Both the position numbers and the translations under genes were made by a program. Source: Pseudomonas arsenicoxydans (lineage in GTDB: Bacteria > Pseudomonadota > Gammaproteobacteria > Pseudomonadales > Pseudomonadaceae). From it: DNA of 64,000 bases. The notes below the pieces were generated by a model. It searched no databases, was not told the DNA's origin, and saw only the letters and a list, made by a program, of their open reading frames with translations. Of this stretch, positions 1-64,000 are shown in pieces. The stretch is taken from NCBI RefSeq assembly GCF_900103875.1, contig NZ_LT629705.1, positions 4,969,001 to 5,033,000 of the forward strand, in the 5' to 3' direction. Each line of letters begins with the position of its first letter. Position 1 is the first letter of the stretch.

Positions 1-1101
1 GGTGGACAGCCGGGCGAAGTCATGGCGGTCGGCAGCATCCTGATCAGTATTGAAGTCGAAGGCGCGGGCAACGTTAAAGAGTCGGCCCAGCATGCTGTTG
101 CGGCCGCTGTCGCGAAAGAAACGCCGGTCGCGGCGCCGAAAGTTGAAGCTGCGGCGGCCAGCAAACCGGTTGCAGCCCCGCGTCCAGCCGCCGTGTGCCA
201 AGGCCCGCTGGTTGCTCGCGAAGCCGATGAGCGCCCACTGGCCTCCCCGGCCGTGCGCAAACATGCGCTGGACCTGGGCATTCAGTTGCGCCTGGTGCGT
301 GGCACCGGTCCTGCCGGTCGCGTGCTGCACGAAGACCTCGACGCCTATCTGGCGCAAGGTCAGCAGCCGCAATCGACTGCTGCCGCCGCTTACGCCCAGC
401 GTAATGACGAAGAGCAGATTCCGGTGATCGGCATGCGCCGCAAGATCGCCCAGCGCATGCAGGACGCCACCCAGCGCGCCGCGCACTTCAGCTATGTCGA
501 AGAAATTGACGTCACGGCCGTGGAAGAACTGCGCGCGCACCTGAACGAAAAACACGGCGCAACACGTGGCAAGCTGACCCTGCTGCCGTTTCTGGTCCGT
601 GCCCTGGTCGTCGCCCTGCGTGACTTCCCGCAGATCAACGCCCGTTACGACGACGAAGCCCAGGTCATCACCCGCCTCGGTGCCGTGCACGTGGGCATCG
701 CCACCCAGGCCGACATCGGTTTGATGGTACCGGTGGTGCGTCACGCCGAAGCCCGCAGCCTCTGGGACAACGCCGCTGAAATCTCCCGTCTGGCCAGCGC
801 CGCACGCAATGGCAAGGCTGCCCGCGACGAGCTCTCTGGCTCGACCATCACCCTGACCAGCCTCGGCGCGTTGGGCGGCATCGTCAGCACGCCCGTGCTG
901 AACCTGCCGGAAGTGGCGATCGTCGGCGTGAACAAAATCGTCGAACGCCCGATGGTGGTCAAAGGCCAGATCGTGATTCGCAAGATGATGAACCTCTCCA
1001 GCTCGTTCGATCACCGCGTGGTCGATGGCATGGACGCGGCGCAATTCATCCAGGCCATTCGTGGCCTGCTCGAACAACCCGCTACGCTGTTTGTGGAGTA
1101 G
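1..1101 (+). CDS. bkdB: Branched-chain alpha-keto acid dehydrogenase E2 (lipoamide acyltransferase), 5' partial
   Basis: The frame is open from base 1, so the gene enters from the left and about 50-60 N-terminal residues, including the lipoyl-lysine loop, are missing. Seen: the end of the lipoyl domain (GQPGEVMAVGS), an Ala/Pro/Lys-rich linker, a peripheral subunit-binding domain near bases 238-350 (ASPAVRKHA, GTGPAGRVLHEDL), and the catalytic acyltransferase domain with the active-site motif HRVVDG near base 1012. The E2 core transfers the branched acyl group from E1 to CoA in valine, leucine and isoleucine breakdown. lpdV follows after 3 bp, as in the Pseudomonas bkd operon, and this places it in bkd rather than in the pyruvate or 2-oxoglutarate complexes. 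Confidence 0.95.
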   Translation, partial: GGQPGEVMAVGSILISIEVEGAGNVKESAQHAVAAAVAKETPVAAPKVEAAAASKPVAAPRPAAVCQGPLVAREADERPLASPAVRKHALDLGIQLRLVRGTGPAGRVLHEDLDAYLAQGQQPQSTAAAAYAQRNDEEQIPVIGMRRKIAQRMQDATQRAAHFSYVEEIDVTAVEELRAHLNEKHGATRGKLTLLPFLVRALVVALRDFPQINARYDDEAQVITRLGAVHVGIATQADIGLMVPVVRHAEARSLWDNAAEISRLASAARNGKAARDELSGSTITLTSLGALGGIVSTPVLNLPEVAIVGVNKIVERPMVVKGQIVIRKMMNLSSSFDHRVVDGMDAAQFIQAIRGLLEQPATLFVE

Positions 1102-1104
1102 GTC

Positions 1105-2490
1105 ATGCAACAGACTTTGAATACCACGCTGCTGATCATCGGTGGTGGCCCCGGCGGTTATGTGACGGCGATCCGTGCCGGCCAGCTGGGCATCCCGACC
1201 ATCCTGGTGGAAGGCCAATCCCTGGGCGGCACCTGCCTGAACATCGGCTGCATTCCGTCCAAGGCGCTGATTCACGTGGCCGAACAGTTCCACCAGACGC
1301 AGCATCACAGCCAGCATTCGGCGCTGGGCATCAGCGTTTCGGCACCCACCCTCGACATCAGCAAGAGCGTCGAGTGGAAGGACGGCATCGTTGATCGCCT
1401 GACCACGGGCGTGGCGGCCCTGCTGAAAAAGAACAAAGTCCAGGTCATTCAAGGCTGGGCCACCGTGGTCGACGGCAAAACCGTTGATGTCGGCGACACG
1501 CGGATTCTGTGCGAGCACCTGGTGCTGGCCACGGGTTCGAAAAGCGTGAACCTGCCGATGCTGCCGATTGGCGGTCCGATCATCTCCTCCACTGAGGCCC
1601 TGGCGCCGACGTCTGTGCCGAAACGGTTGGTGGTAGTGGGTGGCGGCTACATCGGTCTGGAGCTGGGGATTGCCTATCGCAAGCTCGGCGCCGAGGTCAG
1701 TGTGGTCGAGGCTCAGGATCGCATCCTGCCGGCCTACGATGCTGAATTGACCCAACCGGTGCACGACGAACTGAAAAAACTCGGCGTGAAGCTTTACTTG
1801 AAGCACAGCGTCCAAGGCTTTGATTCTGCTAGCAATACTCTGCAAGTTCTGGAGCCGGGCGGCGAGACGCTGAACCTGGAAACGGATCAGGTGCTGGTGG
1901 CCGTCGGTCGCAAACCCAACACCCAGGGCTGGAACCTCGAAGCGCTGAACCTGGACATGAACGGTTCGTCGATCAAGATCGACAACCGTTGCCAGACCAG
2001 CATGCGTAACGTGTATGCCATCGGCGACCTGAGCGGCGAACCGATGCTCGCGCACCGGGCGATGGCCCAGGGCGAAATGGTCGCAGAACTGATCAGCGGT
2101 CTACACCGCGAGTTCAACCCGACCGCCATCGCCGCCGTATGCTTTACCGACCCGGAACTGGTGGTGGTCGGTAAAACCCCGGACGAAGCCAAGGCTGCGG
2201 GGCTGGACTGCATCGTGTCGAGCTTCCCGTTCGCGGCCAATGGCCGGGCGATGACGCTGGAATCCAAAAGCGGCTTCGTGCGCGTCGTGGCGCGCCGCGA
2301 CAATCATGTGATCGTCGGTTGGCAGGCTGTCGGGGTCGGTGTTTCAGAGTTGTCGACCGCCTTCGGCCAGAGCCTGGAAATGGGCGCGCGACTGGAAGAC
2401 ATCGCCGGCACCATCCACGCACACCCGACACTGGGCGAAGCGGTACAGGAAGCTGCGCTGCGGGCATTGGGCCACGCGCTGCATCTTTAA
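1105..2490 (+). CDS. lpdV: Dihydrolipoyl dehydrogenase, E3 of the branched-chain keto acid complex
   Basis: 461 residues, close to the roughly 460 of Pseudomonas LPD-Val. Seen in order: FAD-binding GGGPGG near residue 13, the redox-active disulfide [13 protein letters not shown] (Cys44/Cys49), a second nucleotide fold [10 protein letters not shown] for NAD, the AIGD FAD motif, and the C-terminal HPT catalytic histidine region (AHPTLGEA). It reoxidises dihydrolipoamide on the E2 subunit. It begins 3 bp after bkdB and is probably translated from the same message. A palindromic repeat starts 1-2 bases after its stop codon. Confidence 0.95.
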
Positions 2491-2491
2491 C

Positions 2492-2600
2492 TGATCGTTC
2501 CCACGCTCTGCTTGGGAATGCAGCCCGGGACGTTCCGCGTCCTAGAAGCGGACGCAGAGCGTCCATTGAGGCATTCCCACGCAGAGCGTGGGAACGATCA
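2492..2600. repeat. Intergenic palindromic repeat, family A, copy 1
   Basis: Outer arms TGATCGTTCCCACGCTCTGC and its complement enclose a second small inverted repeat around GGACG...GCGTCC. Near-identical copies lie at 29693-29805 and 33921-34033, and a decayed one at 33286-33393. The element begins right after the lpdV stop codon. It resembles the mobile REP-like palindromes of fluorescens-group genomes and could also act as a transcriptional or mRNA-stabilising hairpin. Confidence 0.85.
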
Positions 2601-2721
2601 GTGCGAGAGAGATCGCATTCCGGGCTGCGAAACGGGCCCGGAATGAAGTATTGTTGTCCCCATCCAAAAAACGTCAGAAGCCTTGAACCGTTTCGGCGGT
2701 TGTTAAGTGATAGAGGGTGTC

Positions 2722-3741
2722 ATGGGTAACGAAAGCATCAATTGGGACAAGTTGGGTTTTGACTACATCAAGACAGACAAGCGCTATCTGTCGCACTGGC
2801 GTAATGGCGAGTGGGACAAAGGCACCCTGACCGAAGACAATGTGCTGCACATCAGCGAAGGCTCCACTGCCCTTCACTATGGCCAGCAATGCTTCGAAGG
2901 CCTGAAGGCCTATCGTTGCAAGGACGGCTCGATCAATCTGTTCCGCCCGGATCAGAACGCCGCACGCATGCAACGCAGCTGCGGTCGCCTGCTGATGCCA
3001 CAGGTGTCCACCGAGCAGTTCATCGAAGCGTGCAAGGAAGTGGTCCGTGCAAACGAGCGTTTCATTCCGCCTTACGGCACTGGCGGCGCGCTGTACCTGC
3101 GTCCGTTCGTGATCGGCGTGGGTGACAACATCGGCGTGCGTACCGCACCGGAATTCATCTTCTCGATTTTCTGCATCCCGGTTGGCGCCTACTTCAAGGG
3201 TGGCCTGACTCCGCACAACTTCCTGATCTCCAGCTACGACCGTGCGGCCCCACAAGGCACCGGCGCGGCCAAGGTCGGTGGCAACTACGCCGCCAGCCTG
3301 ATGCCAGGTTCCCAGGCCAAGAAGGCGCACTTCGCTGACGCCATCTACCTGGACCCGATGACCCACACCAAAATCGAAGAAGTCGGCTCGGCCAACTTCT
3401 TCGGGATCACCCACGACAACAAGTTCGTCACGCCGAACTCGCCGTCGGTCCTGCCAGGCATCACCCGCCTGTCGTTGATCGAACTGGCCAAATCGCGTCT
3501 CGGCCTGGAAGTGGTTGAAGGCGACGTGTTCATCGACAAGCTCTCCGACTTCAAGGAAGCCGGCGCTTGCGGTACCGCTGCCGTGATCACTCCGATCGGC
3601 GGCATCAGCTACAACGACCACCTGCACGTGTTCCACAGCGAGACCGAAGTCGGTCCCGTCACCCAGAAGCTCTACAAAGAGCTGACCGGTGTGCAGACTG
3701 GCGACGTCGAAGCACCTACGGGCTGGATCGTTAAGGTTTGA
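2722..3741 (+). CDS. ilvE: Branched-chain amino acid aminotransferase
   Basis: 339 residues from ATG 2722; this start is chosen over an in-frame GTG at 2707 because AGAGGG lies just before it and the product starts MGNESINWDKLG as in the family. A fold-type IV aminotransferase of the larger BCAT class: KVGGNYAAS holds the pyridoxal-phosphate lysine and EVGSANFF the phosphate-side loop. It interconverts Val, Leu and Ile with their 2-keto acids using glutamate/2-oxoglutarate, which are the substrates of the bkd complex encoded upstream. The repeat and about 120 bp separate it from lpdV, so it may have its own promoter. A strong hairpin terminator follows. Confidence 0.9.
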   Translation: MGNESINWDKLGFDYIKTDKRYLSHWRNGEWDKGTLTEDNVLHISEGSTALHYGQQCFEGLKAYRCKDGSINLFRPDQNAARMQRSCGRLLMPQVSTEQFIEACKEVVRANERFIPPYGTGGALYLRPFVIGVGDNIGVRTAPEFIFSIFCIPVGAYFKGGLTPHNFLISSYDRAAPQGTGAAKVGGNYAASLMPGSQAKKAHFADAIYLDPMTHTKIEEVGSANFFGITHDNKFVTPNSPSVLPGITRLSLIELAKSRLGLEVVEGDVFIDKLSDFKEAGACGTAAVITPIGGISYNDHLHVFHSETEVGPVTQKLYKELTGVQTGDVEAPTGWIVKV

Positions 3742-3762
3742 CCTGACATCCGCCACAACAAA

Positions 3763-3798
3763 AACCCGCTGGGCGCCTGTGCGTCCAGCGGGTTTTTT
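3763..3798. terminator. Intrinsic terminator after ilvE, shared with convergent gene
   Basis: Perfect 10-bp stem AACCCGCTGG / CCAGCGGGTT with a 12-base loop, followed by TTTT on the plus strand and preceded by A's, so it can work in both directions. Its right end overlaps the stop codon of the convergent DUF4130 gene. Confidence 0.9.
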
Positions 3799-4645
3799 AT
3801 GGATTCTGAAGACGCTCGGCGTCTGCCAACGTAATGCGCTTACCACCCCTGCCCTTGATCCCGCTGGCCTGACCGTCCTGCTGCTTGCCTGTGCGAGCCT
3901 GAATGATCAACCCCGGAATCAGCGCGCCTTCCGGCAGGTTCTTCCAGAACCGCATCGGCAAGTGCCCTTGCATCACCGTCGGGTTCAATCGCGCCGGATT
4001 GAAGATATGGCTGTAGTAGGTCAACCACATGTCGCTGTGCGGATCGTCGGCGTTTTGTGCCAGTTGCTGCCATTCAATCGGACAGCGTCGTTGGTGGATC
4101 AACTGCTCGCCATCGTAGTAAACACCGTCCCGAGGTGTCGCAATCAACCAGCGATGGCGGCCCATGCGACCGATGAAATGTTCGCTGGCGCTGTGCAGGA
4201 TGTCATGGGCCGGTTCGTGCCAGGCGACATAGTGCGGGCCCTCGCCTTCAGGCATCGCGACGAAACGCACAAATGCATGTAGATGATGAGCTTCACGCTG
4301 TATCTGCTTGATTCTTCTCTGTAATTCACTGCCTAATTTGTCACCCGCCAACACCGCTGTGCGGTCACCATGGCTGACCCGCCACAACACTTCGTACAAC
4401 AAGCTCCACCGCTGATCACCGCGATAACGGGCAGCGCGTTCCAGGGTGTCCAATAGCGTTCGCGGGATCCGGGCCTGAAACGGCCCCAGGGTTTCGGGCG
4501 GCGCATCGTCACTGGCGAACAGGTCGGCCACACCTTCACTGGCCCAACTCACCAGGCTGGGGTCCACCTCATGACTGAGCAGCCAGCGTGCCTGTTGGCG
4601 CCAGGTGTCGAACAGGTCGTCGCAATCGAGATGGATCACCCCCAC
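3797..4645 (-). CDS. DUF4130 / TIGR03915-type SAM-linked DNA metabolism protein
   Basis: 282 residues. The sequence matches the family called putative DNA metabolism protein, always found beside the radical SAM protein encoded just upstream. Recognisable features are the N-terminal segment (FDTWRQQARWLL), HIFNPARLNP and HLPMRFWKNLPEG; the last resembles the C-terminal segment of UdgX-like proteins, and family knowledge is that this domain also occurs fused to UdgX-type uracil-DNA glycosylases. Its ATG lies inside the end of the radical SAM gene (10-bp overlap), so the two are probably translationally coupled and both under the LexA box at 5870-5889. The biochemical activity is not known; a role in DNA damage processing is inference. 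Confidence 0.85.
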   Translation of the reverse strand: MGVIHLDCDDLFDTWRQQARWLLSHEVDPSLVSWASEGVADLFASDDAPPETLGPFQARIPRTLLDTLERAARYRGDQRWSLLYEVLWRVSHGDRTAVLAGDKLGSELQRRIKQIQREAHHLHAFVRFVAMPEGEGPHYVAWHEPAHDILHSASEHFIGRMGRHRWLIATPRDGVYYDGEQLIHQRRCPIEWQQLAQNADDPHSDMWLTYYSHIFNPARLNPTVMQGHLPMRFWKNLPEGALIPGLIIQARTGKQQDGQASGIKGRGGKRITLADAERLQNP

Positions 4646-5856
4646 AACCCCATCTGTTGTGGGGCTGGTCGGTCGCGCAATTGCTGATACAGCAGATGAC
4701 TGGTGACCTCCGCCTGCTGCGGGTGGTAATCGCTGGTGATAAAGAACGGCTTGGCCTTGGCCAGGACGCAGCGCATTCGGGTCAGATCCTCATAGCGGAT
4801 GCGGCGCTGACGACGCAGTTCCACCAAACGCTCGGTGGTGCGCAAGCCAATGCCGGGGATGCGCGCGATCAACGATGCCTCGGCGTGATTGAGGTCCAGC
4901 GGGAAGACCTCGCGATTCTCCAGCGCCCACGCCAGTTTCGGGTCTATGTCGAGCGCCAGGTGCCCGGGGCCCTTGAACAGCTCACCAGCGGTGAAGCCGT
5001 AGCTGCGCAAGAGGAAATCCGCTTGATACAAGCGATGCTCACGCATCAACGGCGGCGCGGCCAACGGCACGCTTTTCGGGCTGTTGGGGATCGGACTGAA
5101 CGCCGAGTAATAGACCCGCCGCAAACGGAAGTTGCCATACAGCGCCTGGGCACTGTGAAGGATGGTGCTGTCGTCGGTGTCATCGGCGCCGACGATCATC
5201 TGCGTGCTCTGCCCGGCCGGAGCAAATTTCGGTGCGCGCGGCTCGTTGAGCACGGTTTGTACGCCGGTGTAGATGGTCTGCATCGCTTGCTTGATCGATC
5301 CCAGCTGCTTCTCGGGGGCCAGGGTTTGCAGGCTGGCATCAGTGGGCAACTCGATGTTCACGCTCAAGCGATCGGCGTAGCGCCCCGCCTCCTCGATCAG
5401 CGCGGGGTCGGCTTCGGGAATGGTCTTGAGGTGGATGTAACCGCGGAACTCATGCTCTTCGCGCAGCAGCTTGGCCACGCGAATCAGTTGCTCCATGGTG
5501 TAGTCCGCCGAACGTATGATCCCGGAGCTGAGAAACAGTCCACTGACGCAGTTGCGTCGGTAGAAATCCAGGGTCAGCGTCACCACTTCTTCGGGCGTGA
5601 AGCGTGCGCGTGGCACATCACTGGAGCGACGATTGACGCAATACTGGCAGTCGTACAGACAGAAGTTGGTCAGCAGAATCTTCAGCAGCGAAACGCAGCG
5701 CCCATCCGGCGTATAGCTATGGCAAATGCCCATGCCGTTGGTCGAACCCAGCCCGCTCTTGCCCTCGGAACTGCGCTTGGGTGCACCGCTGCTGGCGCAC
5801 GACGCGTCGTACTTGGCGGCGTCGGCGAGAATGCTGAGCTTGTCGATGAGTTCCAT
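4636..5856 (-). CDS. Radical SAM protein with helix-hairpin-helix tail (TIGR03916-type, putative DNA repair/modification)
   Basis: 406 residues from ATG 5856 (MELIDKLSIL); an upstream in-frame extension to 5979 is rejected because it would span the LexA site. The radical SAM cluster motif is C66-LYD-C70-QY-C73. Further cysteines at 20, 45 and 54 could serve a second cluster or substrate binding. The C-terminal region has IPGIGLRTTERLVELR, a helix-hairpin-helix that usually contacts DNA. Translation probably uses AAGGCG about 7 bases before ATG. It is the first gene of a two-gene operon with DUF4130. The LexA-type box only 13 bases upstream implies SOS induction. The substrate is unknown. Confidence 0.88.
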   Translation of the reverse strand: MELIDKLSILADAAKYDASCASSGAPKRSSEGKSGLGSTNGMGICHSYTPDGRCVSLLKILLTNFCLYDCQYCVNRRSSDVPRARFTPEEVVTLTLDFYRRNCVSGLFLSSGIIRSADYTMEQLIRVAKLLREEHEFRGYIHLKTIPEADPALIEEAGRYADRLSVNIELPTDASLQTLAPEKQLGSIKQAMQTIYTGVQTVLNEPRAPKFAPAGQSTQMIVGADDTDDSTILHSAQALYGNFRLRRVYYSAFSPIPNSPKSVPLAAPPLMREHRLYQADFLLRSYGFTAGELFKGPGHLALDIDPKLAWALENREVFPLDLNHAEASLIARIPGIGLRTTERLVELRRQRRIRYEDLTRMRCVLAKAKPFFITSDYHPQQAEVTSHLLYQQLRDRPAPQQMGLWG

Positions 5857-5869
5857 GGGGCACGCCTTA

Positions 5870-5889
5870 TACTGGATGGATACACAGTA
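5870..5889 (-). promoter_or_regulatory. LexA (SOS) box upstream of the radical SAM/DUF4130 operon
   Basis: On the minus strand the 20-mer TACTGTGTATCCATCCAGTA has the CTG-N10-CAG core of the gammaproteobacterial LexA operator, with the preferred TA flanks on both sides. It ends 13 bases before the radical SAM start codon, where bound LexA would block transcription. Confidence 0.82.
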
Positions 5890-5908
5890 TCGCGTCGATG
5901 CCCGTGGT

Positions 5909-6826
5909 TCAAGTCGCGAACGCACCCTTGGTCGCCTGATGCTCATCCTGAGCAATCCGGGCAAACAACCACTCCACAAATACTCGCGCAGACGCCGTCA
6001 CATCCGGCGCCACGCCGTAGTAATAGCGCGGCAGCGGCATGCGCAATTCGGGTAACGGGCAGATCAGGCGTCCACTGCACAGGTGCGTGCCGAGTAACGA
6101 GGTCGGGCACAAGGCGATGCCCTGCCCTTCGACGGCAGCCTGAAGCACAAGGTGCATGTGATCGAATTGACGGGTGGCCTGAGCGGCTGACTGGCGTTGG
6201 CCGAAGTGCATGGCCCAGTTATGCCAGTCTTCGCGGCGCGCCTTGGCGGTCAGCAACGTGTGCAGCTCCAGTCCAGCGAGGTCTGCCAGTGGCTGCTGTT
6301 CGATCAGCGAGGGCGCCGCGACCAGCAGCAGTTCGTCTTCAAACAGGGGGCGCGCTTCAATCGCCGGCGCCCAGTCGTCGCGGCCACGGCGAATGACGAC
6401 GTCAAACCCGTCGCGGGGATGATCGGGGGCCTGGGTCTGGGTTATCACCTGCGGGGTGATGCCCGGGTATTGCGCCATGAAATCCGCGAGCCTGGGTTCC
6501 AGCCACAGTTGGGCAAAGGACGGGCGGACATTGATCTTCACCACCGGTAGCGCGGCATGCCGCTTGAGTTCGGCGGCGGCGTTGGCGATCTGCGCCAATC
6601 CGGCACTCACCTGCCCATAAAATCGCTGGCCGGCCGGCGTCAGCAGAGACTGCCGGATGCGTCGCTCAAACAACAACACGCCCAGATGTTCTTCAAGCAA
6701 TTTGATGTGTCGGCTGACCGCACTGTGGCTGACATGCAGTTCTTCGGCCGCCAGGGCGAAGCTCTGATGACGAGCAGCGACAGCAAAGGCGCGAACAGCG
6801 TTGAGCGGGGGTAGTTGATTATTCAT
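5909..6826 (-). CDS. LysR-type regulator, GcvA-like
   Basis: 305 residues. N-terminal winged helix (residues about 8-66; AVRAFAVAARHQSFALAAEELHVSHSAVSRHIK) followed by a periplasmic-binding-like effector domain. The layout PPLNAVRAFAVAARH and the SRHIKLLEEHLGVLLFER region match the GcvA/AmpR branch. It is divergent from the LysE-family exporter at 6932, with about 105 bp between starts, so that gene is the probable target, with an amino acid or analogue as effector (inference). Its 3' end lies only about 20 bp beyond the LexA box of the neighbouring operon. Confidence 0.9.
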   Translation of the reverse strand: MNNQLPPLNAVRAFAVAARHQSFALAAEELHVSHSAVSRHIKLLEEHLGVLLFERRIRQSLLTPAGQRFYGQVSAGLAQIANAAAELKRHAALPVVKINVRPSFAQLWLEPRLADFMAQYPGITPQVITQTQAPDHPRDGFDVVIRRGRDDWAPAIEARPLFEDELLLVAAPSLIEQQPLADLAGLELHTLLTAKARREDWHNWAMHFGQRQSAAQATRQFDHMHLVLQAAVEGQGIALCPTSLLGTHLCSGRLICPLPELRMPLPRYYYGVAPDVTASARVFVEWLFARIAQDEHQATKGAFAT

Positions 6827-6931
6827 GCGTCTAATTTAGTCACCTATGCGCTGTAATTAAAGCGTTTGTCACGCGCATTGCGTCACGCCAATCTGCCCGC
6901 ACGCAGCCAGCGCCACCTGACGGAGCACGCC

Positions 6932-7540
6932 ATGAACAACTACGGACTGTTTTTGCTTTTCGCCACGCTGACCATTCTGAGCCCCGGGCCCGGCGTACTG
7001 CTGACCCTGTCCAATGCGGCCAGACACGGCTGGACGGGGGCGTTGCCGGGGATTTTCGGCATCGCCTCGGGGGCGTTCATCGTCGCTGCCATCAGCGCCA
7101 CCAGTGTGGGCCTGATCCTCAGCACTTCGGCCCATGCCTTTACCGTATTGAAATACGCAGGGGCCGCGTATTTGTTGTACCTGGGGTTCAAGAGCTGGCG
7201 CTCGGACCGTTCCAGATCGCTGCTGCAAACCCGGCCCTCAAGCCCGGGCTATCGCTTTCTTGAAGCGGCATCGATCCAGTTCCTGAACCCCAAGGCGGTG
7301 TTTTTCTTCCTGGCGGTGTTCCCGCAATTCATCGACACCTCTGCGCACTTCACCAGCCAGTTTTTCAAACTGGTCGCCTCTTACGCGGTGCTGGTGATCC
7401 TGGTGCATGGCAGTTATGCGCTGCTCGCCAATGCCGCCAAAGGCTGGTTGTCGAGCCCAAAAGGTGCCTGGCTGGCCGCGAAAGTGTCAGGGGTGACCTT
7501 TGCCGGTTTTGGTGTGCTCATGGCCTCGGCCAGTCGCTAA
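6932..7540 (+). CDS. LysE/RhtB-family amino acid exporter
   Basis: 202 residues from ATG 6932, preceded by CGGAG. Typical RhtB features: the N-terminal LTILSPGPGVLLTLSNAARHG, a central FLNPKAVFFFLAVFPQF motif and six predicted membrane segments. It should export an amino acid or small metabolite from the cytoplasm; the substrate is not readable from the sequence. Divergent LysR gene upstream; its stop overlaps the 3' end of the convergent ArsR gene by 4 bp. Confidence 0.9.
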   Translation: MNNYGLFLLFATLTILSPGPGVLLTLSNAARHGWTGALPGIFGIASGAFIVAAISATSVGLILSTSAHAFTVLKYAGAAYLLYLGFKSWRSDRSRSLLQTRPSSPGYRFLEAASIQFLNPKAVFFFLAVFPQFIDTSAHFTSQFFKLVASYAVLVILVHGSYALLANAAKGWLSSPKGAWLAAKVSGVTFAGFGVLMASASR

Positions 7541-8301
7541 GTCGTCGGGCTGGCGCTCGCACGACGGCGAGACTCGGCAGGTGTGGGTCGAGCGGTTGCG
7601 ACTTGAGCCGGCAACTCAACGGCGAAGCGGCTGCCGATTTCCTTGCGCCCGACCGCCGTCAACGCCAGCGCCCGACTGTCCAGGTCCTGGGTCAGCCATT
7701 TGCGCTTGATGGCGGTTTGCAGCAACGCCGCGCCCAATGAGCCGCCCAGGTGCGGGCGGCGCATGCTCCAGTCCAGGCACGGGCAGGCGAAGCGGCGGCG
7801 CAGCGTATTCAGGTCCTTGACCTCGATGCCCAACCCGGCGAACAGAGCCTCGCCACTGGTGCTGAGCTGATAAACCTGCTCGTCGGTTTCCAGCAACCAT
7901 CCGGCGTCGATCATCCGGTCATGCAGCAGCACCGCGAGAGTGCCGGCCATGTGGTCGTAACAGGTGCGGGCGAACTGCAGCCGATCCGGCGTCCGTGAGC
8001 TGAAGGCCGGCGCGTTGTTCTGGCCGATCACCATCAGCGCTTCCAGCGCCTGGGCGACGCGCTTGTCGGCGAGGCTGTAATAACGATGGCGGCCCTGCAC
8101 GTGCAACCGCACCAGCGCCAGTTCCTTGAGCTTGGCCAAATGCGCGCTGGCCGTGGACGCACTGACTTCGGCAACGGCTGCGAGTTCGGTGCTGGTGCGG
8201 GCGTGGCCGTCCATCAGCGAGCAGAGGATTTTCGTCCGGGCAGGCTCTGCAATGGCCGCTGCCACCTGAGAGACGCCGATGTCGTGTTGTTCAACGTTCA
8301 T
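7537..8301 (-). CDS. ArsR-type helix-turn-helix regulator with long C-terminal domain
   Basis: 254 residues, more than twice a minimal ArsR repressor. Residues 8-95 form the winged helix (EPARTKILCSLMDGHARTSTELAAVA, VSASTASAHLAKLKELALV, GRHRYYSLAD). The remaining 150 residues hold a cysteine pair around FACPCLDW but no classical metal-binding loop, so the effector may be organic or redox rather than metal. It is divergent from a cytochrome P450 gene. The perfect inverted repeat TTCGTTC-CC-GAACGAA directly upstream of its ATG suggests autoregulation and control of the P450. Confidence 0.85.
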   Translation of the reverse strand: MNVEQHDIGVSQVAAAIAEPARTKILCSLMDGHARTSTELAAVAEVSASTASAHLAKLKELALVRLHVQGRHRYYSLADKRVAQALEALMVIGQNNAPAFSSRTPDRLQFARTCYDHMAGTLAVLLHDRMIDAGWLLETDEQVYQLSTSGEALFAGLGIEVKDLNTLRRRFACPCLDWSMRRPHLGGSLGAALLQTAIKRKWLTQDLDSRALALTAVGRKEIGSRFAVELPAQVATARPTPAESRRRASASPTT

Positions 8302-8303
8302 AT

Positions 8304-8319
8304 TTCGTTCCCGAACGAA
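8304..8319. promoter_or_regulatory. Palindromic operator candidate between ArsR and P450 genes
   Basis: TTCGTTC CC GAACGAA, perfect 7-bp arms, begins 2 bases upstream of the ArsR start codon and about 65 bp before the P450 start. Position and symmetry fit a binding site for a dimeric winged-helix repressor; binding by this ArsR protein is inferred. Confidence 0.6.
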
Positions 8320-8383
8320 TCAAGGCCTTTGCGAACTGGAGATAGTAGCAACACTTTCTCCACCACGAACAAGGCTGCGACCC

Positions 8384-9583
8384 ATGGACCCGATCATCGC
8401 TGCAACTCATGCCGATCCTTATCCTTATTACGCCCAACTGCGCGCCGAGGGCGGAATGGTTTTTCATCAAGGGCTGAAACTGTGGGTGGCGAGCAGCGCC
8501 CGCGCTGTCGCTGCCGTGCTGGCGCATCCCGATTGCCATGTGCGGCCGTCCCACGAGCCGGTGCCCAAGGCGATAGTGGGCGGCATGGCCGGCCAGGTGT
8601 TTGCACAATTGATGCGCATGAACGAGGGCGAACGCCACCGCTGTCCGAGGTCGGCGATTGAGCCGGGGCTGGCGCTGATTGATGTGAGCGAAGTCGAGGC
8701 GCTGGTGAGCGCGCGGCTGATCACGCCGGACGCCGCGGGGTTGTACAACGCCATGTTCCGCGGGCCGGTTTGTGTGGTGGCGGCGTTGCTGGGGTTCTCA
8801 CCGGCCCAGGGTCGGGCTATCAGCGAGCTGACGGCGGATTTCGTCGCGTGCCTGTCGCCGCTCAGTGATCTGGCGCAACTCCAGGCGGCGCAGGGAGCGG
8901 CGGAGCAATTGAGGGAGTATTTCGTTGAGCTGCTGGAGGATCCGGACAACAAAAGCGCACTGCTCGCCGGGATTCGCCAACGTTTCGCCGCCGACCATGA
9001 AAAGCTGATTGCCAACCTGATCGGGCTGTTTTCCCAGACGTATGAGGCCACCGCCGGGCTGATCGGCAACGCGCTGTTGGCGTTGATTCGAAACCCGTCG
9101 TTGCGCAGCGAATCGACGCGCGTTGACCACTTGATTGCAGAAGTTCAGCGCTTTGATCCGTCGGTGCAGAATACCCGGCGGTTCGTCGTTGCCCCGTGTG
9201 AGATTGACGGTGTTCACCTCGATTCAGGCGATGTGATTCTGGTGCTGCTGGCGTCGGCCAATCGCGATCCGCAGCTCAATGAGCGTCCCGACGCGTTTAT
9301 GCTGGATCGCCCACAACGCCGCAGTTTTACCTTTGGCGCGGGGCGTCATCAATGTCCGGGGCAGATGTTGGCGCTGGAGATCGCCAGGGCGACGCTGAAG
9401 GAGATCCTGACCCATCGGCCCGATTGGGATTGCCTGAGCTGGCACTACCGCCCTTCCCTCAACGGCCGCCTGCCGCATTTCAACGATGGACCCGCACGCG
9501 GCGTCAAGCGGTGCGAAACTCCACCGTCAGGTGAGACAGCTCATGAACCGGCGCCAGGCGTTCACGAATGGTGTCGGCACTGA
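8384..9583 (+). CDS. Cytochrome P450
   Basis: 399 residues from ATG 8384 (MDPIIAATHADPYPYYAQLR). The haem-thiolate signature FTFGAGRHQCPGQ places the ligand at Cys324; the K-helix ExxR is EVQR; the I-helix oxygen-activation segment reads QTYEATAGL, with Tyr where Gly is usual. Class I bacterial P450s need a ferredoxin and reductase, and none lies nearby. The substrate is unknown. The last 25 or so codons overlap the 3' end of the convergent efflux gene by 80 bp and do not look like P450 sequence, so an ancestral stop may have been lost. Regulation by the divergent ArsR protein is likely. Confidence 0.9.
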   Translation: MDPIIAATHADPYPYYAQLRAEGGMVFHQGLKLWVASSARAVAAVLAHPDCHVRPSHEPVPKAIVGGMAGQVFAQLMRMNEGERHRCPRSAIEPGLALIDVSEVEALVSARLITPDAAGLYNAMFRGPVCVVAALLGFSPAQGRAISELTADFVACLSPLSDLAQLQAAQGAAEQLREYFVELLEDPDNKSALLAGIRQRFAADHEKLIANLIGLFSQTYEATAGLIGNALLALIRNPSLRSESTRVDHLIAEVQRFDPSVQNTRRFVVAPCEIDGVHLDSGDVILVLLASANRDPQLNERPDAFMLDRPQRRSFTFGAGRHQCPGQMLALEIARATLKEILTHRPDWDCLSWHYRPSLNGRLPHFNDGPARGVKRCETPPSGETAHEPAPGVHEWCRH

Positions 9584-10433
9584 CTGAAGCGCTGGCCACG
9601 ACACTGACAATCGCCGCCCGCGCACCAGGCCCGACCTGCCAGACGTGGAGGTCACTGATGCGCACGTCATCGGTCGCCAGTAACTCACGAATTTCAGCAG
9701 CCACTGGCTCATCGGTGGTGTCGAGCAACACCGCCGCACTGTCGCGCATCAGGCCATAGGCCCATTTGGCAATGACAATGGCACCGACGATGCCCATCGC
9801 CGGGTCCAGCCAGACCCAGCCCAGGTAACGACCGGCCAGCAAGGCCGCGATCGCAAGCACCGAGGTCAAGGCATCGGCCAGCACGTGGACGTAGGCCGAG
9901 CGCAGGTTGTTGTCGTGATGATGGCCGTGGTCATGGTCGTGGCTATGACCATGATCATGGCCGTGATGCCCATGATTCCCCATCAACAGAAAGGCACTGG
10001 CAATGTTCACCGCCAGCCCGATCACGGCAATCACCGTCGCCTCTGTAAAGGCTACGGTGGTCGGCTGGAACAGCCGCAGGACGGACTCCACGGCAATGCC
10101 AAGCGACACCAGCCCGAGCACCATGGCCGAGGCAAAACCGGCCAGATCACCGACCTTGCCGGTGCCAAAACTGTAGCGGGCGTTGCTGGCATGCCGTCGG
10201 GCGAAACCATAGGCCGCCGCCGCGATGCCCAAGGCCGCGACATGGGTCGCCATGTGGAAACCATCGGCCAGGAGCGCCATGGAACCTGTGATGTAACCGG
10301 CGGCAATCTCGCCGATCATCATGACGAAGGTCAGCGCCACCACCCACCAGGTGCGGCGGGCGTTTTCATCATGGGAAGCACCCAGGAACATGTGGTCGTG
10401 GGCAAAATTCGAAGCCTGCGGTAACGGTGTCAT
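9504..10433 (-). CDS. dmeF: Cation diffusion facilitator, DmeF-like Co/Ni efflux transporter
   Basis: 309 residues. Six membrane segments; the HMATH of helix II and the HVLADALTS of helix V carry the metal site; a loop of alternating His and Asp lies around residues 152-172 (bases about 9910-9975). The N-terminal FAHDHMFLGASHDENARRTWWV is characteristic of the DmeF branch. It exchanges divalent metal for protons across the inner membrane. A CsoR/RcnR-type repressor gene lies 11 bp upstream in the same direction, the DmeR-DmeF arrangement. Confidence 0.88.
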   Translation of the reverse strand: MTPLPQASNFAHDHMFLGASHDENARRTWWVVALTFVMMIGEIAAGYITGSMALLADGFHMATHVAALGIAAAAYGFARRHASNARYSFGTGKVGDLAGFASAMVLGLVSLGIAVESVLRLFQPTTVAFTEATVIAVIGLAVNIASAFLLMGNHGHHGHDHGHSHDHDHGHHHDNNLRSAYVHVLADALTSVLAIAALLAGRYLGWVWLDPAMGIVGAIVIAKWAYGLMRDSAAVLLDTTDEPVAAEIRELLATDDVRISDLHVWQVGPGARAAIVSVVASASVSADTIRERLAPVHELSHLTVEFRTA

Positions 10434-10444
10434 TTTTTCAGGCC

Positions 10445-10720
10445 TTATTTCGAGTAACGACGGATGGCTTGCAGTAACTCTTCCAGGCCTTCGGCGCGCT
10501 CTTCGTCGCTCAGGCCTGGACGGGCCACGTGTTCACGGGCGTGGGCATCGATGAACTGATCCATCAAACCGTTGACCGCACCACGAATGGCGGCGACCAG
10601 GTGCAGGGTCTTGGCGCAATCAGCGTCGGACTCAAGCGCCTTTTCCACCGCCTGGACCTGGCCTGAGATGCGCCGCACCCGGTTGAGCAAATCATCTTTG
10701 TGTTCGTGAATGTGTGACAT
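10445..10720 (-). CDS. dmeR: CsoR/RcnR-family metal-responsive repressor, DmeR-like
   Basis: 91 residues of the all-helical CsoR/FrmR fold. Seen: N-terminal His cluster MSHIHEHK, RVRRISGQVQAVEKAL, the single Cys35 in DADCAKTLHLVAAIRGAVNGLM, and a later His pair (DAHAREHV). This His-Cys-His set fits Ni/Co sensing better than Cu or formaldehyde. It is the first gene of a two-gene operon with the efflux pump and should be released from DNA on metal binding. Confidence 0.87.
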   Translation of the reverse strand: MSHIHEHKDDLLNRVRRISGQVQAVEKALESDADCAKTLHLVAAIRGAVNGLMDQFIDAHAREHVARPGLSDEERAEGLEELLQAIRRYSK

Positions 10721-10742
10721 ACCTATACCCCCTACCCCTATC
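10721..10742 (-). promoter_or_regulatory. G-tract operator candidate of the DmeR repressor
   Basis: Immediately upstream of dmeR the minus strand reads AGATAGGGGTAGGGGGTATA followed by GGT. RcnR/CsoR-family repressors recognise G-tracts flanked by AT-rich half sites, and two G-runs occur here within 22 bp at the expected place. Confidence 0.55.
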
Positions 10743-10806
10743 TGGCGCGCATAGTCACTGATCCTGAGCGAACTGGCAAGTCAACAATCCAAAAGTGGCG
10801 TGCTCT

Positions 10807-11688
10807 TTACGCCAGTCGATCCGCAACGAAATCGACAAACGCCTTCAACTTGGGCAGTGATTTCCTTGAGCGTGGGTACACCATCTGCACCGGTTTGGGC
10901 GGCGGAACATAGTCCTCCATGATCCGCACGAGCTCGCCAGTGGCCAAGGCCGCCGACACCAGAAAATCGGGCTGCATCAAAATCCCCTCTCCGGCCACCG
11001 CCGCTTGCAACAACACCTGACCGTCATTGCTTTTAAGCACCGCCCCTTCCGGCCACGGCACTTCGCTGGCACCGTTTCTCAGCGGCCAGGCGAAGCGGTT
11101 GTTCCAGGAAGTGTGCGTGAGAATTCTGTGTCGGTGCAGGTCTTCGGGCGTCTGCGGCTCCTGCCATTTCTGCAGATACCGGGGCGATGCGCAGATCACC
11201 ATTCGATACGGCGGCAAGGGCTTGGCCAGCAGATTGATGCCGATCAGTTCGGAGATTCTGAAGGCCAGGTCGAACGACGTCTCGTACAGGTCCACCACTT
11301 CGTTGCTCAGGATCAGTTCCACCTGAATCTGCGGATAACGCTGCATGAACTCGGCCACCAGCGGGCCGACCAGAGACACGCCGAGAGCCATGGGGGCGGT
11401 GATTCGCAACAGGCCGCTGGGCTCGGGGCTTGAGGCTTCGACCCGACTGAATGCGTATTTCACCTGTTCCAGCGCGAGCTTGGCTTCTTCATAGAACAAT
11501 CGGCCTTCCCCGGTAATGGACTGGCGCCGGGTAGTGCGCTGGATCAGCTTGGTATTGAGGGTTTTCTCCAGACTCTGGATGTGCCGTCCGACCATGACGG
11601 CGGACATGCCCACCTCGCCGGCGGCATCGGCAAAACTGCCGGCCTCGACCACGGCGACGAAGACTTCCATTTGCCTGAGTTTGCTCAT
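10807..11688 (-). CDS. LysR-type regulator
   Basis: 293 residues from ATG 11688 (MSKLRQMEVFVAVVEAGSF), chosen because CAGGGAC precedes it; an in-frame ATG at 11712 lacks such a site. Winged helix at residues 3-60, then an effector domain of the CrgA-like branch (SGLLRITAPMALG, LILSNEVVDLYETSFDLAFRI). It is divergent from the D-cysteine desulfhydrase-like gene, which is the likely target. Confidence 0.88.
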   Translation of the reverse strand: MSKLRQMEVFVAVVEAGSFADAAGEVGMSAVMVGRHIQSLEKTLNTKLIQRTTRRQSITGEGRLFYEEAKLALEQVKYAFSRVEASSPEPSGLLRITAPMALGVSLVGPLVAEFMQRYPQIQVELILSNEVVDLYETSFDLAFRISELIGINLLAKPLPPYRMVICASPRYLQKWQEPQTPEDLHRHRILTHTSWNNRFAWPLRNGASEVPWPEGAVLKSNDGQVLLQAAVAGEGILMQPDFLVSAALATGELVRIMEDYVPPPKPVQMVYPRSRKSLPKLKAFVDFVADRLA

Positions 11689-11770
11689 GTCCCTGCCTTG
11701 CATTAAATACATCAGGTTAAAGGAGTAATAACCGGCGATGCGTTTATCACCCGAGGCTTTCTCCCTAGAG

Positions 11771-11787
11771 TCACTTTAATAAAGTGA
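11771..11787. promoter_or_regulatory. Inverted repeat upstream of the PLP-enzyme gene
   Basis: TCACTTT AAT AAAGTGA, perfect 7-bp arms, ends 17 bases before ATG 11805 and lies in the divergent LysR intergenic region. The position, close to the ribosome site, suits a repressor site or a leader hairpin. Confidence 0.5.
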
Positions 11788-11804
11788 ACAACGAGGCGTC
11801 ATTG

Positions 11805-12836
11805 ATGCAAACCCTACTGGACAAGTCACTGAGTTCTTTTGCGCGGGTCGACCTGTTGCAAGGTCCTACGCCGATTCAGAGGGCTGAACGCCTGGAGCAA
11901 TGGCTGGATTTGAAGTCGCGGGGCATCGGCCTGTATCTCAAGCGTGACGATCATATGCTGATCGGCGGTGGCGGCAACAAGCTGCGCAAACTTGAATTTC
12001 ACATTGGCGCCGCGCTTGAGGCCGGCGTCGACACGGTCATTACCGTTGGCGGCCTGCAGTCCAATCACGCGCGCCTGACCGCTGCGGCGTGCGCCCGCCT
12101 GGGCCTTGCCTGCGAACTGATCCTGACCCGCGCGGTGCCCAAAGACGAAGTGGACTACGAACTGAACGGCAACGTCCTGCTCGATCAGTTGTTCGGCGCA
12201 GACATCCAGGTGCTAGCCGCGGGCAGCGATTCGCTCGCCCAAGCCGACATTCGCGCCGCACAACTTCGCGACTCGGGGCACAAAGTGCTGGTGATACCCA
12301 CGGGCGGTTCGACGCCCCTGGGCAGTCTCGGTTATGCACGCTGCGCGGCGGAAATCGCGCAGCAGGAAACAGAACTCGGCCTGACGTTCAACCAGATCGT
12401 GGTGCCCAACGGCAGCGCCGGCACCCACGCCGGGTTGGCGGCAGGCTTCGAATTGCTGGATCGCGGCACTTCAATCGTCAAGTCGTACTCGGTGCTGTCC
12501 GATCACGACACGTCAGCGGCCAGGACCCTGAAATTGACCGGGGACGCCCTGACATTGCTGGGCAGCGACGCCAATGTGGCGGCTGAAGCGATCAACATTG
12601 ACGGCAGTCAGCTGGGCGACGGATACGGTTTGCCGACACCAGCCATGCAAGAAGCCGTACGCCTGATGGCTCGCGCCGAAGGGTTGTTGATTGACCCGGT
12701 GTATTCCGGAAAAGCCTTCGCCGGGCTGTTGGCCGATCTCAGGCAAGGGCACTTTCGTTCCGGGGACAATGTGTTGTTTGTCATGACCGGGGGAACACCG
12801 GGTTTGTATGCGTATCGGGAAACTTTTCAGGCCTGA
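11805..12836 (+). CDS. D-cysteine desulfhydrase / ACC deaminase-family PLP enzyme
   Basis: 343 residues from ATG 11805; an in-frame GTG at 11784 overlaps the inverted repeat and is less likely. A fold-type II PLP protein: GGGGNKLRKLEF holds the pyridoxal lysine (Lys59), TVGGLQSNHARLTAAA the substrate-carboxylate loop, and the phosphate-binding glycine-rich loop follows later. The family includes D-cysteine desulfhydrase (pyruvate + sulfide + ammonia), ACC deaminase and L-cysteate lyase, and the motifs do not settle which. Probably controlled by the divergent LysR protein. Confidence 0.8.
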   Translation: MQTLLDKSLSSFARVDLLQGPTPIQRAERLEQWLDLKSRGIGLYLKRDDHMLIGGGGNKLRKLEFHIGAALEAGVDTVITVGGLQSNHARLTAAACARLGLACELILTRAVPKDEVDYELNGNVLLDQLFGADIQVLAAGSDSLAQADIRAAQLRDSGHKVLVIPTGGSTPLGSLGYARCAAEIAQQETELGLTFNQIVVPNGSAGTHAGLAAGFELLDRGTSIVKSYSVLSDHDTSAARTLKLTGDALTLLGSDANVAAEAINIDGSQLGDGYGLPTPAMQEAVRLMARAEGLLIDPVYSGKAFAGLLADLRQGHFRSGDNVLFVMTGGTPGLYAYRETFQA

Positions 12837-13070
12837 CGGTGAACAACACAGAACGGACGCTTTATTGTGTCCGCTTTGACGGCAGCTTTGCGCGGGAGGC
12901 CTTCGGGCCTGCCGGGTTCCTTGGTTCCCCGGTCCTGCAGCCCCGCGCAAGCACGCGTTGGTTAGGGGGCTAATTGGAAAAAACGGCCCGCGTTTCAGAC
13001 CCGTCCTACATCTATCCAATCCCTATTGATATAGCGTCCGCATCGCTTTGAAATCAATTGAGGGATCTTT

Positions 13071-13343
13071 ATGTTTCTATGGATAAGCGGTTTTTTAAAA
13101 GGCGACGATGCGGGTGACTTCCTGAAATTCGAACACACCGTTCGACCTGAGTGTGAAAGCGCAATATTGGATGTGTTCGGCTGGAAAAGTCTTGATGAGG
13201 CAGCGGACGACGAATGGCATCTGACTAGCGAGCAAGCACAAAAAATCGCGGCTGTTCTCAATCAACCCCTACCGACAGAATTGGAACTGTTCATCGGGGT
13301 GCGCGATTCGATTTTGCTTAAATCAAACTCGCTGTCAGGTTAG
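13071..13343 (+). CDS. Small hypothetical acidic protein
   Basis: 90 residues, beginning MFLWISGFLKGDD, with GAGGGA 8 bases before the ATG. No signal peptide or membrane segment. The pattern of an acidic N-terminal half, LTSEQAQKIAAVLNQPLP and a final FIGVRDS resembles small immunity-like proteins, but no toxin partner is visible and the resemblance is weak. The 234 bp before it hold no gene and only weak hairpins. A palindrome that may be its terminator follows. Confidence 0.65.
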   Translation: MFLWISGFLKGDDAGDFLKFEHTVRPECESAILDVFGWKSLDEAADDEWHLTSEQAQKIAAVLNQPLPTELELFIGVRDSILLKSNSLSG

Positions 13344-13360
13344 ACGTCGCCACCCGCATT

Positions 13361-13384
13361 ACGGGGCGATGCGGCACGCCCCGT
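13361..13384. terminator. Hairpin between two convergent genes
   Basis: ACGGGGCG / CGCCCCGT, 8-bp perfect stem with an 8-base loop, between the small hypothetical gene (+) and the FKBP gene (-). There is no clear T-run, so termination is only plausible. Confidence 0.4.
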
Positions 13385-13400
13385 CACGAAAACCACACGC

Positions 13401-13739
13401 TCAATCATCGCGCGTCAGCACTTCCAGCAATTCAATCTCGAAAATCAGATTCGAATTCGGCGCAATTGCGCCCATCGTTCTCTCGCCGTAGGCCAGATGC
13501 GCCGGCACCAGCAGCTTGCGCTTGCCACCGACTTGCATCCCAATAATCCCTTGATCCCACCCCTTGATGACCCTTCCGGTGCCAATCACACACTGGAACG
13601 GCTTGCCCCGGCTGTAAGAGGAGTCGAATTCAGTGCCGTCTTCCAGCCAGCCGCGGTATTGGGTGGTGATCAGCGCGCCTTTGACGGCGGCTTTGCCGTC
13701 ACCTGGTTGAAGGTCGATGATTTGCAATTCGTCGTTCAT
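13401..13739 (-). CDS. FKBP-type peptidyl-prolyl cis-trans isomerase
   Basis: 112 residues, the size of a single FKBP domain with no signal peptide, so cytoplasmic. Family hallmarks: YRGWLEDGTEFDSSYSRGKPF, VIKGWDQGIIGMQVGGKRKLLVPAHLAYG and a closing LIFEIELL strand. It catalyses proline isomerisation during folding. A monocistronic unit. Confidence 0.93.
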   Translation of the reverse strand: MNDELQIIDLQPGDGKAAVKGALITTQYRGWLEDGTEFDSSYSRGKPFQCVIGTGRVIKGWDQGIIGMQVGGKRKLLVPAHLAYGERTMGAIAPNSNLIFEIELLEVLTRDD

Positions 13740-13862
13740 GCGTCGTACTCGTTCACTGTCGCCCGGGACTTGAGGGCGCGGACGGAGGTTTTCGCAGAAT
13801 CTGCTTTGAATGGCAATCGGTGGGGATGGAAAGTATTTGGTTTTGCGCCGGAAGAAATAACA

Positions 13863-13947
13863 GATCGCAGCCTCGTTTCACTCGACAGCTCCTACAAGGG
13901 ACCGGGTATCCGTTGTAGGAGCTGTCGAGTGAAACGAGGCTGCGATC
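13863..13947. repeat. Long perfect inverted repeat, family B, copy 1
   Basis: Two perfectly complementary 33-bp arms, starting GATCGCAGCCTCG and ending in GCTCCTAC, separated by 19 bp. The same arms recur at 24030-24113 and, with one mismatch, at 52638-52736. It lies 9 bp beyond the stop of the gene at 13957, where it could form a very stable RNA hairpin. Confidence 0.9.
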
Positions 13948-13956
13948 TTTTGAGTT

Positions 13957-14478
13957 TCAAGCACCCGTGTCAGGATTTGGCACCTGCGCCTCGACCTTTT
14001 TTTCTTCCTTGGCTTTGGCATCGACAGCGAAGTCCTTGCCGAATATGGCTTCTGGAAAGATCCACTTGCCCAGGCTGCTTTTCTGGTCGGTGACAATGCC
14101 GATCTGGTCGCCTTTGTTGAAATCAATCCAATGAAAGTCTGTAAAACCTTTCAGGTCGAGGGTCTTGAGGATGTTCCCTTCCATGACTTCGATTTTCTTG
14201 TCTTTCGGGTTGACGCTCACCACCTCCAGCGGGGAACGGGTAATCAGCGGCGGCGTCGCCACAAAAATCTCTTGGCTGGTCGTACACCGTTGACTGGTCG
14301 GCTGGATCTTGCCCTCCGCCGAACTGTGGTGCCGCTTGTCGCAATCGACGAAGATGCCCGAATGGTCCACCGTCTGGTTGCCCAGATATTGCTCGCCACT
14401 GGGCATCAACAATATTTCCTCGCCCTTTGCCGCGCTGGCTAAAAAAACCAGCGACAGCACCATCATTCGTCTGGTCAT
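13957..14478 (-). CDS. Exported hypothetical protein
   Basis: 173 residues with a signal peptide (MTRRMMVLSLVFLASAAKG, cleavage expected before EEI). The mature part has two cysteines in CDKRHH and RCTTS that could pair, a repeated Lys-rich segment (NPKDKKIEV) and a Lys/Glu-rich tail. No recognised domain. It is downstream of, and in the same direction as, the membrane protein at 14510-15232 with a 31-bp gap, so the two may work together at the inner membrane and periplasm. Confidence 0.75.
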   Translation of the reverse strand: MTRRMMVLSLVFLASAAKGEEILLMPSGEQYLGNQTVDHSGIFVDCDKRHHSSAEGKIQPTSQRCTTSQEIFVATPPLITRSPLEVVSVNPKDKKIEVMEGNILKTLDLKGFTDFHWIDFNKGDQIGIVTDQKSSLGKWIFPEAIFGKDFAVDAKAKEEKKVEAQVPNPDTGA

Positions 14479-14509
14479 AGCGCACCTGCCATAAGTCCAG
14501 AGTGAGTCA

Positions 14510-15232
14510 TTACAGGAACTTGTCAGAAAACAACGTTCGGGTTACGCGTGGCATGTTGGGAACGTCGATTTCAATGTAGGTCACCTGCTTTTTCGGCACT
14601 TGATACACCGTGCCGAATGAATCGTAACGTTGTGGCTGCTTATCGGTTTTCACCAGTACCTTTTGCACCAGCACGTAATAAGTCGCAGCCGTTTCAATCA
14701 GCAGCACCGCCTCTTTTATCCCGCCGTCCTTGCTGGCCGTGGCCATCATCAGCTCAGGCGGATAAAACTTTGCGTACTTTTCGTCGAAATGCAGGCGAAT
14801 CGGGCGCAATACCCCGCCGTCGCGTACTTGTTGAGCCTGGAGAGTGCCGAAGTGCTCGGCCAGTACCGATGTGCCCCACAGGCCGCCAATCAGAAATACC
14901 GTAAACAACACTTTGTGCAGGAAGTAGGGAATGGGCCTCTCATCCGAAGACCAGCCGCTGTTCAGCAAGACATAAACGAGGGCGCCAGCGATCAGGAACC
15001 AGACACCAAACTGTTTCGCGACCGTCCAGGCAAACGCGAGATAGAAGTACAGCGAGATATCGAGCGATACCAACGGTATGCCGAACGTCTTGAAGTAATA
15101 AAACAGGTGCAGCCACGAATAAAAAAACAGATAAGCGCCGAACAGCAACGTCGGACCGCCAAAGTGGGTCGACAGTTGCGAACTCTCCGGCGTAGGCGGA
15201 GGCACAGCGGCAGATGCATTGACCTGAGTCAT
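14510..15232 (-). CDS. Hypothetical inner-membrane protein
   Basis: 240 residues. A proline-rich N-terminus is followed by three or four hydrophobic segments (about residues 27-48, 55-72, 75-90 and 105-122) and a soluble C-terminal half rich in charged residues, likely periplasmic. No family recognised. It is the first gene of a probable two-gene unit with the exported protein downstream. Confidence 0.72.
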   Translation of the reverse strand: MTQVNASAAVPPPTPESSQLSTHFGGPTLLFGAYLFFYSWLHLFYYFKTFGIPLVSLDISLYFYLAFAWTVAKQFGVWFLIAGALVYVLLNSGWSSDERPIPYFLHKVLFTVFLIGGLWGTSVLAEHFGTLQAQQVRDGGVLRPIRLHFDEKYAKFYPPELMMATASKDGGIKEAVLLIETAATYYVLVQKVLVKTDKQPQRYDSFGTVYQVPKKQVTYIEIDVPNMPRVTRTLFSDKFL

Positions 15233-15383
15233 GGCGATGATTCCCTGCCGGACGGACGATCACGATGCTGATAGCGTCAAGTCTAGCGCCCGTTGAAGAG
15301 AAAGCGACTGCTGCTCAGCGCTCGTGTGAACTAACATATCCCCATCTTCCCAACGGTTAATACACAACGATGGCAACGCCTGA

Positions 15384-16457
15384 ATGAGTTTCGTCTGGAC
15401 CAGCGTAGCCATCGGCTCGGTGATGTTTGCCCTGATCGTCGTGCTGATCTGCCGCGAGCGCTCGCTGCAAAAGCAGCTGGCCGAGCAACGCGCAGTGATC
15501 GCCAGCCTGTCCGAACGCCAGACCCTGCGCCAGGACGGCGACGCCGAACGCTTCAAGCGCAGCCAGTATTTCGCCCGCATCGGCACCTGGGACTGGGATG
15601 TCGACACCGACAAGCTCTACTGGTCGGACGCCATCTACGGCATGTTCGGCTTCAAGATCGGCGAGGTCACACCCTCCTACGCGCTTTTTTGCGCCTGCGT
15701 ACACCCCGATGACCGGGCTAAGGTCCGGGCCGGAGAACTGCGCTGCCTGCAAACCGGTGAGAACCATGACGAGGAATACCGCGTGGTTTGGCCCGACGGC
15801 ACCATTCGTTGGTTGCGCGAGACCGGCAACGTGGTCAAGAACGACCATGACGCCACCGTCAAGATGATGGGGGTGGTGCGCGACATCACCGAGGAAAAAG
15901 CCTCGGCCAGCTACCTGCAACACCTGGCCCATTACGACCCGCTGACCGGCCTGCCCAACCGCCTGGTGCTCGAAGAACGCTTGTCCGAGGCGCTGGAACA
16001 GGCGCGCATCAGCGGCACTCGGGTGGCATTGGTGTTTGTCGACCTCAATGGTTTCAAGGCCATCAACGATCACTACGGCCATGCCGCGGGTGACCGGGTG
16101 TTGATCACGACCGCCACACGCCTGAAGAAAATCCTGCGCTCGACCGACACCGTCGCGCGGATCGGTGGCGACGAGTTCGTGGTGATCCTGCAAGGCCTGC
16201 CCCAGGGCATCAGCCTGCAAGATGAGGCACGCAGCATCTGCCAGAAAATCTTCGTCGAACTGTCACCGCCCATCACCATCGGTAACGACCAACGCCACAT
16301 CGGCACCAGCCTTGGGGTCGCAGTGTTCCCGGACCATGCGCCGAGCATGGACCGGCTGATTCACATCGCCGACCTGGCGATGTATGAGGCTAAACGCAGT
16401 GGGAATAATCAGTATCGGTTGGGCACGGAAAGCCTGATGCGTGCTCACAGCGAATAG
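15384..16457 (+). CDS. PAS-GGDEF diguanylate cyclase
   Basis: 357 residues. One N-terminal membrane segment (5-23), a short coiled-coil-like stretch, a PAS domain (about 60-172) and a GGDEF domain. GGDEF is intact at 261-265 and the inhibitory RxxD site lies five residues before it (Arg252-Asp255), so it should make cyclic di-GMP from two GTP with product feedback inhibition. No EAL domain. The PAS domain, of the WDWDVDTDKLYWS type, is expected to sense a small ligand. It stands alone between divergent and convergent genes. Confidence 0.93.
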   Translation: MSFVWTSVAIGSVMFALIVVLICRERSLQKQLAEQRAVIASLSERQTLRQDGDAERFKRSQYFARIGTWDWDVDTDKLYWSDAIYGMFGFKIGEVTPSYALFCACVHPDDRAKVRAGELRCLQTGENHDEEYRVVWPDGTIRWLRETGNVVKNDHDATVKMMGVVRDITEEKASASYLQHLAHYDPLTGLPNRLVLEERLSEALEQARISGTRVALVFVDLNGFKAINDHYGHAAGDRVLITTATRLKKILRSTDTVARIGGDEFVVILQGLPQGISLQDEARSICQKIFVELSPPITIGNDQRHIGTSLGVAVFPDHAPSMDRLIHIADLAMYEAKRSGNNQYRLGTESLMRAHSE

Positions 16458-16467
16458 CCTCTTCGGC

Positions 16468-16776
16468 CTAACGCTCCACAGGCGTGATATCGACAATCAT
16501 CCCGTTGGTGATCATCACCATCATGTACTTGTCATTGATCTGCACCCATTGCGCCTGGTCTTTCGGGGCTTTGAGGCCCTTCTGTTTCCAGTTGCCAAGG
16601 GCTTTTTCGGTGCGTTGATAGACGTCCGGGGCGCGGTCGCCGACCACCAGCGCGCGGGTATTGTTGACGCCGGGTTGGACGGTTTTTTGTGGTGGGTCAT
16701 CCGCTTGAACGATCGGGGCGATACCGACCAGGCCTGCAACAAGGGCGAGGCTGGCGATAAGGGTCTTGTTGTTCAT
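16468..16776 (-). CDS. RcnB-family small periplasmic protein
   Basis: 102 residues from ATG 16776, which has a strong CTGGAGG site; a longer reading to 16854 has none. Signal peptide MNNKTLIASLALVAGLVG with cleavage after VQA. The C-terminal motif (GDRAPDVYQ, WVQINDKYMMVMITNGMI) is that of the RcnB family, whose E. coli member modulates Ni/Co homeostasis in the periplasm. A metal role here is inferred. Upstream, 16777-17043 holds no gene and probably contains both promoters. Confidence 0.82.
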   Translation of the reverse strand: MNNKTLIASLALVAGLVGIAPIVQADDPPQKTVQPGVNNTRALVVGDRAPDVYQRTEKALGNWKQKGLKAPKDQAQWVQINDKYMMVMITNGMIVDITPVER

Positions 16777-17043
16777 TGGTGAACCTCCAGTAAATTCGTG
16801 GTAGCTGATGTGGGACCGCCGATGCGCTCGATCATTCGAAAAAATATTAGCCACTTCGAAATCAAACGCAGGCTCGGCAGCCGCGACTCACCTATGTGCG
16901 CTCAGCATTGATCCGTTTCACGCATTAATGCATGTCAACAATGCACTTATCATATCGATGTCCCTGATCCACCATTCGCCCCAATAAGAACCGTGCATTG
17001 CGTCCAGGCCATGCACGTCATAAAAGCGGTGGAGTACAGATCA

Positions 17044-18336
17044 ATGACAACATCAATCCCTTCCGGGCGCTCCCGCGCCAGTGCGATTTTCCGGGTCACC
17101 TCGGGCAACTTTCTCGAACAATTCGATTTCTTCCTTTTCGGTTTTTACGCCACGCAGATTGCCGCCGTGTTCTTCCCGGCCAGCAGCGAATTCGCCTCGC
17201 TGATGATGACCTTTGCAGTGTTTGGCGCAGGCTTCCTGATGCGTCCGTTGGGTGCCGTGGTGCTGGGTGCTTACATTGATGATGTGGGCCGGCGCAAAGG
17301 TTTGATTGTCACGCTGTCGATCATGGCCAGCGGCACGATACTGATTGTGCTGGTACCCGGCTACGAAACCATCGGACTGTTCGCTCCTGCCATCGTGCTG
17401 ATCGGCCGACTGCTGCAAGGCTTCTCCGCCGGAGCGGAATTGGGCGGTGTCTCGGTGTACCTCTCAGAGATCGCCACGCCCGGCCGCAAGGGTTTCTTCA
17501 CCAGTTGGCAATCGGCCAGCCAGCAAGTGGCAATCATTGTCGCTGCCGCGCTGGGGTATGGACTGAACCAATGGATGGCGCCGGCGATGATTGCCGATTG
17601 GGGCTGGCGAATTCCGTTTTTCGTGGGTTGCATGATCGTGCCTTTCATTTTCTTCCTGCGCCGTAACCTGGAAGAAACCGAAGAGTTCACCGCGCGTAAA
17701 CACCGTCCGAGCATGGGCGATGTGTTCCGCACACTGGCGCAAAACTGGGTGATCGTCTTCGCCGGCATGATGATGGTCGCGCTGACCACCACCGCCTTCT
17801 ACCTGATTACCGTGTACGCACCGACATTTGGCAAAACCGTGCTGCACCTGAGCACGTCCGATGCTTTGCTGGTGACCTTGCTGGTGGGTGTTTCGAACTT
17901 CTTCTGGTTGCCGATTGGCGGTGCATTGTCCGACCGGATCGGTCGTCGTCCGGTGCTGATCGCCATGGCGCTGTTGACCCTCGCCACCGCTTACCCGGCG
18001 CTGACCTTCCTGGTCAATGCGCCGAGCTTCATGCACATGCTGCTGGTATTGCTGTGGCTGTCGTTCATTTACGGCTTGTACAACGGCGCGATGATTGCGG
18101 CGCTCACGGAAATCATGCCGGTCGAGGTCAGAGTTGCCGGTTTCTCCCTGGCGTACAGCCTGGCCACCGCGGTGTTCGGTGGTTTCACCCCGGCGATGTC
18201 GACCTTCCTGATTCAGTACACCGGCGACAAGGCCGCGCCCGGTTACTGGATGAGTTTCGCCGCGCTCTGTGCGTTGTGCGCGACGCTGTACCTCTATCGC
18301 CGCTCGACCGGTCGCCTGCAACCGGCGATGTCCTGA
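17044..18336 (+). CDS. MFS metabolite:proton symporter, citrate/tricarballylate type
   Basis: 430 residues from ATG 17044; a GTG at 16993 is in frame but unsupported. Twelve membrane segments with the MHS-branch signatures [56 protein letters not shown] and [10 protein letters not shown]. Relatives carry citrate or tricarballylate in symport with protons. It is followed after 15 bp by a periplasmic binding protein gene, an odd companion for a single-component permease, and by a convergent LysR gene. Confidence 0.88.
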
Positions 18337-18351
18337 ACCCTTTGAGAGCAC

Positions 18352-19134
18352 ATGACCATGAAGAAACTATTCAATTTTGCTGCCCTGACTTTGCTGGCCA
18401 GTCTCGGTCTGAGCACCATCGCCCAGGCTGAAGAAATTCGCGTAATGACCTCCGGCGGCTTCACAGCGGCCTACAAAATCCTCGGGCCGAAATTCGCTGC
18501 GTCCACCGGCAACACCCTCGACACCGCGATGGGCCCGTCGATGGGCAAGGCGCCGGAAGCGATCCCCAATCGGCTTGCACGTGGTGAGCAGGCCGATGTG
18601 GTGATCATGGTTGGCTATGCCCTGGACGACTTGATCAAGCAGGGCAAAGTCGATCCGGCGTCTCGGGTTGAACTGGCGGATTCACGAATCGGCCTGGTGG
18701 TGCGCGAAGGTGCGCCGAAGCCGGACATCAGTTCTGTCGACGGACTGAAAAAGACTTTGCTCGACGCGAAGTCCGTGGCCTATTCCGACAGCGCTAGCGG
18801 CGTGTACATCGAGGACCAACTATTCAAGCGCTTGGGCATCGAGGATCAACTCAAGCCCAAGTCGAAGATGATTGCAAAAATCCCGGTCGGTTCGGTGGTT
18901 GCCACGGGCGATTACCAACTGGGCTTCCAGCAAGTCAGCGAACTACTGCCCGTGCCGGGAGTGAGTTTTGTGGCGAAAATCCCGGAGTCGGTGCAGTCAG
19001 TGACGCGTTTTGCGGCTGGCATTCCGGTAGGCGCGCAGCACAAGGAGCAAGCCAAGGCGCTGCTTGAATACCTGGCCTCCTCGGCCGCTCAATCGGACGT
19101 GAAGGCCACCGGACTGGATTCGGTCAGCCGCTGA
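18352..19134 (+). CDS. Periplasmic substrate-binding protein, ModA-like type II fold
   Basis: 260 residues. Start at 18352 or, with better ribosome-site spacing from GAGAG, 18358. Signal peptide ends at IAQA-EEI. The mature part (RVMTSGGFTAAYKILGPKFAASTG, ARGEQADVVIMVG, YSDSASGVYIEDQLFKRLGI) resembles ModA-type anion-binding proteins, but no ABC ATPase or permease is near; the partner gene is an MFS permease. It may present a carboxylate to that permease or act in sensing; both are inference. Confidence 0.85.
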   Translation: MTMKKLFNFAALTLLASLGLSTIAQAEEIRVMTSGGFTAAYKILGPKFAASTGNTLDTAMGPSMGKAPEAIPNRLARGEQADVVIMVGYALDDLIKQGKVDPASRVELADSRIGLVVREGAPKPDISSVDGLKKTLLDAKSVAYSDSASGVYIEDQLFKRLGIEDQLKPKSKMIAKIPVGSVVATGDYQLGFQQVSELLPVPGVSFVAKIPESVQSVTRFAAGIPVGAQHKEQAKALLEYLASSAAQSDVKATGLDSVSR

Positions 19135-20038
19135 CCGCAGACGGCTGGACTTTCATTTCCACCACCAACCGCTCCAGTTCCAACGCCGCCGGGGTCAGGG
19201 TTCGACCCCGGCGCTTGATCAAGCCGACACTGCGCATCACCTGCGGATGGGTCAGCGGCACCCGCGTCAGAATCGGGTGATCGGCCGCTGGCATCGCCAT
19301 CAACGGCACCGCCGCCACGCCCAACCCCGCCTCCACCAGACCGATCATCGTCGTCACATGGCGGGTTTGGCAGATACTCGGCCGCTGCGGAACAATTCCG
19401 CTCAGCGCCTGATCCAGCAAAAAGCGATTGCCGGACGTCTTGTCCAACGAAATGTAATCCTGCTGATAAAACTCATCCCAGGTCACGCTGCTGCGCCCCG
19501 CCAATGGGTGATCGCGCCGACAGGCCACCACATACTCTTCCTGCACCAGGGGTTCGAATTCGACTTCGGCCTCCAGCGTACCCATGAAACTCAGGCCGAA
19601 ATCCGCCTCGCCATTGACCACTGCGCCGAGCACGTCGTGAGCGCTGGAATCCAGCACTTTGACTTTGATCCGGGGAAATTGCTGGTGGTAACGGGCGATC
19701 ACTCGCGGCATAAAGTAGTACGCCGCCGACGGCACACACGCGACCGTGACATGGCCGAGTCGGGTCGAAGCGACTTCACTGATACCCAGCAGCGCGATGT
19801 CGAGATCATCGAGCAGGCGCTCGACACTCGGCATGAAACCGCGCCCGGCCTGGGTCAGACTGACCTTGCGCGTGGTGCGCTCGAACAAGCGCACGCCAAG
19901 GGCGTCCTCAAGTTTTTCGATACGCCGGCTCAGTGCCGGCTGGGAGATGCGCACGGTGTCGGCGGCCTTGCGAAAACTGCCCTGCTCGACCACGGCGCGA
20001 AAGGCTTGCAGATCGTTGAGGTCGAAGTTGATGGCCAT
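19124..20038 (-). CDS. LysR-type regulator
   Basis: 304 residues. Winged helix at residues 6-64 (LQAFRAVVEQGSFRKAADTVRISQPALSRRIEKLE) and an effector domain of the type seen in regulators of carboxylate or aromatic catabolism. Convergent with the binding protein gene, overlapping by 11 bp. It may control the MFS/binding-protein pair, although it is not divergent from it. Confidence 0.88.
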   Translation of the reverse strand: MAINFDLNDLQAFRAVVEQGSFRKAADTVRISQPALSRRIEKLEDALGVRLFERTTRKVSLTQAGRGFMPSVERLLDDLDIALLGISEVASTRLGHVTVACVPSAAYYFMPRVIARYHQQFPRIKVKVLDSSAHDVLGAVVNGEADFGLSFMGTLEAEVEFEPLVQEEYVVACRRDHPLAGRSSVTWDEFYQQDYISLDKTSGNRFLLDQALSGIVPQRPSICQTRHVTTMIGLVEAGLGVAAVPLMAMPAADHPILTRVPLTHPQVMRSVGLIKRRGRTLTPAALELERLVVEMKVQPSAVSG

Positions 20039-20221
20039 ATTGCGTACTCGGGGAACAGGCAGATTGATTAGCTTATCCTATGAATGTAACTAATTGATGC
20101 TAAACGTAACCAGATTTGCCTGACTTCAATGCATGCTGAAACGCTTCATGTTCCGGCTGACGCCTGACGCCTCAGCCTTTATCCTTATCTCCCCCGCCGT
20201 ATCGAGAGTCTGGAGTTCGTC

Positions 20222-22033
20222 ATGCCCCACGAAGGCAACCTTTTACAAGCCGCCGTCGTTTTTCTGTTCGCGGCCGTGCTCACCGTGCCCTTGGCCAAAC
20301 GCCTGCAACTGGGGGCCGTACTGGGTTATCTGTTTGCCGGGGTGATCATCGGGCCGTCGGTGCTGGGGTTGATCGGTAATCCGCAGCGCGTCAGCCATAT
20401 CTCTGAGCTGGGCGTGGTGTTGCTGCTGTTCATTATCGGCCTGGAACTGTCACCACGCCGCTTGTGGGTGATGCGTAAATCCGTGTTTGGCGTGGGACTG
20501 GCGCAGGTACTGTTGACGGGCTCGGTGATCGGCGTGCTGGCGCTGTTTGTCTTCGGCCAACCGTTGAACAGCTCCATTGTGCTCGGCCTTGGCCTGGCGT
20601 TGTCTTCCACCGCGTTTGGCCTGCAAAGCCTGGCCGAGCGCAAAGAGCTGACCAGTCCTCACGGACGCTTGGCGTTTGCGATCCTGCTGTTCCAGGACAT
20701 CGCCGCAATCCCATTGATCGCCATGGTGCCGTTATTGGCCGGTGGCGATCACACCTCTACCGCCGCCGAAGACTTGAACCACGGTTTGCGGGTACTGGGC
20801 AGCATTGCGGTGGTGGTGGTCGGCGGACGGTATCTGCTGCGGCCGGTGTTTCGCGTGGTAGCCAAGACCGGTTTGCCCGAGGTCTCGACGGCGACCGCGT
20901 TGCTGGTGGTGATTGGCACGGCGTGGCTGATGGACCAGGTCGGAGTGTCCATGGCCCTTGGCGCGTTCCTCGCCGGATTGCTGCTGGCGGACTCTGAATA
21001 CCGCCATGAACTGGAAGCGCAGATCGAACCTTTCAAGGGCCTGTTGCTGGGGTTGTTTTTCATCAGCGTCGGCATGGGCGCCAACTTGAGTCTGCTGCTC
21101 AGCGCGCCGATCACGGTGTTGGGGCTGACCCTGCTGCTGATCGCACTCAAATTGCCGCTGCTGTTTTTGGTCGGTCGACTGGCCGGTGGCTTGGGCAAAG
21201 TCAGTGCCATTCGCCTGGGCATCGTGCTGGCGGCCGGAGGCGAATTTGCGTTTGTGGTGTTCAAGATCGGGCGCGACCAGGGGCTGTTCGAGCCGCGCCT
21301 TTACGACTTGCTGGTGCTGACCATCACCCTGTCCATGGCGGTGACGCCGCTGTTGCTGCTGCTGTGCGCGCGGCTGTACACGCCCAAGGTGCAGCCCGTC
21401 GTGGTGCCGGAGAAATTTCGCGACATCGACACCGACGCGCCGCGTGTGGTGATTGCCGGCATGGGCCGGATGGGGCAGATCGTGGCGCGGATTCTGCGGG
21501 CGCAGAACATCAAGTTCGTGGCGCTGGACACCTCGGTGGAAACCATCGAACTGTCACGCAGTTTCGGCGGCGTGCCGGTGTTCTACGGCGACCCGATGCG
21601 CCCGGAAATCCTCAGTGCGGCCAAGGTCGAGCAAGCGGAATACTTTGTCATCGCCACCGATGATCCGGACACCAACATCAAGACTGCCGAGGTGGTACAC
21701 AAGCTGTATCCGCACATCAAGATCATCGCCCGGGCCCGTAACCGTCAGCATGTGCACCGGCTGGTGGACCTTGGCGCCGAGGCGATTCGGGAAACCTATT
21801 ATTCGAGCCTGGAAATGAGCCGGCGCACCCTGGTCGGCCTGGGATTGACCCAAGCGCAGGCCGATGCGCGGATCAAGCGCTTCAAGCATCACGATGAACA
21901 AGTGCTGGAAGCCCAGCACGCGGTATATGACGATGCGGTGAAGGTCTTGCAGACAGCACAGGAAGCGCGGGCTGAACTGGCCAGGTTGTTTGAGGCGGAT
22001 CAGATGGAGGAGCAGGAGGCGAGCAAGGTTTGA
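20222..22033 (+). CDS. KefB/KefC-type monovalent cation:proton antiporter with TrkA-N domain
   Basis: 603 residues. The first 390 hold about 12 membrane segments of the CPA2 family (GYLFAGVIIGPSVLGL, LSSTAFGLQSLAERKEL, FQDIAAIPLIA). A cytosolic nucleotide-binding TrkA-N/RCK domain starts near residue 410 (VVIAGMGRMGQIVARIL). The C-terminus is charged and helical. It probably exports K+ in exchange for H+ under electrophilic or pH stress; no KefF/KefG partner gene is adjacent. Confidence 0.9.
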   Translation: MPHEGNLLQAAVVFLFAAVLTVPLAKRLQLGAVLGYLFAGVIIGPSVLGLIGNPQRVSHISELGVVLLLFIIGLELSPRRLWVMRKSVFGVGLAQVLLTGSVIGVLALFVFGQPLNSSIVLGLGLALSSTAFGLQSLAERKELTSPHGRLAFAILLFQDIAAIPLIAMVPLLAGGDHTSTAAEDLNHGLRVLGSIAVVVVGGRYLLRPVFRVVAKTGLPEVSTATALLVVIGTAWLMDQVGVSMALGAFLAGLLLADSEYRHELEAQIEPFKGLLLGLFFISVGMGANLSLLLSAPITVLGLTLLLIALKLPLLFLVGRLAGGLGKVSAIRLGIVLAAGGEFAFVVFKIGRDQGLFEPRLYDLLVLTITLSMAVTPLLLLLCARLYTPKVQPVVVPEKFRDIDTDAPRVVIAGMGRMGQIVARILRAQNIKFVALDTSVETIELSRSFGGVPVFYGDPMRPEILSAAKVEQAEYFVIATDDPDTNIKTAEVVHKLYPHIKIIARARNRQHVHRLVDLGAEAIRETYYSSLEMSRRTLVGLGLTQAQADARIKRFKHHDEQVLEAQHAVYDDAVKVLQTAQEARAELARLFEADQMEEQEASKV

Positions 22034-22060
22034 GTACTGTGGCGGCAGGTCTGCCGCCAT

Positions 22061-22126
22061 CGCGGGCAAGCTCGCTCCCACAGGGATTTGTGTCGATCAC
22101 AAGAACCCTGTGGGAGCGAGCTGGCC
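22061..22126. repeat. REP-type palindrome pair, family C, copy 1 (degenerate)
   Basis: CGCGGGCAAGCTCGCTCCCA and an inverted CCCTGTGGGAGCGAGCTGGC flank about 20 bp. This is the common Pseudomonas REP motif (GCGGGCAAGCCCGCTCCCAC) with one arm decayed, between two convergent genes. Confidence 0.8.
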
Positions 22127-22138
22127 CTTACCCGTCGA

Positions 22139-22681
22139 TCAGCTGGAGAACACGTACTGTCCCTTGACCTTTTTCGAACCCACAAAGCCCAGGTCCGGGA
22201 ACAGCAGGTTTTTGATCCACGCGGCGAAGAACACCATGCCCAGAGTGATAGCAACGCCGACCACGGTCATCACCGGGTCTTCTTCATATCCTTTGAACAT
22301 CCGCGAGATTTGGCTGACGGTCAGAATCACGTAGAGGGTATAGGCCTGGGCCGAGCTCTTGTAAAAACCCCACGCAAATGCCAATGGCACCAACGCCGCA
22401 AAGAGCGTGAAGAACACCACGGCACCGGGCCCGATCATCAAACCCATGAAAAAACCGGTGACCGCGCCCAGCAATGCCTGGACACAGGTCAATGCAATCA
22501 GAATATTGACCTTGCCTGAATGCCTTTCGCGCAACGCCGGATCCGGCCTGGCGCCAATCCAGTAAGCCAATACCCGATCCTTTACCGCCCCACCTGAAAA
22601 CGCCTTGAACGTCTCGGTTTTTGAACGTCCGGCCTCCAGCATTTCCACCAGTTGCCGTTTGATTTCCTTTTTGTCCAACAT
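22139..22681 (-). CDS. Hypothetical membrane protein
   Basis: 180 residues from ATG 22681 (MLDKKEIKRQLVEML), preceded by GGGAGAAGT; longer in-frame readings to 22804 cross a terminator and are rejected. A soluble helical N-terminus of about 60 residues is followed by four membrane segments (VNILIALTCVQALLGAVTGFFMG and others). Similar to uncharacterised Pseudomonas inner-membrane proteins; no function can be assigned. Confidence 0.8.
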   Translation of the reverse strand: MLDKKEIKRQLVEMLEAGRSKTETFKAFSGGAVKDRVLAYWIGARPDPALRERHSGKVNILIALTCVQALLGAVTGFFMGLMIGPGAVVFFTLFAALVPLAFAWGFYKSSAQAYTLYVILTVSQISRMFKGYEEDPVMTVVGVAITLGMVFFAAWIKNLLFPDLGFVGSKKVKGQYVFSS

Positions 22682-22760
22682 ACTTCTCCCGGGCAACCCA
22701 AATCGAAAATGTGCGGCAAGCCTGCTGCCACAGATCAGTGTCGCTTTATTGGGCCCCAGA

Positions 22761-22796
22761 AAGCAAAACGCCGCTTCCACCAGAGGCGGAAGCGGC
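22761..22796 (-). terminator. Intrinsic terminator after the membrane microprotein gene
   Basis: GCCGCTTCC / GGAAGCGGC, 9-bp perfect stem with a 9-base loop, followed on the minus strand by GTTTTGCTTT. It would end the unit running from 23843 to 22818. Confidence 0.75.
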
Positions 22797-22817
22797 AGAG
22801 GCATAAGCCTCAGAGTA

Positions 22818-22892
22818 TCAATGCATGAACAGGGCGATCAGGATGATGATCGGGATTGGCACGCCAAGAAAGAACAACAGTAATGAGCGCAT
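22818..22892 (-). CDS. 24-residue hydrophobic membrane microprotein
   Basis: Reads MRSLLLFFLGVPIPIIILIA then LFMH, a single membrane-spanning helix. An AGGAG site lies 7 bases before the ATG, the stop is TGA, and a strong terminator follows. It begins 15 bp after the stop of the larger membrane protein gene and is probably co-transcribed with it. A PIPI motif in the middle of a hydrophobic helix is unusual and argues for a selected protein rather than chance. Function unknown. Confidence 0.72.
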   Translation of the reverse strand: MRSLLLFFLGVPIPIIILIALFMH

Positions 22893-22907
22893 GAGAATTC
22901 TCCTGGG

Positions 22908-23843
22908 TTAGCGAACTGGCACAGTAGTGGTGGTGACGTAAGTGTCGGATTCCAGATACACCACGGCATCCCGACGACGACCGCCGAAGGTAGCGGCGAA
23001 GCTGGCGAAAAACGCACCGATCAGCAAGGCAACGAACATCCACAGCGACGTCCAGGCAGCGACTTTGGCGGCGGTGTCAGCAGCTTGTTGGGCAGCCAGT
23101 TTGGCGTCGGCAACAGCTTTTTGAGTGCGGGCATAGACTTCATCGACACGGCGTTCGGCATCGGCCTGGGTCAGGTTGGTGCGCTGGGCGACCAATTGCG
23201 CCAGGTAAGTCCGGTCTGCTGGGGCCAGTTGACCATCGCTCAGGGAGCGCACGAAGATCCGGGTCACGGTGCTGCGGGCAGCGTCATCGCTGACAGCGGC
23301 AGGACGATCATCTCGGAACAGCGTGTCGACGAAGTAGCCATATTGGTCACTGTTGGTGTTAGCCGCAGCGGTGCCAGCGGCTTGAGTCGCGACACTGGCG
23401 GCACCACCGACAACACTTGCGCCGGCTTGTACGCCACCGCTGACGATGCTGCTAACCGAACCGACGACCAGCGTCGCAGTCACCAGCGTGGCTACGCACC
23501 AGGCCAGGAAGCCGTGGGCAGTGTCACGGAAATAAACTTCATCGCCGTGCATGTTGGCCCACTTCACCCGCAAGCGACCGGCGATATAACCGCCGAGCCC
23601 GGAAGCCACGATTTGCGTCGCGGCCAGCCAGACGATTGTGGAAATCCCCAGGCCTTTGGCGCTCACGCCTTCATGGGCCCAAGGTGAAACCGCGGAAAAC
23701 CCAAGGCCGAAACCGAGCAGTACCAGGATCAGCGACAACGCCGCCGCGGCAGCAGCCCCGGCGAAGATCGCGCCCCAGGACACCCCCGACAGCGTGCTTG
23801 ATTCTTCTATATCGGGATAGAAACCATCAGAGGATCTATTCAT
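22908..23843 (-). CDS. Gly/Ala-rich membrane protein of unknown function
   Basis: 311 residues from ATG 23843 (MNRSSDGFYPDIEESS), with GGAGCG upstream; the in-frame extension to 23903 is not supported. Membrane segments at about 24-48, 68-90, 112-135 and 265-290 enclose a long soluble loop (about 150-260) with a helical, Ala-rich QADAERRVDEVYARTQKAVADAKLAAQQAAD stretch that could form a coiled coil. Looks like a stress- or envelope-associated protein, but no domain name can be given with confidence. Followed by the 24-residue microprotein gene. Confidence 0.8.
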   Translation of the reverse strand: MNRSSDGFYPDIEESSTLSGVSWGAIFAGAAAAAALSLILVLLGFGLGFSAVSPWAHEGVSAKGLGISTIVWLAATQIVASGLGGYIAGRLRVKWANMHGDEVYFRDTAHGFLAWCVATLVTATLVVGSVSSIVSGGVQAGASVVGGAASVATQAAGTAAANTNSDQYGYFVDTLFRDDRPAAVSDDAARSTVTRIFVRSLSDGQLAPADRTYLAQLVAQRTNLTQADAERRVDEVYARTQKAVADAKLAAQQAADTAAKVAAWTSLWMFVALLIGAFFASFAATFGGRRRDAVVYLESDTYVTTTTVPVR

Positions 23844-24216
23844 TGTTTTCGCTCCAGGCAGAAAGATGGTGTTACAACTCTTCAGAGGAAGAATTGCAGT
23901 CACCGTGCCAGTCGCAATATTTTAATAAATTGTTTTATTTCAATGAGTTATAAAGTTTGAACTTCCAGTTTTATTGCAATTTGCAAGGTGGGGGCGTTAG
24001 CAGCGGGTTTTATGCATTGAACATCGACAGATCGCAGCCTCGTTTCACTCGACAGCTCCTACTGGGGACACGCATTCCATGTAGGAGCTGTCGAGTGAAA
24101 CGAGGCTGCGATCCATTGATCTTTTCTCCAGGTGAAGTTTTATTTAGAAAGACCTCATGCATTTATTGGCAAAATGCCCCCACACTCCGCCATGAACTGA
24201 CTATCAGGCACGCCTT
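23844..24216. other. Intergenic region, 373 bp, divergent promoters plus repeat
   Basis: Between the divergent membrane protein gene and the response regulator gene. The part nearest 23843 is AT-rich (TTTTAATAAATTGTTTTATT around 23919) and suits a promoter. A family B palindrome occupies 24030-24113. No open reading frame with a credible start was seen. Confidence 0.6.
24030..24113. repeat. Long perfect inverted repeat, family B, copy 2
   Basis: 33-bp arms identical to those at 13863-13947, with an 18-bp loop of unrelated sequence. Here the element lies about 100 bp upstream of a gene instead of directly downstream of one. Confidence 0.9.
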
Positions 24217-24900
24217 ATGACCCGCATCTTGACCATCGAAGACGACGCCGTGACCGCCCGGGAAATCGTCGCCGAACTGAGCAGCCACGGCCTCGACGTC
24301 GATTGGGTCAACAATGGCCGTGAAGGACTTGAGCGTGCGGTCAGCGGCAATTACGACCTGATCACTCTCGACCGCATGCTGCCCGAGCTCGACGGCCTGG
24401 CGATTGTCACCACGTTGCGCACCATGGGCGTGGCCACGCCGATTCTGATGATCAGCGCCCTGTCCGACGTCGACGAGCGAGTGCGCGGTTTGCGCGCTGG
24501 CGGTGACGACTACCTGACCAAGCCGTTCGCCACCGATGAAATGGCCGCGCGCGTTGAAGTACTGTTGCGCCGCCAGAACACCGTGACCGCAAAGGCGACC
24601 ACATTGCGCGTCGCCGACCTTGAGCTGAACCTGATCAGCCACGAAGCCAGCCGCGACGATCAACTGCTGACGCTGTTGCCCACCGAGTACAAGCTGCTGG
24701 AATTCCTGATGCGCAACACCGGGCAGATTCTGTCGCGGATGATGATTTTCGAAGAAGTCTGGGGCTATCACTTCGACCCCGGCACCAACCTCATCGATGT
24801 GCACATCGGCCGTCTGCGCAAGAAGATCGACCCACCTGGTAAAGTCCCGTTGATCCGCACCGTGCGAGGCTCGGGATATGTCATTGCTGAACCCCTCTAA
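24217..24900 (+). CDS. OmpR-family response regulator
   Basis: 227 residues. Receiver domain with acidic pocket (IEDD), phospho-acceptor Asp52 (LITLDRMLPELDG) and Lys102 (YLTKPF), then a winged-helix DNA-binding domain (LLPTEYKLLEFLMRNTGQILSR, LIDVHIGRLRKKID, TVRGSGYVI). It overlaps the histidine kinase gene by 23 bp, so the two form a coupled operon. No target genes with obvious matching sites were recognised. Confidence 0.95.
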   Translation: MTRILTIEDDAVTAREIVAELSSHGLDVDWVNNGREGLERAVSGNYDLITLDRMLPELDGLAIVTTLRTMGVATPILMISALSDVDERVRGLRAGGDDYLTKPFATDEMAARVEVLLRRQNTVTAKATTLRVADLELNLISHEASRDDQLLTLLPTEYKLLEFLMRNTGQILSRMMIFEEVWGYHFDPGTNLIDVHIGRLRKKIDPPGKVPLIRTVRGSGYVIAEPL

Positions 24901-26272
24901 AGGCTGGCGTTCGTCCAGCAGCCGTCTGCTCGCGCTGTACAGTTCGCTGTTCGTGCTCTGGAGCGGGATCCTCATGGGGGTCATGTATTTCGAGGTTTCG
25001 GCCTACCTGGACAATTTGGCCAAGCACTCGCTGATGCAACGCCAGCATCTGTTTTCGCACTTTCAGGGCGAGCAACTGCTGGACGCCCTCGCCGTCAGCA
25101 TGACCTTCGACATTCGCGGCATTGACGCCTATGGTCTGTTCGATGCCCAGCACCGCTACCTCAGCGGGGCGATGCAAAGCATCCCTGAAGGTTTGCCGCT
25201 GGACGGCAAGATCCACATCCTTAGCGACTGCGCCGAATCCGACGACCCCAGCCTGCCCGCCGACAGTTGTGACGCTGTAGCGACCCAGACCCGGGACGGT
25301 CGCTGGCTGGTGCTGGTGCGCGACAACGGTTCATTGTTTGCCGTGACCCGCATCATTCTGCATGCGTTGTTCTGGGGTGTGACGCTGACCATTCTGCCCG
25401 GCATCGTCGGCTGGCACCTGCTGCGGCGGCGCCCGTTGCGACGCATTCGTGCGATTCAAGCGAGCGCCGAAGCCATCGTCGCCGGCGACCTGACCCGGCG
25501 CCTGCCCCTGTCCAACCGCCGCGATGAGCTGGACATGCTCGCCGCCATCGTCAACGCCATGCTTGAACGCATCGAACGCTTGATGAACGAGGTCAAGGGT
25601 GTGTGCGACAACATCGCCCATGACCTGCGCACCCCGCTGACCCGCCTGCGCGCGCAGCTGTACCGGATTCAACAACAGGCGGATGAGGGCTCGACGCTGG
25701 CCGTGCAGCTGGATTCAGTGCTCGCTGAAGCCGACACCTTGATGGCGCGGTTTCGTGGCTTGTTGCGGATTTCCGAATTGGAGGACCGGCAGCGTCGCTC
25801 CGGTTTTGTGCAACTGGACCCGGTGCCGCTGCTGCAGGAATTGCACGACTTTTACCTGCCGCTGGCAGAGGAAGGCGAGTTGGTGTTCACGCTGCAATTG
25901 CCGGCATCGCTGCCCCCGTTGATTGGCGATCGCGCGCTGTTGTTTGAGGCTGTTGCGAACTTGTTGAGCAACTCGATCAAATTTACCCCGCCGGACGGCG
26001 AAGTGATTTTGCGTGGGATCAATGTGGCTGGGCACACGCGAATCGAAGTGCTCGATTCAGGCCCCGGCATTCCGGAAAGCGAACGCAAAGCGGTGTTCCA
26101 GCGCTTTTATCGGGCAGACGGCGGCAATCAGAAAAACGGCTTCGGCCTGGGCCTCTCGATCGTTGCGGCGATCGCCAGTCTGCATGGCTTTGCGCTTGAA
26201 GTGGGCACCAGCGAACTCGGCGGCGCGCGATTGACCCTCGATTGCCAGCAAAGCCTGATGCACCAGACCTGA
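24878..26272 (+). CDS. Sensor histidine kinase
   Basis: 464 residues. Membrane segments at about 17-40 and 157-180 bracket a periplasmic sensor region of about 115 residues with two cysteines (Cys118, Cys131) that may form a disulfide. A HAMP domain follows, then the H-box IAHDLRTPLTR with phospho-His248, then N, G1 and G2 boxes (NLLSNSIKFTP, DSGPGIP, GFGLGLSI). It pairs with the overlapping response regulator. The stimulus is unknown; the layout resembles metal- or cationic-peptide-sensing kinases, but that is weak. Confidence 0.94.
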   Translation: MSLLNPSKGWRSSSSRLLALYSSLFVLWSGILMGVMYFEVSAYLDNLAKHSLMQRQHLFSHFQGEQLLDALAVSMTFDIRGIDAYGLFDAQHRYLSGAMQSIPEGLPLDGKIHILSDCAESDDPSLPADSCDAVATQTRDGRWLVLVRDNGSLFAVTRIILHALFWGVTLTILPGIVGWHLLRRRPLRRIRAIQASAEAIVAGDLTRRLPLSNRRDELDMLAAIVNAMLERIERLMNEVKGVCDNIAHDLRTPLTRLRAQLYRIQQQADEGSTLAVQLDSVLAEADTLMARFRGLLRISELEDRQRRSGFVQLDPVPLLQELHDFYLPLAEEGELVFTLQLPASLPPLIGDRALLFEAVANLLSNSIKFTPPDGEVILRGINVAGHTRIEVLDSGPGIPESERKAVFQRFYRADGGNQKNGFGLGLSIVAAIASLHGFALEVGTSELGGARLTLDCQQSLMHQT

Positions 26273-26298
26273 CCCGAATCACCTGAGTTGACACAAAA

Positions 26299-26391
26299 CC
26301 TGTGGGAGCGGGCTTGCCCGCGATGGCGTCATGCCAGACAAACTGATGTCGTCTGACACTCCGTTATCGCGGGCAAGCCCGCTCCCACAGG
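26299..26391. repeat. REP palindrome pair, family C, copy 2
   Basis: Two REP units in opposite orientation with perfectly complementary 26-bp arms (CCTGTGGGAGCGGGCTTGCC ... and its complement) around 41 bp. It sits between convergent gene ends, the usual REP location. Confidence 0.92.
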
Positions 26392-26411
26392 GGAATTGCA
26401 GTGACTATGAA

Positions 26412-26822
26412 TCAGGCCGGATAGTTGCCTCGAAGCGCTTCGAGCCCACCCTGATAAATCCCGGCAAACAAGGCCTCGACCTCTGCCTCGCTCACCCCGA
26501 CCGGCGTAAACCGGCCCGACCACGTCACCCGGGTGCCATCGCCCTGTGCTTCTACCTTGATAGTCGCCAGGTATTCAGTCGCTGGAAATGGCGCCTGCAC
26601 AATCGAATAGCTGTAAGTCTTCCCGGCGTTATCAAACGTCTCCAGGCGCTCAACCACCACCGCGCCGTCCGCCGTTTGCAGGCTGCGCACCCGCCCGCCT
26701 TCGCTCAGTTCACTTTTCGGGATAAACGGCAGCCAGTCCGGCAGCGTGTCGAAGCCGCCAATCAATTGCCACACCTGATCGGCCGATGCCGGGATATCAA
26801 TAGATGCTGATGCAGTTGCCAT
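26412..26822 (-). CDS. SRPBCC-family (polyketide cyclase/START-like) protein
   Basis: 136 residues. The pattern ASIDIPASADQVWQLIGGFDTLPDWLPFI, a central ERLETFDNAGKTYSYSIV strand pair and a C-terminal helix (EVEALFAGIYQGGLEALR) match the MxaD/PhlG-like group of ligand-binding START folds. Such proteins bind small hydrophobic ligands or act as cyclases. It is the last gene of the run AKR-SDR-SRPBCC that is divergent from the LysR gene at 28798. Confidence 0.85.
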   Translation of the reverse strand: MATASASIDIPASADQVWQLIGGFDTLPDWLPFIPKSELSEGGRVRSLQTADGAVVVERLETFDNAGKTYSYSIVQAPFPATEYLATIKVEAQGDGTRVTWSGRFTPVGVSEAEVEALFAGIYQGGLEALRGNYPA

Positions 26823-26849
26823 GTAGTCCGCTCTCTTAGTTAAAAAGGT

Positions 26850-27653
26850 TCAAATCGCCATGCTGTCGACGACACCACCGTCGACCCGCAGCGCCGCGCC
26901 CGTGGTGGCCGAGGACAGCGGCGAAGCGATGTAGGCCACCAGGTTGGCGACTTCCTCGACATTCGCCACGCGCTGGATGATCGATGTCGGCCGGGCCTTG
27001 CGCACGAACGCATCGGCTTCTTCGCGAATACTACGCCCCGACGCGTCAGTGGCGTCCTTGAGCATCTGCTCCAGGCCATCGGTCAGTGTCGGCCCGGGCA
27101 GGATTGCATTGACCGTCACGCCAGTGCCAGCCAATCGTTTGGCCAGGCCGTGGGACACCGCCAGGTTGGCGCTCTTGGTCACGCCATAGTTGAGCATGTC
27201 GGCCGGGATTGCGATGCCGGATTCCGAGGACAGGAAGATCACCCGGCCCCAGCCCTGCTTGACCATGTCCGGCACGTAATGCCGTGACAGGCGTACGCCG
27301 GAGATCACATTGACCTCGTAAAAGCGCGTCCACTCGCTGTCCGGCGTGTCGAAAAAATCCACGTCATTGAAGATCCCGAGGTTGTTCACCAGGATGTCAG
27401 CGCGGGGTTCGGCAGCGAACAGCTTTTCAGCGCCTTCAGCCGTGCCGAGGTCGGCGGTCAGACCACGCAGTTGCGCGTCCGGCACACTCTGGCGGATGCT
27501 TGCCAGCGCGTGCTCGACCTTGGCCGTCTCGCGGCCGATCACCACCACCGTGGCACCGGATTCGGCCAGCGCCTTGCTAATGCCCAAGCCAATGCCGGCG
27601 GTGCTGCCACTGACAATGGCGAGTTTTCCAGTTAAATCGATTTTCATGCTCAT
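26850..27653 (-). CDS. Short-chain dehydrogenase/reductase
   Basis: 267 residues from ATG 27653, which overlaps the upstream stop (ATGA); ATG 27647 has better spacing from AGGAG. Classical Rossmann motif SGSTAGIGLGI, NNLG, catalytic Ser in SSES (about 142-145) and Tyr156/Lys160 (YGVTK). Oxidises or reduces an alcohol or ketone with NAD(P). It is coupled to an aldo-keto reductase gene that is frameshifted in this strain, so the pathway may be incomplete. Confidence 0.9.
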   Translation of the reverse strand: MSMKIDLTGKLAIVSGSTAGIGLGISKALAESGATVVVIGRETAKVEHALASIRQSVPDAQLRGLTADLGTAEGAEKLFAAEPRADILVNNLGIFNDVDFFDTPDSEWTRFYEVNVISGVRLSRHYVPDMVKQGWGRVIFLSSESGIAIPADMLNYGVTKSANLAVSHGLAKRLAGTGVTVNAILPGPTLTDGLEQMLKDATDASGRSIREEADAFVRKARPTSIIQRVANVEEVANLVAYIASPLSSATTGAALRVDGGVVDSMAI

Positions 27654-28665
27654 GCTCCTGTGATCGGCAATGGCGCACGGTCAGAAACCAGTTTCGCCTC
27701 GCGCATCGCTTGCCAGAATGCGGCGGGAATCACCGCCGACAGCGCGGCCACGTCTTCAGCAATCCGGTCCGGACGGCTGGAGCCTGGAATCACCGCGGCC
27801 ACTGCCGGGTTCGCCAACGAGAACTGCAAAGCAGCGGCTTTGATGTCGACACCGTGGGCAGCCGCGATGTGCTTGATCTGCTCGACTTTGTTAATGATCG
27901 CCGGGCTGGCTTTCTGGTATTCGAAGTGCGTACCACCGGCCAAAATGCCCGAACTGTAAGGACCGCCAACCACGATCTCGACGTTCTGCGCCAGGGCGGC
28001 GTCCATCAGACGCTGCAAGGCACGATCATGGTCGAGAAGAGTGTAGCGACCCGCCAGCAGAAAGCCGTCCGGCTGCGCTTCAGTCAGATCAAGGGTCAGC
28101 TCGCAAGGTTCAACCTTGTTCACACCCAGGCCCCAACCCTTGATCACGCCTTCTTCGCGCAAACGCGTCAGCACTTTGAACGCACCAGTGCGGGCCTGGT
28201 TGAAGTATTCCAGCCACTGATCGCCGTAGAAATCCTGGGCAATGTCATGCACCCAGACGATGTCCAGTCGGTCGGTCTGCAGACGCTTGAGGCTGTCTTC
28301 GATGGAGCGCAGGGTCGCATCGGCGCTGTAGTCGTTGACGATCTTGTTCGGGCGACCGTGCTCGAACACCCCGCTCTTCTCGCCGAGGTCGCGGGCCGAG
28401 GCGTCTTCGATTTCATCAAGGATGACCCGGCCGACCTTGCTGCTCAGCACGTAATCATCGCGGTTGTATTCGGCCAGCGCAGCACCCAGGCGGATCTCCG
28501 ACAGACCCGAACCGTAAAACGGCGCGGATCGAAGTAGCGCACGCCGGCATCCCACGCGGCGTGCACGGTGGCCAGCGCCTCTTCTTCAGGAATCGCACGG
28601 AACATGTTGCCCAATGGCGCCGTACCGAAACCCAGCGCGCCGGGCAGTTTGTCTTTCAAGCTCAT
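27650..28665 (-). pseudogene. Aldo/keto reductase (D-threo-aldose/pyridoxal dehydrogenase-like) with 1-base frameshift
   Basis: The N-terminal part reads MSLKDKLPGALGFGTAPLGN from 28665 to about 28528 and stops making sense after GVRYFD. From there the next frame continues as APFYGSGLSEIRLGAALAEY to 27650. Restoring one T on the plus strand between 28527 and 28528 rejoins them as YFDTAPFYGSG, the expected family sequence. The reading is otherwise intact (338 residues when repaired), so this is a recent mutation or a sequencing error. The family oxidises sugars such as L-fucose or reduces aldehydes. Divergent from LysR; coupled to the SDR gene. Confidence 0.88.
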
Positions 28666-28797
28666 GGTTCAATCCTCATCAGTTTCAGAGGTCGCCCTTC
28701 ATCAAGTAGTGCAGGTGACCGATGAGCAGATCCTAGATTGCGATGATCGGACCGTCCAAGACATAATGCGCAGCACTTAAGTCCCGATAGGTCTGAC

Positions 28798-29694
28798 ATG
28801 ATCGACATCCGCCAATTGCGCTACTTCGTCGCCGTCGCCGAAGAAGAACACGTCGGTCGCGCCGCCGAACGTTTGCACATTTCCCAGTCGCCCCTGAGCC
28901 GGCAAATCGCCCAGCTCGAAGAACGCCTGGGCCTGACCCTGTTCGAGCGCAGCCAGCAGCGCATCCGCCTGACCCGCGACGGCCAGACTTTCCTCGCCGA
29001 AACCCGCGCCCTGCTGACCCACGCCAACCGTCTCGAATCGTTGGGCAAGCGCCTCGGTCGCGGCGAAGAAGGCGGCTTGTGCATCGGCTACATCGAAAAC
29101 GCCATGCACGCCGGCGTGCTGCCCAACGCACTGCGCGTACTGCGCGGTGACCGACCGAACGTGCACGTCGCGCTGTACAACCTGAGCTCTGCCGAACAAC
29201 TCGAAGGCCTGCGTCAGCGTAGTCTGGACATCGCCCTGGTTGGCGAACCGCCCGTTGCCGATGACCCAGACCTGCTGGGTTTCCAGGTGCTGGACGACCC
29301 GATGCTGCTGGCCTTGCCCGAGCACCATGCCCTCGCCCATCAAGCGACGCTGACCCCGGCAGACCTGGCCGATCAGGAATGGATCGGTGTGCGACACCGC
29401 CAGAACGGAGCCAGCCGCGACGACTTCATCAGCGCCTGTATCCGCGCCGGTTTCACCCCGGACATCCGCATGGAAGCCACCGAGCCTTTCACCGCGTTGG
29501 GGCTGGTGGCGTCAGGACTGGGGATTGCGATGATTCAAAAAGGCTTGAGCCGCAATGCACCGCCGGGCGTGGTGCTGCGGGAAGTGCCGTGGATTTCGTT
29601 TACCACGCCCTTGTGGGCGGCGTGGCACCGGATCAATTTGCGGCCGTTGGTGGAGACATTCAGAAAAGTGCTGACCGAGCCGGGTTCGCAATGA
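28798..29694 (+). CDS. LysR-type regulator
   Basis: 298 residues. Winged helix MIDIRQLRYFVAVAEEEHVG...ISQSPLSRQIAQLEERLG, with the BenM/CatR-like RYF start, followed by an effector domain. It is divergent from the AKR-SDR-SRPBCC operon with 132 bp between starts and is probably its activator. A family A repeat begins within its stop codon (TGA of TGATCG). Confidence 0.9.
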   Translation: MIDIRQLRYFVAVAEEEHVGRAAERLHISQSPLSRQIAQLEERLGLTLFERSQQRIRLTRDGQTFLAETRALLTHANRLESLGKRLGRGEEGGLCIGYIENAMHAGVLPNALRVLRGDRPNVHVALYNLSSAEQLEGLRQRSLDIALVGEPPVADDPDLLGFQVLDDPMLLALPEHHALAHQATLTPADLADQEWIGVRHRQNGASRDDFISACIRAGFTPDIRMEATEPFTALGLVASGLGIAMIQKGLSRNAPPGVVLREVPWISFTTPLWAAWHRINLRPLVETFRKVLTEPGSQ

Positions 29695-29805
29695 TCGTTC
29701 CCACGCACTACGTGGGAATGCAGCCCGGGACGCTCCGCGTCCCTTTCGAGAGCTGGAACGCGGAGCGTCCCTAGAGGCATTACCACGCAGAGCGTGGGAA
29801 CGATC
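29693..29805. repeat. Intergenic palindromic repeat, family A, copy 2
   Basis: Outer arms GATCGTTCCCACGC...GCGTGGGAACGATC enclose an inner GGACGCTCCGCGTCC palindrome and CTTTCGAGAGCTGGAACGCG. It overlaps the stop codon of the LysR gene. Confidence 0.88.
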
Positions 29806-29914
29806 AGCCAACACATCGGATATGCTCAGGCGGGCCTGCGGTTTGGTGCTTTAACCCGTTTCCCTTCTGCCGACTACCACAGCGACTCGTTTGTCATTCA
29901 CTGGGGAACATCAA

Positions 29915-31105
29915 ATGCCTGAAAGCAGACCCGCACTGCCCACCAGCCTGGCGATCACTCTGGCGTTGTGTTGCGGCTTTTCGGTTGCGACCATCTACTA
30001 CAACCAGACCATGCTGCCGTTAATTGGCGCGACGTTCGGCATATCGGGTGCACATGTCGGCCAGATCGCCATGCTCACCCAACTCGGTTACGCCCTCGGC
30101 CTGTTGTTGTTTGTACCGCTGGGCGATCGAATGACCCGGCGTTCGCTGATCCTCGGCATGCTGAGCCTGAACTTCCTCAGCCTGATCGCCTCCGCCGTCG
30201 CCCCGACCTACTCGATTCTGCTTCTGGCCAGCGTCGTGCTCGGGCTGTCGGCGGTCAGCGCGCAGATCATCATTCCCGCCGCGACCGCTCTCGCACCCCT
30301 GGAGCAACGCGGGAGTGTGTTGGGCATGATGGTCAGCGGCTTGTCGGCCGGCGGCCTGTTGGCGCGGGCCCTGAGCGGAGCCGTCAGCACCTGGATCGGC
30401 TGGCGCGGGATGTTCTTCGCCGCCGCGGCCATGAACGTGCTGCTGTTCATAGCGATCCTGATACGCATGCCAGTGACCGCGCCGTCCAGCGCTCTGCCCT
30501 ACCGGGACCTGATGAAATCGATGTGGGCACTGGTACGCGATCACCCGACCCTGCGTCGTTCGTCCGTGAGTGGCGGCCTGATTTTCGGAGCATTAAACGT
30601 GTTCTGGGGTTCGATGGCATCGCTGCTGGCGCTTGAGCCTTATCACTACTCCAGTGGGCAAGCCGGGTTGTTCGGGCTTTCAGCCATCGTTGGGATTGTC
30701 GCCGCCTCCTGGCTTGGCCGACTCACGCACCACTACGGCATCAAACTCAGCTACCTGGGAACCGGCGCGGTGCTGTTGGCCTTCATTGCCTTGTATCTGG
30801 GCGGTGCAGCCGGTTTCTGGTGGCTGATCCTGGCCTGTGCGACCGCGCTGGACATCGGCAACCGGGCCAACCAATTGGCCAATCAGGCACGCATTCTGGC
30901 CCTGGCACCGGAGGCGGTCAGTCGGTTGAACACGGTGTTCATGGTCACCTACTTCACCGGCGGCGCCTTGGGCTCGGCCCTGGGCTCCAGCGCCGCCGGG
31001 TATTACGGCTGGCGCGGATTGGCAGCCGTCGGTGCGTTGTTTGCGTTGCTAGGGCTGATCTCGATCTTCTATTCCAGACGCGCTGAAAACATCCAGCGCG
31101 CATAA
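29915..31105 (+). CDS. MFS drug/metabolite transporter
   Basis: 396 residues from ATG 29915, with GGGGA before it; a TTG at 29891 is in frame but unlikely. Twelve predicted helices; the loop 2-3 motif is GDRMTRRSLI. Begins with a YYNQTMLPLIGATFGI segment, as in the DHA1-type subgroup often annotated as arabinose or drug efflux. The substrate is unknown. A relic of a LysR gene end follows, suggesting a past rearrangement here. Confidence 0.88.
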   Translation: MPESRPALPTSLAITLALCCGFSVATIYYNQTMLPLIGATFGISGAHVGQIAMLTQLGYALGLLLFVPLGDRMTRRSLILGMLSLNFLSLIASAVAPTYSILLLASVVLGLSAVSAQIIIPAATALAPLEQRGSVLGMMVSGLSAGGLLARALSGAVSTWIGWRGMFFAAAAMNVLLFIAILIRMPVTAPSSALPYRDLMKSMWALVRDHPTLRRSSVSGGLIFGALNVFWGSMASLLALEPYHYSSGQAGLFGLSAIVGIVAASWLGRLTHHYGIKLSYLGTGAVLLAFIALYLGGAAGFWWLILACATALDIGNRANQLANQARILALAPEAVSRLNTVFMVTYFTGGALGSALGSSAAGYYGWRGLAAVGALFALLGLISIFYSRRAENIQRA

Positions 31106-31129
31106 AAAAGGGGCGGATCATCCGCCCCT
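31104..31129 (-). terminator. Intrinsic terminator after the DUF6124 gene
   Basis: Perfect palindrome GGGGCGGAT-C-ATCCGCCCC followed on the minus strand by TTTTTT. It lies right against the MFS stop codon and faces the DUF6124 gene, about 70 bp beyond that gene's stop. Confidence 0.85.
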
Positions 31130-31131
31130 CC

Positions 31132-31196
31132 TGCGGCCGCTGGTTGACGTTAAGGAACGTGCTGACTGAATCGGGCTCGCAACGATCGCTCCCACG
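31132..31196 (+). pseudogene. Relic of a LysR gene 3' end joined to the start of a family A repeat
   Basis: These 65 bases align with 29639-29704, the last codons and stop of the LysR gene plus the first bases of the repeat after it (compare GTGCTGACTGAATCGGGCTC here with GTGCTGACCGAGCCGGGTTC there; both continue TCGCAA-GATCG-TCCCACG). Several substitutions and at least one indel show it is old and non-functional. Confidence 0.65.
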
Positions 31197-31201
31197 TCGA
31201 G

Positions 31202-31558
31202 TCAAGCGTTCTGCGGATCGACGTTATCCAGCGCTCGGTTCACCGCCAGTTCGCCCAGCATGATGATCTGCTGCAACGCCAGCATCTTGTGGCGCTGCGG
31301 CCCTTGCAGCTCCCCGGCAAAATCACTCGCCATCACACTCGCCGAGGCCATGGACTCGCAGGCGTGAGCCAGCAGGCTTTCCGAATCGATATCGGGCGCG
31401 ATGAGAAACATCGTGCTGGGTTTTCTTGGGGGTGCCTTGGCGGGGTTGAGGTAATAGTCGAGGGCGCGGTCGGCGGCTTCGTTGAATTTTTTGGAATCGG
31501 CGGATTCGTACGGAGAAATGTCGTTCGTTTCAGGAGGATTGGGGGTGGCTTTGAACAC
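31202..31558 (-). CDS. DUF6124 family small protein
   Basis: 118 residues starting with GTG at 31558, supported by AAGGAGC 8 bases upstream. Family marks: an N-terminal NPPETND segment, KKFNEAADRALDYYLNP and a C-terminal helical domain (LLAHACESMASASVMASDFAGEL, ALQQIIMLGELAVNRALD). Abundant in Pseudomonas, often in several copies per genome; no function is established. A 370-base leader without a normal gene precedes it, and an intrinsic terminator follows. Confidence 0.85.
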   Translation of the reverse strand: MFKATPNPPETNDISPYESADSKKFNEAADRALDYYLNPAKAPPRKPSTMFLIAPDIDSESLLAHACESMASASVMASDFAGELQGPQRHKMLALQQIIMLGELAVNRALDNVDPQNA

Positions 31559-31935
31559 AGTGAAGCTCCTTGATTGGTGGAGCTGCGACCTAACGCGGTC
31601 AAACGAAAGGTGGCAGCTGTGCGCGGGTTGACCGACCGGAAATCAAGGAATCCGGCACACTCGAAAGTGTCCCTCGCACAGCCACCGCAAAAAGCCTGGA
31701 GCTTTTCTTGGCCACTGGTACGCCTTGATCGATTCGGACGGTCAAGTCCGGACGCTGAATTGGCAGCGACCCGGAAACGATAGAGTCCAGACCCAAGGCG
31801 CACAAGCCGGCGGATTCTGGCGCAGACGTAGGCAACGACGCAAGAATGTGTAGCCTGAGAGAGTGTCTGGAGATGTCGATTAAACATCGACGTTTAAAAC
31901 TCCCCCGCGCCCATACAGCAACGACCGGATGTCTA
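31559..31935 (-). other. Long leader upstream of the DUF6124 gene, 377 bp
   Basis: No conventional gene is found, though one minus-strand frame stays open from 31887 through the leader and into the DUF6124 coding region in another frame. Several short inverted repeats occur (for example GACGGTCAAGTCCGGAC near 31738 and ACATCGACGTTTAAAAC near 31884). It abuts the left end of the IS3 element. Could be an untranslated regulatory leader or carry a small RNA; undecided. Confidence 0.4.
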
Positions 31936-31960
31936 GTCCTGAAATAGGTTTACACCTGTT

Positions 31961-32833
31961 TCACCCTAACGCCCGATGCATCGCCTCGGGCGTTTTGTAT
32001 TTCAACGACAGGTGCGGACGCTCGCGGTTGTAGATCGATACCGACTCGCTCACCATCTTCTTCGCCTGCGTTAAATCCTGTGGTCGCTGGAGCAAAAGCT
32101 CCGTCTTCAATATCCCGTTGACCCGCTCTGCCAAGGCATTTTGGTAGCAGTCATAGCCGTCCGTCATCGAACACCTGATGCCGTGTTTCGCGTGCAGTTC
32201 CTGGTACATTCCCGAGCAATACTGGCTGCCTCTGTCCGAGTGATGAACCAGTGGCTGCTCCGTTCGACGGTGCTTCACCGCCCGGCGCAGCGCTTGCGCG
32301 ACCGACTCGGTGTGCAGGCTTTCATGGACGTGATAGCCCACGATCTTTCGCGAAAAAGCATCCGTCACAAGGCTCAGATAGGCCACGCCTTCCTGAGTGG
32401 GCAGATAGGTGATGTCAGCCACCCAAACCTGTTCCGGGCCGCTGGGAACAACCTGTTCAGGCCCCGGTTTGAGCAGGTTCGGATGGCGTCGAAAGCGATG
32501 ATGACTGTCGGTTGTCTTGTGATACGCCCGCTTTCGCGCTACCAATAAACGCCGTTCGCGCAGAATCGAAAACAGGCGATCTCGCCCTACTTGCAGCTCA
32601 AGCAGCGGCTGACATTGCAGCAGGTAATGCAGCTTTCTAGTGCCCAACCGCGGCTGCCGCAGGCGCTTTTGCTGAACGAAATCGGCAACTTTCTGATCCA
32701 GAATCAGACGAGCAGCATCGGCGCGATTGCGTTTGTAGTAAGCCTGTCGGCTTATCCCCATGAACTGGCAAGCCCTGCTGATGCTCAGGTTTTGGATTCG
32801 TTTTTGCGCGAGGACTTGCCGGGACGCTTTTTT
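31961..32833 (-). CDS. IS3-family transposase, OrfB part (DDE catalytic domain)
   Basis: An independent ATG at 32761 gives 266 residues (MGISRQAYYKRNRADAAR), but the frame is open back to the A6G run at 32828-32833 and reads KASRQVLAQKRIQNLSISRA, normal IS3 OrfB sequence. So it is most likely made as an OrfAB fusion by -1 frameshifting. The catalytic triad is present: Asp in VWVADITYL, Asp in HHSDRGSQY, Glu in NALAERVNGILK. The element appears functional. Confidence 0.9.
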   Translation of the reverse strand, partial: KKASRQVLAQKRIQNLSISRACQFMGISRQAYYKRNRADAARLILDQKVADFVQQKRLRQPRLGTRKLHYLLQCQPLLELQVGRDRLFSILRERRLLVARKRAYHKTTDSHHRFRRHPNLLKPGPEQVVPSGPEQVWVADITYLPTQEGVAYLSLVTDAFSRKIVGYHVHESLHTESVAQALRRAVKHRRTEQPLVHHSDRGSQYCSGMYQELHAKHGIRCSMTDGYDCYQNALAERVNGILKTELLLQRPQDLTQAKKMVSESVSIYNRERPHLSLKYKTPEAMHRALG

Positions 32834-33186
32834 ACGACAGAGAGACCGTAGTCATTTTTCAAGACGTCCACGACGGCCTCGAAAAACTGCGCTTTCTGAT
32901 TGGACAGCGCCAACTGCTCTTCAAGCTCTTTGATGCGCTGCTCTGGCGTTAATGGTCGGTTTTTGTCGGGCATAGACCCCATCCTCGGCGAGCCAATGTA
33001 GGTGCCGGGGCTCCAATCTTGACGACCGTGCTTGCGTAACCATGTCAGAACGGTCGTTTTGCCTTGAATCCCGTAGCGCTCCTGAGCCTCTTTATAACTC
33101 AGCTCGCCTTTTTCGACCTGGTCGACGACCGACAATTTAAAGGTCAGCGTGTAGTCTCGCTGACTACGCCTTTTTGCGGATTCCAT
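32785..33186 (-). CDS. IS3-family transposase, OrfA part (helix-turn-helix)
   Basis: 133 residues. An N-terminal DNA-binding helix-turn-helix (YTLTFKLSVVDQVEKGELSY, GIQGKTTVLTWLRKHG) and a C-terminal leucine-zipper-like segment (LTPEQRIKELEEQLALSNQK). The slippery run AAAAAAG lies at 32827-32833 in the OrfA/OrfB overlap. OrfA alone usually represses, and the fusion transposes. Confidence 0.9.
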   Translation of the reverse strand: MESAKRRSQRDYTLTFKLSVVDQVEKGELSYKEAQERYGIQGKTTVLTWLRKHGRQDWSPGTYIGSPRMGSMPDKNRPLTPEQRIKELEEQLALSNQKAQFFEAVVDVLKNDYGLSVVKKRPGKSSRKNESKT

Positions 33187-33285
33187 TACGTCCTCCTGAA
33201 AAACAGATCAGAAGGTGTAAACCTTATTCAGGACGGGACAGGACTGAAAAATAAATGCGTCCCCTTTTCCTGCGCCTTTTCCTGC

Positions 33286-33393
33286 GCTCAAGTGGGAATG
33301 CAACCCGGGACACTCCGCGTCCCCTTCCGGACCTGGAACGCAGAGCGTTCCTAGAGGCATTACCACGCGGACGGTTCGACGTGTGAACGATCA
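33286..33393. repeat. Intergenic palindromic repeat, family A, copy 3 (decayed)
   Basis: Shares AGTGGGAATGCA-CCCGGGAC-CTCCGCGTCCC and CTAGAGGCATTACCACGC with the intact copies, but the outer left arm is missing and the right arm is altered (GGTTCGACGTGTGAACGATC). Located between the IS element and the AT-rich gene. Confidence 0.8.
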
Positions 33394-33482
33394 TGCAAAC
33401 CTGTCAGATATGACAGTAGATAAACGCTAAATAATAGGTAAGCATTCAGGGCACATCCTCTAACGGAAATGAGGCACCACCC

Positions 33483-33920
33483 ATGAATTCGACTCGTATT
33501 GACCCAATCAGGTATCTAAACGGCGAATCCTCAAAATTCGGAAAATTTACGGCAACTACAATAGTTGTACGTCATCCATCCTATCCACCACCACACTCAG
33601 AACTAAGAATTATTGGTAATACCCCTTATGGCGGTGGCGCCCACGGTGTAATTCTTGTGATACAGCGCAGTGAAATTAATATTGGCAAATACCAAATAGC
33701 CGAAAAATCAGATGTTACTGCTATCTATGGCTATGGCGAACCATCCTATTTTGATAACAATGGCACACTTGAAATTGAAGCGTTCAATTCCAAGGATCAA
33801 TATGTTAAAGGTCGATTTAGTTTTACATCCGAAATAGCTGACACAACTGTTAACGGGGAGTTTGAAATCACTGGATTTGAGCGTAATCAAATTGAACATC
33901 CGACCCTGAGCAGTGATTGA
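33483..33920 (+). CDS. AT-rich orphan hypothetical protein
   Basis: 145 residues, with GAGG about 8 bases before ATG. Predicted mostly beta strand: alternating polar and hydrophobic residues (GTLEIEAFNSKDQYVKGRFS, VNGEFEITGF), ending in acidic residues. No signal peptide or membrane segment. Base and codon use (many AAT, ATA, AAA, TAT) differ sharply from the surrounding high-GC genes, and it is bounded by family A repeats on both sides with an IS3 element 250 bp to the left, so it is probably acquired. No family recognised with confidence. Confidence 0.75.
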   Translation: MNSTRIDPIRYLNGESSKFGKFTATTIVVRHPSYPPPHSELRIIGNTPYGGGAHGVILVIQRSEINIGKYQIAEKSDVTAIYGYGEPSYFDNNGTLEIEAFNSKDQYVKGRFSFTSEIADTTVNGEFEITGFERNQIEHPTLSSD

Positions 33921-34033
33921 GATCGTTCCCACGCTCTGCGTGGGAATGCAGCCCGGGACGCTCCGCGTCCCCTTCGAAAGCTGGAACGCGGAGCGTCCCT
34001 AGAGGCATTACCACGCTGAGCGTGGGAACGATC
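33921..34033. repeat. Intergenic palindromic repeat, family A, copy 4
   Basis: GATCGTTCCCACGCTCTGCG at the left and its complement at the right, with the inner GGACGCTCCGCGTCC and GGAACGCGGAGCGTCC arms. It starts at the first base after the TGA stop of the AT-rich gene. Confidence 0.9.
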
Positions 34034-34144
34034 AACGTGCACGGGATTTACGACTGTCGCGCAGTCGAGCGGGAGCAAGCTCCCTCGCCAAAGTGTTTGG
34101 TGCTTTACTGAAAAGACCCCCAAACCCCGTACGAGTCTCCCCAC

Positions 34145-35068
34145 ATGAACCGCAACGACCTGCGCCGCGTGGACATGAACCTGCTGGTGATTTTCGAAAC
34201 CCTGATGTTCGAAAAGAACCTGACCCGAGCCGGGGAGAAGTTGTTCCTCGGCCAGCCCGCCGTCAGCGCCTCGCTGGCCAAGTTGCGTGATCTGTTCGAC
34301 GACCCGTTGCTGGTGCGTAACGGTCGAACGCTGGAGCCCACACCCCGCGCACTGGCGATTCTCAAGGAGCTGCAGCCGGCGATGGACACCATTTCCGGTG
34401 CGGTCAGCCGGGCCAAGGATTTCGACCCTTCGACCAGCCGCGATGTATTCCGCATCGGCTTGTCCGACGACGCAGAGTTCGGCCTGTTCCCGCCACTGCT
34501 CAAGCAGATACGCGAAGAGGCGCAAAACGTCGTGGTGGTTGTGCGGCGAGTGAATTACCTGCTGATGTCGCCAATGCTCGCCTCCGGGGAGATTTCCGTC
34601 GGAATCAGCTACACCACGGAACTGCCGGCCAATGCCAAGCGCAAGAAGCTGCGCGACCTGAGTGTGAAGATTTTGCGTGGCGATAACCGTCCCGGCCCCC
34701 TGACCCTGGATGAGTACTGCGAACGCCCGCATGCGCTGGTGTCGTTTTCCGGGGATTTGACCGGGGCTATCGACAGCGATCTGGCGCGCATTGGTCGCTC
34801 ACGGCGTGTTGTGCTGGCGGTGCCGCAGTTCTCCGGGCTACGCGCGTTGCTGGCCGGCACCGACATGCTCGCCACGGTGCCGGATTACGCCGCGTTTGCG
34901 CTGATCGAAGGCAGCAGTCAGTTGCGCGCCGATGACCCGCCCTTCGATATCGTGCTGTCCGAACTGTCGATGGTGTGGAACGGCGTCAACGATAACGATC
35001 CGGCAGAACGTTGGTTGCGCTCGAGAATCGTCCAACACATGTCGGCGCCGCTGCCGCTGGGGCATTGA
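34145..35068 (+). CDS. LysR-type regulator, NodD-like
   Basis: 307 residues. RRVDMNLLVIFETLMFEKNLTRAGEKLFLGQPAVSASLAKLRDLFDDPLLVR is the winged helix typical of the NodD/NahR/LinR branch, followed by an effector domain. No divergent partner: the left neighbour is a repeat. Its 3' end overlaps the convergent DinB-like gene by 83 bp. Confidence 0.9.
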   Translation: MNRNDLRRVDMNLLVIFETLMFEKNLTRAGEKLFLGQPAVSASLAKLRDLFDDPLLVRNGRTLEPTPRALAILKELQPAMDTISGAVSRAKDFDPSTSRDVFRIGLSDDAEFGLFPPLLKQIREEAQNVVVVVRRVNYLLMSPMLASGEISVGISYTTELPANAKRKKLRDLSVKILRGDNRPGPLTLDEYCERPHALVSFSGDLTGAIDSDLARIGRSRRVVLAVPQFSGLRALLAGTDMLATVPDYAAFALIEGSSQLRADDPPFDIVLSELSMVWNGVNDNDPAERWLRSRIVQHMSAPLPLGH

Positions 35069-35585
35069 TCGATCGGAAAGACGCAGGATCGGTCTCGCGC
35101 AGGAAGATCGGCATATCGGTCATCGGCGGCATGGCGGGAATATCGAAATACATCTGGATCACCCAGCCTCGGTGATAGCTGGCGTGATTGACTACATGCA
35201 GCAACATCGCACCGGCGCTCATGGTGCCGCTCTCGCCAGAGACAAAGGTGAACTCGACGGGTTTGTCCAGCGAGGCCTCGGTCTGGCGGGCGCTCCAGTC
35301 GCAGTACCAGTGATCAATGTCCTTTTGCGCCATGCGCAAGTCAGCCAGATCTGGGTGCAGCAGATCGTGCGAGGTTTTGAAGCCGTGCCCTCGGCCTTCG
35401 AGGTGAGCCTTCCAGATGCAGTCCACCACATAGATGTGGTTCAGGGTGCCGATCATGTTCTTGAACACCGACACCCGCTCTTTGTCGACCTCTCCCGGCG
35501 GCAGTTCGGCCAGGCTGTCAAACAGGCGCTTGTCGGCCCATTGCTTGTATTCGGCAAGCATGCGGGCAGTGCGTACGTTGATCAT
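34986..35585 (-). CDS. DinB-family putative metal-dependent protein
   Basis: 199 residues from ATG 35585 (MINVRTARMLAEYKQWADKRLFDSL); in-frame sequence up to 35675 is excluded as non-family. A four-helix DinB/YfiT fold with the three histidine ligands expected for a divalent metal: NHIYVVD, then NHASYHRGWV. Despite the name, members are mostly thiol-dependent transferases or hydrolases. The last 28 codons or so overlap the convergent LysR gene. Confidence 0.87.
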   Translation of the reverse strand: MINVRTARMLAEYKQWADKRLFDSLAELPPGEVDKERVSVFKNMIGTLNHIYVVDCIWKAHLEGRGHGFKTSHDLLHPDLADLRMAQKDIDHWYCDWSARQTEASLDKPVEFTFVSGESGTMSAGAMLLHVVNHASYHRGWVIQMYFDIPAMPPMTDMPIFLRETDPASFRSINAPAAAAPTCVGRFSSATNVLPDRYR

Positions 35586-35687
35586 CACAGCTCTCCCATG
35601 ACAATGGGCACTCTGCCAAGCATAGCCCTCTCGTCGCACACCAGCGTAAACACTGATAACCGGCAACTTTGCCAACGGCTACAAGGC

Positions 35688-36794
35688 CTACGGCGCCAGA
35701 CGCTGCACTACCCGCTCGGCCAGCGCCAGGCAGCTGGTCAGGCCTGGGGATTCGATGCCGAACAGGTTCACCAGCCCCGGTACGCCATGCTCGGCCGGAC
35801 CGCTGATGATGAAGTCAGCGGCCGGCTCGTTCGGGCCGGTGATTTTCGGGCGGATGCCGCTGTAGGCTGGCTGCAGGCTGTTATCGGGCAAACCGGGCCA
35901 GTAACGCCGGATTGCTTCATAGAAGCCGTCGGCCCGATGTGGGTCCACGCGGTAATCCACATGATCGACCCATTCGACATCCGGTCCAAACCGCGCCTGA
36001 CCACCCAGATCGAGGGTCATGTGCACGCCGAGCCCGGCACTTTCGGGCGCCGGATACACCAGATGCCGAAACGGTGCCCGACCGCTGAAACTGAAATAGC
36101 TGCCCTTGCACAGTTGCGCCGTTGGAACGTGCGGCGATGGCAAACCTTCAATCCGGCTCGCCACGTCCGACGCGGACAACCCGGCGCAATTGATCAACTC
36201 GCGGCAACTCAACGTCATCGGTTGTGCGCCGCCTATGTGCAGCTCAAAACCTTGCTCGGTGCAGCGGGCAGACGCCAGCGGCGTGTGAAAGGCAATCGAC
36301 GTGCCGTGCGCTTCGGCGTCTGCCTGAAGCGCCAGCATCAAGGCATGGGAATCGACGATACCGGTGGAAGGCGACCAGAGCGCCGCGACGCAGGACAGCG
36401 CCGGTTCAAGCGCTCGTGCCTGTCCTGCGTCCAGCCATTGCAAGTCATCGACGCCATTGCGTTGGCCCTGTTCCAACAACGTCTGCAAGGCCACGCACTG
36501 ACGCTCGTCGGTGGCCACGATCAGCTTGCCCAGGCGTTGGTAATCGACGCCGCGCTCGTCGCAAAAGGCATAAAGACGTTGCTTGCCCTCCACGCACAAC
36601 TGAGCTTTCAGGCTGGCGCTCGGGTAATAGATTCCGGCATGGATCACTTCCGAATTACGCGAACTGATGCCCGCGCCAATGCCGTCGCCGGCCTCGATCA
36701 GGATCACTTCCCGCCCGCTACGTGCCAGCGCCCTGGCCACCGCCAGGCCGACCACCCCGGCCCCGACCACCACGCATTGAATATCGACGCTCAC
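35688..36794 (-). CDS. FAD-dependent oxidoreductase, L-2-hydroxyglutarate dehydrogenase-like
   Basis: 368 residues starting with GTG 36794. [15 protein letters not shown] binds [18 protein letters not shown] is the signature of the LhgO/L2HGDH branch of the DAO superfamily; near the C-terminus GIRPK and [17 protein letters not shown] match. It probably oxidises a 2-hydroxy acid to the 2-keto acid, passing electrons to the quinone pool. Last gene of a run with an SDR (33-bp gap) and a PQQ-type sugar dehydrogenase. Confidence 0.88.
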
Positions 36795-36827
36795 CTGCCT
36801 TGTGCTCCTTTCACGCCTGACGATCCA

Positions 36828-37616
36828 TCAAAACGTACCCGGATAACTGCCGCCATCCAACAACAGATTTTGTCCGGTGAGGAAACCGCTGTGGGCGCTG
36901 CAAATGAACGCGCAATAGGCGCCGAATTCATCGGGCTGGCCGAAGCGCTGGGCCGGCACATGTTTGCGCCGCTGTTCGCTGATGCTTTCGACGCTGGTGC
37001 TGTTTGCCTGGGCGGCGGCGCTCAGGGTTTTGTGCAAACGCTCGGTCTCGAACGGGCCCGGCAGCAGATTGTTGATCGTCACGTTATGCCCGGCCAGCCG
37101 CGACTGGCGAGCCAGCCCGGCGATAAAACCGGTCAAGCCACTGCGCGCGCCATTGGACAGGCCGAGCACATCGATGGGGGCTTTTACCGCGCCCGACGTG
37201 ATGTTGACGACGCGCCCGAAACCGCGCTCGGCCATGCCATCGACGCAGGCTTTGATCAGCTCGATGGGCGTGAGCATGTTGGCGTCCAGCGCCTTCAACC
37301 AGTCTTCACGCTGCCAATCGCGGAAGTCGCCCGGCGGCGGTCCGCCAGCGTTATTGATCAGGATATCGACCTGCGGACACGCCGCCAGCACCTGCTCGCG
37401 CACCTCAGGGGTGCTGATGTCCCCGGCCACCGTACGCACTTCAATTCCCGGCGCCAGGCTGCGTAATTGTGCAGCGGCGGCCTGCAAGGTTTCATCGCCG
37501 CGTGCGTTGATCACCAGATTGACGCCCTCCTTCGCCAAGGCTCGCGCACAAGCCAGGCCCAAGCCTTTGCTGGCGGCGCAGACGATCGCCCAGCGTCCTG
37601 AAATACCCAAATCCAT
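36828..37616 (-). CDS. SDR-family protein lacking the catalytic Tyr-Lys pair
   Basis: 262 residues. Rossmann features are present (CAASKGLGLACA, NNAGG, NITSG) but the YxxxK site reads S154-NGA-R158 (LGLSNGARSG). So it belongs to an SDR subgroup with altered catalytic residues; either other residues serve or it has a binding role. NINLLPGPFETER-like and FLTGQNLLLDGG regions are typical of FabG-like SDRs. Middle gene of the run 38986-35688. Confidence 0.87.
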   Translation of the reverse strand: MDLGISGRWAIVCAASKGLGLACARALAKEGVNLVINARGDETLQAAAAQLRSLAPGIEVRTVAGDISTPEVREQVLAACPQVDILINNAGGPPPGDFRDWQREDWLKALDANMLTPIELIKACVDGMAERGFGRVVNITSGAVKAPIDVLGLSNGARSGLTGFIAGLARQSRLAGHNVTINNLLPGPFETERLHKTLSAAAQANSTSVESISEQRRKHVPAQRFGQPDEFGAYCAFICSAHSGFLTGQNLLLDGGSYPGTF

Positions 37617-37645
37617 AATCGTGCTCCTGACAATTGTGATGTTGA

Positions 37646-38986
37646 CTAGGGTTTCACGGCGGAGATACGCCAGATCTTGTTCCCGACATCATCGGCGACC
37701 AGCAACGCGCCGCGCTGGTCCAGCGTGACACCAACCGGACGCCCCCGCGCTTCGCCGTCGGCGTTGAGAAACCCGGTCAGGAAATCAACCGGCATTCCGG
37801 CGGGCTTGCCATCACTGAACGGGATGAACACGACTTTGTAGCCCGCCTGCGGGTTGCGGTTCCATGAGCCATGCTCGCCGACGAAAACGCCCTGGGCGAA
37901 GTTCGCCGGCATGGCCCGCGAGTCGGAGAATGCCAGGCCCAGCGGCGCGACGTGAGTACCCAGCGCGTAATCCGGGGCAATGGCCTGGGCCACTTTGTCC
38001 GGACGCGGTGGCTCGACGCGGCTGTCGACGTGGGCGCCGTAGTAGCTCCACGGCCAGCCGTAGAATGCGCCGTCCTTCACTGACGTCAGGTAATCGGGCA
38101 CCAGGTCGCTGCCGATTTCGTCACGCTCATTGACCACGGTCCACAGCTGCGTCGTGCCCGGTTTCCAGGCCAGCCCGTTGGGGTTGCGCAGACCGCTGGC
38201 AAACAGGCGCTTGCTGCCATTCTTGACGTCGACCTCCCAAATTGCGGCGCGACCTTCTTCCGCGTCGAGACCGTTCTCGCCGACATTGCTGTTGGAGCCT
38301 ACGGTGACGTACAGCCGGGTCCCCTCAGGGTTGGCCAGTACGTTCTTGGTCCAGTGGTGATTGATGCCTGCAGGCAAGTCGGTGACTTTCACCGGCACTG
38401 CCTTTATCTCGGTCTGGCCCTCGCTGTAAGGCACCTTGACCAAAGCGTCGGCGTTGGCGATGAACAACTCATTGCCCACCAGCGCCATGCCGAACGGCGA
38501 GGTCAGGCCGGTCATGAACTCGGTTCGCACCTCGGCGTGACCGTCGCCGTCGACATCGCGCAACAAGGTGATTCGATTGGCGCTCGGGGCATCGGCCCCC
38601 ACACGGCCCATTACGAAACCCATCGCCGTGCGGCGCGCCCAGGCGATCGGTCCGGTGCCGCCGTCGGTGGCACCTTCCGGCATCGGCGGGTGGTTACTTT
38701 CGGCGACCAGCACATCGCCATTGGGCAAGACATAGATCCAGCGTGGGTGGTCGAGGTTTTCTGCCAGGGCGGTCACGGTAAAACCGGCGGGCGCCGTGGG
38801 GTGGTCATGGCCCGACCAGCCCACCGCTTTTGAAACTTTCAAGGTGGGGATCAGCGAAGTGACGGGCTCGGGCAGCTGCGGAGCCGGGCCGACGCTGGCC
38901 TGCGGCGGCAGTTTGGAAGACTCACCACAGGCAGTGAGTAGCGCAGCAGTGGTCATCAAGAGCGCGAGCCGGTTGGGCACATTCAT
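37646..38986 (-). CDS. PQQ-dependent sugar dehydrogenase-like lipoprotein (sorbosone dehydrogenase type)
   Basis: 446 residues from ATG 38986 (MNVPNRLALLMTTAALLTAC). A lipobox LLTAC gives a lipidated Cys20. The rest is a six-bladed beta-propeller of the GSDH/YliI type (DHPRWIYVLPNGDVLVAESN, NHHWTKNVLANPEGTRLYVTVGS, GLRNPNGLAWKPGT, PLGLAFSDS, GEHGSWNR). These periplasmic enzymes oxidise sugars or aldoses with PQQ. First gene of the three-gene run; the 169 bp before it carry its promoter. Confidence 0.87.
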   Translation of the reverse strand: MNVPNRLALLMTTAALLTACGESSKLPPQASVGPAPQLPEPVTSLIPTLKVSKAVGWSGHDHPTAPAGFTVTALAENLDHPRWIYVLPNGDVLVAESNHPPMPEGATDGGTGPIAWARRTAMGFVMGRVGADAPSANRITLLRDVDGDGHAEVRTEFMTGLTSPFGMALVGNELFIANADALVKVPYSEGQTEIKAVPVKVTDLPAGINHHWTKNVLANPEGTRLYVTVGSNSNVGENGLDAEEGRAAIWEVDVKNGSKRLFASGLRNPNGLAWKPGTTQLWTVVNERDEIGSDLVPDYLTSVKDGAFYGWPWSYYGAHVDSRVEPPRPDKVAQAIAPDYALGTHVAPLGLAFSDSRAMPANFAQGVFVGEHGSWNRNPQAGYKVVFIPFSDGKPAGMPVDFLTGFLNADGEARGRPVGVTLDQRGALLVADDVGNKIWRISAVKP

Positions 38987-39155
38987 GTTGGAACCTCGCA
39001 GTGGCCATCCGTGGGCCAATTATTGGGCAGGCAAAATCCCTTGAAGTATTGCGGCGCAGCCCCCTCTCAAACACCGCATCCACGGCAAATCATATTTGCC
39101 TGAATCGCACGAATGCTCACTGGCAGACGCAGGCATTATCACGACAGCCCTTTTT

Positions 39156-40094
39156 TTATCGGCCCTGGCTTGAAACGGGGTTCAACAAAGCCTCTCGCAA
39201 CAAGCGCGCCGCCGGCGAGTCCGGTACGCCTTTGCGCGACACTAATTCATAGGGTTCGCTGCGTGAGGTGATGGGCAGCGGCAGCGTGGTGGTGAAGCCG
39301 TAGCCGGAGCAGAACTTCGCCACATCGGTCGACACCAGCGCGACGAGCGTCGGGTTTTCCTGGAGCAGCGACAGGGTGGCAAACGCCGAGGTGGTTTCCA
39401 GCAAGTGCACCGGGAATCGCAGGTCGGCCTCGTGAAATTCGCGCTCCAGCAACAACCGCATCGGCATATTGGCGCGATAGACGACCCAGCGGTAATCCAC
39501 CAGATCCTTGAGGGACAACTGCCGAGCGTAGGCGAACGGATGTTGGGTGCTGGCGATCACCGCCAGGGTTTCTTCGACGAATGTCGAGCTCTCATACAAG
39601 TAGGGCGTGGTGCTGATGGTGGTACGGCAGATCGCAAGGTCCAGGCGCCCGGCGTCGAGCTGGCTGAGCAGCGCGGCGCTGGTGTCCTCGACGATCTCGA
39701 TCGACAGTTTCGGGTTGTCGGCAATGACTCGGCTGATCGCGGTGGTCAGAAGCGGCACGGCGCCCATGATGGTTCCAACCGACACCCGGCCGCCCTCGCC
39801 GCTCATGATGCCGATGATCTCTTCGCGCAGGTGCGCGAGGTCGGTCTGGATCAGTCGGGCGTAGCGGATCACCGAGCGTCCGGCATCGTTCGGTTCAAGC
39901 CCGCGGTTAGTGCGGGTGAACAGTGAAGTGCCAAAGGTGGTTTCAATTTCCTGCAGGGCTTTGCTGGCGCCGGGCTGAGTCAGCGCGACCTGCTTGGCCG
40001 CGCCCAGCAAGGAGCCGTGCTCATCCAGGGCTATCAGCAAACGTAGCTGCTTGATGTGCAGGCGGGACATGATCGAATTGAGTGAGGGCGTCAT
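39156..40094 (-). CDS. LysR-type regulator of the adjoining catabolic cluster
   Basis: 312 residues from ATG 40094, or 304 from ATG 40070 (MSRLHIKQLRLL). Winged helix RLLIALDEHGSLLGAAKQVALTQPGASKALQEIE of the GbpR/galactose-binding-regulator type, whose relatives sense sugars and small acids. It is divergent from the 40.3-50.5 kb operon with 175 bp between starts, and a symmetrical T-N11-A box lies 6 bp upstream of its start. Probable activator of that operon. Confidence 0.9.
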   Translation of the reverse strand: MTPSLNSIMSRLHIKQLRLLIALDEHGSLLGAAKQVALTQPGASKALQEIETTFGTSLFTRTNRGLEPNDAGRSVIRYARLIQTDLAHLREEIIGIMSGEGGRVSVGTIMGAVPLLTTAISRVIADNPKLSIEIVEDTSAALLSQLDAGRLDLAICRTTISTTPYLYESSTFVEETLAVIASTQHPFAYARQLSLKDLVDYRWVVYRANMPMRLLLEREFHEADLRFPVHLLETTSAFATLSLLQENPTLVALVSTDVAKFCSGYGFTTTLPLPITSRSEPYELVSRKGVPDSPAARLLREALLNPVSSQGR

Positions 40095-40100
40095 CAGGGT

Positions 40101-40113
40101 TAACTAAAAGTTA
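40101..40113. promoter_or_regulatory. LysR-type T-N11-A box candidate
   Basis: TAACTAAAAGTTA is a perfect palindrome (TAACT-AAA-AGTTA) and fits the T-N11-A rule for LysR binding. It lies in the divergent intergenic region between the LysR gene and the catabolic operon, suiting autoregulation. A direct repeat TATCGA occurs nearby at 40120 and 40136. Confidence 0.55.
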
Positions 40114-40269
40114 TAGAGGTATCGAAAGTTGTCAGTATCGAGGCTCGCCACGACGGCCCTATAGTCCACCCCACAACCAGGCAATGCAATGGGTTTGACC
40201 CGAGATCGAAAGCTCTCCTGCCCCTGACCGATTGCAACAATAACAATCCTGTATAACTTGTGGTGAATC

Positions 40270-41409
40270 ATGTCCCTCATCAATTACGTCACCAAAATCC
40301 AGTTCGGCTACGACAGCCTGCAGCATCTGGCCGCCGAAGCCGAGCGCGCCGGGATTACCCGTCCGTTGATCGTCACTGACGTCGGCGTGCGCCGTGCCGG
40401 CATCGTCGACAAGGTCATCGCAGCCCTCGGCGCTGAGCGTACACCGACGATTTTCGACGCCACTCCGTCCAATCCCAACGAACACGCGGTGCGTGAAGCC
40501 GTCGAGCAATACCACCTGGGTGAGTGCAACGGCATCATCGCGGTGGGTGGCGGTTCTTCGATTGATCTGGCCAAAGGCGTCGCGGTTTGCGCCACTCACG
40601 ACGGCCCTCTGCAAAGCTTTGCGGTGATCGAAGGCGGACTGGATCGCATTACCTCGGCCACCGCGCCGCTGATTGCCATTCCGACCACCGCAGGCACCGG
40701 AAGCGAAGTCGGCCGGGGCGCCATTCTGATCCTCGATGATGGCCGCAAGGTGGGCGTGATTTCGCCATATGTCGTGCCTCGCGTGGCCATCTGCGACCCG
40801 GAACTGACCCTGGGTTTGCCAGCGATGCTGACCGCCGCCACCGGCATGGACGCGATCGCCCATTGCATCGAGACGTTCATGGCGCCGGCCTTCAATCCTG
40901 CCGCCGACGGCATTGCCCTCGATGGCCTGTGGCGCGCGTGGGAACACATCGAGCGCGCCACCACCGAGCCCGGTGATCGCGAAGCCCGGATGAACATGAT
41001 GAGTGCGTCGATGCAAGGCGCGCTGGCCTTCCAGAAAGGACTGGGCTGTGTGCACAGCTTGTCCCACGCCCTGGGCGGCATCAATCCGAAACTGCACCAC
41101 GGCACGTTGAACGCGATTTTCCTGCCCGCCGTCGTCGACTTCAACGCCAACGCGCCCACCGTTCGCGACGAACGCAAGCTCGAACGCCTGCGCCATGCCA
41201 TGGGCCTTGCGGCCGGCGCCAATATCGGTGAAGCCATCGAAGACATGACCCGACGCCTGGGCCTGCCAACGCGCCTGAGCGAGATCGGCGTCGACCCAAG
41301 CCTGTTCGCCGGCATTGTCGAAGGCGCCCTGCACGATCACAGCCACAAGACCAATCCCCGCGAAGCATCGCCCGCGGATTACCTGTCGATGCTCGAACAA
41401 TCGCTGTAA
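40270..41409 (+). CDS. Iron-containing (group III) alcohol dehydrogenase
   Basis: 379 residues. GGGSSID (93-99) binds NAD(P); metal ligands are in register with the FucO type: Asp194, His198 (GMDAIAHCIE), His262 (VHSLSHALGG) and His277 (LHHGTLNA). It converts an alcohol to an aldehyde or ketone, or works in the reverse direction. The HSLSHALGG and PTTAGTGSEV patterns are also close to maleylacetate-reductase-like enzymes. First gene of the catabolic operon; a 75-bp gap to the crotonase gene contains no terminator. Confidence 0.92.
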   Translation: MSLINYVTKIQFGYDSLQHLAAEAERAGITRPLIVTDVGVRRAGIVDKVIAALGAERTPTIFDATPSNPNEHAVREAVEQYHLGECNGIIAVGGGSSIDLAKGVAVCATHDGPLQSFAVIEGGLDRITSATAPLIAIPTTAGTGSEVGRGAILILDDGRKVGVISPYVVPRVAICDPELTLGLPAMLTAATGMDAIAHCIETFMAPAFNPAADGIALDGLWRAWEHIERATTEPGDREARMNMMSASMQGALAFQKGLGCVHSLSHALGGINPKLHHGTLNAIFLPAVVDFNANAPTVRDERKLERLRHAMGLAAGANIGEAIEDMTRRLGLPTRLSEIGVDPSLFAGIVEGALHDHSHKTNPREASPADYLSMLEQSL

Positions 41410-41484
41410 GCAGCCGCTATCCAACAACAATAAATCAGGAGGCAACCGCAGCGTCGAACGCGATTCGACGCCAGCGGAACAATC

Positions 41485-42264
41485 ATGAAGCCCACCGTCC
41501 TTATCGACCGGCAAGACAACCTTGCCATTGTCACCCTCAGTCATCCGGGAAAAATGAACGCCCTGACCTTGTCCATGTGGCAGGACCTGGGTGACGTCAT
41601 GACCGAACTGGCCGCCGATACCAGCGTTCGCTGCGTGGTGTTGCGCGGCGCTGGCGAGCAAGCGTTTGCCGCCGGCGCCGATGTCGGTGAGTTTCCCGCT
41701 GTGCGCGCCAATCAGGCGCAAGCCCGGGTCTATGCCGACGTCACTTCCAGGGCCATGCGCGCGGTTGCCGACTGCCCTCACCCGGTGATCGCAATGATCC
41801 ACGGCGTGTGCGTCGGCGGCGGCCTGGAAATCGCCGCACTGTGCGATCTGCGCATCTGCGGCACCTCCAGCCGCTTCGGCGCGCCGGTCGGCAAGCTGGG
41901 GCTGGTCATGTCCTATGACGAAATGGCCGGTCTGGTGGCATTGGCCGGACGTTCGACCACCCTGGAAATCCTTCTCGAAGGGCGGATTCTCGACGCCAAC
42001 GACGCCTACGTGAAACACCTCGTGACCCGCGTCGTCGCTGATAGCGAGGTCGAATCCGAAACCCTCGCCACCGCCAGGCGCATCGCCAATGGCGCCCCCC
42101 TCGTCGCCCGCTGGCATCGCCAGGCTGCACGCCAGCTTGAGGCCGGCGTCGCGCCCACCGCCGAGCAGGTCGACAGCAGTTACAGCTGCTACGACACCGA
42201 CGATTTTCAGATCGGCCTGAACGCTTTCATCGCGAAAGCCAAACCACAATTCAAGGGGAAATAA
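41485..42264 (+). CDS. Enoyl-CoA hydratase/isomerase (crotonase) family protein
   Basis: 259 residues. Oxyanion-hole segments AAGADVGEF and GVCVGGGLEIAAL are present and the first catalytic Glu is kept (Glu115), but the second, normally in GQPE, is Gly136 (APVGKLGL). So simple syn-hydration by two glutamates is not expected and it may catalyse isomerisation, a retro-aldol or a decarboxylation instead. The next gene starts 1 bp after its stop, so the two are tightly coupled. Confidence 0.9.
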   Translation: MKPTVLIDRQDNLAIVTLSHPGKMNALTLSMWQDLGDVMTELAADTSVRCVVLRGAGEQAFAAGADVGEFPAVRANQAQARVYADVTSRAMRAVADCPHPVIAMIHGVCVGGGLEIAALCDLRICGTSSRFGAPVGKLGLVMSYDEMAGLVALAGRSTTLEILLEGRILDANDAYVKHLVTRVVADSEVESETLATARRIANGAPLVARWHRQAARQLEAGVAPTAEQVDSSYSCYDTDDFQIGLNAFIAKAKPQFKGK

Positions 42265-42265
42265 C

Positions 42266-43474
42266 ATGGGACCGCTGACAGGAATGCGCGTGGTAGAACT
42301 GGCTCACATCATGTCCGGCCCGGTGTGCGGCATGATGCTGGCCGACATGGGCGCCGACGTGGTGAAGGTCGAGAAAGTCCCGGACGGTGACGACTCGCGC
42401 CGCTTCTCGCCGATCATGGCCAGCGGTGAATCCGCTTCGTTCATGGTGGTCAACCGCAACAAGCGCGGCATTGGCCTGAACCTGAAAACCGAGGGCGGGC
42501 GCGACGTGTTGCGTCGCCTGTTGATGGACGCCGATGTGGTCACGGAAAACTATCGCGCCGGCACCATGGAGAAATTTGGCCTCGGTTACGAGACCTTGAA
42601 AACCCTCAACCCGGGGCTGATCTACTGCGCGATTTCCGGTTACGGCCGCAGCGGGCCGTTCGGCGAAAAAGGCGGTTTCGACCTGATCGCCCAAGGCATG
42701 AGCGGCATGATGAGCATGACCGGTGAAGCCGGGCGTGAGCCGGTCAAGGCCGGTTCGCCGGTGGCCGACATCAACTCCGGCATCCTCGCCGCCCTCGGCA
42801 TCTGCGCAGCCTACGCGGCCAAACAGAAAACCGGTCTTGGGCAGATGGTCGACACCTCGCTGTTCGAAGCCGGTCTGCAACAGATGTACTGGCCGGCGGC
42901 CGCGTATTTCGCCGATGGCACCATTCTGCCGAAGATGGGTTCGGCCAACTCCACCAGCGCGCCATATCAGGTGTTCCGCACCGCAGACGGCTGGATCAAC
43001 ATTGGCGCCGCCAACCAGGCCAACTACGAACGACTGGTCGAAGCGCTCGCCGTGCCGCAACTCAAGGCCGACCCGCGCTTCGCCAGCAACGCGTTGCGCA
43101 TGGAACATCGCCTGGCTCTGGTGGAAATCCTCAACGAAGTGCTGGTCGCGCGCACCACGGATGAATGGATGGTGCTGTTCGACAGCCTCGGCCTGCCTGC
43201 CGGGCCTGTGCTCGATATCGCCGCAGCGCTGGCACATCCGCAAACCAAGGCCCGCGGCATGGTCGTGGAAACCGAACACCCCACCGAAGGCCGGGTGCGC
43301 GGCATGGGCCTGCCGATCCACTTCTCCGACATGGACAACGCCGCGCCACCGACCAGTCGCCCTGCTCCACTGCTGGGCGAGCACACCCGTGAAGTGCTGA
43401 AGGAAAGTGGCTTTTCGGAAACCGAAATCGACGAGTTGATTCGATCCCGGGCGGTGGTAGCACTGGCGTCCTGA
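42266..43474 (+). CDS. CaiB/BaiF-family (class III) CoA-transferase
   Basis: 402 residues. VVELAHIMSGPVCGMMLADMGADVVKVE and the catalytic Asp168 (SPVADINSG) are classic for formyl-CoA:oxalate-like transferases, and the C-terminal domain (LGEHTREVLKESGF) is complete. It moves CoA from a donor thioester to a carboxylic acid, activating it without ATP. It starts 1 bp after the crotonase stop and uses AAGGGGAAA at the end of that gene as its ribosome site. It probably activates the acid imported by the TRAP system. Confidence 0.93.
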   Translation: MGPLTGMRVVELAHIMSGPVCGMMLADMGADVVKVEKVPDGDDSRRFSPIMASGESASFMVVNRNKRGIGLNLKTEGGRDVLRRLLMDADVVTENYRAGTMEKFGLGYETLKTLNPGLIYCAISGYGRSGPFGEKGGFDLIAQGMSGMMSMTGEAGREPVKAGSPVADINSGILAALGICAAYAAKQKTGLGQMVDTSLFEAGLQQMYWPAAAYFADGTILPKMGSANSTSAPYQVFRTADGWINIGAANQANYERLVEALAVPQLKADPRFASNALRMEHRLALVEILNEVLVARTTDEWMVLFDSLGLPAGPVLDIAAALAHPQTKARGMVVETEHPTEGRVRGMGLPIHFSDMDNAAPPTSRPAPLLGEHTREVLKESGFSETEIDELIRSRAVVALAS

Positions 43475-43528
43475 CCCGTTACCCAAGCCTGAATCCATTA
43501 TTAAAACAAAAACAACAAGGTGAACATC

Positions 43529-44572
43529 ATGAGCCGTATCTTGACCGAGGCCGTCAGCCGCCGATCATTTCTAGTGTCTGCCGGCGTCACCGTGGGCGGT
43601 GCATTCGCCGCCAACCTGCTGCCTTCCAGCGTCTTCGCCGCGACCAAACCGATTGTGTTGCGCTACACCAGCAGCCTGCCCGACACCCATCCGTTGAATA
43701 AACAGATGAAGGCCGCGTCCGAAGCCATCAAGGCCGAAACCAACGGCGCCGTGGACCTGCAGGTGTACGCCAACGGCGCCATGGGCGGCGACACCGACAT
43801 GTTGTCCCAGGTGCGTGCTGGCGCCATCGATTTCATTCCGCTGCCTGGCGCGATTCTCTCCACGCTGGTGCCGGCCATGTCGATTGAAAGCATGCCGTTC
43901 GCTTTCAAGGACTACGACAGTGTCTGGGCCGCGCTGGACGGCAAGCTGGGCGAGCACGTCCGGGCCAAGACCGAGAAAGTCGGCCTGATCCCGATGGAGA
44001 AAGTCTGGAACAACGGCTTCCGCCAGATCACCAGTTCGACGCGACCGATCAACACCCCGCAAGACCTCGCCGGTTTCAAACTGCGAGTGTTGGTCAGCCC
44101 GCTGTGGACCTCAATGTTCAGCGCCCTTGGCGCCTCCCCGACCGGCATCAGCATCAACGAGACCTACTCGGCGTTGCAGACCAAAGTCGTCGACGGCCAG
44201 GAAAACCCGTTGGTGGTGGTCGAGTCCGCGCGCTTCTATGAAGTGCAGAAATATTGCTCCTTGACCGACCATATCTGGGGTGGCTTCTGGATCGTCGCCT
44301 CGGGCAAGACCTTCCCGAAACTGCCCGCCGACGTACAGGAAATCGTCTCCCGCCAAATCAACGCCGCCGCGCTGGTGCAGCGTCAACAGGTCATCGACCT
44401 CAACGCCAGCCTGGAACCGTCCCTGACCGCCCACGGCATCACCTTCAACAAAGTCGACCGTTCGTTGTTCCGGGCTGACCTGCAATCCAAAGGTTTCTAC
44501 ACCCAATGGAAGGAAAAGTACGGCCCCGAAGCCTGGAGCTTGCTCGAGCAGTACGCGGGTCAACTGTCCTAA
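43529..44572 (+). CDS. TRAP transporter substrate-binding protein (DctP family) with Tat signal
   Basis: 347 residues from ATG 43529 (AAGG 8 bases upstream). The signal carries a twin-arginine motif SRRSFL (10-15) and ends near VFAA. The DctP fold is clear: LRYTSSLPDTHPLNKQM, GGDTDMLSQVRAGAIDF, MEKVWNNGFRQITSSTRPIN with the ligand-carboxylate arginine region, and GQENPLVVV. It captures a carboxylate in the periplasm and delivers it to the DctQM permease encoded next. Tat export suggests folding before export. Confidence 0.93.
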   Translation: MSRILTEAVSRRSFLVSAGVTVGGAFAANLLPSSVFAATKPIVLRYTSSLPDTHPLNKQMKAASEAIKAETNGAVDLQVYANGAMGGDTDMLSQVRAGAIDFIPLPGAILSTLVPAMSIESMPFAFKDYDSVWAALDGKLGEHVRAKTEKVGLIPMEKVWNNGFRQITSSTRPINTPQDLAGFKLRVLVSPLWTSMFSALGASPTGISINETYSALQTKVVDGQENPLVVVESARFYEVQKYCSLTDHIWGGFWIVASGKTFPKLPADVQEIVSRQINAAALVQRQQVIDLNASLEPSLTAHGITFNKVDRSLFRADLQSKGFYTQWKEKYGPEAWSLLEQYAGQLS

Positions 44573-44587
44573 GCCGGAGACAAGGTC

Positions 44588-46486
44588 ATGAAAAACCAAC
44601 TACCCATGACGGATGTTTCTCCCGCTGAAGGACTCAGCCCACACCAGGCCACATTTCGTCTGGGCCGCGCACTCGACACCGGGTTGCGCTGGCTGACTGA
44701 AGGCAGCGCGGCGTTGCTGGTGGTTATCGAAGTCACGCTGCTGTTTTGCAATGTGTTCTCTCGCTACGTGCTCAATCAACCCATCGTCTGGGGAGATGAA
44801 CTGGCCTCGCTGCTGTTTCTGTGGCTGGCGATGCTCGGTTCGGTAGTGGCGATGCGTCGCGGCGAGCACATGCGCCTGACCTCGTTTATCGGGCGCTTGC
44901 CGCTTGAGAAGCGCGCCTTTGTCGACACCTTGGGCGCGGTGATCGTCATCACGTTCATCGGGTTGCTGTTCACGCCGGCCTGGGAATACGTCAGTGACGA
45001 GTGGATCATCACCACGGCGGCCCTGGAAATCCCCAACGCTTTTCGCGTGTCGGCTATCGCGGTCGGTCTGAGCCTGATGCTGATGACCTGTGTCGCGCGG
45101 CTGCTGACCAGCGCCCGGCTGATCGATTTCTCGGTGTCGGTGGCGATGCTGGCCTCCCTGGCCGGGTTGTTGTGGGTGGCTGAAGGTTCTCTGCTGCTGA
45201 TGGGCAACTGGAACCTGGTGGTCTTCTTCATGATCGGCGTAATGGCCATGATCGTCATCGGCGTGCCGATCATGGTCGCGTTCGGCCTGGCGACCGTGGC
45301 GTACCTGTCGACCATGACCAGCACGCCGCTGACCCTGGTGGTCGGGCGGATGGACGAGGGCATGGCGAGCCTGATTCTGCTGGCCATTCCGCTGTTCGTG
45401 TTCCTCGGTGCGTTGATTGAAGCGATGGGCATGGCCCGCGCAATGATCCACTTCCTCTGCTCGCTGATCGGCCATGTCCGTGGCGGCCTGTCTTATGTGC
45501 TGATCGGCGCGATCTACCTGATCTCCGGCATTTCCGGTTCCAAGGCTGCTGACATGGCGGCCATCGCCCCGGCGCTGTTTCCGGAAATGAAGAAACGCGG
45601 CGAGGATGAAAACGAACTGGTGGCGATGCTCAATGCCTCCGGTGCGATGTCGGAAACCATTCCGCCGAGCCTGGTACTGATCACCATCGGTTCGGTGACC
45701 GGGGTGTCGATTTCGGCCCTGTTCACCGGCGGTTTCATGCCGGCAGTGGTGGGCGCCATCGCGATGGCGGCGGTGATCTGGTGGAAAAACCGCAAAGGCG
45801 TGGTCACCACCGGCAAACGCGCCTCGGCCAAGGAAATCGGGCATGCGCTGCTGGTGGCGTTACCGGCCCTGGCCCTGCCCTTCGTGATCCGCACCGCCGT
45901 GGTCGAAGGGGTGGCCACCGCCACCGAAGTCGCCGCCATCGGCGTGGCCTACACCTTCATCGTCGGGTTGCTGTGCTACCGCTGCTTTGACTGGCGTCGG
46001 CTGTACCCGATCCTGGTCAGCACCGCGTCGCTGTCCGGCGCGATCCTGATCATCATCGGTAGTGCGACCGCCATGGCCTGGGCGTTGACCCAGTCGGGCT
46101 TCTCCCACCAATTGGCGCAAGTGATGTCGACCGTGCCCGGTGGCGCGCTGGGGTTCCTGATCATCTCCGCCGTGGCGTTCATCCTCCTGGGCAGTTTCCT
46201 GGAAGGCATCCCGGCCATCGTGCTGTTCGGGCCACTGCTGTTTCCGATTGCCAAGACCATGGGCATCAACGACGTGCATTACGCGATGGTCGCGATCTTC
46301 GCCATGGGCCTGGGCTTGTTCGCCCCACCGTTTGGCGTGGGTTTCTATGCCGCGTGCGCCATCGCCAAGGTCGACCCCAGCGGCGCCATGCGCCGGGTCT
46401 GGCCGTATCTGGGCGCGCTCGTTGTCGCCCTCGGGGTGCTGATCGCCGTGCCATGGATCTCCATCGGTTTCCTGCCCACCACCTGA
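44588..46486 (+). CDS. TRAP transporter permease, DctQ-DctM fusion
   Basis: 632 residues. The first 200 or so form the small DctQ part with four helices (VLNQPIVWGDELASLLFLWLA), then comes the large DctM part with about 12 helices (GVPIMVAFGLATVAYLS, RMDEGMASLILLAIPLFVFLGALIEAMGMA, SGSKAADMAAIAPALFPEMKKRG). Fused QM permeases are a known TRAP variant. Na+-coupled import of an organic acid. 15 bp after the binding protein gene. Confidence 0.93.
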   Translation: MKNQLPMTDVSPAEGLSPHQATFRLGRALDTGLRWLTEGSAALLVVIEVTLLFCNVFSRYVLNQPIVWGDELASLLFLWLAMLGSVVAMRRGEHMRLTSFIGRLPLEKRAFVDTLGAVIVITFIGLLFTPAWEYVSDEWIITTAALEIPNAFRVSAIAVGLSLMLMTCVARLLTSARLIDFSVSVAMLASLAGLLWVAEGSLLLMGNWNLVVFFMIGVMAMIVIGVPIMVAFGLATVAYLSTMTSTPLTLVVGRMDEGMASLILLAIPLFVFLGALIEAMGMARAMIHFLCSLIGHVRGGLSYVLIGAIYLISGISGSKAADMAAIAPALFPEMKKRGEDENELVAMLNASGAMSETIPPSLVLITIGSVTGVSISALFTGGFMPAVVGAIAMAAVIWWKNRKGVVTTGKRASAKEIGHALLVALPALALPFVIRTAVVEGVATATEVAAIGVAYTFIVGLLCYRCFDWRRLYPILVSTASLSGAILIIIGSATAMAWALTQSGFSHQLAQVMSTVPGGALGFLIISAVAFILLGSFLEGIPAIVLFGPLLFPIAKTMGINDVHYAMVAIFAMGLGLFAPPFGVGFYAACAIAKVDPSGAMRRVWPYLGALVVALGVLIAVPWISIGFLPTT

Positions 46487-46526
46487 ATCACTCTTTGACT
46501 GTCAGCACTCAAATACGAGGTTTCTC

Positions 46527-46985
46527 ATGAATTTCTCCACGCTCGAAGCAGGCACCGCCACCGAACGCAAACTGGTCGTCGACAAGGAACGCACCATCTC
46601 GTTTCTGGGCGAAGACTTGCGCATCTACGCCACGCCTCGCCTGGTGGACGACATCGAACTGACGTGCCTGGACTACCTGCTGACCTTCCTCGATGAGGGC
46701 GAAAACACCGTCGGGGCCGCGGTCGATATCCGCCACGTCGGCGCCACGCTGCTGGGCATGTCAGTCAGCATCGTCGCCACAATCACCCGCATCGAGGGGC
46801 GCAGCGTCACGTTCAACGTCGAGGTACGCGATGACGTCGAACTGGTCGCGACAGCAGCCCATACCCGGGTGGTGGTGAACGTCGCCAAACTGCGCAGCCG
46901 CGTGCAGGCCAAGGCTGATGCGGCCGCCGCCGGAGAAGTCGAAGACGGCGTGCTCAGCCCTTCACAATTCGCCGCCTCGCGCTGA
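46527..46985 (+). CDS. FlK-like hotdog thioesterase
   Basis: 152 residues. The segment IYATPRLVDDIELTCLDYLL then TVGAAVDIRHVGAT is the active-site region of the fluoroacetyl-CoA thioesterase (FlK) group, with Glu44 and His70 at the positions of its catalytic Glu and His. It would cleave an acyl-CoA, either the pathway product or a toxic dead-end ester. Lies in the operon after the TRAP permease (40-bp gap). Confidence 0.85.
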   Translation: MNFSTLEAGTATERKLVVDKERTISFLGEDLRIYATPRLVDDIELTCLDYLLTFLDEGENTVGAAVDIRHVGATLLGMSVSIVATITRIEGRSVTFNVEVRDDVELVATAAHTRVVVNVAKLRSRVQAKADAAAAGEVEDGVLSPSQFAASR

Positions 46986-47000
46986 ACAAGGGCCCACGTC

Positions 47001-47960
47001 ATGATCACGCTGCACGAACGCAATGGCCTGCCCAACCTTGCGGCCGAGGATGCGCTGCCGATTGTCGATGCTCACCACCACTTGTGGGACTTGGGCAACG
47101 GGCGTTATCCGTGGCTGCAGGATGAGTATCACGAAGATTTTTTCCTCGGCGACTATCGCAGCCTTTGCCGTGATTTCTTGCCGGAAGACTTTCTCGCCCT
47201 GACCGAAAAACAACGGTTGGTCGGCACGGTGCATGTCGAGGCGGAACGGGCCCGCGATGAGCAGGTGGCCGAGACACGCTGGCTGGAACAGGTGAATGCG
47301 CGTTACGGCTTCCCGAATGCCATCGTTGCCCATGCCTGGTTCGACCGTGAGGACAGCGCGCAGATTCTTGCGGCCCAGGCCGCCAGGCCGCTGGTCAAAG
47401 GCATTCGCTCCAAACCCGTCACGTCGCCATCGCCCGAAGTGTCGATTGCGGGCGCCAAGGGCACCATGCAGGACCCGAAATGGCTGGAAGGTTTTGCGCG
47501 CCTGGCCGATCACGACCTGTCGTGGGACTTGCGCGTGCCACCGTGGCATTTGGTCGAGGCCGCTGAAGTAGCGGCGATGTTTCCGCAGATCCGCATCGCG
47601 CTCAATCACACCGGTTTTGCCTGGGATCGCAGTCCGCAAGGCATGGCCCGGTGGCGCAAAGGTCTGGAAGCCCTGGCCCTGCAACCCAACGTGCACATCA
47701 AACTGTCGGAGTTCGGGTTGAAAGACTCGCCCTGGCACTACGACGACAACCGGATCGTGGTGCTGACCGCGCTGGAGATCTTCGGCCCCGAGCGCTGCAT
47801 GTTCGCCAGCAACTTCCCGGTCGCCGGATTGCGCGCGTCCTACGACACGATTGCCGACGGCATGGCCGCGATGCTCGCGCCTCTGGGCCGGGCTGTACAA
47901 GAAGCCGTATTCGCCGGCAATGCACGACGTTTTTATCGTCTGGAGGAACAGCATGGATGA
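47001..47960 (+). CDS. COG3618-type amidohydrolase/lactonase, copy 1
   Basis: 319 residues. A TIM-barrel metal-dependent hydrolase: IVDAHHHLWD supplies the HxH pair (His25/His27); central GIRSKP and SWDLRVPPWHL strands; LNHTGF; near the C-terminus RCMFASNFPV. The family includes L-fuconolactonase, 2-pyrone-4,6-dicarboxylate hydrolase and sulfomuconolactonase, all lactone hydrolases. In those the last motif has Asp (GSDWP); here it is Asn. A tandem paralogue follows with an 8-bp overlap. Confidence 0.9.
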   Translation: MITLHERNGLPNLAAEDALPIVDAHHHLWDLGNGRYPWLQDEYHEDFFLGDYRSLCRDFLPEDFLALTEKQRLVGTVHVEAERARDEQVAETRWLEQVNARYGFPNAIVAHAWFDREDSAQILAAQAARPLVKGIRSKPVTSPSPEVSIAGAKGTMQDPKWLEGFARLADHDLSWDLRVPPWHLVEAAEVAAMFPQIRIALNHTGFAWDRSPQGMARWRKGLEALALQPNVHIKLSEFGLKDSPWHYDDNRIVVLTALEIFGPERCMFASNFPVAGLRASYDTIADGMAAMLAPLGRAVQEAVFAGNARRFYRLEEQHG

Positions 47961-48894
47961 CCGTGCACGCTTTCTGGCCAGTGGCGAGGATGCGGACTTG
48001 CCCATCGTCGACGCTCACCAGCATTACTTCGATATCGAACAGCATTACTACCCGTGGCTGAACGACCGGCCGTTGCGGCCTTTTCGCTACGGCGATTATT
48101 CGGCGATCTGCCGCAATTTTCTGCCCCAGGACTATCGCCGGCTGACAGGCCACCATCGCATCGTGCAGACGGTCGTCATCGAAGGTGAATGGGACCCCGC
48201 GACGCCCACCGATGAAGTGAGGTTCGTCGAGTCGCTGGCACACGACGAACCCACCCTGGCGGCAATGGTCGCGCAGGCCTGGCTCGATCGTGAAGACGCC
48301 TCGCAGCTCTTGCGCCAATACGGCGACCATCCGCTGGTACGCGGCGTACGCCACAAACCGGCGGTGACCAGCCTTGAAGCCTGGCGCGAAGATTTCGTCG
48401 CGCCAGGTTCGATGCGCGATCCGCGCTGGCGCGAGGGTTACGCCCAACTCGCTGCAAATGGCCTGCACTTCGAGTTGCAGGCGCCCTGGTGGCATCTGGC
48501 GGAAGCCGCCGAGTTGGCCAGGGACTTCCCGGACGTGACCCTCGTGGTCAATCACACGGCGCTGCCGGCGGATCGTTCGGAAGAAGGCTTGGCTGGCTGG
48601 CGGAAAAACCTCGCCTTGCTGGCACGGGAGCCGAATGTCGCGCTGAAGATTTCCGGCATCTGCATACCGGGCAAGGCGTGGCCCGTGGAGGCGAACCGGG
48701 TCGTGGTCAACGATGCGATTTCGATTGTCGACGTCAGCCGCTGCGCATTTGCCAGCAATTACCCGGTGGACGGCGTCGTCAACGGCATGAGCGAGATCTT
48801 CGATGGCTTCAAAACGATCACCCGCGACCGCTCCCCAACCGATCGGCTCGCCCTGTTTCATGACAACGCCCGGCGCATTTACCGGCTTGCTTGA
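47953..48894 (+). CDS. COG3618-type amidohydrolase/lactonase, copy 2
   Basis: 313 residues from ATG 47953, inside the end of copy 1. LPIVDAHQHYFD gives the HxH pair (His22/His24); FRYGDYSAICRNFLPQDY, VQTVVIEGEWDP, VRGVRHKP and CAFASNYPVDG parallel copy 1, so the genes arose by tandem duplication and then diverged. The second metal-site motif again has Asn in place of Asp. The two may form a heteromer or act on successive lactones. Confidence 0.9.
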   Translation: MDDRARFLASGEDADLPIVDAHQHYFDIEQHYYPWLNDRPLRPFRYGDYSAICRNFLPQDYRRLTGHHRIVQTVVIEGEWDPATPTDEVRFVESLAHDEPTLAAMVAQAWLDREDASQLLRQYGDHPLVRGVRHKPAVTSLEAWREDFVAPGSMRDPRWREGYAQLAANGLHFELQAPWWHLAEAAELARDFPDVTLVVNHTALPADRSEEGLAGWRKNLALLAREPNVALKISGICIPGKAWPVEANRVVVNDAISIVDVSRCAFASNYPVDGVVNGMSEIFDGFKTITRDRSPTDRLALFHDNARRIYRLA

Positions 48895-48924
48895 CCCTCA
48901 TTGAACAGCCCTTCAGGAGTTCCC

Positions 48925-50502
48925 ATGTTTGAAGTTTCAGGCCACAACTACATCGCCGGCGCGCGTTCCGCACAAGGTTCGACCACCTTGCAAAGTCACG
49001 ACGCGCGCACCGGCGAAGCACTGCCGTATCACTTCCACCAGGCGACCGTGGATGAAGTGAACGCGGCCGCAGAAGCAGCGGCCACGGCTTACCCAATCTT
49101 CCGGCAGCTTTCAGCTGCACGCCGCGCGCAGTTTCTGGACGCCATTGCCACCGAGCTTGATGCGCTGGACGACACGTTCATTGCCCTGGTGTGCCAGGAA
49201 ACCGCCCTGCCCGCCGGCCGCATTCAGGGGGAGCGCGCCCGCACCAGCGGCCAGATGCGCCTGTTCGCCACAATGCTGCGTCGCGGCGACTTCTATGGTG
49301 CGCGCATCGACCGTGCATTGCCGGACCGCCAACCGTTGCCGCGTCCCGACCTGCGCCAATACCGCACCGGACTCGGCCCGGTCGCGGTGTTCGGTGCCAG
49401 CAACTTCCCGCTGGCCTTCTCGACTGCCGGCGGCGACACCGCCTCGGCGCTGGCTGCGGGCTGCCCGGTGGTGTTCAAGGCCCACAGCGGCCACATGGCC
49501 ACCGCCGATTACGTCACCGATGCAATCACCCGTGCCGCGCGCAAGACCGGCATGCCCGAAGGCATTTTCAGCCTGCTTTACGGCAGCGTCGGCGAGGCAC
49601 TGGTCAAGCATCCGGCGATCCAGGCAGTCGGTTTCACCGGTTCGTTGCGCGGTGGTCGGACCTTGTGTGACATGGCGGCAGCACGCCCTCAACCGATCCC
49701 GGTGTTCGCCGAAATGAGCAGCATCAACCCTGTCGTGCTGATGCCCGACGCACTCAAGGTTCGCGGTGACAAGATTGCGGCCGACCTGAGCGCTTCCGTG
49801 GTGCTGGGTGCAGGTCAGTTCTGCACCAATCCCGGTCTGGTGCTGGGCATTCGTTCGCCCGAATTCAGCGCTTTCCTCGAACGCTTCAGCGCTTTGATGA
49901 GCGCACAACCGGCGCAAACCATGCTCAACAGCGGCGCCTTGAAAAGCTATTGCCATGGCCTCGACAACCTGCACACTCACCCCGGCATCACGCACCTGGC
50001 CGGCGCTGCGCAACAGGGCAATCAGGCGCAGCCGCAAGTGTTCAAGGCCAACGTCAGCCTGTTGATCAACGGTGACGAGTTGCTTCAGGAAGAAGTCTTC
50101 GGCCCGACCACCCTGATCGTCGAAGTCGCCGATCACGCCGAACTGCTCCAGGCCCTGCACGGTTTGCGCGGCCAATTGACCGCGACGCTGATGGTCGAAG
50201 ATTCGGACGTCGCGACCCTGGGCGACATTCTGCCGCTGCTGGAACAGAAAGTCGGACGTGTGCTGTTCAACGGCTATCCGACTGGCGTGGAAGTCTGCGA
50301 TGCCGTGGTCCACGGCGGTCCTTACCCGGCGACATCGGATTCGCGCGGCACCTCGGTCGGGACGTTGGCAATCGACCGCTTCCTGCGCCCCGTGTGTTAC
50401 CAGAACTGCCCCGACAGCTTGTTGCCGGACGCCCTGAAGAATGCCAACCCGTTGAGCATTGCCCGACTGGTTGACGGCGTCAGTTGTCGCGATGCGCTGT
50501 AA
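48925..50502 (+). CDS. NADP-type aldehyde dehydrogenase, 2-ketoglutarate semialdehyde dehydrogenase-like
   Basis: 525 residues from ATG 48925 with AGGAG upstream. Catalytic Cys in GAGQFCTNPGLV and Glu in FAEMSSINPVVL; GFTGSLRGGR is the cofactor loop. The long form with a C-terminal DALKNANPLSIARLVDG belongs to the alpha-ketoglutarate semialdehyde dehydrogenase branch used in sugar-acid and hydroxyproline catabolism, though related substrates are possible. Last enzyme gene of the operon; 30 bp after copy 2 of the amidohydrolase. Confidence 0.93.
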   Translation: MFEVSGHNYIAGARSAQGSTTLQSHDARTGEALPYHFHQATVDEVNAAAEAAATAYPIFRQLSAARRAQFLDAIATELDALDDTFIALVCQETALPAGRIQGERARTSGQMRLFATMLRRGDFYGARIDRALPDRQPLPRPDLRQYRTGLGPVAVFGASNFPLAFSTAGGDTASALAAGCPVVFKAHSGHMATADYVTDAITRAARKTGMPEGIFSLLYGSVGEALVKHPAIQAVGFTGSLRGGRTLCDMAAARPQPIPVFAEMSSINPVVLMPDALKVRGDKIAADLSASVVLGAGQFCTNPGLVLGIRSPEFSAFLERFSALMSAQPAQTMLNSGALKSYCHGLDNLHTHPGITHLAGAAQQGNQAQPQVFKANVSLLINGDELLQEEVFGPTTLIVEVADHAELLQALHGLRGQLTATLMVEDSDVATLGDILPLLEQKVGRVLFNGYPTGVEVCDAVVHGGPYPATSDSRGTSVGTLAIDRFLRPVCYQNCPDSLLPDALKNANPLSIARLVDGVSCRDAL

Positions 50503-50632
50503 ATCGCGGCAACCCGGCTTCAACTAACACCGACGGTTAACAACAACTCCCGCGCCTGTGAACAACAGGCGCCGGATTCGCTCGTCCTGAAAACCGCTTC
50601 ACCCCCACAACAACAAAAACAGAGGAAGTCTC

Positions 50633-51205
50633 ATGCACGTTCAACTTCACCCGAAACACCGCGTTTGCAAATTGATGCTGGCCGTGGCCGCCGCCGTGAT
50701 GATCAACACCACAGGCATGCAACTGGCCGCCGCTGAAACCACTCCCGCCGCGACGACAGCCCCCATGCAATGTGCCACTGAAGCCACACCGCGTTACACC
50801 AAGACCCCCACCGGCTACCTCATGGTCCTGCGCATGGGCGATAACGCCTTCAAGGAACTGACCAAACTGGCCATCGCCGAAAAAATCCCCAGCGCCTCCA
50901 TCACCGGCATCGGCTTCGGCAATGTGAAGTTCGGTTTCTGGAACAAGGACAAGAAAGACTTCGACGCCAAGATCTTGAACAGCGTCGAGATGGCGAGCAT
51001 CACCGGCTCCGTGGCATGGAAGAACGATCAGCCTTCGATCCATATGCACGGCGTCGCCGGTGACGCCACGTTCCAGGCATACGGCGGCCACATCCTTGAC
51101 TTCGAGGTCACCACCGGCTCGATGGAAATCACCGTGATCGTCCATCAGCTTCGTCTGGAACGCGGCATTGACCCGTGCATCGGCGCCAACGTGCTGGGTA
51201 TCTAA
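50633..51205 (+). CDS. Secreted PPC/DUF296-domain protein
   Basis: 190 residues. N-terminal signal (about 1-34, MLAVAAAVMINTTGMQLAAA) and then a PPC/DUF296 domain: YLMVLRMGDNAFKELTKLA, IPSASITGIGFGNVKFGFWN, SIHMHGVAGD and YGGHILDFEV. The domain is best known from plant AT-hook proteins and cytoplasmic bacterial trimers, where the His residues may bind metal. Export of such a domain is unusual. It lies between the dehydrogenase gene and an OprD porin gene and may belong to the uptake or sensing part of the cluster. Confidence 0.83.
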   Translation: MHVQLHPKHRVCKLMLAVAAAVMINTTGMQLAAAETTPAATTAPMQCATEATPRYTKTPTGYLMVLRMGDNAFKELTKLAIAEKIPSASITGIGFGNVKFGFWNKDKKDFDAKILNSVEMASITGSVAWKNDQPSIHMHGVAGDATFQAYGGHILDFEVTTGSMEITVIVHQLRLERGIDPCIGANVLGI

Positions 51206-51303
51206 CTCAAGCTGCACGCTCCCGCATGCCGTTTTCCTTGCCGGCATTCGCTGCGGCGGGAGCCACTCTCCCCTATTCAAACTACAAAAAAAGGGCGGTT
51301 TCG

Positions 51304-52611
51304 ATGAGCAATAAAACCACGGCGATAACAGTTGCACTGGGCGCCATTGCATTGAGCACCCAGGCGCACGCCGACTTCCTGAGTGACAGCAAAGCCACCT
51401 TGGGATTGAGGAACTTCTATTTCAACAACGACAACCGCGACGGCACGGCCGCGCCTTCGAAAACCGAGGAATGGGCGCAGGGCTTCATGCTCGATTACAA
51501 GTCGGGCTATACCGATGGCACGGTCGGTTTTGGCGTTGATGCATTGGGCTTGATGGGGATCACGCTGGACAGTGGCAAAGGACGGCATGTCGGCAGTTCG
51601 ATGATCCCTTCGGACAGCGACAACCGCGCCGTCGACGAGTGGAGCCGGCTGGGGTTGACCGGCAAGGTCAAGGTCTCGAAAACCGAATTGCGCCTGGGCA
51701 CGCTGATGCCGAAGTTACCGATCCTGGTAGCCAACGACGGGCGCCTGCTGCCGCAAACCTTTGAAGGTGGCCAGGTCACCTCGGGCGAGTTCAAGGATTT
51801 GACCTTCACCGCCGGGCGAATCGAACACGCCACCGGTCGCGGTTCAACCGACCAGACGGGTTTGGCCGCCACCGGCGGCACCCGTGAAAGCAATGCGTTC
51901 GACTTCGCCGGCGGCGACTGGAAAATCACCAAGGACCTGACCGCGCAGTATTACTACGCCAACCTGGACGACTACTACACCCAACAGTTTTTCGGCTTGA
52001 TCCACACACTGACGATCTCGGAAGGACAGTCGCTGAAAACCGACTTGCGCTACTTCAAGACCGATTCCTCCGGCAAAAACAGTTCGGGCACCTCGGGCTA
52101 CAGGATCAGCGGCTTTACCAAAGGCAATGATGGCGAGATCGACAATAAAACCTGGAGCGCCGCGCTGATTTACACCGTGGGTGGCCACGGCATCACCGCC
52201 GGCTATCAAAGCGTTTCCAGTGGCAGCAACTTCACGCAGCTCAATCAGGGCAACCTGGCCGATAAAGGAGCTGGCGGCAGCAGTCTTTACCTGTACACCG
52301 ACCGTCTGATTCAAACCTTCACCCGCGCGGGCGAGCGCACCGCCTTCGGTCAATACGCCTACGACTTCGCGGCCATGGGTGTACCCGGACTGAAAGCTTC
52401 CGTCATCTACCTGAGTGGGGACGATATCAAGACGACCTCGGGTGACTCCCAGAAGGAATGGGAGCGCGACATTGCCCTGGACTATGTGATTCAGTCCGGT
52501 TCGCTTAAAGGAGTCGGTTTTGGATGGCGCAACGGCAAGTCCAACAGCGAAGCGACGCGTGACCAGGATCAGAATCGCTTGATCGTGAGCTACAGCATTC
52601 CCTTGCTTTAA
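51304..52611 (+). CDS. OprD-family outer membrane porin
   Basis: 435 residues from ATG 51304. Signal peptide to ALSTQAHA-DFL; then SKATLGLRNFYFNNDNRDG, EEWAQGFMLDYKSGYTDGTVGFGVDALGL and a C-terminal NRLIVSYSIPLL that fits an 18-strand barrel. OprD members pass basic amino acids (OccD) or carboxylates and aromatics (OccK). Placement at the end of the TRAP cluster suggests it supplies the same carboxylate. Confidence 0.92.
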   Translation: MSNKTTAITVALGAIALSTQAHADFLSDSKATLGLRNFYFNNDNRDGTAAPSKTEEWAQGFMLDYKSGYTDGTVGFGVDALGLMGITLDSGKGRHVGSSMIPSDSDNRAVDEWSRLGLTGKVKVSKTELRLGTLMPKLPILVANDGRLLPQTFEGGQVTSGEFKDLTFTAGRIEHATGRGSTDQTGLAATGGTRESNAFDFAGGDWKITKDLTAQYYYANLDDYYTQQFFGLIHTLTISEGQSLKTDLRYFKTDSSGKNSSGTSGYRISGFTKGNDGEIDNKTWSAALIYTVGGHGITAGYQSVSSGSNFTQLNQGNLADKGAGGSSLYLYTDRLIQTFTRAGERTAFGQYAYDFAAMGVPGLKASVIYLSGDDIKTTSGDSQKEWERDIALDYVIQSGSLKGVGFGWRNGKSNSEATRDQDQNRLIVSYSIPLL

Positions 52612-52637
52612 CCATCCACGAACTGTGTAGGAGCTGT

Positions 52638-52736
52638 GTAGGAGCTGTCGAGTGAAACGAGGCTGCGATCTTTTGATCTTGCTTTTAAAGATCAAGATCA
52701 AAAGATCGCAGCCTCGTTTCTCTCGACAGCTCCTAC
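52638..52736. repeat. Long inverted repeat, family B, copy 3
   Basis: Arms of 43-49 bp: GTAGGAGCTGTCGAGTGAAA...GATCTT and its complement, one mismatch in the shared 33 bp (GAGTG versus GAGAG) and extended by GATC-rich sequence toward a short centre. Starts 27 bp after the OprD stop; a partial GTAGGAGCTGT repeat just before shows a small tandem duplication of the arm start. Confidence 0.9.
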
Positions 52737-52862
52737 AGGGTTATAGGTGGCTTTGGAGATTCGTTCTCTGGCAATAAACTGTCAATCAGCTGAACCCGTT
52801 TCTACTTCGCATAGAGCGAGTATGGGCGATTGATAAATCAGGATAAAAAAAAATAAATCAGG

Positions 52863-53171
52863 TTGGTCTGGTAGGTTTCACTGACCAGCATCCTCGCCTT
52901 GAACGTCAACTCCGGCACCGCCGCTGTCGAGGCATAGACGCGTGATGCGCTTGCGCGCATCGATGTCTTGCTCGAAGAAGCCGGTTCGTCCAGAAAGCAG
53001 ATGCTGCAGACTACTATCTGGCTGGCTGACATGGCAGATTTCGAAGCGATGAAAGCCGTGTGGGATGCCTGGGTCCCAACGGGGCACGCGCCGGCTCGCG
53101 CCTGTGGTGAGGCGAAACTGGCGGACCCACGGTTATTGGTGGAAATCATCGTTTGCGCGGCGAAAGGCTGA
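52863..53171 (+). pseudogene. RidA/YjgF-family remnant
   Basis: From 52938 the frame reads [40 protein letters not shown] and [10 protein letters not shown], a clear RidA C-terminal two thirds. Directly before it GCA is followed by TAG (52935-52937) where CAG would give the usual QTRD, and a second TAG occurs at 52872; the conserved first strands are unrecognisable. A TTG at 52968 could start a 67-residue fragment, but it would lack half the fold. RidA removes reactive enamine/imine intermediates, so it may once have served the cluster. Confidence 0.78.
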
Positions 53172-53288
53172 GTTTTCCAGCAGACGCTTTTGAACGTATA
53201 ACGCATCATCAGGGAACTCCTGACAGCCCCCATGCATCCTAAATTATGAGGTACTTCTTTTTTGCTTCACGCTTCAGAGGACTTTGCC

Positions 53289-53603
53289 ATGCGCCGTCTG
53301 ATCATCGTTTCATCATTCATATTGTGCTTACCCTTCGGTTCGGCCTTCGCCAAAGTGGATGCTGGCGATGTCGCCACCTCAGCCGGGGTTTCTGCGTCGC
53401 TGTACTCGACGTTCAAGGATCACAAACTGGCGATTCCCGCCCGTGATGATGCCTCCAGCTTCGTGGCCAGTGGCGGTACGATTCGTGGGGTGTACCTGGA
53501 ATCGGTGTTGAATCAGATCCGCCAGGACAATCCCGGCCTCAAAGCCAGCGACGAAGAGTTGGCCAGAGCCATCCTCATTCAGGAAAGCACTGCTGGTCAG
53601 TAA
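53289..53603 (+). CDS. DUF2388 family small exported protein
   Basis: 104 residues from ATG 53289, preceded by AGAGGA. Signal peptide MRRLIIVSSFILCLPFGSAFA. The mature part has the family pattern STFKDHKLAIPARDDASSFVASGGTIRGVYLESVLNQIR. Such proteins occur in several copies in Pseudomonas genomes; function unknown. Confidence 0.87.
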   Translation: MRRLIIVSSFILCLPFGSAFAKVDAGDVATSAGVSASLYSTFKDHKLAIPARDDASSFVASGGTIRGVYLESVLNQIRQDNPGLKASDEELARAILIQESTAGQ

Positions 53604-53664
53604 GGATTGAAAAATGTAACGGTGGGGCTTGCGACACCTGGATAGTTTGCAGCCCTGCCCGGTT

Positions 53665-54585
53665 TCACCGCGGCAATGAACGCGCCCAGCCAGCGACCAG
53701 CTGTGCGCTGATGCTGACCCCGCCACACACCACAATCACCACGTCATGAGCCTGAGCAATCGCCGGATGGTCCAGATACGCGACGGCCAATGAAACACCG
53801 CATGCCGGCTCGACCAGTTGTCGCAGGTCGCTGGCATAACGCACCACGCCCATGATCGCCTCATCATCGCCGAGCACCACGCATTCGTAGGGAAACTCGC
53901 GAATGTGCTGCACAGGCCAGGCAGCCACTTGTGCAGCGCCAAGCGAAGTGGCCACTGTGTCGATTCGCGGCAATCTGACCGGATGGCCAGCCTTCATGGC
54001 AGCCGCAAAGGACGCCGCCCCCAGGGTTTCGCAGGCGACGATCCGGCAATCCCTGCGGTTGTGCCGCATCAATCCGGTCAGGATGCCCGACAGCAAACCG
54101 CCGCCGCCCACCGACGTCACGATCGCATCGACTTGAGGACAGTCCTCCAGGACTTCGTCGATCAGCGTGCTGTGCCCTTCCCACAACACGGGATGGTCAA
54201 ACGCCGGCACGTATTGAGTATCCGAATCTTGGGAGAGTTCTTTCGCCCGTTGATTGGCCTCGTCCCAGACCTTGCCATGGACGATCACCTCGGCACCGGT
54301 TTTGCTGATCCGTGCGCGGGTGGTTTCAGGCGTGGTGTGCGGCACTACGATGCAGGCTTGCAACCCGAGGGCAGCGGCCGCCATGGCGGTGGCAAAACCA
54401 GCGTTGCCACCGGAAGGACAAACGACTTTGCGTTTCCCCTGCGCCTTGGCCTGACTGCACAACAGGCCCATGCCGCGCAATTTGAATGAGCCACTGGGTT
54501 GCAGGTTTTCCAGTTTGAGCCAGATACGTCGGGCCGGCGTCGACAAGCCCGGGTGCAGAATCAACGGCGTTCTGATGTGCAGCAT
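53665..54585 (-). CDS. PLP-dependent serine/threonine dehydratase-like enzyme
   Basis: 306 residues from ATG 54585 (MLHIRTPLILHPGLS) with GGGAG upstream. LENLQPSGSFKLRG carries the PLP lysine (Lys35), CPSGGNAGFATA binds the substrate carboxylate, and VGGGGLLSGI binds the phosphate. It is shorter than biosynthetic IlvA and has no ACT regulatory domain, matching catabolic serine/threonine dehydratases that give pyruvate or 2-oxobutyrate. A near-perfect 14-bp inverted repeat lies 18 bases upstream. Confidence 0.88.
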   Translation of the reverse strand: MLHIRTPLILHPGLSTPARRIWLKLENLQPSGSFKLRGMGLLCSQAKAQGKRKVVCPSGGNAGFATAMAAAALGLQACIVVPHTTPETTRARISKTGAEVIVHGKVWDEANQRAKELSQDSDTQYVPAFDHPVLWEGHSTLIDEVLEDCPQVDAIVTSVGGGGLLSGILTGLMRHNRRDCRIVACETLGAASFAAAMKAGHPVRLPRIDTVATSLGAAQVAAWPVQHIREFPYECVVLGDDEAIMGVVRYASDLRQLVEPACGVSLAVAYLDHPAIAQAHDVVIVVCGGVSISAQLVAGWARSLPR

Positions 54586-54603
54586 TTTGCGCTCCCTAGG
54601 GCA

Positions 54604-54638
54604 ACACCGACCTGTCGGAATTTTCGACACGTCGGTGT
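54604..54638. promoter_or_regulatory. Inverted repeat upstream of the dehydratase gene
   Basis: ACACCGACCTGTCG and CGACACGTCGGTGT, 14-bp arms with one mismatch around 7 bases. No T-run follows on either strand, so an operator is more likely than a terminator. Confidence 0.5.
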
Positions 54639-54686
54639 GAATGGTCCTTATTCAAGCTTAGTTCACCTTGTCCCCAAGGTTACCGT

Positions 54687-55478
54687 CTACCGATAGCGCG
54701 GCGCCACCGACGAGTGGCCAAACGACCCGGACAGCACTTGGCGCTGGCTTTCGTAGGTATCCCACTTGTCGCCCTCGTGCAAACTCGGGATCGTCACCAC
54801 TTCCCCTCTCGCCAGCCCCAACAACGCGGCGTCGACCATATCTTCGGCGGACATGACGATCTCTTGCGGCAGGTTTTCCACCGGGTTGCCGGCTTCGCTC
54901 CAGAAGTTGGTGGCGGTAGCGCCGGGCAGCACGGCCTGAACATGAACGCCCTTGTCGGCCAGTTCGTGGTGCATTGACTGGCTCAATCCCAAGACAAAGG
55001 CCTTGGTCCCACCGTAGACGCCGTTGAGGATTTCCGGGGCGATCGCGACGATCGAGGCGATGTTGATCACGGTGCCGGTGCCGCGCGCCACAAATCCAGG
55101 GGCCACGGCATAAGATAAACGCATGAGCGCGGTGACATTGAGCGTGACCATGTCCTCCATGTCATCCACCGGACTGCCGAGCAACGGCATGACGCCGCCA
55201 ACGCCGGCATTGTTGACCAGCAATGTGATGCTCGCGTCATTGCGCAGAATGCTTTCGACCTTAATCAGGTCAGCCTTTTGCTTAAGGTCGGCGGTGACCA
55301 CTTCGATGGCGCGGCCGGTTTCGTTGCTCAGGTGGTTGGCCAGCGCGTTGAGCTTTGCCTGGCTGCGGGCTACCAGAATCAGGTCGTAACCCTGGCGGGC
55401 GAGCCGGTCGGCATAGACCGCGCCGATGCCCGAAGAAGCGCCAGTAATCAATGCAGTGCCTTTGGATGAGAGGGCCAT
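54687..55478 (-). CDS. Short-chain dehydrogenase/reductase
   Basis: 263 residues from ATG 55478 (MALSSKGTALITG), with AAGGA upstream; a TTG six bases earlier is less likely. GASSGIGAVYADRLARQG binds NADP, NNAG is present, and catalytic Ser-Tyr-Lys occur in INIASIVAI and VYGGTKAF. Belongs to the classical SDRs often called oxidoreductase of the DltE/YqjQ group. Divergent from a GlxA-type regulator gene, with 125 bp between starts. Confidence 0.9.
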   Translation of the reverse strand: MALSSKGTALITGASSGIGAVYADRLARQGYDLILVARSQAKLNALANHLSNETGRAIEVVTADLKQKADLIKVESILRNDASITLLVNNAGVGGVMPLLGSPVDDMEDMVTLNVTALMRLSYAVAPGFVARGTGTVINIASIVAIAPEILNGVYGGTKAFVLGLSQSMHHELADKGVHVQAVLPGATATNFWSEAGNPVENLPQEIVMSAEDMVDAALLGLARGEVVTIPSLHEGDKWDTYESQRQVLSGSFGHSSVAPRYR

Positions 55479-55603
55479 GTTCAATTTCCTTCACAGTGAG
55501 GCGATAAGGTCGCCGGGTGTGAACTGTTATAAATTGACTTACGCGCGTCTCAAATGACGTTTAAAGTACGTTTTTCGGACATGACCGTTTGAGGGCATCA
55601 TCG

Positions 55604-56551
55604 ATGACATCCGTGGCGTTCGTGGTTTTCGAGGGTTTTCAGTCCATGGCGCTGGCCGCCATGCCCGTGTTCGAGTACGCCAACTTCAGCGCCGGCGAAG
55701 CGCTGTATGACGTGAGCGTGATTTCTGAGGACGGCCGCACGTTGCGCGCGTCCGGCGGTTTGAGCGTCGGGACCCAGGCGTTCGATGAGCGGGTGTTCGA
55801 CACGGTAATCGTGGTCGGTGGTGACAGCATCCTCGAACAGGCACCCGAAGGCGTGCTGGCCTACTTGCGCGCCAGCGTGAAAACCGCACGGCGTACCGCC
55901 TCGATTTGTTCGGGGGCATTCGTGCTGGCCCAGGCCGGGCTGCTCGATGGACGACGCGCCACCACGCATTGGGCTTACGCGCGGGAACTGCAAGCGCGGT
56001 TTCCCTCGATCAAGGTCGAAGAGGACCGCATTTACGTGGTCGACGGTGCCCTCTGGACCTCGGCAGGCATGACCGCCGGCATCGACCTAGCGCTGGCGAT
56101 GGTCGAAAAGGACCACGGTGCCGAACTGGCCCGCGCCGTCGCGCAAAAACTGGTGATGTACCAGCGCCGTGGCGGTGGCCAGTCACAGCATTCGGCGCTG
56201 CTGGAACTGGCGCCAAAATCCGACCGTATCCAGACCGTCCTCGGCTACGCCCGGGAACACTTGGCGTCACCGTTATCGGTGGAGCAACTGGCGGAAGTCG
56301 CGCGACTGAGTCCTCGGCAATTCAGCCGGACCTTTCGCGCCGAGACCGGCCAGTCCCCGGCCAAGGCCATCGAAAATCTGCGCCTGGAATCGGCGCGACA
56401 ACTGCTCGAACACGGGCGCCTGACCCTCGATCAAATCGCCACCGAGTCCGGGTTCACTGACCGTCGTCGCATGCGCGAAGCCTTCCTGCGCGCGTTTGGT
56501 CAGCCGCCGCAGGTGATTCGGCGCAACGCCAGGTCGCGGATGACGGCGTGA
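55604..56551 (+). CDS. GlxA-type AraC regulator with DJ-1/PfpI domain
   Basis: 315 residues from ATG 55604, with GAGGG 8 bases upstream. The N-terminal half is a glutamine-amidotransferase-like (DJ-1/PfpI) sensor with the nucleophile-elbow sequence SICSGAFVLAQAGLLDGRRATTHW. The C-terminal half has two AraC helix-turn-helix motifs (SVEQLAEVARLSPRQFSRTF, TLDQIATESGFTDRRRMREAF). It likely controls the divergent SDR gene and perhaps itself; the inducer is unknown. Confidence 0.92.
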   Translation: MTSVAFVVFEGFQSMALAAMPVFEYANFSAGEALYDVSVISEDGRTLRASGGLSVGTQAFDERVFDTVIVVGGDSILEQAPEGVLAYLRASVKTARRTASICSGAFVLAQAGLLDGRRATTHWAYARELQARFPSIKVEEDRIYVVDGALWTSAGMTAGIDLALAMVEKDHGAELARAVAQKLVMYQRRGGGQSQHSALLELAPKSDRIQTVLGYAREHLASPLSVEQLAEVARLSPRQFSRTFRAETGQSPAKAIENLRLESARQLLEHGRLTLDQIATESGFTDRRRMREAFLRAFGQPPQVIRRNARSRMTA

Positions 56552-56630
56552 TTCCAGGTGAGCAGGCTGCGCCGACGAATCAGCCTGACCATCTACACTC
56601 AAGGAGTCGGTGCAACCCGGAAGGATGCCC

Positions 56631-57290
56631 ATGAAAATCTCGCCCAAACTGGCGTTTTTCGCCATCGTCTCCACCCTCGCCTACCTGGGTCTCGCGATCT
56701 GGGGGCTGGGCGGATTTGCGGCGTTTTTCGCGCACACGCCGCTGGTGGTCATTGTCCTCGCCACCTTGGCGATGGCCATTGCCTCGCTGTTCACCGAGGT
56801 CAATCTGAGTTCCGGCGAACGCGAGGACCGGGGCAATCGTTGGGTGCTGCCGGCGTTCGGGGTGATCGGGTTGTTGAGTGGTTACCTGCCGGCCTATACC
56901 GACCGGATCGACTTCTGGACCTTCGGTGGCGAGGGCGTGCGCTGGCTGGGGGCATTGCTGTTTATCGTTGGCGGCGCGCTGCGAATATGGCCGGTGTTTG
57001 TGCTGGGCAGGCGTTTTAGCGGGCTGGTGGCGATTCAACCGGGGCACCGTCTGGTCACCGACGGCATCTACCGGCGTTTGCGCAACCCCAGTTACTTGGG
57101 AATGCTGGTGATCGCCGTGGGCTGGGCCCTGGGATTTCGCTCGACCGTCGGACTGCTGCTGGCGGCGCTGACGGTGATTCCACTGATTGCCCGCATTCAC
57201 TCGGAAGAGGCGCTGCTAAGGGCGCAATTCGGCAGTGAATACGAGGCTTATTGCGCGCGAAGCTGGCGGTTGATTCCCGGAATTTATTGA
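56631..57290 (+). CDS. Isoprenylcysteine carboxyl methyltransferase-family membrane protein
   Basis: 219 residues from ATG 56631, with GGAAGG 6 bases upstream. Five or six membrane segments; the C-terminal RRLRNPSYLGMLVIAVGWALGF ... EEALLRAQFGSEYEAYCARSWRLIPGIY matches the ICMT/phospholipid methyltransferase signature that binds SAM at the membrane face. The substrate in bacteria is unknown. Confidence 0.88.
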   Translation: MKISPKLAFFAIVSTLAYLGLAIWGLGGFAAFFAHTPLVVIVLATLAMAIASLFTEVNLSSGEREDRGNRWVLPAFGVIGLLSGYLPAYTDRIDFWTFGGEGVRWLGALLFIVGGALRIWPVFVLGRRFSGLVAIQPGHRLVTDGIYRRLRNPSYLGMLVIAVGWALGFRSTVGLLLAALTVIPLIARIHSEEALLRAQFGSEYEAYCARSWRLIPGIY

Positions 57291-57307
57291 AAATCCCGAC
57301 CCCACAT

Positions 57308-57976
57308 TTAGAGTTGCGTCAGGCAGATTTTCCCGTCGGGTTCTACTTGCGCGGTCACCCGGTCATAACCGGCTAACGTGGCATGTCGCGTCTGGATCGG
57401 ATGCTCATGTGTCGCGGTGATAATTACAAGGTCTGCCCCGGCAGCTTCCGCCGCCAGAATGCCCACGGCGGCGTCTTCGAAGATCAGACAATCGTTGACC
57501 TGAAAACCTAGCCGTCCAGCGGCCAATCGATAGCCCGAAGGATCCGGTTTACCGGCGCTGACGTCTTCGGCGGTGACCATCACGTCAGGCTCGGGAATCC
57601 CCGCGGCGGCCATTCGGCGCAAGGCCAGCGCTCTCGGTGCCGACGTGACAATCGCCCATTGATTCGCTGGCAAGCCGCTCAGGAAGTTCGCCGCGCCGGA
57701 CACCTCGACAATCCCCTCGACGTCATCGATTTCCGCTTCGGTTATCCAGTTGGCTTCGGCCTCGGCATCCACTGCCGGCAAGGCCAGACGATTGATGGTG
57801 TCGATGGCGCGGGCGCCGTGAATGGTCGGCAGGAAAGATTCGACGTCCACCCCGTGGCGCAAGGCCCAGGTTGTCCAGATCCGCTCGGCGGCGGCGATGG
57901 AGTTGAGGACGGTGCCATCCATATCAAATAGAAAAGCACGATACGGCGTATTCAAAATGCAATCGTGAGCAGACAA
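57308..57976 (-). CDS. HAD-superfamily phosphatase
   Basis: 222 residues if TTG 57976 (LSAHDCILNTPYRAFLFDMDG) is the start; no ATG fits near the domain, and the frame stays open to 58216. The nucleophile motif is DMDGTVLNS, motif II is VTSAPRAL, and motif III/IV KPDPSGYR and FEDAAVGI. The cap is the helical subfamily I type found in sugar-phosphate or phosphoglycolate phosphatases. The start is uncertain; the domain is not. Confidence 0.82.
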   Translation of the reverse strand: MSAHDCILNTPYRAFLFDMDGTVLNSIAAAERIWTTWALRHGVDVESFLPTIHGARAIDTINRLALPAVDAEAEANWITEAEIDDVEGIVEVSGAANFLSGLPANQWAIVTSAPRALALRRMAAAGIPEPDVMVTAEDVSAGKPDPSGYRLAAGRLGFQVNDCLIFEDAAVGILAAEAAGADLVIITATHEHPIQTRHATLAGYDRVTAQVEPDGKICLTQL

Positions 57977-58050
57977 GGAGGCGCTTCCTCTCGCAGGAGC
58001 CAGGACGGGTTCGCCGAGCAATGTAGCACTTGCAAAGAGACAGCGACGTA

Positions 58051-58458
58051 TCAGCCGACCGTTTTGGACTTCAAGGCCACGTCTACGCAATCCAGCAATT
58101 GCCCGATCGCCCAGGGTTTCTTGATGAATGTGACCGGATGCTTCACCCCGGATGTTTCGGGGGTTTCGAAACCGGACATGATCATGATCGGCGTCTGCGG
58201 CCAGCGATCCCCGCACAGATTGGCCAGTGCCGCACCGTTGATTTTCCCTGGCATGGTGATGTCGGTCAGTAGCAGTGAGACGCCGTCGGCATGCTCCTCC
58301 AGATACAGGGACGCAGCGTCTGCGCTGGTTTGCGGTTCAACCTTGAAACCCTCCTCCTGAAGAATTTCGCAGAGAAACTCCAGGATCAACGGGTCATCCT
58401 CGACCACCAGAATCAACCTTTCTGGAAGGTGCTCGCCCGCCTTCGATACTGGACACAT
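58051..58458 (-). CDS. Single-domain response regulator (CheY-like receiver)
   Basis: 135 residues from ATG 58458 (MCPVSKAGEHLP); an upstream in-frame ATG at 58569 is possible. ILVVEDDPLILEFL is the acidic pocket, LLLTDITMPG holds the phospho-acceptor Asp, and FIKKPW the conserved lysine. No output domain, so it acts through protein contacts, probably with a hybrid kinase elsewhere. Confidence 0.88.
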   Translation of the reverse strand: MCPVSKAGEHLPERLILVVEDDPLILEFLCEILQEEGFKVEPQTSADAASLYLEEHADGVSLLLTDITMPGKINGAALANLCGDRWPQTPIMIMSGFETPETSGVKHPVTFIKKPWAIGQLLDCVDVALKSKTVG

Positions 58459-58638
58459 GACTTCGTCACTCCCTGATTGCACAAATGATTTCGCGGACTC
58501 AAATCCGCTACCTACAGGTATGAGCAGCGGACTCGACGGAAATTCACTTTTGATACAGGACTGCGACAAAATGAGGCGCCTTGCAGTCTGCTTCGGCGCC
58601 TTAATTCCCTGTTTAGGCCCGCAGGGACGGTTTTCGGG

Positions 58639-58935
58639 TCAGTACGAGGGGGTTTCTTTTTTCATGGTGTCCTTGGACATCGCATCCTTTTTCATCGTGT
58701 CTTTGCTCATGGCGTCCTTGGACATGGTGTCTTTCTTCATTGTGTCCTTGGACATGGCGTCCTTTTTCATCGTGTTTTTCTGCATGGCATCCTTGGACAT
58801 TGCGTCTTTGCTCATGCTGTCGTTGCTCATGCTGTCGTTGCTCATGCTGTTATTAGTCGTCGCATCGGCGGCGAAAACACTGGCGGCACCCACGGCGAGG
58901 CACATGGAAAGTACAACGGTGGTTAGCTTTTTCAT
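58639..58935 (-). CDS. Exported MXKDX pentapeptide-repeat protein
   Basis: 98 residues. Signal peptide MKKLTTVVLSMCLAVGAASVFA, then about 13 tandem five-residue units of the type (A/T/S)M(S/K)(K/N)D, making the mature protein nearly all Met, Lys, Asp, Ser and Thr. TIGR02953-type proteins of this kind have unknown function; the regular methionines could bind Cu(I) or be oxidised reversibly. It follows a Tat-exported molybdopterin oxidoreductase and cytochrome b operon of the same direction. Confidence 0.88.
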   Translation of the reverse strand: MKKLTTVVLSMCLAVGAASVFAADATTNNSMSNDSMSNDSMSKDAMSKDAMQKNTMKKDAMSKDTMKKDTMSKDAMSKDTMKKDAMSKDTMKKETPSY

Positions 58936-59004
58936 GATGAGGCTCCAGAAGCACAGGTTGCGATTGAGCGCAGCACAAGCTGCGCGATGAAATGACCAGG
59001 GCCG

Positions 59005-59790
59005 TCAGCTACCGCCAAACCAGTTGTAGCCCTGGTCTTCCCAGTAGCCACCCGGATAGGTGTTGGTGACGAAAATGGCCTGAATGTGTTTGGGATTTTT
59101 GTAGCCCAGCTTGGTGGGCATGCGCAGCTTCATCGGGAAGCCGTACTGGCGCGGCAGGACGGCGCCGTCATAGGTCAGCGTCAGCAAGGTTTGCGAATGC
59201 AACGCGGTGGCCATGTCGATGCTGGTGTAGTAATCGTCAGCGCACTTGAAGCCGACATATCTGGCGTCCGTGTCGGCACCGACCCGCTTCAGGAAGTCGC
59301 TGAAACGCACGCCACCCCAGCGCCCAATCGCGCTCCAGCCTTCGACGCAGATGTGCCGGGTGATCTGGTCGGTCTGGGGCATGGCCCGCAGTTCTTCGAG
59401 GCGCCAGCTACGTTTGTCCGCGACCAGGCCGGTGACTTCCAGTCGATAACTCTCCTCCTCCACGGTCGGCGCCTCTTCGACACTGTAAAAGGCATTGAAG
59501 GGAAACGGCCGGGTGATCATCGACTCGGGGTAGGTCGGCGCCAGCGCATTGGGGTTGAACAACCAGCCCTGCACCCGATCATTGATACGGGACATGTATG
59601 ACAGCGCGGTCTCGACGCTTTCGTTGTCGGTGATGTCACAGCCGGACAACAGGGCCACGCCACCAAGGGTCAGGCCGCGTAGCAGGAACGAGCGACGTGA
59701 ACGGTCTTCGATCTGCGGGGCAATGATTTTACGGGCCTCGGACAGAATGGAGGACTCGTCCAGTCCTGAGCCTTCGATGCGCTTTTTCAT
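59005..59790 (-). CDS. Tat-exported sulfite-oxidase-fold molybdopterin oxidoreductase (MsrP/YedY-like)
   Basis: 261 residues. Twin-arginine motif SRRSFLLRG (31-39) followed by a lipobox-like LLSGC (Cys51), so it may be a lipoprotein after Tat export. The molybdenum-ligating cysteine is Cys148 in RHICVEGWSAIGRWGG. The closing TKLGYKNPKHIQAI and GYWEDQGYNWFGG segments are typical of the family. It overlaps its cytochrome b gene by 4 bp (ATGA). E. coli MsrP reduces methionine sulfoxide in periplasmic proteins; the same role here is plausible but not shown. Confidence 0.9.
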   Translation of the reverse strand: MKKRIEGSGLDESSILSEARKIIAPQIEDRSRRSFLLRGLTLGGVALLSGCDITDNESVETALSYMSRINDRVQGWLFNPNALAPTYPESMITRPFPFNAFYSVEEAPTVEEESYRLEVTGLVADKRSWRLEELRAMPQTDQITRHICVEGWSAIGRWGGVRFSDFLKRVGADTDARYVGFKCADDYYTSIDMATALHSQTLLTLTYDGAVLPRQYGFPMKLRMPTKLGYKNPKHIQAIFVTNTYPGGYWEDQGYNWFGGS

Positions 59791-60407
59791 ACAGGCTCCT
59801 TATGACCGGCGATCATGGCCCACAACGTTTTAGGAACCACCGCGACCATCACCAGATGAACCGCGACGAAAGCCACCAGCAGCGACATCGCGATGAAATG
59901 CACATGCCGCGCCGTGTCGTACCCGCCCAGCAGTTCACGCAACAGCGGGAACTGGACGGACTTCCACAGCACCAGCCCGGACAGCACCAGCAGCGTGATG
60001 TCGACCATCACGAACAGGTACGCCACACGTTGCACCTGGTTGTAATGACTCAGATCGGCATGACCCAACCGACCGCGCAAGGCTGCCCACAGGTCATGCA
60101 GGATTCCTTTGGGTGACACCGGAAAAAAGCGCCGTGACAGACGTCCACTGGTGATATTGATGATCAGATAGACAAGGCCGTTGATGGCCAACAACCACAT
60201 GGCTGCAAAATGCCATTGCAAGGCGCCCCCCAGCCAGCCGCCCAGCGTGATGGCCTTGGGAAAACTGAAATCGTAAAGCGGGGAAGCGTTGTAGATGCGC
60301 CATCCGCTGGTGACCATGACCAGCACTGCCAGGGCGTTCAGCCAATGGGTCAGTCGCAGCCAGCGAGGATGCGTGCTGACTGTGGGTGAAGCAGTTAACT
60401 TCGACAT
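59787..60407 (-). CDS. Cytochrome b561/b6-like haem membrane subunit
   Basis: 206 residues with four membrane segments. Likely haem-b ligands are His in RLTHWLNAL, QWHFAAMWLL, and the pair in RHVHFIAMSLLVAFVAVHLVM. It should pass electrons from the quinone pool to the molybdopterin protein encoded next with a 4-bp overlap. The arrangement parallels the MsrQ-MsrP pair, but this cytochrome belongs to the Ni/Fe-hydrogenase or thiosulfate-reductase b type rather than MsrQ. Confidence 0.88.
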   Translation of the reverse strand: MSKLTASPTVSTHPRWLRLTHWLNALAVLVMVTSGWRIYNASPLYDFSFPKAITLGGWLGGALQWHFAAMWLLAINGLVYLIINITSGRLSRRFFPVSPKGILHDLWAALRGRLGHADLSHYNQVQRVAYLFVMVDITLLVLSGLVLWKSVQFPLLRELLGGYDTARHVHFIAMSLLVAFVAVHLVMVAVVPKTLWAMIAGHKEPV

Positions 60408-60579
60408 GTCGGGCTCCCGGTGGCTGTTGTTATTGGTTGGAGCCGATTATGCGAGCCGACTGTTCGCCAAATCCTCACGCAAAGTTAAATTAAACGTGAT
60501 AACTCTCGATGCCCGACTGCGGTGCTCGCGCCGCAATTGTGGTTAAAATGCCGCCCCCTAAAATTGCCGACGCTGCCCG

Positions 60580-61521
60580 ATGAACTCAGATGCCCTCTCC
60601 ACCTTGCACAACCATTTGCTGACAGCGCTGGCAGCGGCTCCCGCGGAAACCCGCCGGCTGTTTCACGGCCGTGGCCGATGCTGGCCGGGGCTGGAGCAAT
60701 TGACGGTCGACTGGCTGCAGGGCGTGGTGCTGGTGTCGCTGTTCAAGGAACCTGAGGCAACGCAGCTGGAAGCCTTGAAACGCGTGCTGATGGACATCAC
60801 CCAGTCGCCGGAATGGAAACAATCCGGCGCGCAAACCCTGCTGCTGCAACACCGTTACCTGCTGCAAAGCACCACCGAATGGTTGCTGGGGGACGCGATC
60901 GAGGAAATGACCATCACCGAAGGTGGCCTGCGCTATCGCGTCGACCTGGGCCGCAAGCAGAACACCGGGCTGTTCCTCGACATGCGCTATGGCCGTGATT
61001 GGGTGCGGGCCAATGCCGAGGGCAAACGGGTGTTGAATCTGTTTGCCTACACGTGCGGTTTTTCGGTGGCGGCCATCGAGGGTGGCGCCGAACACGTGGT
61101 CAATCTGGACATGTCCAGCCCGGCCCTGAACCGTGGCCGCGACAATCATCGGCTCAACGGCCACGACATGAGCAAGGTGACTTTTCTCGGCCACGACCTG
61201 TTCAAGTCCTGGGGCAAGGTGATTGGCAAAGGCCCTTACGATCTGGTGATCATCGACCCGCCGTCCTTCCAGAAAGGCAGTTTTCTGCTGACCAAGGATT
61301 ACCAGCGTGTGCTGCGCCGACTGCCGGAATTGCTCAGCCCCGAAGGCACCGTGCTGGCATGCATGAATGACCCGGCGTTCGGTGCCGACTTCTTGATCGA
61401 GGGTGTCGAGCGAGAAGCGCCGAGCCTGCGTTTCGTGCAACGGCTGGAGAATCCGCCGGAGTTTCCGGACGCTGATATTGAATGCGGGTTGAAGGCGTTG
61501 GTGTTCAAGTTGGGAGCCTGA
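60580..61521 (+). CDS. Class I SAM-dependent methyltransferase, RlmI/RlmK-like
   Basis: 313 residues. GLFLDMRYGRDWV, VLNLFAYTCGFSVAAIEGG (SAM-binding motif I) and IIDPPSFQKGSF are typical of the COG1092 rRNA m5C/m2G methyltransferases. It lacks an N-terminal PUA domain, so it is a shorter relative whose RNA target is not defined. Stands alone, convergent with the LuxR gene. Confidence 0.87.
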   Translation: MNSDALSTLHNHLLTALAAAPAETRRLFHGRGRCWPGLEQLTVDWLQGVVLVSLFKEPEATQLEALKRVLMDITQSPEWKQSGAQTLLLQHRYLLQSTTEWLLGDAIEEMTITEGGLRYRVDLGRKQNTGLFLDMRYGRDWVRANAEGKRVLNLFAYTCGFSVAAIEGGAEHVVNLDMSSPALNRGRDNHRLNGHDMSKVTFLGHDLFKSWGKVIGKGPYDLVIIDPPSFQKGSFLLTKDYQRVLRRLPELLSPEGTVLACMNDPAFGADFLIEGVEREAPSLRFVQRLENPPEFPDADIECGLKALVFKLGA

Positions 61522-61545
61522 GTGCTCCCACAAAAAATCAGGTGA

Positions 61546-62319
61546 TCAGCGCGGCTGAAGCACCAGCGCAAACAACTCGCCGTGACCATTCACATTGAGC
61601 TTGTGATAGAGATTGCGCCGGTGCACTTTCACCGTCTCCGGGGAAATGCCCATTTGCTGGGCGATGGCTTTGCTGGAAAAGCCCTGAAGAATCAGCCTCG
61701 CCGTTTCGATTTCCCGTACCGACAAGCGCGCATCGAAGCGATCGAGCAACGCGGCCAAGTCCCCGGCCACAGGCTCAGCGGCCGCGCCTTGCGGTGGCAT
61801 CAATTGCAGATGACGGCGCATCGCCGCCAGCACCCAGTCACGCACGCACAGCAAACGGCCCTGCTCCTGGAGAGTGAATCGCGCTGAACGGCCCATCGAC
61901 AGACCAAGCACGGCGCCGTCGACGTTGACCATGAATTGCAATTCGTCACTGCCCACCACCGAGCGGAAATAGCTCAAGTAGTACTCGCTCTGCAGGAACT
62001 GGTCGGCGGCCACCGAATCCAGACTGTGCAAACCATCGACAATTCCGGCACACACCGCTTGGTAAAAAGGATCGAGCAGGTACATGCCGGCGCTGTAGTC
62101 CGCCAGCTCTTCCTGCTCGGTGGCGCTGCCTTTTGAGTCGAAGTCGATCAACAACCGAGGCACTCGCCCCGAGTGCATCAGCGCCACCAGAGCGTTGTCC
62201 ATCGGCACCAACAGCCGCAGCGTGTCGACCAGCGCACGCCAGAAACCGTCCTGCCCCAACGCACCAAACACCCGCGCCAGGCCCTGATGCACCGGCAACT
62301 CTTTCAACAACGCGTCCAC
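61546..62319 (-). CDS. LuxR-family transcriptional regulator
   Basis: 257 residues beginning with GTG 62319. N-terminal 180 residues are an unassigned sensor region; the C-terminal helix-turn-helix (LSVREIETARLILQGFSSKA, IAQQMGISPETVKVHRRNLYHKLNV) is GerE-type. No acyl-homoserine-lactone-binding signature was recognised, so quorum sensing should not be assumed. Divergent from the polyamine-type binding protein gene, which is the likely target. Confidence 0.9.
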   Translation of the reverse strand: MDALLKELPVHQGLARVFGALGQDGFWRALVDTLRLLVPMDNALVALMHSGRVPRLLIDFDSKGSATEQEELADYSAGMYLLDPFYQAVCAGIVDGLHSLDSVAADQFLQSEYYLSYFRSVVGSDELQFMVNVDGAVLGLSMGRSARFTLQEQGRLLCVRDWVLAAMRRHLQLMPPQGAAAEPVAGDLAALLDRFDARLSVREIETARLILQGFSSKAIAQQMGISPETVKVHRRNLYHKLNVNGHGELFALVLQPR

Positions 62320-62430
62320 GCACTACCCCTTTCGAGTAACCCATGATGGGAATGGGTGTGTATTGCGCCTGCCGATACGCTGCAAGCACCTGATCATTAC
62401 CGGCCTGCAGCAGGCCAGGAGTGCCGCATC

Positions 62431-63534
62431 ATGAGTCGTCCCCGTCAACAGATCAATCTCGGACTGAGCGCCCTTTTGTGCGTTTCGCTGTCGGCCTTTG
62501 CCGTGGACGGCCCGACCGTTCATGTCTACAACTGGTATGACTACATCGGCCCAAATACCCTGCACGACTTCAAGCGCGACACCGGTATCGAGCCGGTTTA
62601 CGACACCTTCGACAGCGCCGAAGTGCTGGAAGGCAAACTGCTGACCAGCCGTAGCGGATACGACGTGGTGGTGGCGAGCAACTTCAGCCTGCCGACCCTG
62701 ATCAAGGCCGGGGCCCTGGCACCACTGCCCCGCGCGCAGATGCCGGATTTCAAGAGCATGGACACGGACTTGTTGGCGAAACTGGCCAATAACGATCCGG
62801 GTAACCAGTACGCCGTGCCGTACCTGTGGGGCACCAACGGCATCGGCTACAACATCGACAAGGTCCGCGCCGCACTGGGCGACAAGGCCCCGGTGGACTC
62901 CTGGGACCTGGTGTTCAAGGAAGAGAACCTGGCCAAGCTCGGCCAGTGCGGCGTAGCGATGCTCGATTCGCCCTCCGAGATGCTGCCGGTCGCCCTGCAC
63001 TACCTGGGCTTGCCGCCCAACAGCACCAACCCCGAAGACTACAAGAAAGCCGAAGCGCTGCTGCTCAAGCTGCGTCCGCACATCGCCTACTTCAATTCGT
63101 CCAAGTTCATCAGCGATTTGGCCAACGGCAATATTTGCGTGGCGGTGGGTTGGTCGGGCGCAATGTTGGAAGCCAAGAAAACCGCCGAGCAGGCCAACAA
63201 CGGCGTGAAAATCGCCTACAGCCTGCCTAAGGAAGGTGCGCCGGTCTGGTTCGATACGCTGGTGTTGCTCAAGGACGCACCGCATCCGGAACAAGGCCTG
63301 GCTTTCATCGACTACCTGATGCGCCCCGAAGTCATCGCCCCGGTCAGCGATCACCTGTCCTACCCCAACGGTAACCGCAGCGCGACGCCGCTGGTGGCCG
63401 AAGCGACTCGCAACAACCCGGCCGTCTACCCGTCCGCCGAAGCCCTGGCCACCTTGTTCACCCTCCAGCCCCTGCCGCCAGCCACCGAACGGGTGCGCAC
63501 GCGGGTCTGGAGCAAAGTGAAGAACGGCCAGTAA
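62431..63534 (+). CDS. Polyamine-type (PotF/SpuD-like) periplasmic binding protein
   Basis: 367 residues from ATG 62431, with AGGAG upstream. Signal peptide ends near SAFA-VDG. VHVYNWYDYIGPNTLHDFKR, YDTFDSAEVLEGKLL, GYDVVVASNFSLPTLIKAGAL and PYLWGTNGIGYN are characteristic of putrescine/spermidine-binding proteins. No ABC permease or ATPase follows in the window. With the divergent LuxR gene and the following peptidase gene it may form an amine or peptide uptake and cleavage unit. Confidence 0.92.
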   Translation: MSRPRQQINLGLSALLCVSLSAFAVDGPTVHVYNWYDYIGPNTLHDFKRDTGIEPVYDTFDSAEVLEGKLLTSRSGYDVVVASNFSLPTLIKAGALAPLPRAQMPDFKSMDTDLLAKLANNDPGNQYAVPYLWGTNGIGYNIDKVRAALGDKAPVDSWDLVFKEENLAKLGQCGVAMLDSPSEMLPVALHYLGLPPNSTNPEDYKKAEALLLKLRPHIAYFNSSKFISDLANGNICVAVGWSGAMLEAKKTAEQANNGVKIAYSLPKEGAPVWFDTLVLLKDAPHPEQGLAFIDYLMRPEVIAPVSDHLSYPNGNRSATPLVAEATRNNPAVYPSAEALATLFTLQPLPPATERVRTRVWSKVKNGQ

Positions 63535-63590
63535 ACCGCAACCGACCTTGTCCCTTGTGAATTAACTATTCGATGAACATGAGAGAAACG

Positions 63591-64000
63591 ATGAAACCAC
63601 GTGCCCGCGACTTGAACATCCAGTTCGGCCAACTGCAACCCGGCCCCCTCAATGCCATCACCGATGTGCCAGGCGTGCGCGTCGGCCACAGCGATGTGCG
63701 CGGACGCACCGCCAGCGGCCGTGACATCTTCACCGGTGTCACCCTGATCGAACCGCGTGCCGGGTCGACCAATCAGCAACCGTGTTTTGCCGGCGTCCAT
63801 GTGCTCAACGGCAATGGCGACGCCACCGGTCTTGAGTGGATTCGCGAAGCCGGGCTACTGACCAGCCCGATTGCCTTCACCAACACTCACAGCCTGGGCG
63901 TGGTGCGTGATGCGCTGATTGCGCTGGATCGCGAAACCCAACCTGATGACGGCCGACTTTACTGGAACATGCCTGTGGTGCTGGAGACCTACGACGGCCT
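63591..64000 (+). CDS. P1-family (DmpA-like) aminopeptidase, 3' partial
   Basis: The frame is open from ATG 63591 (MKPRARDLNIQFGQLQPGPL) to the window end, about 136 residues; ATG 63573 and 63579 are alternative in-frame starts. NAITDVPGVRVGHSDV, GVTLIEPRAGS and FAGVHVLNGNGDATGLEWI are marks of the DmpA/BapA N-terminal-nucleophile family. The autocleavage site lies beyond the window. These enzymes cleave D- or beta-amino acid peptides. 56 bp after the binding protein gene, likely co-transcribed. Confidence 0.9.
   Translation, partial: MKPRARDLNIQFGQLQPGPLNAITDVPGVRVGHSDVRGRTASGRDIFTGVTLIEPRAGSTNQQPCFAGVHVLNGNGDATGLEWIREAGLLTSPIAFTNTHSLGVVRDALIALDRETQPDDGRLYWNMPVVLETYDG

What the first reader, a model, noticed from the sequence alone, without database searches (positions are those of the whole stretch)
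40270..52611. Possible undescribed catabolic pathway: TRAP + CoA-transferase + crotonase + twin lactonases + semialdehyde dehydrogenase + OprD
Nine tightly packed genes plus a porin encode outer and inner membrane uptake of an organic acid, ATP-free CoA activation, a crotonase lacking one catalytic Glu, a thioesterase, two lactonase-like hydrolases and two oxidoreductases. I know of no named pathway with this exact set. A lactone or hydroxy-dicarboxylate opened to a semialdehyde and then to a 2-oxoglutarate-like acid is a consistent, unproven scheme.
Basis: partly seen in the sequence, partly recalled or inferred. Interest (0 to 1): 0.8.

Follow-up and report, generated by a model that had tools for sequence, protein, structure and literature searches.

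The report
Conserved operon for unknown organic-acid breakdown
A soil-bacterium gene cluster that probably imports an unidentified organic acid and breaks it down by an uncommon mix of CoA chemistry and lactone-opening enzymes related to those found beside genes for breaking down sugar acids; the enzymes are of known kinds, but the pathway they form could not be matched to a described one.

Summary
Nine genes (40270-50502) run on one strand with gaps of -8 to 75 nt, followed by an exported PCC-domain gene and an OprD gene, with a divergent LysR gene. Among 80 fetched loci the cluster recurs in all 15 of Pseudomonas and in 10 of 12 of Caballeronia, Burkholderia, Paraburkholderia and Pandoraea; a putative LysR site is kept in 23 of those loci and the window. 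It is one inherited unit. Its core is TRAP, CoA-transferase, crotonase, both amidohydrolases and PCC; thioesterase, ALDH and porin are absent from some loci. New here: (1) both 'lactonases' group with those of loci holding WD40, PdxA and enolase-dehydratase genes, a set like the L-ascorbate route I recall from Ralstonia eutropha, but no WD40 homologue and only distant PdxA/enolase relatives (30-40%) were found in this genome; (2) the ALDH is of the 2-oxoglutarate-semialdehyde type by kinship (77% paralogue beside GguC); (3) the LysR+Fe-ADH pair recurs with such an ALDH in other Pseudomonas; (4) crotonase+CoA-transferase is a recurrent pair. Most likely: a dedicated pathway from an unidentified hydroxy acid through a carboxylated lactone and a CoA ester to a semialdehyde and 2-oxoglutarate. 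Substrate and step order are unproven.

The parts
39156..40094 (-). LysR-type regulator, divergent from the operon
   Evidence: Pfam HTH_1 and LysR_substrate; 14 of 14 testable Pseudomonas loci and 9 of 10 other cluster loci (71-74%); the tenth, L049, has only a 45% LysR elsewhere in the locus
40109..40122 (+). Conserved putative LysR site AGTTATA-N3-GTAT in the LysR/Fe-ADH intergenic region
   Evidence: Kept in 23 loci and the window, all that were aligned; upstream of the crotonase gene in L049; one exact match in the whole genome, the reversed control pattern also 1
40270..41409 (+). Iron-containing alcohol dehydrogenase of the 4-hydroxybutyrate dehydrogenase family
   Evidence: NF058672 639.9 bits, cut-off 500
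41485..42264 (+). Crotonase-fold enzyme; first catalytic Glu kept, second replaced by Val
   Evidence: ECH_1 3.3e-45; alignment
42266..43474 (+). Family III CoA-transferase
   Evidence: CoA_transf_3 2e-126; below the cut-off of all 7 NCBIfam models matched
43520..44572 (+). TRAP solute-binding protein DctP
   Evidence: TIGR00787 228.4 bits, cut-off 175; best solved relative 4oan, E 2.6e-116
44588..46486 (+). Fused TRAP permease DctQM
   Evidence: DctM 9.1e-106 and DctQ 6.1e-26
46527..46985 (+). FlK-type hotdog thioesterase
   Evidence: PF22636 1.8e-30; absent, with 18-42 nt of room, in 4 of 10 non-Pseudomonas cluster loci
47001..47960 (+). AH1, COG3618-type amidohydrolase (lactonase family), strand-8 Asn
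47953..48894 (+). AH2, second COG3618-type amidohydrolase, overlapping AH1 by 8 nt
   Evidence: PF04909 2.8e-34; start read from the sequence printed
48901..50502 (+). Aldehyde dehydrogenase, 2-oxoglutarate-semialdehyde type by kinship
   Evidence: Solved relatives 3v4c and 1eyy; 77% paralogue beside GguC and a sugar-acid dehydratase
50633..51205 (+). Exported PCC-domain (DUF296) protein
   Evidence: PF03479 1e-16; in 25 of 25 cluster loci; downstream of ALDH in Pseudomonas, divergent upstream of LysR in the others
51304..52611 (+). OprD-family porin
   Evidence: PF03573 2.6e-139; 14 of 15 Pseudomonas loci, 0 of 10 other cluster loci

Best explanation
A LysR-controlled operon for uptake and catabolism of one organic acid. 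OprD (in Pseudomonas) and the TRAP system bring in a hydroxylated, probably branched carboxylate. The family III CoA-transferase moves CoA onto a carboxylate, from succinyl-CoA or from the product CoA ester, and the single-Glu crotonase changes the acyl-CoA (hydration, dehydration or decarboxylation). The acid passes through one or two carboxylated lactones that AH1 and AH2 open. Fe-ADH oxidises an alcohol to an aldehyde and the ALDH oxidises that semialdehyde, most likely 2-oxoglutarate semialdehyde, to 2-oxoglutarate. FlK clears dead-end thioesters and is dispensable. Shown: gene set, conservation, a shared putative operator, family membership and kinship of AH1/AH2 and ALDH. Inferred: all activities, the order of steps and the class of substrate.
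For: Cluster in 25 of 80 loci, in two bacterial groups, with Fe-ADH..AH2 in the same order. Operator-like site in all 24 intergenic sequences aligned, one exact site in the genome. ALDH 77% to a paralogue beside GguC (563 bits, cut-off 340) and a sugar-acid dehydratase, and 74% to the ALDH in G078 and G064 where LysR+Fe-ADH recur; GguC confirmed for G078. A tree node of support 0.996 holds the AH1 of 25 cluster loci, L111 and ten WD40-linked AH1; one of 0.998 holds AH2 of the cluster and of WD40 loci L062 and L072. A crotonase lies within about 2 kb of the CoA-transferase in 10 of 12 fetched loci, out of 16 non-own hits.
Against: ALDH is missing from 8 of 10 non-Pseudomonas cluster loci (L094's 25% hit on the other strand not counted) and Fe-ADH from 1, so the last steps may be done elsewhere or the end product may differ. 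ALDH scores far below the NCBIfam 2-oxoglutarate-semialdehyde model (95 of 770). AH1/AH2 have Asn at the strand-8 Asp position, so hydrolysis is not assured. DctP relatives (47-54%) occur in 22 of 397 other genomes and none of the 20 regions fetched held the rest of the cluster, so the binding protein does not name a substrate. The operator-like pattern's reversed control also matches once in the genome, and the site was not seen in L057, which has a 63% Fe-ADH. Six of the ten crotonases beside other CoA-transferases are only 32-34% identical to this one.
Confidence: 0.5

Rival explanations
1. Substituted gamma-butyrolactone pathway: AH1/AH2 open a substituted gamma-lactone to a 4-hydroxy acid, Fe-ADH makes a succinate-semialdehyde analogue, ALDH makes a substituted succinate, and only then the CoA-transferase and crotonase act, as for itaconate- or mesaconate-type diacids.
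For: Fe-ADH passes the 4-hydroxybutyrate dehydrogenase model. Among the CoA-transferase's best matches are models and chains named for succinate/glutarate, mesaconate and hydroxymethylglutarate.
Against: No lyase and no MaoC-type hydratase among the operon's genes; the rest of the genome was not searched for them. The CoA-transferase is below every cut-off (332 of 750, 266 of 700). The ALDH's closest kin lie beside sugar-acid genes.
Confidence: 0.2
2. A CoA-dependent branch of the ascorbate-type 2-carboxyaldonolactone route: the CoA-transferase/crotonase pair takes the place of the WD40/PdxA/enolase steps, for example by decarboxylating or dehydrating a CoA ester of the opened carboxy-aldonate.
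For: Both lactonases group with those of WD40 loci. ECH+CoAT and WD40 share no locus among 80: 0 of 29 against 10 of 51. The genome gave no WD40 match at E 1e-10 and only 40/32% and 34/30% relatives of the enolase and PdxA.
Against: The exclusivity test is not corrected for phylogeny (largely one clade against its sister; Fisher p 0.011). PdxA-like genes at 46-49% do lie near ECH+CoAT in L067, L087, L217, L218 and L219. WD40-linked AH1 also occur outside that tree node (L189-L191). The ascorbate route is recalled; I could not read it.
Confidence: 0.2
3. A patchwork of independent modules (LysR/Fe-ADH/ALDH, lactonases, TRAP/CoAT/ECH) that lie together without making one pathway.
For: Each module occurs without the others elsewhere.
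Against: Order kept in 25 loci of two groups while flanks change: the left neighbour 37649-39019 is beside it in 10 of the 14 Pseudomonas loci that reach that far, right-hand neighbours in 4. Gaps of -8 to 75 nt.
Confidence: 0.1

Closest known systems
L-ascorbate catabolism of Ralstonia eutropha (Stack et al. 2020, recalled, not read)
   Same: COG3618 amidohydrolases that group with those of loci whose WD40/PdxA/enolase content fits that route; a 2-oxoglutarate-semialdehyde type ALDH
   Different: No WD40 match in the genome and only distant PdxA and enolase relatives; instead Fe-ADH, CoA-transferase, crotonase and thioesterase
Non-phosphorylative pentonate (Weimberg-type) route, with a gene cluster in this genome at G000:C1:4056000-4071000
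   Same: 77% identical ALDH; LysR+Fe-ADH and a 74% ALDH recur with GguC in G078
   Different: No dehydratase or GguC in this operon; CoA chemistry and lactonases added
Gamma-butyrolactone (Blc/Att) operon of Agrobacterium (recalled)
   Same: Logic of lactonase, Fe-ADH, semialdehyde dehydrogenase
   Different: The Blc lactonase is, as I recall, of another fold; CoA-transferase, crotonase and TRAP are extra
Itaconate degradation of Pseudomonas (ict-ich-ccl, recalled)
   Same: Family III CoA-transferase with TRAP genes
   Different: No lyase and no MaoC-type hydratase in this operon; lactonases, Fe-ADH and ALDH added

Membership tests
4-hydroxybutyrate dehydrogenase (NF058672) | Score over the curated cut-off | tested here: met
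   639.9 of 500 bits
4-hydroxybutyrate dehydrogenase (NF058672) | Activity on 4-hydroxybutyrate | not testable with these tools
   Needs an assay
COG3618 lactonase | Amidohydrolase-2 fold nearest to a COG3618 structure (AH1) | tested here: met
COG3618 lactonase | Strand-8 Asp as in 4dlf | tested here: not met
   Asn in 81 of 81 and 36 of 36 rows and 118 of 120 listed homologues; 6uvz also has Asn
Ascorbate-type 2-carboxylyxonolactone route | WD40-like rearrangement enzyme (recalled) | tested here: not met
   No match at E 1e-10 in the genome (the tool gives no positive control, but the same query matches 13 fetched loci, its own included)
Ascorbate-type 2-carboxylyxonolactone route | PdxA-type decarboxylase and enolase-superfamily dehydratase (recalled) | tested here: not met
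   Not in the operon; elsewhere only 34/30% and 40/32% relatives
Ascorbate-type 2-carboxylyxonolactone route | Lactonase of the same clade | tested here: inconclusive
   Joined at 0.996 and 0.998; no characterised sequence was in the tree
2-oxoglutarate-semialdehyde dehydrogenase | Score over the NCBIfam equivalog | tested here: not met
   95.2 of 770; the 74% relative beside GguC in G078 also fails it, 108 of 770
2-oxoglutarate-semialdehyde dehydrogenase | Close kin beside sugar-acid genes | tested here: met
   77% and 74%
Enoyl-CoA hydratase | Two catalytic Glu | tested here: not met
   Second replaced by Val
Succinyl-CoA:glutarate or mesaconate CoA-transferase | Score over the equivalog cut-off | tested here: not met
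   332 of 750; 266 of 700
Itaconate degradation operon | Citramalyl-CoA lyase and MaoC hydratase beside the CoA-transferase (recalled) | tested here: not met
   No such family among the operon's genes

The most novel reading that the evidence does not exclude
A second, CoA-dependent way to degrade carboxylated aldonolactones of the vitamin C breakdown type: lactonases and semialdehyde dehydrogenase kept, but the rearrangement/oxidative-decarboxylation/dehydration steps replaced by a CoA-transferase and a single-Glu crotonase acting as an acyl-CoA decarboxylase or dehydratase, with an exported PCC-domain protein taking part in the periplasm.
Probability: 0.2. Interest if true: 0.75.

Novelty: new variant of a known kind. 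Interest (0 to 1): 0.5.

Why it matters
If right, it joins two chemistries that are usually apart, sugar-acid lactone opening and CoA-transferase/crotonase chemistry, and would give a function to a crotonase/CoA-transferase pair that recurs in several proteobacterial families and to an exported PCC-domain protein. The operon is compact, conserved and in a culturable genus, so its substrate can be sought by ordinary growth tests.

Tried and rejected
Substrate from DctP: the best solved relative is 4oan (I recall a ligand modelled as acetolactate; not checked). Of 31 match places listed, our own included, 20 regions were fetched; apart from TRAP genes they held only a weak LysR (28%) and two weak crotonase hits (25-27%). 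Lead dropped.

Galactarate-type operon beside the cluster in L049: first read as replacement genes, then rejected. A 45% LysR on the other strand (11957-13069) lies between AH2 and that operon, so the called start of the dehydratase is probably wrong and the operon separate.

Literature: ten searches. Six returned nothing at the terms set; the listings showed no title or abstract start describing this gene set, and only two papers were opened, for passages: PMC12746152 (riboflavin) and PMC11893276 (Caballeronia symbiosis). The library holds openly licensed papers only, so absence from print is not shown. No Rfam family at gathering score in 38500-53500. Promoter and terminator scans were at chance level (4 found, 2.9 expected; one found, 13.9 expected). 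The PcaQ resemblance of the LysR (115 of 304 bits) was not followed.

The tree holds the window's AH2 (through L165) but not its own AH1; its 97% relative in L033 stands for it. In one search L037, cut before the crotonase gene, counts as lacking the pair. A first count of the left neighbour was wrong and was redone (10 loci).
Full report
What is there. The window lies in a one-contig 6.5 Mb genome of the same genus as records named Pseudomonas. Between 39156 and 52611 there are a divergent LysR gene, nine genes on the + strand (Fe-ADH, crotonase, CoA-transferase III, DctP, fused DctQM, FlK-type thioesterase, AH1, AH2, ALDH) and then a PCC-domain gene and an OprD gene. The nine are packed with gaps of -8 to 75 nt.

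It is one unit. Of 80 named loci fetched with an AH1 profile, the cluster is in all 15 Pseudomonas loci (L037 is cut by a contig end) and in 10 of 12 loci of Caballeronia (6), Burkholderia peredens, Paraburkholderia and Pandoraea; L060 and L104 are the two without it. Fe-ADH..AH2 keep order and strand wherever present. PCC lies downstream of ALDH in Pseudomonas but on the other strand beyond LysR in the others (in L049, which lacks that LysR, upstream of the crotonase gene). In all 25: CoA-transferase, DctP, DctQM, AH1, AH2, PCC; crotonase in 24 of 24 testable; Fe-ADH in 23 of 24; FlK in 21 (in the other four only 18-42 nt separate DctQM and AH1); ALDH in 17 (a 25% hit in L094 not counted); OprD in 14, all Pseudomonas. 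Flanks differ: the left neighbour is kept in 10 of 14 Pseudomonas loci that reach it, right-hand neighbours in 4. Among 199 same-genus genomes drawn, our own included, AH1 at 89% or more is in 9; those 9 have an Fe-ADH over the family cut-off, as do 4 others without such an AH1.

Regulation. The LysR/Fe-ADH intergenic region is 174-179 nt in 23 loci and the window; AGTTATA-N3-GTAT, and a TATAACT just upstream of the Fe-ADH start, are kept in all 24 sequences. The site occurs once in the genome, but so does the reversed control; a slightly shorter form has no match in 0.94 Mb of the other loci. It is kept upstream of the crotonase gene in L049, where Fe-ADH and the operon's LysR are gone, and upstream of Fe-ADH in L183; L184-L186 have near variants by eye; L057 has none. 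This fits a pathway-specific regulator; binding is not shown.

The oxidoreductases. Fe-ADH passes the 4-hydroxybutyrate dehydrogenase model (639.9 of 500). The ALDH has a 77% paralogue at G000:C1:4062498, beside a GguC protein (563 bits, cut-off 340) and a divergent IlvD-family sugar-acid dehydratase that falls just short of the arabinonate model (843 of 882): by content a pentonate route through 2-oxoglutarate semialdehyde. In two other Pseudomonas (G078, G064) the LysR+Fe-ADH pair (75% for Fe-ADH) sits with a 74% ALDH but without the CoA genes; GguC was confirmed for G078, and G064 has a look-alike not scanned. Fe-ADH and this ALDH thus recur together near sugar-acid genes. The NCBIfam 2-oxoglutarate-semialdehyde model is not met (95 of 770).

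The CoA part. The CoA-transferase is below every named model's cut-off. In 12 of its 16 non-own relatives whose surroundings were fetched, a crotonase lies within about 2 kb in 10, five of them with TRAP genes just upstream; six of these crotonases are only 32-34% identical to ours. The crotonase keeps the first Glu and lacks the second, as does 4k2n; I recall that methylmalonyl-CoA decarboxylase also departs from the two-Glu pattern, so decarboxylation is as possible as hydration. FlK is missing in 4 of 10 non-Pseudomonas cluster loci, so thioester hydrolysis by it is not obligatory.

The PCC protein. A short protein with a conserved HxHG-AGD-GGH pattern accompanies the cluster in 25 of 25 loci. 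Its N terminus looks Sec-like in Pseudomonas and twin-arginine-like in the others; this is my reading of the 13 of 26 rows printed, not a prediction. Its role is unknown.

Judgement. A real, conserved, probably co-regulated catabolic operon that no pathway I could search matches gene for gene. The most supported scheme ends in a semialdehyde and 2-oxoglutarate, passes through a carboxylated lactone and uses a CoA ester. The substrate is not identified. All enzyme families are known, so I rate it a new variant of a known kind.

Noticed in passing
50633-51205: PCC/DUF296-domain protein with a signal-like start, kept in all 25 cluster loci; twin-arginine-like start in Caballeronia and Pandoraea, Sec-like in Pseudomonas (by eye).
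   Followed up: partly
37646-39019: Sorbosone-dehydrogenase-like protein (name by look, not scanned) left of the LysR gene, beside the cluster in 10 other Pseudomonas loci but outside the operon.
   Followed up: no
40252-40258: A second conserved element, TATAACT, just upstream of the Fe-ADH start in all 24 aligned sequences.
   Followed up: no
L167 (G000:C1:4056000-4071000): Pentonate-type gene cluster (IlvD-family dehydratase, MFS by look, GguC, ALDH) in the same genome.
   Followed up: yes
L183: An Fe-ADH/LysR pair with the exact operator-like site, beside a 52% ALDH match and what look like transposase genes (not scanned).
   Followed up: no
L049 11957-19445: Paraburkholderia tagetis: a galactarate-dehydratase-type operon, probably with its own LysR, directly follows AH2.
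   Followed up: partly
L101 7483-8979: An aconitase-X gene lies between AH2- and crotonase/AH1-type genes in an alphaproteobacterial assembly.
   Followed up: no
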